Shown here: positions 1 through 64,000 of the stretch, one piece after another
Layout of the letters: each line of letters starts with the position of its first letter
How positions within the stretch are numbered: position 1 is the first letter of the stretch
Assembly: GCA_963978545.1 (NCBI GenBank)
Contig: OZ021727.1
Coordinates: 56,308,487 to 56,372,486 of the forward strand
Length of the DNA: 64,000 nucleotides
Source: Linyphia triangularis
Taxonomy: Eukaryota > Arthropoda > Arachnida > Araneae > Linyphiidae
Direction: 5' to 3'
Notes under the pieces: generated by a model
Told to the model about the DNA's origin: nothing
What the model saw: only the letters and a program-made list of their open reading frames with translations
Databases searched by the model: none
Made by a program: the position numbers and the translations under genes

Positions 1-317
1 TGCTAAATCATTCTTTTATCCAACCAAAACTTATAAAGTAAGTATATTTGAAAAATTTTCTTTGTCGTCAGCTTTTTCTTGTTTCAAATTCCTACACTAC
101 TAAACAAAAAGGTCACCTTACTTTAAAACAATAATGAAGCTAAAATGTCTGTCAATTTTTCAGTTGCAAATCTCACTATTACTTGGTTAAAATACACAGC
201 ACTTTATAGAATGATTCTTGATTAAGTGCAATAGGCCTGCTTTTACTAAGGGAAATGTAGTTTTTCGTCATTGATATTAAGGTTCAGTTTGTGAGCTCAA
301 CAATCTATACTTGTGCA

Positions 318-455
318 CAATAACGGCTAATCAGGCAGGGACCTACAGCTTAACGTGGATTTCGAACCACAACAAACATCCATGCCTAACCAAGGATCCA
401 AACCTAGCACTTTTGGCATACAAAGCCAGAGTGCTAACCCCACAGCCATCAGGTG
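318..455 (-). repeat. Degenerate tRNA-derived SINE fragment
   Basis: Read on the minus strand, this stretch has an A-box-like GGGGTTAGCACTCTGGC, a decayed B box and then GGTTAGGCATGGATGTTTG. The last part is shared almost exactly with the better preserved SINE at 56822-57003 (TTAGGCATGGGTGTTTG). The short plus-strand ORF here is translated SINE, not a gene: both copies give a HPCLT-type peptide. Confidence 0.7.
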
Positions 456-1084
456 GGCTTATTGACATTAAGGAGCATCAACAAGGTAAGGTGTCTTTAG
501 AATGCAAACAGTAATTGAATTAATTATGGAATTTCAAAGAACCAGTTATTTTATTTGCTATATAATTACTTTGAATCGATTGCAAAAAGTTTCTACAAAC
601 TATATAAACTATTTTTTGGAATTTATAAATGGAATATGATGACTGAATCAAATATTTGTTTCTAAATTGCAGAAAAACAAGAACAATATTAGTAAACAAC
701 TTATTTATATTGGTACTCCTCTGTTAAACGGGTGAAAGACAAAAATCACCAAACTGCAGCGATATCTCATTCAAATTAATAGCCTTCAAATCCTTTATAA
801 TTCTTATAACATATCGTTATAGATTTTATGCAGCAACCCTATAACAAACCATAAATATTTAGGCTTGGCAACACATTTACACATCATTTAGGCTTGATGA
901 CAATTGGTACCCGTCTAACGAAAAGTACCTTTATATTCCTTTAATATTGATTAAACTAATAAGAATGCGAGATTAAATTTTTATATAAAAATTATAAAAA
1001 AATATTTCCTTTATTTATATAAATTATAAAATTATCTCCAACATTTTATTAATATTTCAAATTTATAAGAGCTGAAATAATTAC

Positions 1085-1715
1085 CTAAATAAAGAGGAGA
1101 GTTCTTTCTTTTTACGCTATCATCCATGTATGGCAAACCAACTGTATAATAAGCCATAGAGCCAAAACCATTTAAGAAGTTTGCAAAAAAGAGTACAACA
1201 ATAGCTGTGACATTTTGCGATAACCGAGAACAGCTCTCATTCTTTCCATCTTGATCACATAACATACTATTTTCGGAGAAACTTCGAAATGACTTAACAT
1301 TAGAACCAAATAAAAAATAGGGCAAAGAACTAAGAAAGCAACTGAAAACCGTTATCATCATACCAAATGTGACTAGTCTAGGCTTATGAACATATTTTCC
1401 ATAATAACCAACAAGTATTCCAAATAAAGCTGGGCTTAAATTATCGGCAATAAGAATTATGCCTGTAATCCAACTGTCAAAGGAATAACGTTTTTCTAAT
1501 GTTGACAAAATTCCAATAAAATAAGTAAAATAAGCTCCTTGTAAAATGCCAATAAAGGAAAAAAATAATAAGAAGTAACGGGGATGTGCACATAATTGAA
1601 GACATTTAGGGTGACAATTGCCAAATCCACATGAAGTTTCTTTATTATTTTCCGAAGAGACTGTCTCGCAATCACCAGAAATAAAGGAAGAATCCTCCAT
1701 GCTTATATCCTGCAT
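1085..1715 (-). CDS. Organic anion transporter (SLCO/Oatp family), first coding exon, partial
   Basis: This is the N-terminal coding exon of a sodium-independent organic anion transporting polypeptide, a 12-transmembrane plasma-membrane carrier for amphipathic organic anions. It encodes about 210 residues. A polar N-terminal tail of roughly 45 residues is followed by hydrophobic segments beginning at YFLLFFSFIGILQGAYF, then FGILVGYYGKYVHKPR and FFANFLNGFGSMAYYTVG. The exon ends in DDSVKRKNSPLYLG, a strongly conserved family signature. The start ATG at 1715 is preceded by an in-frame TAG, and the nearby ATG at 1719 is out of frame. A good donor (AG|gtaatt) follows base 1085 inside the final Gly codon. 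NVT and NES in the extracellular loop are possible N-glycosylation sites. Family full length is about 650-700 residues, so most of the gene lies beyond the left edge. It is divergently arranged with ATG10. The family is certain; the subfamily is not resolved. Confidence 0.93.
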
Positions 1716-2564
1716 GCATTTAATGAAATTATTATTCTAACGTGTGCTTAGTTATAACTACCGGTGGGACAATTCACAAAAATGTAAAAAAAAAAAAAAA
1801 AAATTGCGCGAATTATAGACAATCATAAACTTCAACAGTCTTTAAAGCAGTATTTAAACACACTTTAGTAATTCATTCTAAATTAATAGAAATTTTATTC
1901 AAACTATACTACTTTTGTTCATTCAAATTATAAGTAAACATTAACACAGCATATATATTGCCAGTTGCACTTGCAACGTGCGAAAATATTTTTATAAATG
2001 GATGGACTACATTTTACTCTGATTAGTGTCTGTTGAATCATCTAAATTTTTTGCCGTGGACAATTTACGTGTTTTATGAAAATATATATTAAAACATCTT
2101 TAATTTTTTTTTTTTTTTTTTACATTTTTACAAAAAGAAACTAACAATCCTAACTGCACCCGCCCAAACACTATAAAAAGTGTAAACAAATTGTCTTGCT
2201 TTAGTATCAATGGTTTTAGTATCTTTTTTAAAAAGGTTTAATTTAAGTGAGTTTTAAACCCTTTTGAATTTTTTATTTCATTCTGTTCTAGAGGGCATTA
2301 AATTTACAACTATTAACTTATGACAGATCCCCTTCTCTGCCCAAATAAAATAATATCTCCGTTTTGAAGGTAATTTTTTGATTGCCTTATAAAAACTTCG
2401 TTTCATACCGTGTAAAAGCAGAGTAACATGATGCTCAGTTGGTTTTTATTCTCATATGAATAAGGAAAGGACCAATCACCAAGCAGACAGAATCTAAGCT
2501 GTACTTAATATTTCAATGCAACTTCACCCTCATTTTTAATCATCCAAATGAGCCCATATAGAAA
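1716..2564. other. Intergenic, upstream of Oatp; no gene seen
   Basis: AT-rich spacer that must hold the 5' UTR or promoter of the minus-strand transporter. It contains two homopolymer runs (poly-A near 1786-1802 and poly-T near 2106-2122). No ORF or motif strong enough to name was found. Confidence 0.5.
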
Positions 2565-4533
2565 ACTAGCTGAATACCCGTGCTGCTCTACGAAATTTTA
2601 CCTTATGCATTTTAGCAATCAAAAGACATTCATTTATTTTACACTTCAGACGCTTGCTTCCATTTCGATCCCGACAATTTGAATTATCAAAATAGGAACT
2701 TTCCTTTGTTGATATTTTTTCCAAAATTAATATTTGAGAATATATATTGGAAATGAGACATTTGAATATCCCTCGTTTAGAACACTTTGGATATTTTTAA
2801 TAATAACTAATTTTTAATAACTAATTTCTTCTATATTTGCCCTTCTTAACATTTGCCCCAAATAACAGAATTGTGATAACATTAGAAACATTTTGGATAT
2901 CCCTCGTTTGGAACGTTTAACCCCTTTTCCACCCCTTAATGAGAGTTAATCTTGATCAGAACAGCTTACTTTTTTTTATGTTTGGCTTTTTTGTCATTTG
3001 CACCAATTTTCAATGTTGTGACCATATGGGAAATGGGACATTCGAATATCCCTCGTTTGGAACGTTTAACCCCTTTTCCAACACTTAAAGTGGGTTAATC
3101 AAGATTGGAATAGCTTAATTATACTACGTTTGTTGACATTTGTATCAGTTTTCAGAATTGTGACCAAATGGGAAGTGGGACATTCGAATATTCCTCGTTT
3201 GGAACGTTTAACCCCTTTTCCACTTCTTAAAGAGGGTTAATCAAGATCGGAATAGCTTACTTTTTCTATGTTTGGCTTTGTTGTCATTTGCACCAATTTT
3301 CAGAGTTGTGACCATGTGGGAAATGGCACATTCAAATATCTCCCGTTTGGAACATTTAACCCCTTTTCCACCCTTTAAAGTGGGTTAATCGAGATCAGAA
3401 TAGCTTACTTTTCTACATTTGTCTTTGTTGTCATTTGTACCAATTTTCAGAGTTGTGACCAAATAGGAAGTGGGATATTCGAATATCCTTCATTTGAAAC
3501 GTTTAACCCTTTTAAGTGGGTTAATTTAGATCGGAATAGCTTCTTTTTTCTATGTTTACCATTGTTAATATTTGTACCAATTTTCAGAGTTGTGAACAAA
3601 TGGGAAGTATGAGATTCAAATATCCCTCGCTTGGGACGTTTAACCCCATTTGGATCCCTTAAAGTGGGTTAATCGAGTTCGGAATAGCTTACTTTTACTA
3701 TATTGGTCTTTGTTGTCATTTGCACCAATTTTCAGAGTTGTAACCAAATGGGAAGTGGGACATTTGAATATCGCGCGTTTAGAACACTTAACCCTTTTCG
3801 ACCACTTAAAGTGAGTTAATCGAGATCGGAATGTCTAACTTTTTCTATACTTGTCTTTGTTGACATTTGTCCCAACTTTCAAAGTTGTGACCAAATAGCA
3901 AGTGGAACATTCGAATATCCCTCGTTTATAACGTTTAACCCCTTTTCGACCCCTTAAAATGGGTTAATCGAGATCAGAATAGCTTACTTTTTCTATATTT
4001 GTCTTTGTTTGCATTTGCGCCAATTTTCAGAGTTGCGACCGAACGGGAAGTTGTAAATTCAAATATCCCGCGTTTGGAACGTTTATCCGCTTTTCAACAC
4101 TTTAAAATGGGTTAATCGAGATCAGAATAACTTACTTTTTCTATGTTTACCATTGTTAATATATACACCAATTTTCAGAGTTCTGACCAAAGGGGAAGGG
4201 GGGACATTCGAATATCCCTCGTTTAGAATGTTTAACCCCTTTTCGATCCCTTAAAGTGGTTAATCGAGATCGGAATAGCTTACTTTTTCTACGTTTGTCT
4301 TTATTGATATTCGCACTAATTTTTAGATTTGTGACGATATGGGAAGTAGGACATTTGAATATCCCTCGTTTGGAACATTTAACCCCATTTCGACCCCTTG
4401 TGAAGTGGGTTAATCGAGATCGGAATAGCTTACTTTTTCTATGTTTACCATTGTTGATATTTGTACCAATTTTCAGAGATGTGGGAGAATTAGTGATGAG
4501 TGAGTCAGTGATGGCTTTGCCTTATATATATAG
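2565..4533. mobile_element. Non-autonomous repeat element with internal ~147-bp tandem array
   Basis: The stretch opens with ACTAGCTGAATACCCGTG and a following TCTACGAAATTT. The same head, diverged, recurs at 47677, so it marks the end of a dispersed element. The body is a head-to-tail array. Its far end has GTGATGGCTTTGCC followed by a TATATATATAGAG stretch. A conserved head, a minisatellite core and a distinct tail resemble Helentron-type non-autonomous elements (HINE/pearl-like). No terminal hairpin or protein was identified, so the class remains open. The ORF at 4256-4678 simply reads through repeat copies. Confidence 0.65.
2745..4490. repeat. Tandem array, period about 147 bp, ~11 copies
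   Basis: Each unit carries GGACATTCGAATATCCCTCG, then GGAACGTTTAACCCCTTTTC, GTGGGTTAATCGAGATCGG, AATAGCTTACTTTTTCTA, and CACCAATTTTCAGAGTTGTG. The GACATTCGAATATC block recurs near 3039, 3179, 3330, 3474, 3612, 3757, 3906, 4054, 4202 and 4349. Copies differ from one another by roughly 10-20 percent by eye, so the array is not freshly amplified. Confidence 0.92.
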
Positions 4534-4852
4534 AGATTTAAATGTGTCTGATAAGTTGATGTTCTGCATTTTGTGTCATCCCATTATGCCACATTCATCT
4601 GATAGCAAGTGTATGTATAAACATTTATGTCCAGGTTGTTGTTTTTTAATGTGTTTTGATACTGCAAATAGTGTATAAATCTGTTCTTAGTTGTCTTGCA
4701 TACTTTTGAAAGGCAATATTTTCTGTAATGAAGCTGCCAATTTTTGCTATAGGATCTTGTGTATATACACGTATTGTATATATATATATACCTTCATCCT
4801 CAAGCTCATCAGAGTTCCATGTACATTTTAGAATCTTTAAAGGTTATTTTTT

Positions 4853-5284
4853 CAGGGTGGCCACAGAACCGGGAAAACCTGGAAATCAGGGAAATGTCAG
4901 AGAGCTTTCAGATTCTAGAAAAAATCAGTTAACTTACTAAAATTTTATGAAAATCAGGGAAATTTTGTATTGTTTAAGGCACGTTCATCCATATTTTGGC
5001 GCTATTTACATGGAGGTTTGTAGTGGTAAGCCATTAGAAGTTTAATGTTATGGAATAATTTAAACTTTTTATTATGAGCAAAACTATTTTTTAAAAAATT
5101 GCATATTATCTCTTTAGCATACATGTTCTATTTGATCAGGGTGCCTAGATATCTGAAAAACCTAAGAAAATTAGGGAAATTTGGAAAAAAGTTTGCCCTA
5201 AAATCAGGGAATTTTTGAGAAATCTGTCGGGGAAATCAAGGAATTACCAGGGAACTTTTTTTCCTGTATTTTGTGGCCACCCTG
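4853..5284. mobile_element. MITE with CAGGGTGGCCACA terminal inverted repeats (hAT-like)
   Basis: The left end CAGGGTGGCCACAGAA and the right end TTTGTGGCCACCCTG form terminal inverted repeats. The subterminal parts are rich in the short words AGGGAAAT and TTCCCTGA in opposite orientations on the two sides. About 430 bp, with no ORF. The flanks are T-rich (TATTTTTT / CTTTTTTT), so a target duplication is only weakly visible. A second copy lies in inverted orientation at 44130-44551 and an eroded piece lies near 17270. The CAGGG start is typical of hAT elements. Confidence 0.85.
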
Positions 5285-5733
5285 CTTTTTTTCTTCTTTT
5301 TTTTTTCTCTTGGTGACGAAAGGACTTTAGAAGTTCTAATAAGAGCAATATCCTGATCCAGAAACTAACTTTGCCTTGCTTTTCTTTGACAGAAATGCCA
5401 TTGCATTGGTGTTTGTGATACAAGAGAAAAACAAGGGCAAAATCTGCTCTAACACCTTTACGGACTTTAAAAAGTAATTACTCTGTTTTTAGATGATTAG
5501 TTTTAATTTTACTCTTTACACTAATAGGCAAATACATTTTTATTACTACTGTTTATATATTTCCCCAGCTGTAATTATTATTACAATATCTTTTTTTATT
5601 TTGATTTCCCCAAACAATATTTCCAACTTTGATGGTTGTCTTTAATTTCAAAATGCAACATAACAATGTGTATTTTATCAAAATTTATAATATTATCTTG
5701 CATCAATTATATCTATTTTAACTTTTTTTTTTT

Positions 5734-5756
5734 TCAGAAAACTTTGATAAAAAAAC
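5734..5756 (+). other. ATG10: Probable 5' UTR end and splice acceptor of ATG10
   Basis: A run of T ending in TTTTTTTCAG immediately precedes AAAACTTTGATAAAAAAAC and then the ATG10 start codon. This fits a 3' splice site joining an unseen non-coding first exon to the coding exon. Confidence 0.5.
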
Positions 5757-6308
5757 ATGACTCTAGAATTTGAAAAGTTTAAAACTTATGCTCATGACTT
5801 TGTATCTATATCATCAAAGTTATGTGATGAATGGTTTCTCAGAACTCTAAAAATTGGTGAGATGGACGATTTGTATCTAGAAAAGAGAGTAGTAAAAGCC
5901 AGTAATGAAGTGCCTGAAACCAAAGATCATTCCAATTTGTGTGATGATGAAACAGAACAATTTGAACCAGCAATTACAACATTTGTATACCACATTATAT
6001 ACAGCCAAAGTTACTCTGTACCAGTACTTTGTTTCAATGCGCATCACCAAGATGGCAAATTATTAACTCTTAAAGAAATATGGAAACTGATACCAAATTG
6101 CTACACAGATGCATCTGATGACAAATGGAATATGCTGACACAACAAGAACATCCAAAATTAGGTATTCCATGTTTTATGATTCATCCTTGTCATACACAG
6201 GAATTAGTTTCCCCTTGTTTGACTTCAAATTATATTATAACTTGGTTGAGTATTGTTGGACCTGTAGTCGGATTGACTTTATCTTTAGAATATGCAAAAT
6301 TTACGTAG
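5757..6308 (+). CDS. ATG10: Ubiquitin-like-conjugating enzyme ATG10
   Basis: E2-like enzyme that receives ATG12 from ATG7 and transfers it to ATG5, an essential cytosolic step in autophagosome formation. It has 183 residues, against about 220 in human ATG10, in one uninterrupted exon. Diagnostic blocks are YHIIYSQSYSVPVLCFNA (residues 78-95), DGKLLTLKEIW, TQQEHPKLGIPCFMIHPCHT and WLSIVGPVVGL near the C terminus. The catalytic cysteine is Cys145 in the HPC motif. The start at 5757 is 23 bases after a polypyrimidine tract plus CAG acceptor, so an upstream non-coding exon is likely. A Met-initiated start here gives a normal N-terminal helix (MTLEFEKFKTYAHDF). The middle (residues about 50-70) is acidic and less conserved. 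An AATAAA signal lies 54 bp past the stop. Confidence 0.96.
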   Translation: MTLEFEKFKTYAHDFVSISSKLCDEWFLRTLKIGEMDDLYLEKRVVKASNEVPETKDHSNLCDDETEQFEPAITTFVYHIIYSQSYSVPVLCFNAHHQDGKLLTLKEIWKLIPNCYTDASDDKWNMLTQQEHPKLGIPCFMIHPCHTQELVSPCLTSNYIITWLSIVGPVVGLTLSLEYAKFT

Positions 6309-6361
6309 TGATAATTGCAATATTTGAAGAAGCTTGAGTACGTGTTAATGTTTTAATCTGC

Positions 6362-6367
6362 AATAAA
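6362..6367 (+). terminator. ATG10: Polyadenylation signal of ATG10
   Basis: Canonical AATAAA, 54 bases after the ATG10 stop codon. Further AATAAA-like words follow downstream, so the exact cleavage site is not fixed by sequence alone. Confidence 0.6.
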
Positions 6368-7319
6368 ATAATCAAATTAAAATATTATTTAAAAATTATC
6401 TTTTATTATCAAAACATTAATGCTAAATAAATTTATGGCATTATTTTTCCTTTTATTTTGCATATTATGAATCATTAAAGTTTTTATATTTTTCTGTCTT
6501 GTATAAATGAAATATCTATGTATCATTTACCCTACAATTGAGCTGTGGTACTGTAACTGACTTATAAAACTGCATTCTTTTATTAAAAAAATATATTTTT
6601 GCATGTGTTTTGAGTATTTGCAAAATCCAAGTAAAATTAGTTTTAAATAGTTCTAACTTTTCTAGGCAATAATTCTTTTCTTCAACTGAAATGTGAGTTA
6701 TTTTAATATATTTACATCTAGTTTTTTTATAGTAATTTTAGTTTCTTCTCTGTCTTATGAAAACAAAAAAACATTTGGAATTGTAGTTATATGTAGATAA
6801 AGGCTAAAATAATATGCAAGTGGTAACTTGAATCTGGTATTAAATATGTTCTCTGCGAGTCCTTTCTAAATTTAAATTTTGATGCCTTTGTATAACTGTT
6901 GATAAGAGCTGTCAAACACCATAAAGTGAAATCGCTTAACATGAAGTCCCATTTGACGCAAAATACAAGTTTCCTGTACGATGAAGCTTAAAATTAACGT
7001 TAATTTATTTGTTTTACATGAAATTCCTTTTAAGATTGCTCTTCAAAACACTTTTTTTATATGATCTTTATTATTTGAGAAGAAATTTAAGGTGTTATGA
7101 AAACATTCCTCAGGATGAAACCCTAGGAAACAGCAAAAATGCTGAGTGGTCAAATATCAAGAAAATCGTTATGAAATTAACTGATTTTGGCTCTAATTTA
7201 TGTGGCATTCCTCCAGAAACTGGTTTTGTGACATCACGTACCTCTCCAGTACCCAACAGTAAGTTTAGAAACTAAAGTCGCATAAACTCGGCCACATTTG
7301 CATATTGAATCTTGTCAAT

Positions 7320-7555
7320 ATGAGTCTGAAGCAGCAATTGTTATCGTTAGAAATGGAGCAAAAAATTTGAAATGAAATTGACGATAAAATCTTTTAAAAA
7401 AGCAGATATTACGGCCAAGTATGGAATCTCCAAGACAATCTTGTCAACAATTTTAAAAAATCAGGGAAAGATTGAAGCGGGTTACGCTGTAAATAAATTT
7501 TAACCTGTAAGGAAGAGGATCCCGACTGACAAAAATGAAGATGAGAAGTAAAATC
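7320..7555 (+). pseudogene. Fossil Tigger/pogo transposase fragment (CENPB-type helix-turn-helix)
   Basis: Conceptual translation across a frameshift and stops reads MSLKQQLLSLEME, then KKADITAKYGISKT and ILSTILKNQGKIEAGY, then PVRKRIPTDKNED. This is the layout of the N-terminal DNA-binding domain of pogo/Tigger (Tc1-mariner superfamily) transposases, which is shared with CENP-B. Stops occur after QKI and after the AVNKF block, and no DDE catalytic part follows. It is a decayed transposon remnant downstream of ATG10. Confidence 0.75.
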
Positions 7556-9090
7556 CACAGTATTAGATACACATATAGCTAGTATTTTAAATCTGCATTA
7601 TTTAGATAAAAAAGTGTTTAGATGGTTTACATGAAAAATGTCAGCAGTCTTTTTAATTTCGTGTTAATGGGATTTGATTGTATATGTTTGGGATGGCTTA
7701 GTGTTTGTAATTGTGTTTGTTCAATAGACATTCTCAACTCGAGATATCACATTTATTCACTTAACCCAAATTTAATTTCATTACTCTCACTGAATACACA
7801 AAATTTCTTGACTTCGGTTTTCTCTAGTATGCATACTATCAAAATGGTCGATCAAAATGGCAAAATCAGTCATGGTCGCAAAGTCCTCCAAGTTCCCAAA
7901 CAAATCAATACCTCTGGGGGTGGCAAATAAAATGTCATAAAGATAGCCAATTGAAAACTCAAGGTTATAACAAAAAGTTAATTATGTTGCTCCCCCTTGG
8001 ATGCCATCTACACCCACTGAAAAATAATTCATACCCATTGTTCACTGTTCGAAAAAAAAAGGCCGGGGGAGGGAGGATGCAAATTCTTGCAGACTTCACT
8101 GCCCTTTTACCTTGAAATAATTTTTTTTCTTCCAATTTTATTGAAATAAAAGAGTCATCACATGTTATATATTTTTCAAATCCTCTTATCAGTAGCTTTG
8201 CCCAACTTGTTTTTAAATTTAAAAAAAAAAAAAAAATTTAAACAATTGTAAAATTTGAAGTTTTCTTATTTATTTCTAACTTGTCTATTTTTATATGTAT
8301 GAACTAGTTATGTACCAATGGTAATTAAATCATCCATCCATTACCTGCATCATTTAACAAAGGTTGAATTTTTGATCTTGGGGGTATTTTATTATTCAAA
8401 GTCTATCAATTATGTACCAATTTATTCAAAATTCTAAGGTCAGTATTAAAATATTTCTATCATCAAAGGTCTACCAGTGTCTGATTTTTTTTTTTGCGTA
8501 ATACAATTTATAATTTTATATTTTGATTTTATACATGTACTTTCTTAAAAAAGTAATTAAAAAAACTGAGCGGGAAGAAGATATCGACAAAATACTTAAA
8601 CAATATTTATTTCAAACTTTTGTGATGGTACTTTTTAATGCAGTTTTTTTTTTTTTTTTTTTTGGTTATATTATTTTGAATTTGTATTTTCAAATTTATT
8701 TTGTAAACCTTTAGAAAATATTAAGTCGAGTATGTTGTTTAAATGGTATTTATAGTGATTTTTTTTTAATGTGCACAAAAATATTTTTGAATTTTACCTT
8801 TTAACTACATGTAAATATATTTTCCTAACAAAATACTCAAAAATGAGAAAATATCTAAGGTCTTAACACTATGTTATTTTTATCTTCTTTAGTAAAACCA
8901 TTTTCAGCTGAAGCATTAAAGATACTTATCTTTAAAGGACTAGTTAATTTTAAGGCAATAATTACTATCTAAATCACACCTTATTATTTTCTTTAATTAT
9001 CCTTCTACAATTAAAAAATTCATTTAAAAAGATACTTTTACAAATTATATGAATTCCAAAGTGTTATTTAAAAAATAATCAAACACAAGT
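7556..9090. other. AT-rich intergenic DNA; no gene seen
   Basis: Contains several homopolymer runs, including an A-run flanked by AAATTT words near 8218-8240 and a T-run near 8643-8663. Short ORFs here are poly-Phe or low-complexity and show no family resemblance. Confidence 0.5.
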
Positions 9091-10261
9091 CATGGTTCGT
9101 ACACTTGAAGGAGAAAAAAAATTCAAGCACTTTTCAAGGATGCATTATCAACACAAATACATTAAAAAAATCCAAATTTTTGTTTTTGTGGCAAACAGTG
9201 CATGTTCAAATCGAGTTAATAAAAAAAAATGTTTTTTAGGTTTCAATGAAAGAAAATGTTAAGGTTACAATAGAAAAAAATCTTCCAATATATCAGAAGT
9301 CCCATAAAAACGAAAGTAAAGTAGCTAGTACTCACTTGGTAATTACGCTAATATCGTATGCGAACATTCATTTAATTGTCTTGTTTCATCATATTGAGAC
9401 TTTCGTCAAATAATTATATAAAAGTCTTATTAATTAAACTGTCTTCCAGTCTACTCTGAAGGTTTGATTACAAATACTGTATATTATGCAGTTTTTTTCT
9501 CTCTGAGAATTTAGATGCAATCATCTTATCGGCTAACATGCAATTACATAATTTATCAATATTTTCATTTAATTTACAAGAACAGTGATTTCTTATGATT
9601 TTCAATGTCCATAGTATTTCAGTATCTAAAACTTTGTTTTCAATTACATGCGCCTTCGTTGATTGTTGCGAAATATATCCGCTTTTGAGGTATTTTTTAC
9701 CATTAGAAATAATTCAAACAATCCTCATCGAACTTGTTATAGAAAGTAAATCCATTTTTCACTCTTCACATAGATTTTAAAAGCACTTTCTCCCATCATG
9801 ACATTTTTGACACACAAAGTACATAGTGTAAAGTGCGAATCTACCACATAGGCTTCAATATTATATTCTGATTTTTATAAGCAGTTTCAATTGAAAATGC
9901 ACTTTCCTGCCACTTTTAAACAGTGCGCAAAAAATTAGAACTTATGATACAAAAACAAAACAAGAGATCACGTGATTTAAACATACTCCAAATACGTTGC
10001 GCATGCGCAGCACTGTAGTTATCAAAGGGGAGATTGATGAAATTTTGGTACATTCAACTGGCAATGTTTTCCTATTTGCTGATGGGCTTAACTTAATTCG
10101 AAAGATTTTGATCACTCTGTTGATCAAAAAATTTTTATGATGCTATATATTTAGAAAATAAAATTCAAGCACTTTAAATGTATTTTTACAGAATTCAAGC
10201 ACTTGAGAATGAGATTTTTTTCAAACACTTTCCAAGGTTTTTTAAAAACGTACGAACCATG
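9091..10261. mobile_element. DNA transposon/MITE with CATGGTTCGTAC terminal repeats
   Basis: The left end CATGGTTCGTAC and the right end GTACGAACCATG are perfect terminal inverted repeats. They are followed inward by opposed copies of ATTCAAGCACTT and TTCAAGG/CCAAGG words. The 1171-bp element is flanked by the direct repeat ACAAGT (9085-9090 and 10262-10267). The repeats recall hAT-like families, but the visible duplication is 6 bp rather than 8. Internal ORFs of about 61 residues show no transposase motif, so it is non-autonomous. Confidence 0.85.
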
Positions 10262-12305
10262 ACAAGTAAATGTTTTATTGATAGACATATTTAATTCTAA
10301 TTTTAAAATTCCTTGAAGACACTAATGTGTACTTTAATGCCAAATTAATAAAATATTTGGTATAACCAACAGAGCAAACCATTTTGAACTTTTTTTGTGT
10401 CTGTATGGGATTAATAAAGTAAGTTAGTCGTAGTTACAACTTAAATTTAATAAAACATTACACTATTTACATAAATATATCAAGTAGTAAATCCTGCCTC
10501 CACACACAAGAGTACAAGGATTAGGAATGGAAGAAAAAAAAATTAGGAATTCACAGCTCCAAGTAATTGACGATATTGTATATTTACTAAATTGAAATTG
10601 TTTAAATATCTATGAAACTATACTTTTTGTCACACTTTAGATAACAACAGTAGCAAACTATTCACAATTTTGTTCACTGATAAATGATTTTCCTTTTGGC
10701 ATTTTAGAATGTTGATCAACATTTTATAAACTTTAGATGTTTAAGTAAACCTGTTCATGCACCAGTCATAGATTTGCATAGCACCCGTTTACAGCACACT
10801 ATCATTAATATAACAAGTGAGTAACATTTCATACATGTGTTATTTTGAAATAAAATAAGCTTATTCAAAAGACAATAGAGTAAATATGCAATGATAAAGT
10901 ACTAATAGAGTAAATGATAAAGTAAATCATTGTGTACTTAAGTGTTGCGTGAAATAATATTTATAAATTTCTTGAGAGTTTTTAAATATAAGTTGTATTT
11001 ATTACAAATATTAAATGAACAATAAATAGAATTCAGTAATGTTTATAAAAATATCACGATTTATTTTCATGTGACCAAAAAATGGGTATATCTAATAAAA
11101 GAAAAGAAAACATTAAAATAAAGTATTAGACCAAATAAGATGTTTGTTTTTTCATATTTGTCATAAATTTTTTAGTGCTTGCAGTAAAATGACTGATTTA
11201 CTAATTTGATTTTCATTCATTAACAATTTTTACTGTGAAAATACTACCTCTGGTCAGATTCTTCATGTACAATTTAATCAAAATGCTACTCAATTCAGAA
11301 TACAACAGCAAAATACTAAGCTAAATCATGCACAAAGCCAGGTTAACAAATTTCAATATTTACAAAAGCCAAACTTTTATTCATTTATATTGACTAGCAT
11401 AAAAAGAGAAATAAAGACCAGCAACAGCAAAAAAATTATATTTTGTGTTACAAGATCAATCAACAGCAAATTACATTTAAGTGCAAAATATGGACGAGAT
11501 TGAACTTCCTCCTAATTTGTAACAATTATTCTGATAGTCAATTTATATTTTTGAGGCAATTTTCAATCATAGTAAAGTTTTTAAACCATTTAGATTACAA
11601 TGCACACAAGTATAAAACATTTTTAAACATTTACTTACAAAATAAAATACATATCACAAACTTCTATACAAGTTATTTCAGGAAGTTACTCAGCAGTCCA
11701 ATTGTTCCATCAGCTTATTTTATATTCATTTTTTTTTTAATATTAAATAAGCTTATGAAATAAATGGAAAGATTACAATAATTAGGAATACAACTGACTG
11801 CAAGATTTAAAACATTGGATTAAACAGGTTATTTTCTGTTCTGCCATATTAAAATACAACATAACCAAGGAAGCTGCACAAGAACTATTGCAACACACAC
11901 CGAAGCCGACAACTTAACTCGGCTACACACAGACATCTTTCATTGCACTGCAAAATGGAAAGAATAAAAGTTCTACCAGAAATATGAAAACACCAATGCT
12001 ATTGCTATGAAGAAGTAAAACATACTGAACAGAAAGTCCATCCAAATTGCCCTGCGGACGGCTAGCTTAGAAAAATTGATTGTGCACCTTTACAGAGAAG
12101 TACAGTTCCATTCTTATTTCTCACATTATATTTCACATTCAGCTGTTGCCGGAAGGATACAAAGTTGCCAACATAGTGCTCTATCAAGTACACACTATAA
12201 ACACGTCACAACATCAATGATATCTTCGCTAGAAACGTGTGGGCATCTAATATGTCAAGATCAATCATGTCCACTTTTGTAGAAAAGATAGTTGACCGGT
12301 GTAGC
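10262..12305. other. Evi5 3' UTR and intergenic spacer
   Basis: Sequence downstream of the minus-strand Evi5 stop codon. The part from about 11880 to 12305 is visibly less AT-rich and is probably 3' UTR. Several TTTATT words (AATAAA on the minus strand), for example near 11376 and 11059, could be polyadenylation signals, but none can be chosen from sequence alone. Confidence 0.45.
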
Positions 12306-12554
12306 TCACTGGACATTCACCTCGTTTTTGAGCATTTCAAGATTACCCGGGGGGTGAATGTCTCTGGGTGACAGTCGGAGTTTGTAGACCTGTTCGAAGT
12401 TGCCTTCCTCGGTGGAAATATTGCTCCGACTTTGCTTCAGGGTTTCCAAAAAGTGGCTGATGTGTTTGAAACTTTTGTCATTGTGGTTGGCATCTGCATC
12501 CCCGTTTTCAACAGCAGAGTTTAGTTTTTTGTTTAGTTCTCTCTGCTCTGCCAG
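12306..12554 (-). CDS. Evi5: Evi5 coding exon 16 with stop
   Basis: Encodes LAEQRELNKKLNSAVENGD, SFKHISHFLETLKQSRSN and a C-terminal tail ending EMLKNEVNVQ before TGA. It closes the coiled coil and ends in a non-coiled tail of about 50 residues. Confidence 0.92.
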   Translation of the reverse strand: MAEQRELNKKLNSAVENGDADANHNDKSFKHISHFLETLKQSRSNISTEEGNFEQVYKLRLSPRDIHPPGNLEMLKNEVNVQ

Positions 12555-15500
12555 CTAAAATATTAGTTAAAGGAATTTTAGATTAATTAGAGATTATATA
12601 TTGAGGATGAAGAACGGAATATTTTTATAGTGGGGCTTCTAAAAAAAGTTAACACATTAATTGAATAAAGATATTCTGCAGAAACATAAACCCACAATTA
12701 GAAATTGATAAGAGAAAATTAAAATGAATGGAAATTTATTTACTAACATTGAATAATGAAACAAAAAATGAGCATTTTTACACTGAAGACACTATTTTTT
12801 TTAGATCTGGATCAATAAAATAAACTTAAAGTCAGAAGAAATATGATTTAAATAGTAAAATTAATCTCAGGTGTAGTTAGTAGAACTGTTTCAAGTAAGA
12901 AATTTAATGTTTTATAAGTTAATTATAAAACAATTGTATATATATTGTAAAATTTAATTAAAGGTTGGACCAAACTATACTTTTAAAGTAGTGTATTTAT
13001 ACATTGAAATGTTCTGGAAACAAACCATACTTACGTAGAATATTAATAGATAAGTATGCAAATAACTTTAATATTTGAAATGCAAAATCAGAAACTGAAA
13101 TATGAATCAGTTACTATAGTTTTCAGGCTAGTTTTCAATCATAATATTTTTTGCAAGAGAACTAAGACACAGCTATAAGAAAAAGATTGATAGAAAGCCT
13201 ATTAGTACAAAAAAGCCAGATTTGGAAAAACAATGGACATCACAAAGAATCGAAAAAGATGATTTTGAAATTTAAAATTATATATGTTATGTGTACTTAT
13301 TATAGTTTTGACTTTTTTCTTAACAGGACTTAAAACAGGAGAGTTTAAATATTGAGTTGTGTAAATTTGTAATTTTCGATTTCATAAATTGAAAATAGCT
13401 ATAGTTGAAAATTAGAGGCATAAGAAGTATATTGACATGAAACACTTAAATTTTTGTTGAACAAAATTGGTCAAAGAAAAGTAATATGACGCAACATCAT
13501 GCATTTGGGAAAAGTTTCATCTTACTTTGACTTGAAGTTCTGTAACTCTTTTGCACAATATTTTTACATCTTCATTTTCAGCTGCTATCTGTGCTTGGTT
13601 AATATCAGCCAACTCTTTAACCTAATAAATTGAAATGAAAGAATTGCTTTCTTCTCATTTCTCAAAGTATTATAAGGAAATTTAGTAGCTATTTAGGCTA
13701 TTTTGTAGCTTTATAACCGTTCTTTAATGTTTGTGAACTCATGTTATAATTTACAATAACTATTTTTGTATCTTAGAAGCATTAAAATTAGTGTATGTAG
13801 TGCTTTGTTTGAAAATGTTGAAATGTCACAAGAACACAAGTTTTGGTGTAAAAGTAAAAAAAAACACAACACACAGCATAAGTGTAAGCTAGCAGAATAG
13901 TGTCAGGAATTTAAAAGAAAGGAGATTAGAATTGTTGAAATAAGAGGTAAAAAGAATAAAGCTTTGAGAATTAATATTTGTTGAAAATATATGTATGAAT
14001 ATATAACATGTATGTTTAGTAAACATTTATAAAACAAACTCAGAAAAATAGCATGTAGGATTATATTTTCAGGTTGCCTGGTCCAGAACTTCACCTAAAT
14101 GTACATGACTGTCAAAAAGTTTAACCGTATCCGAGCATGCTGTACAATAGAAGTTATAGCATAGTGAATATTAACATTTATTTCTAAAAATTTATGAATA
14201 TTTAATTATATTAAAATAAAAAAAGCAGAAAATGTCAATGAATATTGTAATTAGATTTCAAGTACTGATTGATTTTTTTAATTATAATAACATGATGCAT
14301 AAAAAAATAAAATTCAGTTTGAAATTTACATAAAATTAAATTTAGTGGAATAGATCCACAGAAAAAAAATAGAAAACTATAGTTTTAGTTAATATACTTT
14401 CCATATATTTCTTTCAAAAGCTTAATGTATTTTATACAAAAATTTGAACTTTATAATATGTAAACTAAGAAAACATAGGTGTACAATTTCTACTTTATCA
14501 AGAGTGGAGAATACAAGACCTAAGCATATTTTAACTAACAAAAGAATCTTGCATAAATAAAAGCTGATTAATGATTTTAGAAAGAAAAATTATAAGAAAA
14601 AAAATAAGTAAAAGGTTATATTGATTCTAAAAAATAATTAATTTAAACTGCATGAACAATAACCAACATATAGTACACATGACAGAATACAATTATAAAA
14701 TGATAAACCAATACTATAAAATATGTTGCATAGCATACCTGATTTTCGAGAAGGGTAACTTTTTTCTTGAAATCAGATACTACATTTTTATGTTCAATGT
14801 CCATCTTCATATTCTTCAGCTCACTTTCATTTAACTGATAAAAAATATTCATTAATTAAACTACTTATGAATTATTAAAAGCCATCATAAATAGGATATA
14901 AAAAATTCATAAAATATAGTTTTAATTAAATTTTCAACTTTAAACTAAATGTAAAAATAATGGTTATCCTCAAACATACAATTTTTAAAATGTATGTTTA
15001 TGTCACAGTTTACACCAGATTTCAGGAAAAACAGTTTGGTGTAAAATTAGGTCATAAGCAAATTTATAAATGTTGATAACTACAAAATTGTAGTCCGATC
15101 TATATTCTTTTGAGAAAAACTAGCTTGAGCCAAGCCTCATTTTTGGCTAAAATAGTTTGACCCAAAATCTGGTTTAACCTGCAGCAGGAAGAACAAAAAT
15201 TACAGAAGGAATATTTTTTTTTTTTTTTTTTTTAAAGAGCAATTTTAAAGTTCAGTAGACAAGTTTAACTTAAAACTATCCAAACATTCAAAGAGTGCTT
15301 TAAATAACACTAGAATGTTACAAAATTTAAATTGTGTGTATTGTACATAAATATGTTTAATAAACAACAAGAATAACCTTTTTTTCTAAATAAGCAACTC
15401 GTTGCTGAAGTTCAGTTACATTTCCCTTCTTTTCTGAATTCTTCAACTCTTCATTGATATGATTAGCAGCTGAATTTCCAACGTATTTCTGAAAAAGAGT

Positions 15501-18500
15501 TTTATATTTTATTTACAAAATTTATTTTAATCTGCAAGTTTAAATTTAGAACATCCTATATCTATCACAGTGTACTACATATGTGTAAACAAGAAAAGAA
15601 TTATAAAATATTCAATAATATATTAAAGGCCAGTAAAACTGGTGATTTTACTTACTACAAGTTGGGATTGTAGGTCATTTATTTTTTGCAAGAGTTCTTT
15701 GATATGCAGTTGAGCTTCAGACTCTCTGAGCTTAACAGCAATAAGTTCCTCTTGAATAAGAATGATTGTATTTTCGGGATATGCTTCTTTTAAACATTGA
15801 TTTATCTGCACAAAAAAAATGAGATGATAAAAAAAAAAAAAAAAAAAATGAAATGTGTTTATTTGGATATAAAAATGCAAAATAAAGAATTGTTTTGGAT
15901 CATTCCTAGAGAAGAATATAAATATTTCTAATTTATAAGCCAGTTTAAAATTTCCCTGCACAAACATAAACATATGTGTAAACAAGAAAAAAAAAAATTT
16001 AAACTCACTGCTTCTAATTCTTTTATTCTATGTAAAAGGTCCTGCATTGTATCTTCTTTAGTGGCTTCTCTTAACTTGACAGATATTAGTTCTTGATGCA
16101 TAGATTGAATGAGATCCTCTGCTTGATTATCAAGGGATGAATGTTGAGAGTTTGCCTAAGGGCAAAAAGGATTTTAAATAAAACTTAAGAAAATTATTTT
16201 AACGAGCTTCCGAATACTTTATTCTTAACTTTACGAATTATTTAAATCATCAAAACTGCGCACAAAGTTAAATTTAGTGTACTTTAGACATTTTCTATAA
16301 ATACAGATTTTGTATTATTTCTTATAACACTATAAAAAAAATTTTATATAAAAAACATGAAAGATAAATAGTACTTATAGTTAGGCATCTCGAATAATTC
16401 AAATATAATAGGATAATAGAATAAGGGTAGAATTGAAAATTATTTATTTTGTAAAAGGAACTTAATAGTATGTATTAAGTAGTGAATCTAACATGAAAAA
16501 CAAATAACTTAAAACAAATACATCTAGTACTACTAATATAATTCATCAACAAACATTAATGTAATGGCATGTACTAACATCATCTAACTCTTTAATTTTC
16601 CTCTTTGATCTCTCCAACTCTTGCTCCATAAGCAAGTGCTGTTGTTTCAAGTTAGCCAGCTCTCTTCTAAGAGCATAGCTATCTTCTGCTTCTTGTGCTC
16701 TGGTCACCTGACCTTGGACTAGGCGATCGGCCAGCGACGCACTTTCCTAAGGAAATATTCAACATTAAAATTCTTCCAAGATATTGATTAGAATAAATGT
16801 ATCAAATAATTTCTGTTTTTATGAAGGGAAGAAAAATAAAAAAAACAAGTATACAATTTCTGATCAAGAGGTTCAAAATAGTTATTTCAATACGCTGGAA
16901 GGAAGAGGTAACTGAACAAAACTAAAACTAACTCCTTTTTAACTTAGTCAATTATGAATAAAATGTTAACTAATGTAATTCTTGTTTTTTTAGAATTTTA
17001 GCACTCTAATGTCTTTTAAAAACAATTGTATTACAAATTTTACAAGGGAAAGATATTTTTTTTTTTCAGTTATTCGTATTTCTATGTAATGAAATGGAAA
17101 TAATGAAATTGAAATTGGTAAAAAAAAAAAAAAAAATTAAATTAAAGAAGAAAAAAAAATAATGCAAAAATTTTTCTAAAAATATTGATGGAAAATGTAA
17201 TTTCTTGCCTTTATGGAATGAATTTTATCATTTTATTCTTAACAATAAAGAGAAAATTAAATTCTTTGATTCAAGTACAATTTTTCAAAAATTCCCAGAT
17301 AAACTGCTAATATTTTTTAGAGTTTTTGAATTTCCTAATAATTCCTTGTTTTCCTTGTTGCTAGGCACCCTGGTACACTATGTTTTAAATCACTAGGAAT
17401 GTACTACAGCAAATATATACTTTGTTTCTCACCACCATAGAGATGCAGCATAGCACATGATAGTTAGAATTTATATTACATTAAAATATAAGTTGTTTAC
17501 TAAACATAAAAAAAAAATGTGAAAGATCTAAAATTGCTCACACCAATCCATTTAGAATTATGAGTAATAAATTAATAAGAAAAATAAAAGATTATATCCT
17601 CCTTATAATGTATCATATAATGTGAAAACAGAAATTCTCCTCTTTTTTTTTATGTTAATTATATGGCAAGATTTGACTTTTCTACAAAAAATATATATTT
17701 ATTAAAAATATAAATTATTGTGAATATATTCTTAAATCTATTAATTGAATATTTAAATTTTATGATTATTTATATGAGTAAAATAAACATGGATATTTAT
17801 CAACTAATACACAATTACTTCAACTTCATTAAATAAAAGAGACACTAATATAATGTTAAATTAATAAATATGATATATTATAAACCATTACAATAGATAT
17901 TCATAAATCAAATTAAAAGTAAACAGAAAAAAATCCCATGAATAACAAAACGCAAAAATTGATAAAACAAAGTTTAACATTAATTACCAGTTCTAAATTT
18001 TCTATTCTCTGTCTAAGAAGCTTGTTTTCAGTTCTTAATCTCTGTAAAGTAATCAAATATTAAATTTATTGTACATTGTTATATTAAAATTTCACAAGAC
18101 AATTCTTATCGATGCTTAATACGGATAAATCAGACAATTTTAATAAGGACATGATTTTGAACAATCACAATAATTTGCTTTAATTTAAATACATAGTAAA
18201 AATCAAGCTAGAAGATAATTTTGTGTTAAAGTATCAATGATAAAGAATTAAAACATGTTTTTGTATCACCAATATTTTTGTTATTTATGCATTTTATTTG
18301 TAGAAACATTTTTACAGTTTGTAATCATTAAAATATCACAATACAGAAAGTACAATAAAAATTAAAATAATAATAATATTATTACAGTGCAATTGAAATA
18401 TTTAGTGATTCACAATCAATTGAAAAAATAAAATTTTTTAAAGTCAATCAACCAATGCTATATGATATTTTATAAAATTCAATGAAATGCGAATAAAACT

Positions 18501-21500
18501 TTTGATTTCACAAATACAAATGTACTTACTCTAAGCTCAACCATCTCTTCCTGTTCCTTGGCCTTGTATGAAGTATAGTCCTTCTCTAATCTAAAAATAA
18601 AATTTCATTTTTTAACAAACTACTTTTATAAAACATTCTGTTCATTAAATTTTATGATTTATGGTAGTTTACTTTTGAATTAATATGGAAATTTACAAGA
18701 GGTGAAACACATAAAAAAACATATATTTCATAATAAAAACAGAGTTTCCGAAAACAAAAATCTATTACTTTTTCATTTTCTTGGGACTATATTTCACTTG
18801 CATAGCTAAATTTATAAGATAATCTGGATCGGCTTCACATTTGGCAGGCATTTCTTTTTGAAAGTACTAAAAGATTTTAAACCAATTAAAATCATCATAA
18901 AGTAACATAACAAATAAAAATTATTATTTTATAATATGAATTTCAAAATTGATTCTACAACCTATAATTCAACATTTCAAAATTAACAGTGTATAAAAAA
19001 ATTCAAGGTAAGAAAACATATAATTTAGCTAAGTAAGATATTTTGTAAAATTCTTTACACAAATAATACTTTTTTTTAATATAAGAGGCTATACTAACCC
19101 TCAACATTCCTTCCATATCATGTTGAAGCAAATCCTCTTTACAATATTGCAAAATAGCAATTCCTATTCGAAAGATCATTTCCATTCCCTAGGGAGAATA
19201 AATATAAATATTATAATACAACTCACAAACTGCAGTAGATAAATACATAGAATTTGTTTGAGAAGTAATCTAAATTAATTACTTTAACTTTACTCATTGA
19301 ATTGATGGAAAAACATTTGTAAAATTTTTCAAAGAATGTTATCATTATTGTTAATTGATTAATTTCTGTAGCTTGGAGGCAAATTGCTATAAAGTCTGCA
19401 ATTAAAAGTAAAAGCATTTACAAACATAGTTTAATGATAGTCTCAAATATCTTTCAATGGAAATAATCACAAACATATACTTATAAAATGACTTCTGGCG
19501 TTAGGGAAGAAATACACAACTGAAAAGTGACAGAATAATTTAAATGCAATGTACAAGTTTTAATTTTATTTTACATTCAATTGACTAAAAAATTAGTTAC
19601 AATCAATTGCTGTTATTAACACTAACAACAACTTAAAATGTTAATTATTCATAACTAACCTATGAAAATACTTAAAAAGTATTACATACAAGCTAGAAAC
19701 AAAAAAAGAAATTCACGCAGAAAAATCTAATTCAAAAGGAATATTGACAATTCTTTACCTCAGACAAAAAGAGATCCATAACTCTGCAGGCTAGGTGTAA
19801 AGATAATGAAGAAGTAAATAATGTCAAAAACCAGGACGAAGCATACATGGACGTGTGAAAACTCTGGGCTTGGAAATGCATGTGAAGTTCTGGAATTTGT
19901 TCCTGATATAAAAAAGAGTGAATACTTTAAATGTTTTGAAATAAAATATGAGAACATAACACCAACATTTAAAAAAACATATCAAAATAAAATGGAAAGA
20001 TGATGAACATTAAAAATTAAAATGTAACTCATGCCAATAAGCATTAAATGTATTTGATGAACCTAATATTGCAGATAAGTTATTAAATGATTAAAGTAAT
20101 AATTATGCTACAGTTTATTTTCTGATTTAATTTAATTAATACAAAAATATCTACATTTAAAAATTTAATTAAATGGAATACATTTATTACACACCTGAAC
20201 AATACACTCCAGCTGATACATGCAAAGTCCTAGCTCAGCCATACTAGGTTTGTACATTTCTCTCAGTCGATAGTCCTCCATTAGTCTCACCATTACAACA
20301 AAAGCATCTTCTTCAGGCATCTAGAATTTAATTATGAAAAAGATGACATTATTTAGTAATTTTAAACAAAGATCGAATCAGTTATTGGTCAAATAATTAA
20401 ATTATACTCTATAAGTGGAAATAAAACTTTTCTTTATAATAGTGTAAATTTTATCCAAGACATTTAATTTATATTTTTGCTTTAAAAAACAGCTAATGTC
20501 TCTGAAAGGGATATTTTGATTCGGAAAATATTCTTTTCAAAGACATTATATTACATATAACAAAAAATAGAGTTATATAGGAATTTTATACTTTACACAA
20601 AGAGGATATAAATCCTAGGGCAAATAGCAATTCGGATACAAAGAAAAAAAAAAAAAAAGTATAATATATTTACTAATTTTTAACTAAAAGAGTTATAGTT
20701 GAACTCCTGAAAATACCCCATACACATTTCTCAAATGTAGCATTATATGATTATCGGTATTCATTAATTCAAACTTTTTTTTTCGAGCAAATCAAATGCA
20801 GTAAAATTTATCAGCTGTACACACACATCATATTATGATAAATAAATTTGATCTGAAGCAAAATAAAAAAGGAACAAATATTTTTATGACAAAACCCTTG
20901 ACAATTAGTCAAAAATTAATTTTGTATGTTCAAGATTTTAAACAAATTATTATTTCGGTTTGTTCATACCTGTAGTAACAGCAATCCAACAATGAAAGCG
21001 CTGCCTTGGCAATAACCAACTTCTCTATCATGCAAAGAGTAAGCTTTCATGACATTGAACAAACTTTCTTGACCTGGTCCGTCTTTCTCACGAAAGAATT
21101 CATGTTCGGGGTATGTTCGAGCAATGTCCCTGATAATGACCTTCTCACATGGAGACGCACTTTTAAGAAAGTCCGTATAAAGTTCACGGGCAGGACAGTT
21201 TTGGGCATTACACAGAAGTTGCCACACAATGTTTCGGATGTGGTTAGGTATCCCCCTTCTAACAAGATCCTGCAAAAATATTGACACAATTAAACAAACC
21301 TGAGCCTTAAAAATCGTGATACATCAATTTTAAGCACATATTGAAATTTTAATTAATGTTCAAATTATATTGCATACTTAAACTTCAGAGAAGACAACTT
21401 AAATTTTTTTTAGTATTTGGTTCCAGATTATTCAATTTTGTTAAATTTACTAAATGTCTTTAAAAATGCATGTATTTATTAGTGATATATATATAAAGAG

Positions 21501-24500
21501 AGGAGATAGCCATAATATATAGATAAATCAAAACAACTCCATAAAAATACTACACCTACCCAAAAGTCAAAAAGCTCAACATTTAACAAAAACTTTTTGC
21601 AACATAATTTTTAATTCGACAACTCGTTTTCATGATATGGATGCACTATAAGAACATGGTGATTTATGGTAAATTTTCTTGGCTTTATTTGAAGGATATC
21701 GAAAACTTTTGCACAGCTTTATTTGAAGGAATCACACTTTTCAATAGCTTTATAGCAGCCATAATTAGTTTTCAGTTGTTTTATTTTAACTGCAAAAAAA
21801 AAATCACTAGGTCCCTATATGTCCATTGTACCGGTTTAATCTCACTTTTTCAACAGTTTTATAGCAGCCATAATCAGTCTTCAGTTGTTTTATTTTAGCT
21901 GTAAACAGAAATACCAACACAAAAAATCACCTGGTCTCTATGTCAATTGTACTAATATTTTCCAACTAAATATCGGCAAATTAGCAAAAGAAATTTACCA
22001 CCAATTACAGACTTGAATCTATGTTTCAAATTACAGAGATGAGTTTTTTTCCGCCAAGTGGCGGAATACTTTTTTTTTTCTAAAAAATTAAAAAAGCGGA
22101 ATTAAAAAAGAAAGTTCCGCTTTTCTATAATTCCTGAAAAAAATCCGTTTTTCCCGCTTTTTCTATCCCACGGGAAAATCACTTTTTTTCTAAGGCCGAA
22201 TCGCGAAGTAGCTTCACCTTCCGCCTGATCGGAAAATCTACCGCTCAGGGGTCGCATCGCATTCCTGCACCAAATACAAAAATCTACTGAAATGCATTTT
22301 TTTAGTCAGATTGGCGCTTAAACTCGCATTTTATACTTTTTCAATAGAACCGAAATTTGAACCGATTTTTTTCTCTTCTCAAAATGTAATTCACGCGATT
22401 AACGTATATTAATAAAGCGCTTGCTTTCAAGTCTGACATCCACGGAACTATCGTTTATTTACGTTGGTATGTGATGCTCGTTTTCTCTAATCGTTACGCT
22501 GTTCTAACGTCTGCTATTGCCTAGATTTGTGTGGCTTCGACGTGCGTTATTCCTGGGATTTAGATTATTGTCGTGGCCATTTTCGCGGAGTATTACGCAG
22601 ATATAACAGCGCTATTGCTGAAAATTGTTCCGGTGTATTCAGAGCTAACGCTGACATTTACGTTTATGTGATGGTAATTTTTTGCTGAATTCTACCCTGT
22701 TGTAAAATCTGAGATTTGCGCCGATGTTACCGAAAGAATGTCGATATTACAGTGGTGAATTGCGCCATCGACGAGATTTATGTTGTTGTGATGGTAATTT
22801 TCGTCAAGTGTTACGCCGATACAATAGCACTATTGTTGAGAGTTGCTCCGGTATATTTTAGACTCCAATTTTGATATTTCTGTTGGCGCGAGAGTAATTT
22901 TTGCCGAAAGCCATACATCTGATATTACCGAAATTTCCACTAGTATTGTCAAGTAAATATCGAAATTACCGAGATTTGTGCCAATATTGTGGACGCTATC
23001 GCCGATATACACGTTGTTGTGATGCTCATTTTTGCCGATACCTAGATTTTCGCCGGTAATGTAAGCGATATTGCTTATTACTTTCATTAGAGTGATGCTC
23101 ATTTTCACCGAGATTTACGCTAATACAATACCAGCTATTACCGAGATTTTTAACGCCGTTTTGTAGCCATTCGTCTAGACTTCCGTTAATGCGATAGCCG
23201 TGATTAGTGCCTGTTTTAAGATCGATTTTGCTGTTTGATTTGAATCTATGCAGAATTACTCAAATTTTTATATCATTTTGTAAAAAAAAAAAAACAAGCT
23301 TAATGATAGGAATAAAAATTTAAATCGAAAGATTTTTGGTATTTAAAATGTAGATTAAAAATTTAGAAAACTATAAGTTTAATTAAATTAAGCCTGTTTG
23401 TCAATATGGTATAATTGCTGAAAGTTGTTTGACTTGAGGAAATTTTGAAGTTTTTGCCTATTTTCATCGCTTTCACAAGAATTTTTTTTTTTGCTTTGGA
23501 GCTATACCATGCCTGATGACAGCACTAAGTGTATCCCTATATCTAGGTGTCACTATTTTGAACCATTTTTGCTCACGGATAGACAGAGACGGTGCAGTGC
23601 TATAAATGCACATGGAAAACCACAATTTTTTAGCTTAAAATGTATTTTACGTAACATTTTTGAATTTTTGTTTTCAGCTTTTTGATTTTATACCGAACTC
23701 ATCCCTGAAATTAGCCAGTTCTCATGCAGCAAAAGCAACTGATATGCATTTATAAAATTATAGGTAGTATTCGACTCATGATTCAAACAATTAAGTGTAT
23801 GTTTTAGTTTCAACTGATTGTTAAAAATGAAGTATGAGTACAAACAGGCTTTAGTGACAGTGAAAATTTTGCTGATATGTTTCAATGAAAAAAACATCAG
23901 AATATAACCCATTTGCTATTCTCAATCAAATTTAACACCATCTAGACAACGCAATGGAGTGCTTTAAAAAGCAATGCGTAAACGAACGTTTTCCGAGAGT
24001 AGTTAGAAAATGACAGTCCGGGGCCATGGCGGAGCAGCGGAGCAGGGACGGGGGACGATGACGTCACCGGAAGGGGGCGTGACCGGATATGACGTCACAG
24101 GAAGTGATATCACCGGATATGACGTGACCGGAAATCACGTGACCGGAAGTGGAGTTGTTCCCCTCCTGCTGCTGTTTTAGTTTCATTATAAGCTGTTTGT
24201 GTATGACGTCACAGTAGGTATGACGTCATAATGTGTTTTATATTAAAGTTTAGAGCGATGGCAACACTTTTTTTAGTTTCGGTTTATCTAGCAGACGGAG
24301 TTGAGTTGTTCTAGGACTGCTTCTTAGCGAATAAGTTAGAATGATAGGTTTTTATTGCGTGACGTCACAGTAGATGACGTCATAATGTGTTTTATATCAA
24401 AGTTTTGAGCGGTGGCAACACTTTTTAGTTTCGATTTACCTTTAGGATGGAGTTGAGTTGTTCTAGGACTGCTTCTTAGTGAATAAGTTAGAGTGATAGG

Positions 24501-27500
24501 CTTTTATTGCATGACGTCACAGTAGGTATGACGTCATAATTTGTTTTATATCAAAGTTTAGAGCGATGGCAACACTTTTTAGTTTCAATTTACCTTTAAG
24601 ATGGAGCTGAATTGTTCTAGGGCTGCTTCTAAACGAATAAGTTAAGAGTGATAGATATTTTTACTAGTGACGTCACAGTGGGTATGATGTCATTATATGT
24701 TAAAATTTACGTTTTAAGTGATGATAACACTAGATATATACCAAATTTAGTTTTCAGGTTTTGGCAACGAGTTCTGATCGGTCAGCTAAATGCTCGCTTG
24801 TGACTGATAAGTTTTAAACATGTGACTAAAAGTTAACTTCTGATTGACTGTTTGGTTTTCTAGCGAGTTACTTACATATCCTTTAATCAAGTTAAAATAC
24901 CTGCAACAAAGTTACACAAATAAAAAAAAAATAAAAAAATGTTACATTTGAAAAGTTAATAAAAGTGAAGGCCATTTGCTAAGGGTCAAAAAGAACCCTA
25001 ACCCCGAGCTACACGTGACATTTCAATATTTTACCAAACAATTGTTAAAATATCGACTATCGGACGTTGCCTTCATGGTAACTCATCTACCCACCCCCCT
25101 TCCCTAACTAATTTTGAATAAGTTAAGACTTTAGAATTACAATTAATAAATTTTGAAAAATTATTTATTAAAGGTGAGGACCCACCTCCAGCCCGATACC
25201 TCTTTTAGGAAGAATTGGTACCGCCTCACTCCACCCTAACAAAAAAAAAATCTGTGAAAAAAAAGCACGAAGTATTAAACACGTCTTTCACACTCAGGTA
25301 TCCAAGTAGAAATGGCGAGACGGCAACAGGTAGCGTCTATATATGAGGGGTGATCACGTGACTTCACCGACCAATCAGGTTTCACGGTAGAGGGTGCTAC
25401 TGACTATCGACCCGTCAGAAGGGAGGGGAGCGAGACTAGGGATGTTTCAACACGCTTCAACGCGTTTGCGAGTTGAGTTGTTGTGTAACGATCTTGCTTG
25501 AAACAGTTAAAGTGATAGATAATTTGTTCGTGACGTCATAGTGTAGCGAATGGGTTTTTAGCGTAGACAGTTGTTGCAATTGGAGTAATTATGAAATTTA
25601 TTAAATATAAAGATAATATTTAGTAATAATTATCAGATTTTATTATTATTATTATAAAAAATAAACTTATAAAAAAAAGTGAACGTGAAAATTTACTTTG
25701 CGAATAAAAATCATGTCTTTAAAATGTGTACGAATATCACTAAATAAGAGAAAAAAGTAACATACTTAAACTCTTTAAAATAAATAACTTTAACATTAAC
25801 GTAAAAAATTTACTTTTCACATAAAAATCACTTTAAAATGAGTAAAAATATCGCTAAATAAGAGAAAAAAAAGTAACTTACTTAAAATTTCTAAGATAAA
25901 TATTTAACCTTTACACGAAAATTCCCTTCATATATAAAAATCACGACTTTAAAATATGACATGCAAGAGAAAAGTAACGTACTTAAACTTTCTACGACAA
26001 ATAACTTTAACATTAACGTAACATTTTACTTTACACATAAAAATCCCGACTTTAAAATATGTAGAAATACCGCTAAATAAAAGAAGAAAAAAAAAGTAAC
26101 ATACTTAAACTTTGTACGGCAAATAACTTTGACATTAACGTAAAAAATTTTCTTCACATATAAAAATCACGACTTTAAAATGTAACGTGTAAGAAGAATT
26201 AGCATACTTAAAATTTCTACGACAAATAAATTTAACCTTTACGCGAAAATTTACTACATATATAAAAATCATGTATTTAAAATATCGCTGAATAAAAGAA
26301 AAAAGTAACATACTTAAACTTTCTACGACAAATAACTTTAACATTAACGCAAAAATTTACTTTACACATAAAAATCACGACTTTAAATTTGACATGCAGG
26401 AGGAAAGTATAACATACCTATAATTTCTACGACAAAGAATTCAAACATTGCCATTCATGTCTTTAAAATGTATAATGACAACTCTAACTTTTAGAAAAAA
26501 GAAACACTAAAAATTTACAAGGCAAAGAATTTAAAATTGAACGTGAAAATTAACTTCACATGTACAATCATACTCTTATATCAACGATAAATAAGATAAA
26601 AAAGAAGCTCTAAAAATTTATAAGGCAAATAATTTAAATAATACGCGAAAATTTACCACACATATAAAAATTATGTCTTTCAAATGTGTAAGAATAACGC
26701 TAAATTAGAGAAAAAGAAATACTAAAAATTTATAAGGTAAGGAATTGAAACAATATGCGAAAATTTATTTCACGCATAAAATTTTTATCTTTAAAATGTG
26801 TAAGAATAATGCTAAATTAGAGAAGAAAAAAAAAAAAAATAACATACTTAAACTTTCTTCGACAACAATTTAAACAATACGCGACATTTTCATACACAAT
26901 TATTTTCTTAGGTTAATGTTAAATAATGGGAAATTTAACAGAATAAAAATTTCAAAGATAAAGAATTTTAACCTTTACACGAAAATTTACCTCACAAAAA
27001 TATCATATCCTTAAACTTTAACGTGACAATTTACTCTTCATATACAATTAAACTCTTAGGTTAATGTTAAATAAGAAAAAAAAATAATATACTTAAAATT
27101 TCTAAGATAAACATAACGTAAAAATTTCGTATCATATGTTTAAAATGTAACATATAAGAGAAAAAAAACTAACATACTTGAACTTTCTATAGCAAAGAAT
27201 TTAAGCATTAGCGTAAAAATTAACTTTACATATAAAATTCACATCTTTAAATGGGAAGATAAGCAGGTGACGGTAATTAGCCAATCAGGGTAGCGGTAGG
27301 TGATACGCCATTCGCCGGCATTTTTAGATCGGAGGATGAGTCACGCTAAAACTTGTTGGAACAGGTCGGGAGATTTGTACAGCAAGAACAACAGCATCGA
27401 CGCGCAAGCAGCGGGTGATGCTGTGATGTGTCAGCAGGTCTTTGAGATTATCGTTTTCCTACTTTGCCGTTTTCATAATGAAATGTTTGTGAAAACTTGG

Positions 27501-29931
27501 AATGAATAAAGTGGATTTCAAAGACATATTAGTAAGTGAAGGTAGAATTCGCATGGACTTTCTTCCAAAAAGTAAGATTCACTTGGAGAATTTAAGATCA
27601 TTTCTACTTGAAAACTTTTCTATTATTTAAAACATTGAATATTGTTCAAACTCAGTGGGATTATATGCTACAATACGGGTAAAACTTAACAAAATTGTTA
27701 CATAGAAGAAAAATAGTAAGAGATTTAAAATAAATATTAGATATAGATACTCCAAAGAAAAAATTTCACCTCTACTTTTCAATCGGAAAATCAATACAAG
27801 TTGGAAATTTATGTTACTTCAAGAAAGACTTAGACAATTTACTTTGTAATAATATACGGTAAGGTGTCGTATTAACTCGTGCAATACATGCTGACTAAGG
27901 TTTATTTTACTTGAAAGGTGAATTGGGGGGAAATATTAAATAAATTGTAGATATTAAATACATTATAGATATGCATTCAAGTTTTGAAAATCACCTGCAA
28001 GACTTTTAAAACATCTTAAGATAAATTGAAAGAAACTTTTTATACTCTGAAAGGAAATCACAAGTAATTTAGTTAACTTTTTTCATGGTAACACTCATAT
28101 TCAACGACATGTTTTTAAAATTTAACCTTCTTTACATGATAATAGTTATAAATTTTTTCAATCTCAGATGCGATATACTATTATTTCTAACATATATGTT
28201 ACGAATTGTGTAAAGTTTTTAAAAGAGTATATGCAAATCACCAATCAGAAACATAAAAATCTAACATCAATCAAACACACTAAAATAATAAGATATTTTC
28301 CTTAGTGGAAATAGTTAACTACTCATGTGATGGAATGTACTTAGAAAATTTAAATACTGAAAAAAGTTTGCTAGGCAAACTTAAAGAATATATATTTTTT
28401 TTCTTGTGAAAAACTAGCATAAATTTGAAAAATATAGAGTTTGTTACTACGTAAAATTGAACATCATCTGGACAAACTAAATTATACATGAATTTTTTTT
28501 ATTTGAGAGGTGCTGACAATATATCATTAATACAGAGATTTTTAACTTCCACCCATAATTTCTAAATAACTTATACATAAATTTCAGAAAACTGAAACGG
28601 AATGTGTTTTACAAGACGCTTATTTTGTAAGATGAATATTCAATATTAATATAACTGAGCAAAGTTCATTACGGAAAAAACTTGTAAAAGATACTTATAT
28701 TTTGAAAATAGTTTGAAATATCCTTTTAAATTTATGAATGCTCGCTTTCGAAAGACACAAATAAAACTGATATTACACATGATAATTAACACATGCATAA
28801 CATTAATCAAACAAAGTGGAATTTTTATTGCTTGTGACCGATAACTTTTCAGTGAAGCAGAACTTACATAGGAAATTTGTGCAAACTTTTTCAACTTTTA
28901 AACCAAGTATTATGTAAAATTATAAATTACGATAGGAAATAGCACACTTCAGAATCGGAACAAGTCTTCTAGTTAAGCTAAATTTATTTCTCAAGGAATT
29001 GAAAGCATACCAGACAAGTCCTTATCATTTCGCATCTTTTCTCATGTTGCAAGAAGACATACTTTGTAAAAGATCGTCGTTGCACTTAACAAAAATCAGT
29101 AAAAATAAATGTATTTTCTATGGCAAAGATAAAACTTCACAACTTAATTACTGAAATTTAGCTAAGTTGCATATGGTTTATTCACATAACTCGCATATGC
29201 TTCGAATGTTGAAATATATTTGTCAGTTGAAATCAAACTAATCGAAAATAAATGCTACCTACATTTTCAAGTCGGAAATTACTATTAAATAAACTTTACA
29301 TGTAAAACATTGTCATGTTAAAAAGAAAAATCTACAAAAATGTAAATGATAATTTTACTGTTGGTACATAAATGATGAATAATTTATGATTTTATTCTAG
29401 GCAAACGTTTTATTGTCTAACAGAGAACTTAAACTTTAGCAGAAAAATAAAAAAATACAATTTTTATATCCTATCATGCTTGTCGAAAATTGAATTTATT
29501 AGCTGTTGTAATAGATTTTTATTGTCCAAATTTCTATAGTTTTTCTTCCCGGTGCAATAAAATTAAGTTCATGTGTAATGATTAGGTTTTTTTTTTTTTT
29601 TTTTTTTATGAATCTTATAAATTTAATGAAATTATTATGACCTAAGAGATTGAGTGAACTGAATAAATCAATGATGTAAATTTAAACAGTGACTTGAACT
29701 GATACATACTATAACTGTAAAGAAGTATGACAAAGTGATAGATGAAGTAAAAATAGAAGTTGAATGAAATGTGTTGAAAAAAGTTGAAGACGACAAGAAA
29801 TTCGTAATTGAGAATTATCATTGACTTATATTAACTTCGTTTTTCTTGCTTATGACAAGAAAATACACTCTTTCTTATTAAGAACCAACTTGATATATTA
29901 TCATAGAATGACAATGATGAAATATCTATAC

Positions 29932-29968
<37 letters not shown>

Positions 29969-32368
29969 CTAACTTAGACATAGCAAATTTCTTGAAATTC
30001 ATGTATAATGCGAGAAGTTTTACTGGAAATATAGAAGATACAACATTGAAAGATGTGAATGTTTCGAAGTACTTTATCAGAAATAAAAAAAAAAAAATGC
30101 GCTGAGATTCGCTATAAAAAATTTTAGGAGAAAGTTTAAACAAAATTTAAAATCAAACATGCTTTTAAATGGGAACACAAATATTAAAACTATAGCACAT
30201 TAAACAATTTATATTACGTCATCTCAGTTGTATCAAACTGAATAACATGAAAAACAACCACAAACTGAATAAACATGAAAATTATCAATATATGTGGAAA
30301 AGTTTCCTTTTTTTCACATATAAAAAAAAATAACACATTGACGTACGTTAAGATCACGAAACATGCATAATCATATACCGATAAGAGCAACCAATGTTGC
30401 GGGGAGATATTCACATGATGGTCAATATCCCATGAATAAGTTGATTGATTGAATTTATAATGCTAATTCCAATAGTATTCCACGTAACTTCAACTTCATA
30501 TGTTACACTATAGATATATTTATTTTTCAAATATATTGACTTTCGAAAAATCATCCTTCAATACAAGAATGATAATAGTAAGAATAAAAGAAAAGATACT
30601 AAGCATTGATTTAAAGTGTATTTATTTCAACTTCGCAACAAATCATATGCTTGAAACGAAAATTGCTTCGAACCAAAGTATAACCATCCAATTTCATTGA
30701 TTCCTACAAGGACATTTTTCTCATCTAGTAATTGAATTTTTTTTTTTTCTCATACACATTATAAGTGATGTCTAATCAGGTGTAGAATAGTTGAAGATAT
30801 CCGACCTCTTTCTAAATATTAATAAGTCACTGTTGAAAAACTTATAAAAATTTCAAGTTACACTTAAATTTTTTTTTTTTTTTTTTATATATATTTCAAA
30901 GAATTTTTTCAAATCAATATGTATATTTAAATACTGAAACTTATTCACTTCAATAAATGTATGTTTAAGTTATAAAACTCTTCGTATGTATTGAAAAATT
31001 GTAACTTTTCGTCTTCTTCGTATAAATCGATAACTTATACACTAGTTCTTCATCAATTAATCTTCTAAGTAAATCTTTCAAAGCTAAAAACATACTTATA
31101 GCTTTGCATTTGTAACAAGTTAAATTGTACATGTTTCATGTGAAAGTTACAAAATTTCAGATATTTTCATGGAAAACATATAAAATTTTAATTTCACGAG
31201 AAACATGTACAATTTAACATGTTACAAATGCAAAGCTATAAGTATGTTTTTAGCTTTGAAAGATTTACTTAGAAGATTAATTGATGAAGAACTAGTGTAT
31301 AAGTTATCGATTTATACGAAGAAGACGAAAAGTTACAATTTTTCAATACATACGAAGAGTTTTATAACTTAAACATACATTTATTGAAGTGAATAAGTTT
31401 CAGTATTTAAATATACATATTGATTTGAAAAAATTCTTTGAAATATATATAAAAAAAAAAAAAAAAAATTTAAGTGTAACTTGAAATTTTTATAAGTTTT
31501 TCAACAGTGACTTATTAATATTTAGAAAGAGGTCGGATATCTTCAACTATTCTACACCTGATTAGACATCACTTATAATGTGTATGAGAAAAAAAAAAAA
31601 TTCAATTACTAGATGAGAAAAATGTCCTTGTAGGAATCAATGAAATTGGATGGTTATACTTTGGTTCGAAGCAATTTTCGTTTCAAGCATATGATTTGTT
31701 GCGAAGTTGAAATAAATACACTTTAAATCAATGCTTAGTATCTTTTCTTTTATTCTTACTATTATCATTCTTGTATTGAAGGATGATTTTTCGAAAGTCA
31801 ATATATTTGAAAAATAAATATATCTATAGTGTAACATATGAAGTTGAAGTTACGTGGAATACTATTGGAATTAGCATTATAAATTCAATCAATCAACTTA
31901 TTCATGGGATATTGACCATCATGTGAATATCTCCCCGCAACATTGGTTGCTCTTATCGGTATATGATTATGCATGTTTCGTGATCTTAACGTACGTCAAT
32001 GTGTTATTTTTTTTTATATGTGAAAAAAAGGAAACTTTTCCACATATATTGATAATTTTCATGTTTATTCAGTTTGTGGTTGTTTTTCATGTTATTCAGT
32101 TTGATACAACTGAGATGACGTAATATAAATTGTTTAATGTGCTATAGTTTTAATATTTGTGTTCCCATTTAAAAGCATGTTTGATTTTAAATTTTGTTTA
32201 AACTTTCTCCTAAAATTTTTTATAGCGAATCTCAGCGCATTTTTTTTTTTTTATTTCTGATAAAGTACTTCGAAACATTCACATCTTTCAATGTTGTATC
32301 TTCTATATTTCCAGTAAAACTTCTCGCATTATACATGAATTTCAAGAAATTTGCTATGTCTAAGTTAG

Positions 32369-32407
<39 letters not shown>

Positions 32408-35400
32408 GTATAGATATTTCATCATTGTCATTCTATGATAATATATCAAGTTGGTTCTTAATAAGAAAGAGTGTATTTTCTTGTCATAAGCAAGAAAAAC
32501 GAAGTTAATATAAGTCAATGATAATTCTCAATTACGAATTTCTTGTCGTCTTCAACTTTTTTCAACACATTTCATTCAACTTCTATTTTTACTTCATCTA
32601 TCACTTTGTCATACTTCTTTACAGTTATAGTATGTATCAGTTCAAGTCACTGTTTAAATTTACATCATTGATTTATTCAGTTCACTCAATCTCTTAGGTC
32701 ATAATAATTTCATTAAATTTATAAGATTCATAAAAAAAAAAAAAAAAAAAAAAACCTAATCATTACACATGAACTTAATTTTATTGCACCGGGAAGAAAA
32801 ACTATAGAAATTTGGACAATAAAAATCTATTACAACAGCTAATAAATTCAATTTTCGACAAGCATGATAGGATATAAAAATTGTATTTTTTTATTTTTCT
32901 GCTAAAGTTTAAGTTCTCTGTTAGACAATAAAACGTTTGCCTAGAATAAAATCATAAATTATTCATCATTTATGTACCAACAGTAAAATTATCATTTACA
33001 TTTTTGTAGATTTTTCTTTTTAACATGACAATGTTTTACATGTAAAGTTTATTTAATAGTAATTTCCGACTTGAAAATGTAGGTAGCATTTATTTTCGAT
33101 TAGTTTGATTTCAACTGACAAATATATTTCAACATTCGAAGCATATGCGAGTTATGTGAATAAACCATATGCAACTTAGCTAAATTTCAGTAATTAAGTT
33201 GTGAAGTTTTATCTTTGCCATAGAAAATACATTTATTTTTACTGATTTTTGTTAAGTGCAACGACGATCTTTTACAAAGTATGTCTTCTTGCAACATGAG
33301 AAAAGATGCGAAATGATAAGGACTTGTCTGGTATGCTTTCAATTCCTTGAGAAATAAATTTAGCTTAACTAGAAGACTTGTTCCGATTCTGAAGTGTGCT
33401 ATTTCCTATCGTAATTTATAATTTTACATAATACTTGGTTTAAAAGTTGAAAAAGTTTGCACAAATTTCCTATGTAAGTTCTGCTTCACTGAAAAGTTAT
33501 CGGTCACAAGCAATAAAAATTCCACTTTGTTTGATTAATGTTATGCATGTGTTAATTATCATGTGTAATATCAGTTTTATTTGTGTCTTTCGAAAGCGAG
33601 CATTCATAAATTTAAAAGGATATTTCAAACTATTTTCAAAATATAAGTATCTTTTACAAGTTTTTTCCGTAATGAACTTTGCTCAGTTATATTAATATTG
33701 AATATTCATCTTACAAAATAAGCGTCTTGTAAAACACATTCCGTTTCAGTTTTCTGAAATTTATGTATAAGTTATTTAGAAATTATGGGTGGAAGTTAAA
33801 AATCTCTGTATTAATGATATATTGTCAGCACCTCTCAAATAAAAAAAATTCATGTATAATTTAGTTTGTCCAGATGATGTTCAATTTTACGTAGTAACAA
33901 ACTCTATATTTTTCAAATTTATGCTAGTTTTTCACAAGAAAAAAATATATATTCTTTAAGTTTGCCTAGCAAACTTTTTTCAGTATTTAAATTTTCTAAG
34001 TACATTCCATCACATGAGTAGTTAACTATTTCCACTAAGGAAAATATCTTATTATTTTAGTGTGTTTGATTGATGTTAGATTTTTATGTTTCTGATTGGT
34101 GATTTGCATATACTCTTTTAAAAACTTTACACAATTCGTAACATATATGTTAGAAATAATAGTATATCGCATCTGAGATTGAAAAAATTTATAACTATTA
34201 TCATGTAAAGAAGGTTAAATTTTAAAAACATGTCGTTGAATATGAGTGTTACCATGAAAAAAGTTAACTAAATTACTTGTGATTTCCTTTCAGAGTATAA
34301 AAAGTTTCTTTCAATTTATCTTAAGATGTTTTAAAAGTCTTGCAGGTGATTTTCAAAACTTGAATGCATATCTATAATGTATTTAATATCTACAATTTAT
34401 TTAATATTTCCCCCCAATTCACCTTTCAAGTAAAATAAACCTTAGTCAGCATGTATTGCACGAGTTAATACGACACCTTACCGTATATTATTACAAAGTA
34501 AATTGTCTAAGTCTTTCTTGAAGTAACATAAATTTCCAACTTGTATTGATTTTCCGATTGAAAAGTAGAGGTGAAATTTTTTCTTTGGAGTATCTATATC
34601 TAATATTTATTTTAAATCTCTTACTATTTTTCTTCTATGTAACAATTTTGTTAAGTTTTACCCGTATTGTAGCATATAATCCCACTGAGTTTGAACAATA
34701 TTCAATGTTTTAAATAATAGAAAAGTTTTCAAGTAGAAATGATCTTAAATTCTCCAAGTGAATCTTACTTTTTGGAAGAAAGTCCATGCGAATTCTACCT
34801 TCACTTACTAATATGTCTTTGAAATCCACTTTATTCATTCCAAGTTTTCACAAACATTTCATTATGAAAACGGCAAAGTAGGAAAACGATAATCTCAAAG
34901 ACCTGCTGACACATCACAGCATCACCCGCTGCTTGCGCGTCGATGCTGTTGTTCTTGCTGTACAAATCTCCCGACCTGTTCCAACAAGTTTTAGCGTGAC
35001 TCATCCTCCGATCTAAAAATGCCGGCGAATGGCGTATCACCTACCGCTACCCTGATTGGCTAATTACCGTCACCTGCTTATCTTCCCATTTAAAGATGTG
35101 AATTTTATATGTAAAGTTAATTTTTACGCTAATGCTTAAATTCTTTGCTATAGAAAGTTCAAGTATGTTAGTTTTTTTTCTCTTATATGTTACATTTTAA
35201 ACATATGATACGAAATTTTTACGTTATGTTTATCTTAGAAATTTTAAGTATATTATTTTTTTTTCTTATTTAACATTAACCTAAGAGTTTAATTGTATAT
35301 GAAGAGTAAATTGTCACGTTAAAGTTTAAGGATATGATATTTTTGTGAGGTAAATTTTCGTGTAAAGGTTAAAATTCTTTATCTTTGAAATTTTTATTCT

Positions 35401-38400
35401 GTTAAATTTCCCATTATTTAACATTAACCTAAGAAAATAATTGTGTATGAAAATGTCGCGTATTGTTTAAATTGTTGTCGAAGAAAGTTTAAGTATGTTA
35501 TTTTTTTTTTTTTTCTTCTCTAATTTAGCATTATTCTTACACATTTTAAAGATAAAAATTTTATGCGTGAAATAAATTTTCGCATATTGTTTCAATTCCT
35601 TACCTTATAAATTTTTAGTATTTCTTTTTCTCTAATTTAGCGTTATTCTTACACATTTGAAAGACATAATTTTTATATGTGTGGTAAATTTTCGCGTATT
35701 ATTTAAATTATTTGCCTTATAAATTTTTAGAGCTTCTTTTTTATCTTATTTATCGTTGATATAAGAGTATGATTGTACATGTGAAGTTAATTTTCACGTT
35801 CAATTTTAAATTCTTTGCCTTGTAAATTTTTAGTGTTTCTTTTTTCTAAAAGTTAGAGTTGTCATTATACATTTTAAAGACATGAATGGCAATGTTTGAA
35901 TTCTTTGTCGTAGAAATTATAGGTATGTTATACTTTCCTCCTGCATGTCAAATTTAAAGTCGTGATTTTTATGTGTAAAGTAAATTTTTGCGTTAATGTT
36001 AAAGTTATTTGTCGTAGAAAGTTTAAGTATGTTACTTTTTTCTTTTATTCAGCGATATTTTAAATACATGATTTTTATATATGTAGTAAATTTTCGCGTA
36101 AAGGTTAAATTTATTTGTCGTAGAAATTTTAAGTATGCTAATTCTTCTTACACGTTACATTTTAAAGTCGTGATTTTTATATGTGAAGAAAATTTTTTAC
36201 GTTAATGTCAAAGTTATTTGCCGTACAAAGTTTAAGTATGTTACTTTTTTTTTCTTCTTTTATTTAGCGGTATTTCTACATATTTTAAAGTCGGGATTTT
36301 TATGTGTAAAGTAAAATGTTACGTTAATGTTAAAGTTATTTGTCGTAGAAAGTTTAAGTACGTTACTTTTCTCTTGCATGTCATATTTTAAAGTCGTGAT
36401 TTTTATATATGAAGGGAATTTTCGTGTAAAGGTTAAATATTTATCTTAGAAATTTTAAGTAAGTTACTTTTTTTTCTCTTATTTAGCGATATTTTTACTC
36501 ATTTTAAAGTGATTTTTATGTGAAAAGTAAATTTTTTACGTTAATGTTAAAGTTATTTATTTTAAAGAGTTTAAGTATGTTACTTTTTTCTCTTATTTAG
36601 TGATATTCGTACACATTTTAAAGACATGATTTTTATTCGCAAAGTAAATTTTCACGTTCACTTTTTTTTATAAGTTTATTTTTTATAATAATAATAATAA
36701 AATCTGATAATTATTACTAAATATTATCTTTATATTTAATAAATTTCATAATTACTCCAATTGCAACAACTGTCTACGCTAAAAACCCATTCGCTACACT
36801 ATGACGTCACGAACAAATTATCTATCACTTTAACTGTTTCAAGCAAGATCGTTACACAACAACTCAACTCGCAAACGCGTTGAAGCGTGTTGAAACATCC
36901 CTAGTCTCGCTCCCCTCCCTTCTGACGGGTCGATAGTCAGTAGCACCCTCTACCGTGAAACCTGATTGGTCGGTGAAGTCACGTGATCACCCCTCATATA
37001 TAGACGCTACCTGTTGCCGTCTCGCCATTTCTACTTGGATACCTGAGTGTGAAAGACGTGTTTAATACTTCGTGCTTTTTTTTCACAGATTTTTTTTTTG
37101 TTAGGGTGGAGTGAGGCGGTACCAATTCTTCCTAAAAGAGGTATCGGGCTGGAGGTGGGTCCTCACCTTTAATAAATAATTTTTCAAAATTTATTAATTG
37201 TAATTCTAAAGTCTTAACTTATTCAAAATTAGTTAGGGAAGGGGGGTGGGTAGATGAGTTACCATGAAGGCAACGTCCGATAGTCGATATTTTAACAATT
37301 GTTTGGTAAAATATTGAAATGTCACGTGTAGCTCGGGGTTAGGGTTCTTTTTGACCCTTAGCAAATGGCCTTCACTTTTATTAACTTTTCAAATGTAACA
37401 TTTTTTTATTTTTTTTTTATTTGTGTAACTTTGTTGCAGGTATTTTAACTTGATTAAAGGATATGTAAGTAACTCGCTAGAAAACCAAACAGTCAATCAG
37501 AAGTTAACTTTTAGTCACATGTTTAAAACTTATCAGTCACAAGCGAGCATTTAGCTGACCGATCAGAACTCGTTGCCAAAACCTGAAAACTAAATTTGGT
37601 ATATATCTAGTGTTATCATCACTTAAAACGTAAATTTTAACATATAATGACATCATACCCACTGTGACGTCACTAGTAAAAATATCTATCACTCTTAACT
37701 TATTCGTTTAGAAGCAGCCCTAGAACAATTCAGCTCCATCTTAAAGGTAAATTGAAACTAAAAAGTGTTGCCATCGCTCTAAACTTTGATATAAAACAAA
37801 TTATGACGTCATACCTACTGTGACGTCATGCAATAAAAGCCTATCACTCTAACTTATTCACTAAGAAGCAGTCCTAGAACAACTCAACTCCATCCTAAAG
37901 GTAAATCGAAACTAAAAAGTGTTGCCACCGCTCAAAACTTTGATATAAAACACATTATGACGTCATCTACTGTGACGTCACGCAATAAAAACCTATCATT
38001 CTAACTTATTCGCTAAGAAGCAGTCCTAGAACAACTCAACTCCGTCTGCTAGATAAACCGAAACTAAAAAAAGTGTTGCCATCGCTCTAAACTTTAATAT
38101 AAAACACATTATGACGTCATACCTACTGTGACGTCATACACAAACAGCTTATAACGAAACTAAAACAGCAGCAGGAGGGGAACAACTCCACTTCCGGTCA
38201 CGTGATTTCCGGTCACGTCATATCCGGTGATATCACTTCCTGTGACGTCATATCCGGTCACGCCCCCTTCCGGTGACGTCATCGTCCCCCGTCCCTGCTC
38301 CGCTGCTCCGCCATGGCCCCGGACTGTCATTTTCTAACTACTTCCGAGAGATGATTGAGACCCAGAAATTCCTAGAATACAGCACGACAAACAAGGCGTG

Positions 38401-41128
38401 TGAAAATATCTTCTATATCTATCACATCAGTGTCTAGAAAACTGTCATTCCATAAACTGGATCTCTTTTTACACACCACACCATAAAGCCATACAAAATC
38501 TACCAAAAGATCAAGGAGATGAAAGCACAATTATATAAAAAAATATTATTATTAAGCAATACCAAAAGAAAAGTCCGGGATGATATTTTGCGAACACCAG
38601 TTTCAAAGAGACTCTATTTTAAAATCGATGTCATGTTCAACGATTAAGGTATTTATGCTACGGACACTCAGTGAGCAATTTTCAATTCGTATTTGATGCA
38701 TGATATGCCTGCATGCGTATATGATGCATGATATGCCTTATATTACCTTGACGAATCCGTTCTTCTTCTTGAAGTAGGTATCCCACTCGTTGACGACGGA
38801 TCCCCAGATCTGCCACACATCTTCCTCTTTCTCCTCCTCAGTATTGGCACTCTGCTTGCTGTCGCCTGAAGCCACCGACACGAGGCTAGTGCTAGACGAC
38901 TTCCTAGAATGCCCGGACGCCAGGGAGTTCAAGGACTTCGCATCCGATTCCAGAAGCCTGAAAACAAACAATCATCAGGATACTATGTAACAAAAAAAAG
39001 TATTCCATAAAATAGTAGATCCCATCGAAAAATATTGTTTACAACAAAGAATTATACCCGAAAGTGACGATATAAATTAGCTTTCAAAGTGGGTTGGCCG
39101 TGATAGTGACAACACACTCATGCAGGTACAATGACGTTACAACGGCCCCCAGCTCAATGAGGAATCCAACGACTTACGTTAAATCTCGATGTATTCTTGT
39201 CAGTGCTTTTATATGTTAGAAATAAAGTAATGGTATATTAATTGAAATATCCTAACTAAAATAAAACTTGGAAATATAATATATTTTACTATATTAGAGT
39301 TTTAAGCCCAGTGGCTGCGCATTGCGCTGCCACGCCACAGGTCTGCGGTTCGATCTCCGGACTGGGCAACGTTGACTCAGCCCTTCATTCCTTAAGTGGG
39401 TCGATTAAATGAGAACTAAACACTGGGGGTTCCGCGTCAGTCTGACCATCTGACCGGAAAATTGCGGTATGGCACCTCGGAGTCCATGGTCAAGTAAGCT
39501 GGATAGGGCACAGCAGGCCAAACCCCCAGGGGCTGTTACGCCACTAAGTTTAGTTTTTTTTTACATTACACTTAAGGTTGTGTTCCACCCACACAAGACA
39601 CCCCATGTGGAAATTGAAGAACCCGTAAGAACTTGAATAATTTTATCAGTACCCCAACGAAATATTACAACTGAATTGAATCACTGGTTACTTCATACAA
39701 AGTCTTATTTTAGAAAAGGATAGTGGATCCAGCTGATGAAATTCAAATATATTTAAAAAGAATAATAGTTCATTACAAAGAATGAAATGTTTTTAATGTC
39801 ACAAGAAAGGTGTCATTAAGAGCAACAAGAACGAACACAATACAAGAGCTTCCCCAGCGTTAATCTATAAGCGATAGAATCTAATTTTTTTTTCAGATGT
39901 GTAGAATATAAAACATTAACCAAGCCCAAATAAAAAAATATATATAAAATTATAAATTTTTGGCCATTTTTAATAAGTGAATAGGAGTGTATATTTCACA
40001 AGTTCTACAAAGATTCATTCCTGCAATTGAATGGCAGATCCTTTAGTCTAAAAACGTTGAAAATAAATGTTCTTTTTAAAAAATATTCTCGCTAATGAGG
40101 AATTTTATTATTGGTGCTGCTGTTTTAATATAAACAATTAAGAAGAAGTAGCTCTACTTCTAATTTTCATCATATTATGTTTATAGAACGAATACAAAAT
40201 TTACCGGGTTTTCATGTTCTATAATAAATAAGGGTTGAAACAAGACTAATTTTTTTTAAAGTTAACGAAATCCTTGGATGCAGCTTGACAAAAAAAAAAA
40301 AAAAAAAGCGATATGGTGTGTCACTGTGTTGATGCAAAGAAAACGCAAAATGTGCATGTAATTTTTTAGAAACTATTAAAAAATGTCCTTTATCTGCCTG
40401 CATTCTTAATTCTCTACATATGCTAATTATTTAACGTTATAAAATAGAACGAAAATAACCCATGGCTCAATTTCATATTTAATTATAAGCTTATTTCCTT
40501 TTATAGCTCTCAGGAGTTTTTAAAAGACAAGTTCGTTATGCCTTCACGATTTTCTTAGGATCAAAGAACTTGGATATCTCTAACTGAATCCCGTAAAGAT
40601 GATTCTTGATCATTACCTGAAAATATCCATTAATAATCGGAAGCCTAATGCAAAACATACATTTACACAAATAAAATAAAACTTCACAAGAAAGTGTTAT
40701 CAAAATTAATTTGATGAAGTTGTTTAAAAATATATTCAAATTAACTATAGACGGAATCAAAATACAAGATAAACTAAAATTTTTATCAAAGCCGATTGAT
40801 ATGTTGTTATTACTTAAATAGAATCTATCTTTAATAAAGATATTATTAAGGAGATAAAGGAGCCAGTAGGCGAGCAAAAATCTCACACCACCCAATCAAT
40901 CAAAGACAATATTAGTTAAAAAATAATTAATGTAAGATACAGGATACAGGCAAAAACCTCTTACCTTCTACCCCATTCCCATATCGCACTTGAAATCGAA
41001 GAACTTCGCGACCTATGTAAATTTTCATCACTACACAAAAAATTATCGTCGCATTGGATGGAAACAGATCTGGATCGAATGAAGTTTTCATCGAAACTGT
41101 CTGGTTCTTCATAGTCAATAGCCATCAT
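12306..41128 (-). CDS. Evi5: EVI5-type TBC-domain Rab GTPase-activating protein, complete coding span (16 exons)
   Basis: EVI5 proteins accelerate GTP hydrolysis on endosomal Rabs (Rab11/Rab35 context) and act in recycling, cytokinesis and cell migration. Sixteen coding exons with GT/AG boundaries join without a frame break into 754 residues, close to the usual ~800. Residues 1-54 are Ser/acidic-rich. RLLESDAKSLNSL, near 55-67, is the conserved pre-TBC motif. The TBC domain spans about 126-345, with the arginine finger Arg176 in IIRDIARTYPEH and the glutamine finger Gln213 in YCQGS, so the catalytic dual-finger residues are intact. From about 365 a long coiled coil runs to about 690, with duplicated EELIAVKLRE / QELISVKLRE blocks. 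The start ATG at 41128 has an upstream in-frame TAA. Alternative upstream exons are likely, because vertebrate EVI5 has a longer N terminus. Intron 2 is 17.5 kb and holds a 14.3-kb palindrome. Confidence 0.95.
13526..13621 (-). CDS. Evi5: Evi5 coding exon 15
   Basis: 32 codons, VKELADINQAQIAAENEDVK and ILCKRVTELQVK. It is the same length (96 bp) as exon 14, consistent with duplicated coiled-coil exons. Confidence 0.9.
14739..14834 (-). CDS. Evi5: Evi5 coding exon 14
   Basis: 32 codons, LNESELKNMKMDIEHKN and DFKKKVTLLENQ. Coiled coil, donor gtatgc, phase 0. Confidence 0.9.
15378..15488 (-). CDS. Evi5: Evi5 coding exon 13
   Basis: 37 codons, KYVGNSAANHINEELKNSEK and NVTELQQRVAYLEKK. Coiled coil, phase 0 at both ends. 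Confidence 0.9.
15656..15805 (-). CDS. Evi5: Evi5 coding exon 12
   Basis: Encodes INQCLKEAYPENTIILIQ, EELIAVKLRESEAQLHIKEL and LQKINDLQSQLV. The EELIAVKLRE core repeats that of exon 11 (QELISVKLRE), evidence of internal duplication in the coiled coil. Confidence 0.93.
16009..16155 (-). CDS. Evi5: Evi5 coding exon 11
   Basis: Encodes 49 residues including DLIQSMHQELISVKLREA and DLLHRIKELEA. This is the first of two similar coiled-coil blocks; compare exon 12. Confidence 0.92.
16579..16746 (-). CDS. Evi5: Evi5 coding exon 10
   Basis: Encodes ESASLADRLVQGQVTRAQEA, then ALRRELANLKQQ and ERSKRKIKELDD. The GQVTRAQEAE motif is conserved across EVI5 and EVI5-like proteins. Confidence 0.95.
17270..17372. 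mobile_element. Eroded fragment of the CAGGGTGGCCACA MITE family
   Basis: Within Evi5 intron 9, short TTCCC/TTCCT-rich text runs up to GCTAGGCACCCTGG. It resembles the subterminal and terminal part of the MITEs at 4853 and 44130. Only one end is recognisable. Confidence 0.4.
17988..18041 (-). CDS. Evi5: Evi5 coding exon 9 (54 bp)
   Basis: Encodes RLRTENKLLRQRIENLEL, a conserved coiled-coil heptad segment of the EVI5 family. Too short for ordinary ORF scans; found by phase and family motif. Confidence 0.92.
18530..18590 (-). CDS. Evi5: Evi5 coding exon 8
   Basis: 61 bp. After one base completing Lys it encodes LEKDYTSYKAKEQEEMVELR, the start of the coiled coil. Confidence 0.93.
18769..18866 (-). 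CDS. Evi5: Evi5 coding exon 7
   Basis: Encodes YFQKEMPAKCEADPDYL and AMQVKYSPKKMKK, the linker after the TBC domain. It ends two bases into a Lys codon that exon 8 completes. Confidence 0.94.
19099..19188 (-). CDS. Evi5: Evi5 coding exon 6 (TBC end)
   Basis: Encodes GMEMIFRIGIAILQYCKEDL and DMEGMLR, the last conserved helices of the TBC domain. Acceptor ctag, donor gttagt. Confidence 0.94.
19759..19902 (-). CDS. Evi5: Evi5 coding exon 5 (TBC)
   Basis: Encodes EQIPELHMHFQAQSFHTSM, YASSWFLTLFTSSL and CRVMDLFLSE. The SSWFLTLF motif is a hallmark of TBC domains. Confidence 0.96.
20195..20320 (-). CDS. Evi5: Evi5 coding exon 4 (TBC)
   Basis: Encodes MPEEDAFVVMVRLMEDY, RLREMYKPSMAELGLCMYQ and LECIVQ, a highly conserved TBC segment. 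Phase 0 at both ends. Confidence 0.96.
20970..21269 (-). CDS. Evi5: Evi5 coding exon 3 (core TBC)
   Basis: Encodes 100 residues from DLVRRGIPNHIRNIVWQLL to AFIVGLLLLQ. It holds both catalytic fingers of the TBC fold: Arg in IIRDIARTYPEH and Gln in GYCQGS. Acceptor gcag, donor gtatga, phase 0 on both sides. Confidence 0.97.
21731..21952. repeat. Two-copy direct tandem duplication (~107 bp apart)
   Basis: TTTTATAGCAGCCATAAT (the first copy has CTTTATAGC), the following TTCAGTTGTTTTATTTTA, AAAAAATCAC and TTGTAC recur in the same order in both halves, with scattered differences. It lies in Evi5 intron 2. No coding potential was recognised. Confidence 0.8.
22032..22260. repeat. Unclassified repeat-like segment with CCGC/GCGG words
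   Basis: Contains the small palindrome CCGCCAAGTGGCGG, followed by opposed GCGGAATT and TTCCGCTTTT words, in marked contrast to the AT-rich surroundings. It probably derives from a mobile element, but ends and family are not determined. Confidence 0.4.
22432..23215. repeat. Highly diverged tandem array, unit about 75-130 bp
   Basis: A motif like TTGTTGTGATGGTAATTTT, followed by CGCCGATA and ACCGAGATTT words, recurs near 22470, 22661, 22782, 22882, 23013 and 23087 at irregular spacing. CpG is markedly denser than in the flanks. It lies just left of the palindrome insertion inside Evi5 intron 2. Confidence 0.6.
23216..23990. other. Intron sequence left of the palindrome; nothing recognised
   Basis: Part of Evi5 intron 2. 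Two short ORFs (64 and 74 codons) show no family features. Confidence 0.4.
23991..23998. repeat. Target site duplication, left copy
   Basis: TTCCGAGA directly abuts the left palindrome end. It is identical to 38342-38349 on the right. The next base is G on both sides, so a 9-bp reading is also possible. Confidence 0.85.
24040..24160. promoter_or_regulatory. CRE/ETS/E-box cluster at the left terminus
   Basis: Within about 120 bp there are two perfect CRE sites (TGACGTCA at 24059 and 24090), several CCGGAAG/CCGGATAT ETS-like words, GGGGGCGTG and a CACGTG E-box. GC content is far above the surroundings. This is a dense promoter or enhancer-like module. Which factors bind is inference. Confidence 0.7.
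24200..24700 (+). repeat. Four ~155-bp tandem repeats with paired CREs (left arm)
   Basis: Units begin at TGACGTCA near 24204, 24360, 24522 and 24668. In units 1-3 each has TGACGTCACAGTAG, then TGACGTCATAAT, GCGATGGCAACACTTTTT or a close variant, GTTCTAGGACTGCTTCT and AATAAGTTA. The fourth unit is the most diverged and its second CRE is TGATGTCA. Confidence 0.9.
25300..25385 (-). promoter_or_regulatory. Outward-facing core promoter candidate, left arm
   Basis: Read on the minus strand: CTGATTGG (inverted CCAAT), CACGTG E-box, then TATATA about 30 bp later, followed by GC-rich sequence where transcription would start (about 25310). The layout is that of a TATA promoter pointing toward the element's tip. 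A minus-strand AATAAA follows about 140 bp downstream, so a very short transcript is possible. Confidence 0.5.
25620..27235 (+). repeat. Tandem array, period ~100-120 bp (left arm)
   Basis: More than ten diverged units, each with AAAAATCACGACTTTAAAAT, CGCTAAATAAGAG, CATACTTAAACTTTCTACG and CAAATAACTTTAACATTAACG words. Unit starts lie near 25707, 25824, 25937, 26038, 26162, 26265 and 26369. AT-rich and non-coding. Confidence 0.9.
27300..27509 (+). CDS. Small 69-codon ORF in a GC-richer island, left arm (hypothetical)
   Basis: The peptide starts MIRHSPAFLDRRMSHAK and contains SKNNSIDAQAAGDAVMCQQ. I recognise no family. A CCAAT box (27281) lies just upstream and AATAAA (27505-27510) overlaps the stop codon. 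The island is much less AT-rich than its surroundings, so a short transcription unit is plausible, coding or not. The later Met (MSHAK) is an alternative start. Confidence 0.3.
   Translation: MIRHSPAFLDRRMSHAKTCWNRSGDLYSKNNSIDAQAAGDAVMCQQVFEIIVFLLCRFHNEMFVKTWNE
27510..31137. other. AT-rich inner part of left arm (mirrored at 31200-34830)
   Basis: About 3.6 kb with no recognised protein, tandem array or RNA gene. Long T and A runs at 29587-29607 and 29935-29965 differ in length between arms. Small ORFs are low-complexity (poly-Lys/poly-Phe). Confidence 0.5.
31138..31199. other. Loop (spacer) at the centre of the palindrome
   Basis: A 62-bp spacer between GTACATGTTTC and its complement. Its own sides are still weakly complementary (GTGAAA against TTTCAC), so the original centre was probably tighter and has since mutated, or the loop is protected from homogenisation. 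Confidence 0.85.
34831..35040 (-). CDS. Small 69-codon ORF, right arm copy (hypothetical)
   Basis: Identical peptide to 27300-27509 in mirror position, with the same CCAAT and AATAAA context. Identity between arms does not itself show selection, because the non-coding parts are equally identical. Confidence 0.3.
   Translation of the reverse strand: MIRHSPAFLDRRMSHAKTCWNRSGDLYSKNNSIDAQAAGDAVMCQQVFEIIVFLLCRFHNEMFVKTWNE
35105..36720 (-). repeat. Tandem array, period ~100-120 bp (right arm)
   Basis: Reverse complement of the left-arm array at mirrored positions. The same unit divergence pattern in both arms means the palindrome formed, or was last homogenised, after the array had diversified. 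Confidence 0.9.
36955..37040 (+). promoter_or_regulatory. Outward-facing core promoter candidate, right arm
   Basis: Mirror of the left-arm unit: CTGATTGG, CACGTG and TATATA in order on the plus strand, then AATAAA at 37171-37176. Confidence 0.5.
37640..38140 (-). repeat. Four ~155-bp tandem repeats with paired CREs (right arm)
   Basis: Reverse-complement counterpart of the left-arm array, with the same unit differences in the same order. The two arms therefore share history unit by unit. Confidence 0.9.
38180..38300. promoter_or_regulatory. CRE/ETS/E-box cluster at the right terminus
   Basis: Mirror copy of the left terminal module with the same CRE, ETS-like and CACGTG words. Both outer ends of the insertion therefore carry the same putative regulatory block. 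Confidence 0.7.
38342..38349. repeat. Target site duplication, right copy
   Basis: TTCCGAGA directly abuts the right palindrome end, in the same orientation as the left copy. It shows that the whole palindrome entered as one unit. Confidence 0.85.
38694..38738. repeat. 17-bp direct repeat beside the Evi5 exon 2 donor
   Basis: TGATGCATGATATGCCT occurs at 38694-38710 and again at 38722-38738, ending only 8 bp before the exon. On the gene's strand it lies just inside the intron. It could be a local slippage duplication or an intronic splicing element. Confidence 0.8.
38747..38957 (-). CDS. Evi5: Evi5 coding exon 2
   Basis: Encodes LLESDAKSLNSLASG, a serine-rich stretch, an EEEKEED acidic patch and WQIWGSVVNEWDTYFKKK, the conserved lead-in to the TBC domain. 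Acceptor tttcag, donor gtaata. The donor opens the 17.5-kb intron containing the palindrome. Confidence 0.93.
39304..39556 (+). mobile_element. tRNA-derived SINE (family A)
   Basis: The tRNA-like head has a perfect 7-bp acceptor stem (GCCCAGT 39306-39312 with ACTGGGC 39361-39367), an A-box region around GTGGCTGCGC and a B box GGTTCGATC. The body contains TTAAGTGGGTCGATTAAATG, a domain type shared by many metazoan SINEs. It ends in a T-run near 39550. A target duplication was not clear. It lies in Evi5 intron 1. Confidence 0.88.
39557..40964. other. Evi5 intron 1, remainder; no supported gene
   Basis: AT-rich intron sequence with an A-run near 40288-40306. A minus-strand stretch at 40536-40614 looks exon-like but cannot be joined in frame; it is discussed among the rejected items. 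Confidence 0.45.
40965..41128 (-). CDS. Evi5: Evi5 coding exon 1
   Basis: Starts with ATG ATG GCT and encodes MMAIDYEEPDSFDE, a RSRSVS/RSRSSS serine-rich stretch and EWGR. It ends two bases into a codon before gtaaga. Exon 2 begins with the single base needed to complete that codon as Arg, giving GRRLLESD. An in-frame TAA lies nine codons upstream. This N terminus is not a conserved EVI5 block, so it could be one of several alternative starts. Confidence 0.7.
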
Positions 41129-44100
41129 GAAATTAATGCTCGTCGGCCCATATTAATATAAAATTATTAATAAAATTTTCAGCAAAATCTATATTTGAAA
41201 ATAAGGAGCATTGGCAGCTGCAACTCGAAGTTATTTGTTTAAAGTAGAAAACCACCACCTCCAAAGACAAAAAGGTTTGAATTAAACCGAATGCTTCTCT
41301 AAAACACTCAAAATTCTCTTTGAAACATGATGCCTCTTATAAAAAGCGTCTTCTGAAAGAAACTGCGTAGATGGGGCTAAAAAAGAGCAAAAGGCAAATA
41401 AACCAGCTCAATCTATCACCGGTGAAGCATGCAAATGACTTTTCAAAAATGCTATATTGGTCATTATCGATCAGCAACCGCCAATCTCGCGAAAGCGACT
41501 CGTCAATATTTAATAAGGTCAGTAAGCGCAACTCTTGCTTTGATATGTGTCACTTTAAGGCAGAAGATAGTTAGATAGTTTTCTCTTGTTGTGGCAGCAC
41601 TGGTTTCTTTAGTGGAGCTGAAATTGGAACTTTCTTTTTCTGGCACACAAAAATATAATCGACGATATGTCTAAACACGCGAGACCTAATTCACAGAAAT
41701 GGTAATTCGGTGAATGTCAACAAGAAATTCAGTTCATGTTGACGATAATTTTTTCTTCAGTGATGGTTGTCATGGCGATTACTTGATTTTCTTTCCTTAT
41801 GTGAAAGCCATTCTGCATCCTTCAAACAAGTAAACATATAAAAAGATTAGCTTCACTTCAGTTGCAAATTTAAATTATTCCAATGAGAAATGGGATACGT
41901 TTTAACGATATTTAATAATTGAAGTACATAATCCAAGTTACCGAAATAACTATATTACAATTTCAAGATAAATCCAATGTTTTTAATCACACAAACTCCA
42001 GCGAAGTGAAATCATTTTCTTTTCATTCGAGCAGTCCTATGACATTCTCCTCCTGATAAAAACTGGTTAAAACAAAGCACACACTAAAGAAGAAGGTCTA
42101 ATTAGACATGCTTCGCGACAGCAAATGAGACGAAACTTGCGAGAAGGCGAAACTATACATATCCAAGACCCACTTGAAGAAGTGAGACAACAGTTGCACT
42201 TTCGAACTTTCGAGACACGAGTGGCACTCGAAAACAGAAAAGATCTCATTCAGTAAAGGGTCGCGAGTAACAAATTTAAAAAAGTGAACCTCGTGGCAAG
42301 AGTGCAAGCAACGCCTATGATAATAGTGGGTCAGGGCTTCCCTACAGGGTCGAGCCTAAACTGAATGATTACATTTTCATGGCTGCTGAAGTGGATGGCC
42401 GGGGATGCTTCCTAGTTCTACCATCTACTGACATTATTGGAGGGTGGTTGTCGTCATGGCGACACACTACAGAACTCCTCTTTGATCAGAGGATTGGATG
42501 CGATGTGCGATTTTCCTGTATGGAATAGGCGTGAGAACGGATTGGATGAAAAGCGAAGAGGTGGGATCATTTTCTATTATTTGGGTACGTGACGCAAATG
42601 CTCGATAAAGGAATCACTCTGGAAATGTGAATGTTTTTGACCGGATGGGATGGTAGAGAAGTGGTGCTTTTGACCTGTTTTAGTGAGTCATTTATTTGGG
42701 ATGGATGGCATAAAAACATATACATGTTAAATAAAAATAAAAGTCTGTCACAATGACATTTTATTCAACAACGCTTTATGTAAAATAAAAAATAAATAAA
42801 GATTTTTGGAACCGCACTAAAAATTGCACATTTAATCTAATAAAGCATAAACAAGATATTGTCTATATATTACTCGAAATTTTGTTGTAAAAAAATTAAC
42901 AATAGAAATTTTTTGTTCTAAAAATAATCACAAAATTAATATCGAGTCAGAATCTATAATTGTAAATGTAATACCAGAATATGCCAGTCTTTAAGCAGAC
43001 TGGTAAAAATATAAGAAAATCGAATGTATCATCTTTTGAAAACTAATTATGTAACCGAGAAAGTTTTGTCATCTGCTCTGACGATTCCAAAGAAAAAAAT
43101 TCATATAATTATTTAAAAAATATATAAATGAATTTAAATTTAAACAACAACTATTTACTCCTTTTGTACGACGAAAGCAAAAAACTAAATGATTGAACAG
43201 AATTGAAACAAAAAACTAAATGATGAAATAAAAAAGTAATTTGGAAACATGTTTTAAAGTGGAGCCATTATTTTCCCTTACATTACAAAGTGAAAAAATT
43301 AAAAATAGAAATAAATCAGTTTTCAGATAGATTGAAAGAAATACAATGTAACTTTCCACCACCCACACCACTATTCACTGAACGCAACCCGATGCTGGCC
43401 TGTGAACAAACTCACGTTCTGCAACGGTAAGGAATTTTGATCGAAAGATAATGCCTCTGATTTCTTTGGAAAAGTACCCCAAGTGCGGTGAGAGAAACCA
43501 GATAAGATTCCGTCCGTATTTAAGAGGACCGCGTTTCTCCAGAGAAGCACGTAGAGTAGTGCTTACTCATTTTTTTATGGGACTTCGGTATTATTTTTTG
43601 AAAAAAAATGACTTAATTGAAAAAAAAAAAAGAAGAAAAAAAAAAAACCTCATTTCAACCAGTAAATATATTTTAATCTCAAATATTATGTTTGAATTAG
43701 AATAAAAAAATAAGAAAGTACGTTACCAAATAAAATGTAATAGTTTTAGTTCTATCCTTCTTTTCTCATGATGGTCATTTTTTAACGCCTAAAATGTGCG
43801 ACAACAGGATGCAATTATTCTTTATACAAAAGATTTCAAAATATTATCACCAACACTATTCAAAATTCAGTTTCTAAAAAATCTCTTCAATAATTTTAAA
43901 TAAGATTTTGTGGAAGTTACAAACTTCTGGTTTTTTGACCAACCATAAGATCAATATTAGATATTTTTTTTAAAAACAAATGTGAACAAGATATTTTCTT
44001 AAAGTCGCCAAATGCAATAATGTAACCACTCTGCGTGCTTTCTTTTTCAATACCGATATAAGTACAGAACATGTAACGTAATAAAGTAAACAAAGAAAAT

Positions 44101-44129
44101 AAATGTAGCATTTCAGTTTGAACATTTTT
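41129..44129. other. Upstream region of Evi5 exon 1; probable promoter/5' UTR territory
   Basis: GC content rises at 41340-41560 and 42050-42700 relative to the rest, as expected near a transcription start, but no TATA-Inr pair or CpG island is clear. ORFs here have no family features. Confidence 0.35.
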
Positions 44130-44551
44130 CAGGGTGGCCACAAAATTCAGGGAAAAAAAGTTCCCTGATAATTCCCCGACAGATTTCTAAAAAATTCCCT
44201 TAATTTTACGGTAAACTTTTTTTCAAATTTCCCCTAATTTTCCAGGTTTTCCAGATATGTAGTCACTCTAATCAAATAGAACATATATGCTAAGGAGATA
44301 ACATGCGAATATTTTAAAAATAGTCTTGGTAGTAATGAAAAGTTTAAATTCCATAACATTAAATTTCTAACAATTACCACAACAAATCTTCAGATAAATG
44401 GTGCCGAAATACAGAAAAACGGGAAAACATGCCTGAAAACTTCCCTGATATTCGAGAAATTTTAAAAAGTTCCCTGACATTTCCCTGATTTTTTTCCAGA
44501 ACAGAAAGCTTCCAGAGAATTCCCTGATTTCCAGGTTCTGTGGCCACTATA
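44130..44551. mobile_element. Second copy of the CAGGGTGGCCACA MITE
   Basis: Left end CAGGGTGGCCACAAAATT, right end TTCTGTGGCCACTATA (mutated outer bases). The interior words (TCAAATAGAACATATATGCT, TTTAAATTCCATAACATTAA) are the reverse complement of those in the copy at 4853-5284. It is an inverted, diverged sibling of about 420 bp. Confidence 0.85.
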
Positions 44552-44939
44552 TTCTTTTGAAGAACGATTCCGTTACATTTTCTCAAAATTGATAATGCAC
44601 AAGCATTAGGATATAGCACGTTAAGAACGCTTTCCCTCTTCGACACCTGAATGGTGGAGATTCAAAATCGTGATAGTTTTGTTTTGTGGGAAATATGTTA
44701 TTGGGATATTCAACATTCGAAAAATTAGACCCGATTAAATTTGAGGACTAGAAATGGAAAACGTCCCAAGTCTAAAAAAGAAAAAATTTCAGGAGAGCCG
44801 AAAAATGATCACAACTGGTACTTAAAGCAATGATTAAGTACATACTTCAGATTGAATTTGAAGTATTCCTACTGGAGTTGAGTTCGCACTTTGGGTGATC
44901 TCCACTTTGTTTAGCTTGGTCTTTAGGACATTTTTCCGT

Positions 44940-44997
44940 AAAAAAAAAAAAAAAAAAAAAAAAAACGATTTTTTATTTTTTTTTTATTTTTTTTTTG
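44940..44997. repeat. Poly-A/poly-T low-complexity tract
   Basis: A run of about 25 A followed by CGATTTTTTATTTTTTTTTT, a near-palindromic A/T tract just before the isolated monomer at 45027. Confidence 0.8.
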
Positions 44998-45026
44998 GTA
45001 CTTCGATCGCTTTCTATTTTTAATCC

Positions 45027-45125
45027 TCAATTAATCTCCCTAAAAGTTGGTTAATCAAGATCGGAATAGCTTATATTTTCTGTATCAATCCTTGTTGACA
45101 TTTGTACCAAATTTGAGAACTGTGG
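45027..45125. repeat. Isolated monomer of the ~147-bp repeat
   Basis: GGTTAATCAAGATCGGAATA, GCTTATATTTTCT, TTGTTGACATTTGTACCAAA and GAGAACTGTGG match the array at 2745-4490 over about 100 bp. It shows that the repeat is dispersed in the genome. Confidence 0.85.
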
Positions 45126-47676
45126 TGGAAAAATTATTAATTCGTAATTATTAATAGTCAGTGTATTCGCTTTTGTGTAATTTCGTGCAAAGGTGAAAAG
45201 TCTAATTTAAGTATTTAGGTCACAAATTTCAGTCACCTTGTAGACATCATCAGACATCTTTTGATTGTATTTATACCCGAAAGTAAAATACTCATAAATA
45301 TAAAAAAACAAATTCAAGTTCTAAGCAACCAAAGACGAACAATGAATGGATGAATAAGAGCATTGACTTTTTGTATCCTTGAAGTCTTTTTAACAGCTGT
45401 AAGGGCAAACGACAGTAAACAAAAGTCTGAAACAGTAGGTCAGCCAGTACTTCAGAACCAAAATGGTTGAAGTATATCCTCCAGCTAATTAAGGAAAATG
45501 TGGTCCACCTATAATTCATGTTACCGGTTAGCAAGGATATAGCAACCTCGTACAAGAGGCAATGCCATTGGCTTTTTTTTAATTTATTTATTGTTTTTCA
45601 AAAGACTATTGAACTGGTCACGTGTAAAAGTAATAGAAATGAAACGTAAGAAGTGAAGTTTAAAGCGGGAAAATCAGGTCTTGAGCCGCATTTCTACTAC
45701 CTTGTGAAAAAAGAAACTAGGCTAAAAGTGAATTCAGATTATTTAATTTGATGGATGTTTTCTTATCGCTCTGCTCCATATTTTAGTTTTGATTTAAATA
45801 TCGTAAGTAAATCAAGTTCAATCTTCATTCGGTGATTTCGAATTTAAGAATATAATGAAGTATGCTCTGCATTAAGAAGACTTGGTACCCCTTCATTTAA
45901 AAAGAAAACATATTGTTTTCTAATTTCTGCTTTAAAATAAACTTTCGGACATTCTCTATGTTCTGGTAAGTTTATAAATTAAGCTTAGGCATAAAAATAA
46001 TATTTGTTGTAAGGATTTTAATGGAATGGATTTTACTCCAATGTTGAAATTTATATTCTTATGTTTATGTTTTATTAGATTTATTGCTTCTATTAAAAAA
46101 AACTAAGGATGGAAATGAAGTTAAACCATTTGTCTTAAATCAAAATGTAGAAAAATATAAATTTTTACCGATTTTTTACCTGAACACGTAATTTTTAAAA
46201 AATTTATAGCTGTTTCACTTTTTCAAAATGTGATAAATAATGTTACACTATGTGTATTTGTAAAAAGTTGAGTTTTTTATTTTGAAGGAGGCGCGCGTCT
46301 CAAGTTAAATGGTAGATACGGTATATGGTTTGTTCTCAGTGGACCTTTATTACGCAGCGTAAAAAAGTAGATTATTTCTGCAACCAAAGGATGCTGCAAC
46401 AATTCATTGCATACACTTCTAGGTAATCATTTCAACAATAAGTTACACTCACAAACGTAAATGGTATACCCCAATTTCAAGGTTACTCTTTATCTATTAA
46501 CAATACTCGAAGTTACTTTTCAACAAGATATAATAATATAAAGAATAAAAAGATAAAAAAAAAAAAAAATTGAAAAACAATTACAATTTTTCAAATTACA
46601 AGCCCCACATGAACACTTTTTATAGTTTTATTTATTTAGTTTCAATCAAGAAATACTAGAAGTATGTAAAAATTGTCTTTTCAAAAGCTTGCATTCTAAT
46701 TTGACTTCTAATTTGGACATCCAAAATCCAATGAAGCCCTGAATTTTTATTTAAGATGGTACCTGGCCTAATAAGCTTCTGGTTTAAAATTTTAAATACA
46801 AAAGAGCATTTACTGTCAAAATAATTTTTCTCTCATATTGCTTGTTAATCATTAATAATAAGTATAACATTCCGATAAACAAAACCTAGTTAATTTACAG
46901 AATTTCTCAGAAGTAATGTTGAAATTGGTAATTTAAACGTTTATTTAAATAAAGCATACATAAAATCCTTTCATTTCTCGACATTAACAATTAGGTTGTC
47001 CAATAATTTATTATTATGTGCATCAACTAATTAATGTTATCAACTAATTAATTTTTCAAAAAGACGTTAAATAGAAGGAAATATAAAGTTTTCATTGGAT
47101 GTGGTATTTATTTCATTAGAAATTTCAATCTTTTCGATGATTTTGATGCATCGAGTTTTATGAAAAATATTGAATATTCGTGAAGAGTTCAGAGCACTTA
47201 ATGTCTTTCCAAACTAGTATTAAAGGTCTGTCTGAGTGAAAAATAACTTAAGCTGGAACTACATCTCTAACTTCGGTCATTGGCACCATACCGATTTACA
47301 TGTTCCATCAGAATTTGAAAATTGTATGCTTATTATACGCGATTATAATCTAACAGACGACAGCTGGGAAATGTTCTATTTATCGTTATCAATAGCCTAA
47401 ACAAACATAAACATTCTGCAAAGAACTTTAATTTTATCTTTAGTGTATATTCAGCTGTATCAGCCTATTGAAAGGGAAACATCACTTGGCTTCCGTAATA
47501 GGAGCTGAGCAAGAATGAAAGGAATCGAAGTCTTCAAAAAAAAAACTATATTGGATCATATCTATAAACAATAAAAACAATTAAGTATCAATAGGATTTA
47601 ATTTTTTTCCCTTCGCCTTAGACCTAATTTGTATCGTATAAAGAGATTTGGTTGCAAAAATTATTAATAATAGTAT
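45126..47676. other. Intergenic; no gene recognised
   Basis: AT-rich sequence. The 87-codon minus-strand ORF at 45292-45555 is hydrophobic and matches nothing I recognise. Confidence 0.4.
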
Positions 47677-47735
47677 ACTAGCTGAATACCTAAGCTCTTC
47701 TACGAAATTTCTCTTTATATATTTTGACAATTAAT
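47677..47735. mobile_element. Head of the same dispersed element as at 2565
   Basis: ACTAGCTGAATACC and CTCTTCTACGAAATTTCTC match the 5' end of the tandem-bearing element at 2565-2625. The internal array is missing here, so this is a truncated or solo end. Confidence 0.65.
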
Positions 47736-48341
47736 TGCCTAATTAACATTTACAACGTTTCAAAAAGTGGTAAAAAAGTGGTACAAAGTAATCATTAATT
47801 AAATTTACTAATTATCGAAAAAAATATTTTTAACGATTATAGTCTTTTCTAGCTTCATGCCTCATTGATTATTTACAATAATATGCTAACAAGCTGTGCA
47901 TATTGGTACAGTTCAATTTTACTTTGACACGTGGAATAGGAATTGGACACGTGAATGGTATTTTATCATGATACTTGAAAAATAAACAATCTTCTTTTAA
48001 TTTTAATAACGCACGAATTTAAAAAATGATTAAAGTAAGCAAATGTATTAAAATCGGCCATCATCATCAGTACTCCCGAACAACCCTAGCTGTTGACCCA
48101 GAATAACACTAACCAATATGTCCAATGAGGAACTTGCACAAGTGAGGAAAATGAATATTATTTTTGGTATTTTCTAATGTTATCCAACGAATATATTTGA
48201 GCAGTGTAATTATTTTTTATCTTTATGCTTTCAATTAATAAAAAATCGAGTTTGAAATTAGCTGAAATCAAAGCAAAAGTCACGTAACCAAAACGCATTA
48301 AAAAAACTGTGACGTAGTTACGCATGGATTTCGTCGAAAAT

Positions 48342-48387
48342 CCGAGGAGGAACCTCACTCCCTCCTCGTCTAAAACAGGTTTTAGAC
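48342..48387. other. Two adjacent hairpins
   Basis: CGAGGAGG and CCTCCTCG pair across a short loop, and the next 20 bp form a second perfect 8-bp stem (GTCTAAAA / TTTTAGAC, loop CAGG). A CRE-like TGACGTCA occurs about 15-25 bp further right. Function unknown. Confidence 0.5.
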
Positions 48388-48419
48388 TGGTTCATCATTT
48401 GCGCATTGACGTCACACGC

Positions 48420-51015
48420 AAAAGTAGCTCTTTCCTGCTAAATCGCAAGGTGAAAAACTAAATATAGTTTTTAACTATCTATCCGAACTCAAACTCTTGA
48501 AAGAATGGTATTGTTTTCCATGATTTTTCCTCTACTTTTATTTCAAAATAAAATGAAAAAACGTGAAAATTCCTCATTTTCCACACATGGGATGTTCTGA
48601 ATACACGCTGAAAGTTAAACGGAAATCCCTAAGCCATTTTAACGTGGCTTACTTATCAGATGACAAACCTACAAGTTAAACGTAGCTTACTATCAAGCAA
48701 TATACCAACAAACATATATTATAATCATGATTGTGAAACTCGCAACAACATGTCTATAAAATAAATATTTTACACCAATTTTGTTTAAGTAGGAAACAGC
48801 ATATTACAACAAGCAGATAAAAATCTAACTTATGAGCAACATGCATAAACATAATGGGCTTTATATAGCTTGAAAAGTCCATTTAATTTTAAAATTTAAC
48901 GATTTCAAGAATTACTAATTTTACGAAATTCAAAAAATACTAATTATATTTATTATACATTATACGTAATATGACATCCTTGTATAATTTCATTGGAAAT
49001 ATTTATTTCGAAAATACAAAGAATAATATATTCTACGTTTTACATAGTAAAATACATTGAAAAGGAAGAACCAGTTTTCTTCTTTTTAATGTATTATATT
49101 TACATCATAATTTATCATTGCTAAAGCTAAAACAGAAATGGAAAGTAGTATGGATAATTTTAAAAACAAAACGGATACAAATACCCACGTACTCCAGTTT
49201 GTTTACCCAAATAACAAAAACAAAAGTATTTCCTAATTTTGGTTAAGTTGCAAAAGCGGAAAATAATAGGATTCAGACAATAAACTTAACAGTGTTTTAG
49301 GTAAGTTATTATGTTAAATTTCGTTTTCCGTGTAAAAGAAACAAATCGCGAGTGTACTTGAAATTACATGCAGTACTCAACAGAAATTCGTAATATTACA
49401 AACTATAAAGGGATTATTTGTAAAGGAAAAACACTCACGATACACAAATTCTATGTGTGTCACAATGATCAATCAATATTTTTCTGTTTAAAAATACAAG
49501 TTCTATTTTTGAAATATTATTATTAATATTTTTTATTGAAAAACAACTAAAAGGTTTTTACGTCGCTTAATTTTACACAGAAATAAACAAGCATTACATT
49601 TATATATTTATTTTTAATAAAAAAAAGTTAGCTGTGATAAAATAAATTATGAATTATTAAACATCAAATGTTAAAATAATTCTCAGTTTTTATATTTTAG
49701 AAATCAGGACATCATTTTACAACTATTTTCACAAACAAGTTCAAAATAATTTTTTATTGAAAAAAAAATCTTTTAAACTGTCCTGCATTTCAAATGTTCA
49801 TGCCAAAAAAGTCTAACTTACTTTTTAAGGAAGTAAATAAAAAATTATCGAACAATAATTATCTTTCACAAATAGCTAATTGAAGGAAATAACCGTCTAT
49901 TATTCAAGTAAATCCGCTTATGGCCTTTTTTTATTTAATTATAGTGGCCAACTATACCACTTTGTAAGATTAATGATTAGTCCTTTGAGAAATTTCCTAT
50001 TGTCATACCTTATCAGTCTGTTGCAAAAGAGCGTTAATTAGTAAAGGACCAACAGCTTCAACACAAAGTTAAGATTTTTTTTTTTTTAATTATTATTCAA
50101 GTCCTCCACTTCGTTAAGAAATTTTGAAAAGCACACCTGTAATGCTGACTCCGTCGATTACCTTATGGCAGTACAACATTACATCTTCGCGACGTGAAGT
50201 TATGGCAAACTGAAAAGTTTTGCGATTTGTAATCGTTTGTCTGGAAAGAGATATAAAGTGAAGCAATGTACCATAGTTCAAACTGACTTCATCTTCAAAG
50301 AGGTTGAGCAATTAAGAACGAGTACAAAATGTTAAAGGGAATCGTAAATAAATGCCGTGGTAGTTACAAGACTAGCTTTGGTGCATTTTGTTTAAGAAGA
50401 GGTAAAAAAAAAGTCACCCAATGGAACTATAAAAAAAAAAAACATAAAAGCGCTACTAGGATAACACATCAATAATTTATTGCATTTAAAAAAAATCGAA
50501 TGAGTTACGTATTAATTGATTTCAGAAACTAATTCGATATAAAAATCGATTTAAAAAATTAAAATACATTAACTCGATTGTATCGGCGATGTAGTTATCA
50601 GCCTGAAGCTAAAACTAGAAATAAAAAACTTGACCTTCAGCTGAAGCAACTTAGTAATACATAAAGTCAAAAGAAGGCTTTCATTGAATAAGGTAACAAT
50701 AGTGAAAGACTAGGACCCCCACTGAGACTAGCTGAATAAACAATTATACCCCATCACAGTGCCACATAGAGAGGAAAAAGCAAGAGCAGAAGAATATGTC
50801 AAGCATTGAGTTGACTGATTGCGGCATATGCCTTTGCAGTTATTTTGATCCGCTATAAGGGTTGGAATCATTATTTTGCAAGGGGGCACGCAGAAATAGA
50901 AATAAAAAAATAAATAAAATGCGAACCTTTAAATGGTTTCGCCTTTAATGGTTTAGTGAAGCAGTTATGCCACAAGGAAATCATTAGTTTTGCTAACTGG
51001 GATATTCATAACCCA
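48420..51015. other. Intergenic; no gene recognised
   Basis: AT-rich with short homopolymer runs. No supported coding exon, RNA gene or complete mobile element was seen. Confidence 0.4.
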
Positions 51016-51586
51016 TTATATATATATATATATACATATATATACAGTGGTAGAAGTGAGAAAAAAAAAAGTGGGGGGATGCCCAAGAGCCAAGAGTTGT
51101 GACAAATGCACCCCCCCCCCCCTCACCCCAACGATAAATTTTATAATTTCGTAACTTATAATAAAATATTAATTTGTAAGGAAATAATTTATACTTCCTA
51201 ACACTAACGTTAATCAAGGGTTCAAAATTTATATTGTTATTTTAATGAATATTCTGCAACTTAGTTTTTTACTTGGAAGTAAGAAATAAAGTGAAGTAAT
51301 AATTATACATTATATAAATAACTGCTTATTAAGATTTAAATAGTGCTTCCAAATGTGCATATTTTCATGAAATTAATTTAATAGAGAACTCTAAAACGTA
51401 TTTCTTTTAATTACCATGTCTTGTCTTTTTTTTAAACAAGAATAGAAATTTAACTTAAAAGTAAGTTCCTCCAAAATTAAAAGTTTGACAAAATGGTCCA
51501 AATGTAACAGCATTTGTTAATTTCAATACTTATATTTTTATACAAAATAGTATAATGCATTTTTATAATAATAATGCATACATATA

Positions 51587-51621
<35 letters not shown>

Positions 51622-51794
51622 TTTGATAACTTGAACTCACTTTTTTTCAGTGTCATTATATTCAAAGGTTAATGTTATTTTTCTTGAATAGTTTTTAAAT
51701 GGAATGAGTGTCTTTAAAAGTGGGGGGGGGGGGTGAATTTCAGTGGATTTAGAAGTGGGGGGGGGGACGCATGGGTATATATATATATATATAA
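51016..51794. repeat. Segment bounded by (TA)n and opposed G-run/C-run tracts
   Basis: The left side has (TA)n at 51016-51044, CAGTGGTAGAAGTG, GTGGGGGG and a 12-base C run (51111-51122). The right side has a 12-base G run (51722-51733), CAGTGGATTTAGAAGTG, a 10-base G run (51757-51766) and (TA)n to 51794. The repeated CAGTGG-AGAAGTG blocks are direct, while the C and G runs are inverted. It may be a non-autonomous element of about 700 bp. The class is unknown. Confidence 0.5.
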
Positions 51795-54700
51795 ACGCAA
51801 CTTTTTTGTAATACATTTACTAAACGTTTCGTGTCGAGAGTGGAATGAATTATAACGTATAAATCGATGGATAACGAAAACATGCTAATATTTTCGACCA
51901 TTTGACCGTTATATGGGCAGTACATTTTCAAATTAAAGAAAACGAAGGCGATAAAATAATTTGCTTAATAACAGTAAAATTATTATTCCGCGAACTTTAT
52001 AAAAATAAAACTCTACGCCAACATAAATGTGGGAAGGAAGGACAAGATGTGTGGAGGCTTAAAAAGATAGAATCACATGTTGTAAACAAGGCCAAGCAAC
52101 AATAAAATGGACAATTCAGGATATTTATATAATCAGTCTTACAGACAAGGACTGAATACGTTTCTTGAACTAAGTTGGATCATCCTTCGAGATAAACTTC
52201 AAAGTCTGTCAATATAAAAAAAGCCGAAGATGTTAGCTGGATAATAATTAGTTGTGTTAGAAACGTATAGTGTTTTACAGAAAACTGAATATGGCTTAAA
52301 ATATACATTAATTGCTCAGTTTGAACACACGAAACTTCCTAAAAAGTAATGCAATTTTTAACACATAAATCACAGAATCCCACTTACGCTGGTTGCTGAA
52401 ATGCAAACCCGTAATCCAACATAATTCTTTTTGCACTACGAAAGGACCTTCTAAGGAGAGCCATTTAAAACAACAAATGAACCTCACGCAAAATTCAAGA
52501 CGAATAAGCACTTCGCAGTTTTTCAAAGACCTAAATATAACTCAAGGAGACTCAACCAAAAGAAAATGGCCACTCTACTGGACTGAGCGGTTACAAAAAG
52601 ACAATTCAAAGTGACCCCTAAGGTATAAAAAAAAAAAAAATATCACCAAGCCAATAGGCTACCTCTCTTAAGAAAATACCTCCAACCCCCTACCTGCATG
52701 ACTCATCCACTAACCGTCTTAAATACTAGTATGCTGAAATATATGCCTAGGTATACGACAGGACGCAACCACTTTCCAGAACTCCAAAAAGCCTCCTAAG
52801 ATATTGATTCTATCTCTGAAGTACACTACGCAGATGAATGTTTTAGATAAAACTTGGATTTTTTCATGAATTTTAATTCTTTTTTAATATGCTACTTTAC
52901 AGAAACTGTTAACTGGAAACAATGAATGCCCCTAATTTAAATATTAATATTTTTAAAACAATTTTTATAGTCTTGCGGTCTAATTCCTTTATAAGGTTAA
53001 GGAAAATGGCGAATAGTCACTTTTTCTTGTTGTATAATAATTCGGATGAACGCTATTCCATCATTTCTCTTAAAGGTAAATAAAAATAATATTTATATAC
53101 AGGAACTTGTCAAAGACATGAACTCAACTCTCAGAGTCACATCCGATATCAAGTTATCGTACGGTAGAATAACTTAACAGGATATTCGCTGTGGTGGTTT
53201 TTGCGGCGGGATGAACACATAAGTCCGGGATTGAGCATGCATGTGATCCGCGCGCATGTCAGGTTCTAACTTTACTTAATGTGATAATAAATTTATATTA
53301 CATGTGATTTATATGGTTAATGTGATTACAAAAATTAAATTGATTATAGGAGGAAGAATGCAATTGATTTGGTTAAAGAGGAGTAGAGAATAATTTAAAA
53401 ATTTCTAAACACCACATAATTCAAAGGAATTTAAAAATTAGATGTCACAGTTTTAAAGTAGTTTTTCGTTAACGAAAAATTCTGGATAGACCTTTCAAAA
53501 TCTAGCACTTTTTCGAAATTAAACTTATAAGTAATCGATAAAATATAAATTTTAGTTTACGAAAAACGGATTTGTATCAAAATCCATTTCATTACTTTCA
53601 AACAAACCTCTAACAGATTTACTCATTGTAACACGATTTTATTTAATGATACAGTAGTTTAAAGTAAAAGCGTGTGTCAGTTCTTTAACACGAAAATGCA
53701 CAATAATAAAGAGGAACCTGGCATGGGTCTTAAAATTAAAATATAAGATCGAAGTGCCTTATGGTGAAGTTAAAAAAAAAAAAAAATGGCAAATAGTATA
53801 ATAAATAGAATGGTTAAAAGTTTATATAGATTTTTATGCGATTTCAAAAGTGTTTATTTGCCAAAGTAGTTAAAAACGGAGCAACTAATAAATTAATTGA
53901 TTTAAAAAATAAACGATGTTAAAGCTATAGTACAAGTTACACAGATAATTACTATGGATACAATTTTACATACAAGATCACTATCATTGATCAAATTAAA
54001 ACAGTTTAGAAAATTAATTTTAAGTGGATTAGAAAGCTAATTAAATTATAGGTGGAAGATGCGCTTACAAATTCAAGTCCCTAAAATAGTTAAGTGACAG
54101 ACAGAGGCTGCATATTTTACAAAAATGTTGAAAGATTTGTGTTTTTATAATTTATCTTAAGAAATGCACAGACATCTCTAAAAAAAAAAAAACTCCAAAT
54201 AAATTCAGCATCAAATACTTCTGAACAGCATACGGGCTTTTTTCATACTTATCTGAAGGAATAATTTATCATAAACTCGGCACAATTCATCAAATATTAC
54301 TCAACGTTTTTCATTTGGATGTGTGAAAGAATAAGAAACGTTTGCAAGAAAGATTAAAATGCAAAAGCTGTTTTGAATTTTTAAACTGTAAAGTCAATTT
54401 TTTGTTACAGTAAAAGGGAGGAATCAGTTTTGGCAACGATTCCCATAACATAACATTTGTCATAAACAAATGCTTTTTTGTGTGTAGAGTGTACATTTTA
54501 ATGAGAAAATGATAGTCATACTTCAATATTTCTCTAAATTTCAAAGCAACTGATTGCCCTTTCAATGTAAGTATAATTAATATATAAACAGCTTTCATTG
54601 TTAAAATTTATCAATTTGGAAAAATTATAAATTACTTTCTGAAAACAGTCAATAGTGATGTAAAACGAATTTCAAGTTCTGTGCTACACAACACGATGAA

Positions 54701-56264
54701 AAAACAATTACAAATTTTAAAAAGTACCAATTTAAAAAATTATGTATCACTAAAATATTTTCCTCTTTTGTCTCAGTTCAATTGGAATAAAGTATATAAC
54801 CAAAGGTTGTCGGTTCAGATACCTTCTCGCAATCACCTCTTTCCCAAACCACATTTTTAAAAGCAGCAAGTTGTAAACTAAACTATGTCAGATTAAACGT
54901 TGAAAAATTCAAAGCTTTTCTTTCATATCCACACCCTGCATGTAAGGAATGGGACAGTGGTTCATCTTCAAAAGCATACGAAAACTAAGCAACACGACTT
55001 TTTTCCGACAAAAGCATTCCATACACCCACTACATCATTTACGTTCCGGACTTATTATTCTATTTACAATTGTAATCAAGGACACTTCCGTCTAAGTAAC
55101 AAGCTATAAAAGCCTACTCTTCTGTTGCACGACTCATTCTTCATTTTCTTTTTCATACTGACTTCCCAAGAAACGTCATGAGTGAGTAGGCATGAGATCT
55201 GGAGCAGAGCACAAGACCGAAACTTTGACTCCCAGAAACAAATTAATTGCACGCGCCAGGCTGAATTGAAAGAGAAGCACTTTGCTTAAAAGAGTAATTT
55301 GAGGGGAACGAAAAGAGATAATTTTTATTGAATGTTGAAGTGGAGTGTTTTATATTGAAAAAAGGGTTAATTATTGAAAAGAATATACAACAAATCCTGA
55401 TTTTTTTAATCCACTGTAAATCCGGTTGATTAATTGGAGATATTGGGTACGATTGCATAACAAATCGGATTTGGACGGAATCAGGGTCATTATACAAATT
55501 ATCAGTGAATGAAATATAAAAAATAAAAGCGCTAATCTGTCCTCAAATTGGCTTTAGTACTTTGACTTCGGAGATCCACATACGGAGGAAGTCGTCGGGA
55601 TCAATTGTAACACAAACAGAAGTGAGGCACAATTCATGCATTTAAATGTGTAAAACAATACCAGAAAAGTTGTCTTACATTGTTTAAAACCAGTATGACA
55701 TTCAAATAGATTTTCAATCAAACTCTGAAAATCAGTAAACAAAATAACATAAGGTATAAGTACACCTGCGGAATTCATTTTTGAGTTATTGTTTTATATA
55801 CAAATTGTATTTGCTTTACTAAATATATGTTGTTGAAAAGTGCATATACTCATTATTTGTAATATTATTCATAATAATATATTATTATAAACAATAATAA
55901 TAATAATAATTTGAAAATATAAACTAGAACTTTGTAAAAATCAATAAAAATTGCATTACACAAAAAGTAAATTTTCAAATGCAAAAACTTTAATTTAGAA
56001 AGTATAGTATTTAGAATTACAAATTTCTTCAGTAATTTAAAATGTTAGAGATATGATTGTTAGCGTAAAACACTATGATACTAAACAAGATTTTAAAAGA
56101 AAGCACAAAATGTAATTTAATTTTTACAATTATTTTTTGGTAACTACATATTTAAAAAAATTTTACTCGGGTCTAATTGCTATAGAAACAAAATTAAAAC
56201 AATATTTTGAAGATAAAAGTTAGTTCCAAAATAAAGCACTCGAACTGCATTTTTGCTATGACTG

Positions 56265-56271
<7 letters not shown>
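51795..56271. other. Intergenic; no gene recognised
   Basis: AT-rich. Several ORFs of 60-95 codons on both strands lack family features, codon bias or convincing splice contexts. Confidence 0.4.

Positions 56272-56305
<34 letters not shown>
56272..56305. repeat. Poly-A tract (~34 bp)
   Basis: Uninterrupted A run following TAAATT. It could be the tail of a retroposed sequence, but no recognisable body lies beside it. Confidence 0.8.
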
Positions 56306-56308
<3 letters not shown>

Positions 56309-56821
56309 GAAGAAGAAGCTACAACTGTAAATACAAACTTTGGCATTCCATAGCGCAAAGAAAGACAAAATTATTGACAAAGAAATCTATGTATACGTCA
56401 AAACTATCCATAAGCTTAGAAGGCTTAATTTTTAAGCAGTAAAATACCCAATGCGCTACATTTAATATTAACAGTGAAACGGAAAAAATACTTCATTAAA
56501 TATACTTTAGCTCGCGAAAATTCAATATTATACCCTCTGCAAAGCACCGGGCCGAAAAAATAACCATTTCCACTGTGACACCTGTTCACCCACGCAAACC
56601 TTTTTTGTTCCGTTTCTACATTTATACCCTTAACACAACTTTAATTGTTCACGAGGTACATATGTTGTTACAACCATACAAAGTCTCTCTAATTGTAGTG
56701 AGTTTTATAAATCTAACGGTTTCAGTTTCGTACAGAAATAATACGCCACGTTTAATTTTATTATTACTATTTGTCACAAAATATTTTGTATTTGTCCATT
56801 TGTGAAGGCAACCGCCTCTTT

Positions 56822-57003
56822 GCCGACCAAACGGTGTAGTGGTTAGCGTGCTAGCTTCTAGACCGCGAGGTTGCGGGTTCGAGTCCCGTGTTAGGCATGG
56901 GTGTTTGTAAATGTATGTTGGCTTGTCTAATGACGAATGTTTCGGCGCATTATAGCCCTCGTGTTGCTGACGGCGCCAGATAATCTGAAAACAACCAACC
57001 AAC
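56822..57003 (+). mobile_element. tRNA-derived SINE (family B) with target duplication
   Basis: A box GTGTAGTGGTTAGCGTGC and B box GGGTTCGAGTCCC are well preserved. The body includes TTAGGCATGGGTGTTTG, and the tail is a (CCAA)n repeat. It is flanked by the 13-bp direct repeat CAACCGCCTCTTT (56809-56821 and 57004-57016). Good internal promoter and intact duplication suggest a fairly recent insertion. A degenerate sibling lies at 318-455. Confidence 0.92.
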
Positions 57004-57016
57004 CAACCGCCTCTTT

Positions 57017-60000
57017 CACCTCAGTGATATCTTCAATAAAGAAACAAATTTCCACATATAATTAGATAGAAATTGAGTGATGCGACTCAACAAATTTATC
57101 TGTAAATTTTTCTCAAAAATAATGTCACATACATTAATAAAAACGGACGTTAAATTCGTCAGTACATTAAACATTTAAATTGGTATTCTTTTCGCTTTTA
57201 CTTTTATATGCTTCCCCGAAACAACTATGTTGCTAACAGCAACAGAATACGATGGAAACAGAACAACATTGAAAAACCTATCACTGACTTTAATACAGCA
57301 TGTTTGAAAGAACATAAAGAACAACCAACTCAGAAAGGAGGATGCGGCTTAAAACTAGAAAAGTATTTTCTACTTAAAATTAATATTTTCTTAGGAAAGG
57401 TAAAGGCTCAAGCACTAATTTGCGTGTGACTGCCTCAAAATGTACGGCAAGACATAAATAATGTTATATAATACTGCGTAGAAAATCAATGCCAAGTGAA
57501 TAAACGTGAAACAGACGTTAATTCAAAATGTGACAATGAGCGGCTTTCATTTTCGAGCTGAACACAATGAAATCGTTGGGACGACAATAATAAATTTACG
57601 GTTTGGTCAAAGAGAAGACTTAAGTAAGCTAGAGGAAAAAGAAAAATGTAGAGGTAAAGTCACTCAGATCAATAAAAATTCTGTAAGTTCATTTTTAAAG
57701 TACTATGGGAAACCAAGAGTAATAATAATAAAGAAATCGGGGCATTCCCAATTGTGGATATAAAATAAATGAGAGAGAAATTCCACGTTTTTCTTAAACA
57801 AAGATAATTTCTCCCTTTAATCGAATTCCGGCGGAGTAAGATAAAAGGAGAGTGAAAGATAGGATATGGAGAGTTTACAAAGATTTATTGTTAATCTTGT
57901 TGATTAAAGGAAAATTTGATAAGAGAATACGATAAATTGCTGTCGAATACAATTTTATCTTTTCATTTGACATTAAAAACGATGTTCTCTGTCCGATTAG
58001 TTTTAATCAGGCATGAGAGTGATCAGAGAGCAAAAAGGAGGAAATTCAAAAATTCGTTGAAAAAGCTTGCGGATGGAATACACAAAAATTCAACAAAAGA
58101 GTATGCAGGAAGGGTGATTCAATAATTTAAGAGATACAATGAAATTTCTCATACTATATTATAATTACATTTCAAATATTAGGAGTTAGTGAAGTAATCT
58201 GGGAGGAAAGGGGAGCCAAGAGGGAAAATCTTATGTTTAGATATGAGGAAAAGTATACTTTTTGCAGGAAAAACTGGTTCAGATCAGAAAAATATGGATT
58301 CTCAAGACAGGGACAAAGAGAAGGAAAATGTTACATAAAAAAACAAAAAGGAGGAAATCCTCCAAAAGGAGGAAAACTGGCATCCCTGTTTAATAGGTTG
58401 GCGAGCTTATAAGTAGGGGGAGAAGCTCCCAAGTTTATATATCTATAAATATATAAAAGCATTAGTACCTAGATAATAAACTTTTACATAAATACTTTTA
58501 ATAAGGAATTCATTTCACAATTTCGTGGGTACTTTTAAGATTAAATCAAATTGAGACTATTTTGCTAAGGTGATAATTAAAATTTTAAATCGCGGAAAAG
58601 AGTCCAAATTCGTAGAATCCAAGCAGCGGGCGAAAAGAAATTGACAATTACTTCAAAATAACTACAACTATTAAATTTAAACAATAAATGTAATGATGCA
58701 TTTCAAAAGAATTATATGAAAGGTTTAGAGCGTTTATCATAATAAATGCGATCTAACTACTCATTAATGATGCCTAAACACATACAATAAACTTTTTATG
58801 TTTTAAGTAACATAAATGACTAGTATTAATTACTTGTATTTTATTCTCATCATTTGTTTACAAGATTTTTGGTAATCAGCCTTAATGAACTACTAATTAA
58901 AAAATATCGCTACTGCATGCATTTAGCATTTAGGATTGAATTTTTTTTATTTACAATTACCCAATGGGTATTAAAGAGAAATGACATTGCTTTAAGATCG
59001 AAAAATCGATGTCGATATTTCACGTATTGGAAGGTTAAGAGTACAATAAAGAAGGATTTTTCTTAGAAAATGGTCTGTGTGTCTGTGGTCAGCATAACAA
59101 CAGAACTGATCATGCTATGATGCTCTAATTTAGAGTGCAAGTCGGCAATAACTATGAAACGCGAAAATAAGGCTTTCATTAAAATCACGCATTCGTAAAA
59201 TGTATCTAACATCGGAATTCATGTAAAAATTCGCTATAGGCCAAATAGGTTGATAAACGTGTTTTAACAATAAAAATCGTTTTTCCAAGTTAATCGACTT
59301 TTAATAACAAAATTGTAAGGCTATGGGAACCGAAACAAATGGAAAGATATACAAGCCTCTAATCAATAATAATTTTACCTGTTAAAATAACAATTTAGAA
59401 TTATAATTTTATCTTCTGCACTACAATTATTAAGAAACCAATACCGACTACATATTTCAGTCGGTCTGTTTGGGGTGAATGTTTTCAGACAAAACTAGAA
59501 ATTGACAACTACTTTCGTCACTAAAAATATCCTCAAATTCACAAGTTTGTGGGACACTTTTAAAAATAATTGTCCTCAAAAATATGCCAAACTAGCTAGT
59601 TGTTTGTAAAGTATGATAATACATTTTAAATTTCAATGTATGAACTAGAAGTGGTAAAGAAAGTTGCGCGGTATTCCACACCTCTCAAGTTAAAACCATA
59701 ATTGAGAGGTCAAATGTCAACAGGGACAGCGTATGAACATTATCGTCGTCGATATTGTCTATATCTATATTCGTCGTCGATAAATCTATATTTTATCTCA
59801 ATTAAGATAGCAGTTGAACACTTCACTGCTTTTCTTACCATTGAGAGAGATAATAGTTGGGAAGTACAAATGGCAAGATATAGAACAGCAATTATTCAGA
59901 ATAATAAAAAAATAAAAAAAAAATTAAAAAAAACTACTTTACATACTGAATTATAAGGTTTTTTTCCATTAATAAGTCAATAAATAAAGTATTCCCTCTT

Positions 60001-60596
60001 TCACAATAACTTATAAGCAAATTATTCCAATAAATTAAATTTAAAAAGTCAAATAGATCTTTAATTTGATTAACTTTTCAAGTTCATATCTCGCAGCAAA
60101 TAAAACAGCCCGATTTGTCACAGATCTCTATTTCACAACACTTTCAAAATACAAATTATTTAACAAATTATTAACAAGACCATTTTATAATTTTAGTAAA
60201 ATAATTTTGCTGATTTTAATAATTTCATTAAAATCAGCACAGATTTTCTAATGTACTTTTCCCAACAATGATCTCTTGATGCAATAAAATTATTGACAAT
60301 ATTAACCAACTAAATTCAATAAAAAAGCAAGCGTATTAAGGTTAAGTAACACATGTCTTATTTTAATAAAACGCAAGAAAATTTAGACCTTTTTCAGCGA
60401 TTATAATTTTAATACTTATAATTAAAATAATAAAAATAAAAAATAAAAAATAAAAAAAAACACAATTAGAGACTCAAATTCGAGACAGATCAATATATTT
60501 GAAAAATTAAAATATATATATAATGCTTCAAATAAATCAAATCCACTAAACATACCCCGAAACACAAAATATCACTCTACCTCTTTAAAGCAATCA
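57017..60596. other. Intergenic; no gene recognised
   Basis: Several 60-85-codon plus-strand ORFs occur (57208, 57506, 57916, 59702), but none has recognisable domains. Part may derive from old transposons; see the CCTCC-rich end at 58388. Confidence 0.4.
58200..58388. mobile_element. hAT-like element end (…GGCATCCCTG)
   Basis: GGAGGAAATCCTCC is a perfect palindrome followed by AAAAGGAGGAAAACTGGCAT and CCCTG, a right end typical of hAT MITEs (CAGGGATGCCAG on the other strand). The matching left end was not found, so the left limit is approximate. Confidence 0.45.
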
Positions 60597-61064
60597 TTGA
60601 TAAATCCAGTTATCAGCAAACAAGCTCAACAGGAGCATCCCTCTCGGTTCAAAACAAAACAACCGCAAGACAACGACATTAGATCCCACTCTCCAACTTT
60701 ACACCACACAAACCAGCAAATAAAAGAGAATCAGCCATACGTCACCTCTGGTTCTCACTTGCCGAGCAGGGAGCCCCGAACTGCCTCCGAAACTGACTCA
60801 TCTATACACACAAGAAAAGCCGAGGGTTGCTTTTTTCTTCCTCCAGACTGATTGGATTATGCTGACGATAATACCAGCGACACATCATCCGTTACAGACA
60901 GCGTCACAGAACACATGTTGGATCGATCGTGGAACGCATATTTATCGTTGGAAGAGGAAGAACATCCAGAGGGAGAGATTGATTCAGTTGAGCCACAAAA
61001 AGCAGATATTGAAAAATGTCCAATTCAGCTAAGATGGGTCTTGCGTCTGGATAGAAATGGATAA
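60597..61064 (+). CDS. Two adjacent small ORFs with protein-like composition (hypothetical)
   Basis: The first ORF (60597-60851, 84 codons) is Gln/Ser/Thr/His-rich. The second (60852-61064, 70 codons) starts MDYADDNTSDTSSVTDS, continues with an acidic LEEEEHPEGEID stretch, and ends RWVLRLDRNG. They abut end to start. A CTTCCTCCAG acceptor-like sequence precedes the second, so it could be an exon. The region is clearly less AT-rich than its surroundings. I recognise no family. It may instead be an upstream regulatory region. Confidence 0.3.
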
Positions 61065-64000
61065 CAAACGGAAATGAAACGCCATGCCACTGAACTGAAT
61101 GCCAGAGAACTAAGGACTATTTTTCTCGTTCCTCGTACTCTTTTACGCTGGTTTTGACTCATTTTTTCTTTCTTTTTTTGCTTTGATTGTTATACTGCAA
61201 CACGCATGGTTGATTGCGAACGGACAGACAGTGGTGTAGGCGGCAGCAAGCAGTTCATTGCATTGGCGTAATGTTACATTCCGTGTTTTAAATTGAGGAA
61301 ATTTAGTATGACCTGTTATCGTTCACACAAAAATCATTATATGTACTAAAACTATCAATTTATCAGCTTGAAAAATGCTTTCAAATACTTGAATTCCCAA
61401 TTTTAAAAAAAAATTCCCTTCTCTTCTTCATGAGCATTCATTAATTTCCCAAACAAACGATGAAAATATAAAATATGTTAGGTTACGTTGAATAGTACTT
61501 TACAACACAAATGCCAACATACAGGTTGTAACGCACCAAAAAATTATCTGATAATGGAAATTATTTCAAAATTAAAATGGGAAACGACATTTCGCTTTTA
61601 CGAATTTAAAAGTTAACTTTTTAAAACAATATCTCGAATTTGAATTGTAAGAAAACACGAAAAATTCTAACTATGCAAGTCGTGAAGCCAGACACTATAT
61701 CCAAAATTTTTTTTAAGTAACCTCTGAAACACACCATCTAAGAAAAGAGCGACAAAAACTTGATTAAATTTTACGCTCCTCACCTCTAAACTATCACTAA
61801 GTCAATCTAAATACAGAAATTTCATGGAACTTCACGATACAAATACTTTAAATACATAATACGGTATTTAATTTTAAAAAATCCTATGATTTTCTTTGTT
61901 TAACCTATAAATGTGAATGTTTTAAAAAATATCCCAAATTTCCATAATAGTTTTCCAAAAAAAAAGTATATATTCCCTCTATGATTAGTTTTTGATTTAT
62001 CAGACTTAACAGGATTTTTCAGGTAAATAGGAAACCCAGTAAAGGGGAAAAAAATATTATTTGGCTCATAAGGAAAAACGATTTTTTTTTTTTTTTTTTT
62101 TTTGCGCTAAATAAAAACGGGTCAATGCGTCACACAAATTGAAGTTCACGGCCAAGAAAATACAAAGGATTAAAACGCTTTGACACCCGTGGATGAGACG
62201 TCCAGTGTATTAGTGACCCAAACACATTCATGAACATTGCCACGAGGTATGCAAAAGAAGTCTAACTTTATTGTATTGTGAAAGGAAATTACATAAAAAA
62301 TATAACTGACATTTAAATAACAAAACGTATTGTAAGTTCAATACTATTTTTAATTTATTTTTAAAAGCACATACCCCACTTTAGTTTTAATTTCCTTCGA
62401 GCAAATCTTAAATGTATTCTTCGTTATGTTTGATGTTACAAGCAATTAATTTCGTAGCGTTAGAATTGTTTAAGTCCCTTTCGTAGTATTTTTTTAAAAT
62501 TTGAAATGAATAACAGTAGAACTTAAAAAGCGACCATTGTGGATAATGTTTTCACTTTAAGGTACTAATTTATAAAAAAACTAAATTTTAAAATAGAACG
62601 TCATAAATATATATATATAAAAAAAATATTAAAAAGAGTTTTCATTTAAAGTAAATAATAAGTTATTAAGATAAATGTGTTTAGAGTTATTATTGATTAG
62701 GTACTAAACTGAATTATTACATATTCCATTTTCTATTGACATTAAAACACGCATACAACAAAAATTTAAATTGACAATGAAATATTACGTCAATAAGATG
62801 ACCTTACCAGAAAAAATTACTTATTAATACTAATAAATAAATTAAGATAAATCCCGAGTGTTTTAAAGAAAAAATAAAGAAAAGCCAATTATTTTACTAA
62901 ATTATTCGATTTTACATTTTTAAGGAGAAATGAGATCGATTCGTTATTTCGGTATAATAGCTTTAAAAAAAAAAAAAAAAAAAAAAAGAACCCTACGCAA
63001 GAAAGCACATTTACAGAAACCTAAATCAGAAAAATATTTCCTAAGTTCTGAAAAATTATATAAAGAAATGTTAAAATATAAAGCATGAAAATAAACTAAA
63101 ATTTCCCATTACTTATAATTTTTATAAAATTAAAATGAACACAATTTGTTCCCAAAATAGAAAATTTACGAATAAAACAGGTTAAAAAAAAAAGGCATCC
63201 GAACAGAAAAAGGACCGCGACTAAGTAAATGCTTTCAGAGAGCATCATAATTGGAAAATAGTTAACAGAAAAACATTTCTTCTCCACCTTATGTAAGTTG
63301 ACGATTTCTCGACCTGTCAAATGAAAATGTCCTCATTTCCCACGTTCTTTCGGCATAACCGACGATTAAAGAGGGCAGCTCAAACACATGCAAAGTATGA
63401 CTAACAAAAACCAAACACAAAACGATAAACAAAACTGTTTCTGTATTGTAATTCGAAGGTTTCGAATCGGTAGACAAACGGTGTTTTTCTTACAGTGGGT
63501 TCTTTGAAAAGTAGAATAATCCATTTAAGTTGAACGCTCTATTTGTTAGCAAGAGGAAAACCAGTAACTAGGAAATCCAATGAGGAAGACTAGAAAAAGA
63601 CACAGCTTGAAAGTGAACTACTATTTAAAGTAAATTCAACAAAATAAACTTTATCTATTCAAAGATACGAATAAGTTAGGAAAAATAGAAATAGCCGTAC
63701 GTTGACGTATTGTAAAACAAAGCCGAGGAGTTTACCTTTTCTACAAGCTTCACAAAGAATAACAGATATAAAAACTAACGAAATTTTTTTTTTTTTTAAA
63801 TGAACATTTCGAAAACTAGAAACTAGAATGCAGTAACCTATATTTTGGATTAGTTATTCATTGGAGTAAGAGCTATATGGATGACTGATAAGTATACTGC
63901 ATCTGAGTATCATTTATAGCCCAATTTAAATTACAGGAGGAAATTATTATTGGAGCGTTTGCTGGTTAGTCGGTACGTCCGCCATAATATACCAGAATAC
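61065..64000. other. Intergenic to the right edge; no gene recognised
   Basis: AT-rich. T-run near 62083-62103 and A-run near 62966-62987. The two minus-strand ORFs at 63096-63477 are hydrophobic and not recognised. Confidence 0.4.

Follow-up and report, generated by a model that had tools for sequence, protein, structure and literature searches.

The window, a stretch of 64,000 nucleotides from the spider Linyphia triangularis, carries a palindromic element of 14,345 bp (23,998-38,342) built of two arms around a short loop (Table 1). The arms differ by two substitutions and by homopolymer lengths, with a third mismatch at the loop edge, and BLAST aligns them, loop edge included, at 99.79% identity over 7,175 columns. 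The length of the inverted repeat makes a chance origin impossible. The giant near-perfect foldback reported by a first-pass annotation is verified in its arm and loop lengths, and so is its intronic position, because coding exons of one TBC-domain gene flank it on both sides.

No stop-to-stop frame that overlaps the element is longer than 97 aa, in line with the earlier statement that it has no transposase of its own. Neither the list of open reading frames nor tblastn with Maverick proteins revealed a frame for an rve integrase, a C5 protease or a packaging ATPase in it. A captured host gene was rejected, as the arms hold no long ORF and the sole similarity found for the inner arm, in comparisons of the arm with Maverick sequences, is to Maverick sequence.

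Table 1 Features of the palindromic element and its insertion site
Feature	Position in window	Strand	Remarks
Host-gene ORF with RabGAP-TBC exon, downstream of insertion	20964..21323	-	Evi5-like; based on TBC domain
Left target site duplication	23992..23997	+	TCCGAG, 6 bp; from comparison with other copies
Left arm	23998..31137	+	7,140 bp; starts AGTAGTTAG
Outer arm, positions 1-1253	23998..25250	+	90-93% identical to Maverick right ends of L018 and L011; L016 87-91% in two pieces
Self-complementary octamer TGACGTCA, nine times	24059..24675	.	All in first 700 bp of arm
Degenerate tandem repeats	25688..26832	.	Units of ~100-120 bp, within arm
Relic of Maverick 224-aa ORF, frameshifted	29737..30155	+	63% nucleotide identity; tblastn 8e-11
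Central loop	31138..31199	.	62 bp
Right arm	31200..38342	-	7,143 bp; terminates in CTAACTACT
Right target site duplication	38343..38348	+	TCCGAG, 6 bp; from comparison with other copies
Likely upstream coding exon of same host gene	38730..38880 (approximate limits), near 38,800	-	Motif scan

The true ends of the element are AGTAGTTAG...CTAACTACT. An 8-bp target site duplication had been proposed for them; the direct repeat TTCCGAGA does exist, but the duplication is the 6-bp TCCGAG, and the repeat exceeds it because the extra letters match the element ends AGT...ACT by chance. Among 30 copies, which were chosen by matching ends and hence favour whole insertions and give no independent test of the end motif, the duplication is an exact 6 bp in 29, whereas an 8-bp parse fits two. 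The sole exception is half of a composite that itself has one exact 6-bp duplication. Most of the duplications (24 of 29) match NNYRNN, and exact 6-bp duplications also occur at the C4 outer unit, the C4 nested unit and the C1 palindrome (CCCCTC). Vertebrate Mavericks have (AGT)2...(ACT)2 or (AG)3...(CT)3 ends and a 6-bp duplication, according to the accessible part of PMC8097293. The ends of the window element show the first of these motifs, so that ends once described as matching no recognised superfamily prove to be a reported Maverick type, and together with the 6-bp duplication they place the element in a known superfamily, as a palindromic Maverick derivative. It is classed as non-autonomous, not as a Maverick, since it has no Maverick gene frames. 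The exact terminus had no match in viral contigs.

Gene-bearing relatives, which the first-pass annotation had suggested looking for, do exist. Elements L015-L018 share the ends and encode Maverick genes, including a Pox_A32/Adeno_IVa2 ATPase, a Peptidase_C5 and an rve+Chromo protein. For a polymerase piece of a same-ended element, 7,396 homologues were counted among 8,000 scored, several named DNA-directed DNA polymerase and some with PF03175; Pfam DNA_pol_B_2 reached E 0.0023, below the cut-off, and weak, unrelated names were all that one polymerase piece gave in a search of solved structures. The polymerase reading frame is split into several pieces, by introns or damage, in the Maverick copies examined. 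A 435-aa ORF is a candidate gene for the double jelly-roll major capsid protein, with 2,423 homologues among 5,677 candidates and no Pfam domain; the best named homologues are in spiders (F54H12.2-like), and capsid-like proteins of Stegodyphus, Araneus, Uloborus and Parasteatoda are among the closest that carry a name. L015 also has a CENP-B/Tc5-like DDE_1 transposase ORF that is missing from the ORF list of L017.

The palindrome is tied to these elements by its outer arm and by the ORF relic further in. The first ~400-700 bp of the arm also resemble Maverick left TIRs at 83-92% (arm positions 1-696 against the L015 left TIR, 92%; the L017 left TIR, 83% over 405 bp). Compared with left TIRs, inner-arm DNA gave weak, AT-rich matches only, so that it may derive from one but is not recognisable as such.

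An unrelated TIR transposon of the hAT, P/Galileo, Mutator or Drosophila Foldback type, with an 8-bp duplication, would be compatible with the repeat TTCCGAGA if the window stood by itself. In Drosophila Foldback / Galileo (P superfamily) elements, most copies lack a transposase and the arms are far shorter than those of the window element. Their inverted repeats are very long and internally repetitive in the accessible part of PMC3573991, and those of the window element recall them in both respects; its termini, duplication length and enzyme family are all different. The same-ended elements encode an integrase, a C5 protease, a packaging ATPase and a B-type polymerase, and no P- or Mutator-type transposase was found in L015-L018. 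The 6-bp duplications also contradict a hAT or P-type superfamily with 8-bp duplications, and we give this explanation practically no credence.

Genome-wide, 1,917 inner-arm marker sites (960+957) correspond to roughly 900 palindromes, which excludes the possibility, raised earlier, that no other locus carries the element; of the expected insertions with 8-bp duplications, the insertions are plentiful but their duplications are of 6 bp. The Maverick ATPase marker has 301 sites genome-wide (153+148), one for every ~3 palindromes. Among 100 listed inner-arm sites, 90 form 45 inverted pairs and 10 are single. Assembly of long palindromes is difficult, and false inverted copies can stem from hairpin adapters, so that a collapsed or duplicated hairpin read might have produced the mirror arm. 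Such an artefact is very improbable here, given two distinct flanks with a 6-bp duplication in 29 of the 30 copies, the substitutions and homopolymer differences that separate the arms of the window element, loops that differ between copies, and spacings that recur among the 45 pairs.

Fresh palindromes were also found, some built from one half of a present-day Maverick and some from the other. L021 comes from a Maverick left end and folds inside the ATPase gene, with 6 bp shared at the fold. The palindrome at C3:30049817 carries polymerase sequence in both arms, which differ by no mismatch and one gap in 1,999 columns, and shares 5 bp. A third, at C1:87082300, folds in its own left TIR. In all, 13 fold junctions were compared, a sample that omits the centre of the window family, which has no unfolded parent for comparison; nine have a shared word of 5-10 bp, one is ambiguous (L097, 1 or 7 bp depending on the reference) and three have none (L089, L077 and L080). 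These folds are not fully independent, as one palindrome is represented twice, by its copies L095 and L098. Simulated random folds share at least 6 bases at a frequency of 0.005 and at least 5 at 0.013. Together, the junctions of these relatives suggest that mirror-image molecules form when a DNA strand, in the course of copying, turns back and pairs with itself.

We therefore interpret the window element as a non-autonomous, fully palindromic Maverick/Polinton derivative that arose by snap-back, resembles a defective genome and is mobilised by Maverick enzymes, a reading to which we assign a probability of about 0.8 and whose mechanism we infer from the sequences. Besides the evidence above, it draws on a composite of two palindromes within a single duplication and on a symmetric rearrangement in a 21-kb palindrome, both described below. 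While a Maverick is replicating, a 3' end that has been displaced or is still growing may fold onto a complementary stretch of 5-10 bp, or onto hairpins of the TIR octamer TGACGTCA. If it then copied its own strand to the terminus, the product would have a replication origin and an integrase site at each of its ends. The Maverick polymerase could replicate such molecules, with one arm regenerated from the other, so that changes would remain symmetric, and the Maverick integrase could insert them. The palindromes would then act like defective-interfering genomes of the Maverick.

The same family could have had another birth: two Mavericks might have been linked by end-joining of the host or by recombination, whether fused head to head, fused as sister chromatids or inserted one into the other, with gene conversion keeping the arms identical. 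Consistent with this are the three folds without a shared word, a 14.5-kb foldback nested inside a Maverick, and the composite on C9, in which two palindromes meet in an end-to-end joint within a single 6-bp duplication, GAGATA. Gene conversion between nearby inverted repeats is also well known in general. Against it, the nine shared-word folds have loops of 15-601 nt, as fold-back priming predicts, and the C3 palindrome is free of mismatches yet made from one Maverick half only. Ends diverge by 0.47% within foldbacks and by 9.3% between elements, which would demand near-complete conversion after insertion in most sampled copies. We consider this origin unlikely.

Each of the 32 foldback ends had its own partner as its strictly nearest end; in a short inner-arm test this held for only 8 of 28 arms. 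Within an element, Maverick TIRs are likewise closer (1.7%, n=5) than those of different elements, and homogenised ends by themselves are therefore nothing peculiar to the palindromes. Nor is homogenisation of the arms universal: the left and right ends of C13:60111810 differ at 16 of 272 positions, and the outer arms of a 17.8-kb and a 12.3-kb copy differ by 5.5-6.5%. A 21-kb palindrome has a rearrangement that is symmetric in both arms; its origin by nested insertion was rejected because its inner ends have inverted rather than direct flanks. Elsewhere, one nested copy disrupts an integrase gene that has an intact counterpart in another Maverick copy.

The palindromes resemble Mavericks in their AGT-type ends, 6-bp duplication, common terminal 1.25 kb and similar length, but the window element is without an intact gene and consists entirely of inverted repeat, with ~7-kb arms in place of a ~0.7-kb TIR. 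Left-end duplications of adenovirus are defective symmetric (snap-back) genomes of a protein-primed replicon. A deletion derivative of the kalilo plasmid forms hairpin and duplex DNA, to judge by a title cited in PMC11071308. By analogy, the spider palindromes would share with these defective genomes a terminal origin at both ends, an inverted duplication around a short loop and dependence on a helper; in contrast, they are chromosomally integrated in roughly 900 copies, form lineages of their own and have 6-bp duplications. Foldback inversions in yeast and cancer are also inverted duplications around a short loop, and short inverted repeats prime them (accessible part of PMC10622511). They reflect chromosomal break repair, whereas the window element is mobile and has two functional termini. 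No palindromic Maverick is described in the literature searched, which included the accessible parts of PMC6431247, PMC8504770, PMC8097293, PMC11071308 and PMC10622511, with Repbase and most subscription papers outside its scope. The first-pass suggestion of an undescribed class or family thus gives way at the level of the superfamily, which is Maverick, and holds, as far as the literature searched goes, for this kind of derivative. Giant gene-less palindromes that would otherwise seem an unknown class gain a classification, and the roughly 900 by-products may serve as a record of how Maverick molecules are copied, joined and integrated, with points of snap-back, two palindromes joined by their ends within a single duplication, changes mirrored in both arms and perhaps a limit on length.

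Mavericks are regarded as viruses in integrated form that replicate by protein priming. Their particles have not yet been observed, according to the accessible part of PMC8097293. Several differently built palindromes measure ~14 kb (window element, 14,345; C3, 13,472; C1, 13,985; composite, 14,633), the length of five Mavericks (13.7-14.7 kb), a hint of a packaging limit. DNA without genes need not keep to this length for any coding purpose, and a head-full-like limit would account for it. We tentatively speculate that a particle-forming spider Maverick packages the foldbacks as its defective genomes and that its TIR octamers double as snap-back hairpins, a reading that we regard as possible but rather doubtful. 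If true, it would provide genomic evidence for Maverick virions. The record left by the palindromes opens the virion question to measurement. By midpoint, the 20 elements of 13.0-14.8 kb comprise 15 foldbacks and five Mavericks.

The giant palindrome of the first-pass annotation keeps the structure described there, with the limits revised to those in the table. Its arms differ by two substitutions, by homopolymer lengths and, at the edge of the loop, by a single mismatch. Stop-to-stop frames that overlap the element reach 97 aa at most. The element is located between two exons of a minus-strand TBC-domain gene, in a genome surveyed across 1.35 Gb and 369 contigs. A ~148-bp tandem repeat array of about 10.8 copies occupies window positions 2897-4483. 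The octamer TGACGTCA, the CRE/ATF consensus, has nine copies in the arm's first 700 bp (window 24059-24675), where shuffling expects about 0.01. TGACGTCA octamers are also present in the terminal inverted repeats (TIRs) of the Mavericks in L015-L018.

Features of the window (C6:56308487-56372486) and of palindromes elsewhere in the genome (C, contigs; L, other stretches read)
Feature	Location	Length	Remarks
Palindromic element	window 23,998-38,342	14,345 bp	
Left arm	window 23,998-31,137		
Central loop	window 31,138-31,199		
Right arm	window 31,200-38,342		
OATP-type transporter exon	window 1032-1736		minus strand; same window as TBC gene
ORF with Autophagy_act_C domain	window 5751-6308		plus strand; same window as TBC gene
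Palindrome	L021	4.64 kb	Maverick left end, fold inside ATPase gene
Palindrome	C3:30049817	13.47 kb	Maverick polymerase half present twice
Palindrome	L096		fold in 224-aa ORF
Palindromes	L094, L095, L097, L098		folds inside left TIR, at or beside hairpin-capable TGACGTCA octamer pairs
L095 element, followed to both ends	C1:87082300-87096284	13,985 bp	duplication CCCCTC
Secondary fold within 14.3-kb family	L026		8 bp shared
Secondary fold within 14.3-kb family	L069		7 bp exact
Secondary fold within 14.3-kb family	L022		10 bp, one mismatch
Foldback DNA off-centre at midpoint	C10:1126602		

Flanks were compared in 30 copies, comprising 29 of 38 end pairs and one element found separately; the 38 elements were paired by hand from 100 listed termini, and the set takes in the window element and the 4.64-kb element. 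With ends parsed as AGTAGTTAG...CTAACTACT, 29/30 copies have an exact 6-bp duplication (NNYRNN in 24 of the 29), and the 8-bp duplication first proposed, which fits only two of the 30, is set aside. The copies were chosen by matching ends, so the end motif in them is no independent test. Further units with 6-bp duplications occur on C4 (TGGATG and TACGTC) and C1 (CCCCTC). Vertebrate Mavericks are reported in PMC8097293 to have (AGT)2...(ACT)2 termini and target duplications of 6 bp.

Two ~18-kb elements (L015/L016 and L017/L018) have the same ends as the foldback, and their ORFs include matches to Pox_A32/Adeno_IVa2 ATPase, Peptidase_C5 and an rve integrase with chromodomain, the last a single 347-aa ORF in L017. 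Maverick polymerase pieces match DNA_pol_B_2 weakly (E 0.0023, below cut-off); of 8,000 sequences scored against one piece, 7,396 are homologues, and some of these bear the name DNA-directed DNA polymerase. In the copies examined, introns or damage break the polymerase frame into several pieces. A 435-aa ORF has 2,423 homologues, and a Pfam search of it found no domain. A capsid-like protein of the Mavericks has its nearest named relatives in spiders, which makes a spider the most likely host. Within Maverick copies also lie a 448-aa CENP-B/Tc5-type DDE_1 transposase ORF (L015 8412-9758) and a C-terminal piece of a retrotransposon integrase (L018 57-731).

The foldback arm itself contains Maverick DNA. 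Its first 1,253 bp are common to Maverick right ends (90-93%; L018, L011), and its first ~400-700 bp match left TIRs (92% in L015, 83% in L017). A short segment is shared with the Maverick middle, positions 5,740-6,158 hold a frameshifted relic of the 224-aa Maverick ORF (63% nt), and 4,887-4,982 a weak polymerase trace (E 5e-4). In the window family ~984 bp separate the relic from the centre, and in L015 the distance between the 224-aa ORF and the left terminus is ~977 bp. On this spacing the family fits an old TIR-folded derivative; we infer this origin rather than observe it, since the TIR is no longer recognisable at the centre. On C4, a 14.5-kb foldback interrupts a Maverick's integrase gene, whose two parts overlap by two codons, equal to the 6-bp duplication.

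L021, C3:30049817 and L094-L098 are fresh palindromes from present-day Maverick DNA. At C3:30049817, where 2 kb per arm plus end and centre were read, the alignment of the 2-kb stretches (1,999 columns) contains a single gap and is free of mismatches. L094-L098 are the five closest (<6 kb) oppositely oriented pairs among 100 ATPase places listed, and all five are palindromic at the centre. The centre and outer ends of the L095 element match the Maverick left half, and its length is what that half would give if nothing were missing. One palindrome underlies both L095 and L098, which are copies of it (99.7%). In the TIR-folded palindrome of L098-L102 (C9 around 13131054), the left side reaches a terminus after 7.57 kb, and a search of the mirror stretch to the right yielded none.

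Nine of 13 folds examined share 5-10 bases, L097 shares one or seven depending on the reference, and none were found at L089, L077 and L080 (3/13). Simulated random folds share at least six bases at a frequency of 0.005 and at least five at 0.013. The set leaves out the window-family centre, which is without a known unfolded parent.

We infer a snap-back mechanism for the Maverick palindromes. Protein-primed replication of the adenovirus/phi29 type displaces long single strands. A Maverick 3' end could pair with a short upstream complement, or TIR hairpin octamers could fold, and the folded 3' end would then use its own strand as template as far as the terminus. This would yield a hairpin, and copying the hairpin in full would give a palindrome that has an origin and an integrase site at both ends. 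Such a palindrome would need no genes, and each round would remake one arm from the other, which would explain why arms are identical, why changes are symmetric and why ends are swapped in concert. The closest parallels are the symmetric defective genomes of adenovirus and a hairpin-forming derivative of the kalilo plasmid, named in the title of a paper that PMC11071308 cites.

The two arms of a foldback are copies of one another rather than of the family. In the terminal 299 bp, divergence between left and right ends is 0.47% for foldbacks (n=16, counting the window element) and 1.7% for Mavericks (n=5), and between ends of different elements it is 9.3%; the own partner is strictly nearest for 32/32 foldback ends. 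Inner arms differ by 0.77% within elements (n=14) versus 2.0% between them, and in this short, little diverged stretch just 8/28 arms have their partner as the strictly nearest one. C6:63738456 and C2:53412320 lack arm positions 6,121-6,838 on both sides. A 21.3-kb palindrome (L012-L014, C12:60596144-60617399) carries the same joint on each side in mirror image, between a complete terminus and arm position ~3,670, with inverted flanks. Exceptions to this likeness are C13:60111810, with 16/272 differences, and the copies of 17.8 and 12.3 kb, whose outer arms diverge by 5.5-6.5%.

The terminus marker (27 bases, up to three mismatches) occurs at 376 + 350 places in the genome, the inner-arm marker at 960 + 957 and the Maverick ATPase marker at 153 + 148; reversed-marker controls gave no match for any of the three. 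The 100 inner-arm places listed, all without mismatch, resolve into 45 inverted pairs plus 10 singles, and a single may have an unlisted partner with a mismatch. From these counts and this pairing, the genome holds roughly 860-960 palindromes, an estimated 1% or so of it if all are full length at ~14.3 kb. Hand-paired elements span 13.0-15.3 kb in 30/38 cases, and midpoints of 20 of the 30 (13.0-14.8 kb) comprise 14 palindromic centres, one off-centre stretch of foldback DNA and five Mavericks. Over a 600-bp inner-arm stretch, the 40 best of 1,056 candidates are 100% identical to the window (rounded), and part of the family is therefore recent.

Palindromes of unlike make-up measure 14,345, 13,472 and 13,985 bp, and a composite 14,633 bp. 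Five Mavericks of 13.7-14.7 kb, sampled between 13.0 and 14.8 kb, have the same length. The common ~14-kb length may reflect a packaging constraint; PMC8097293 argues from ~10% size variation that vertebrate Maverick genome size is constrained. Against a single length, palindromes of 7.85, 12.3, 12.4, 17.8 and 21.3 kb exist, and one ancestor probably lies behind most 14-kb copies, which weakens the length argument. Two other Maverick copies (17.9 and 18.8 kb) contain inserted transposon ORFs.

The composite (C9:41489254-41503886) consists of a 9,987-bp palindrome, read at its ends, right half and centre (leaving out 41490601-41494043), and the 4.64-kb palindrome (4,644 bp), whose facing ends are separated by the two bases GT. 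The inner joint shows no duplication, and a single exact GAGATA encloses both palindromes. The simplest reading has two linear molecules joining first and integrating once, as a unit.
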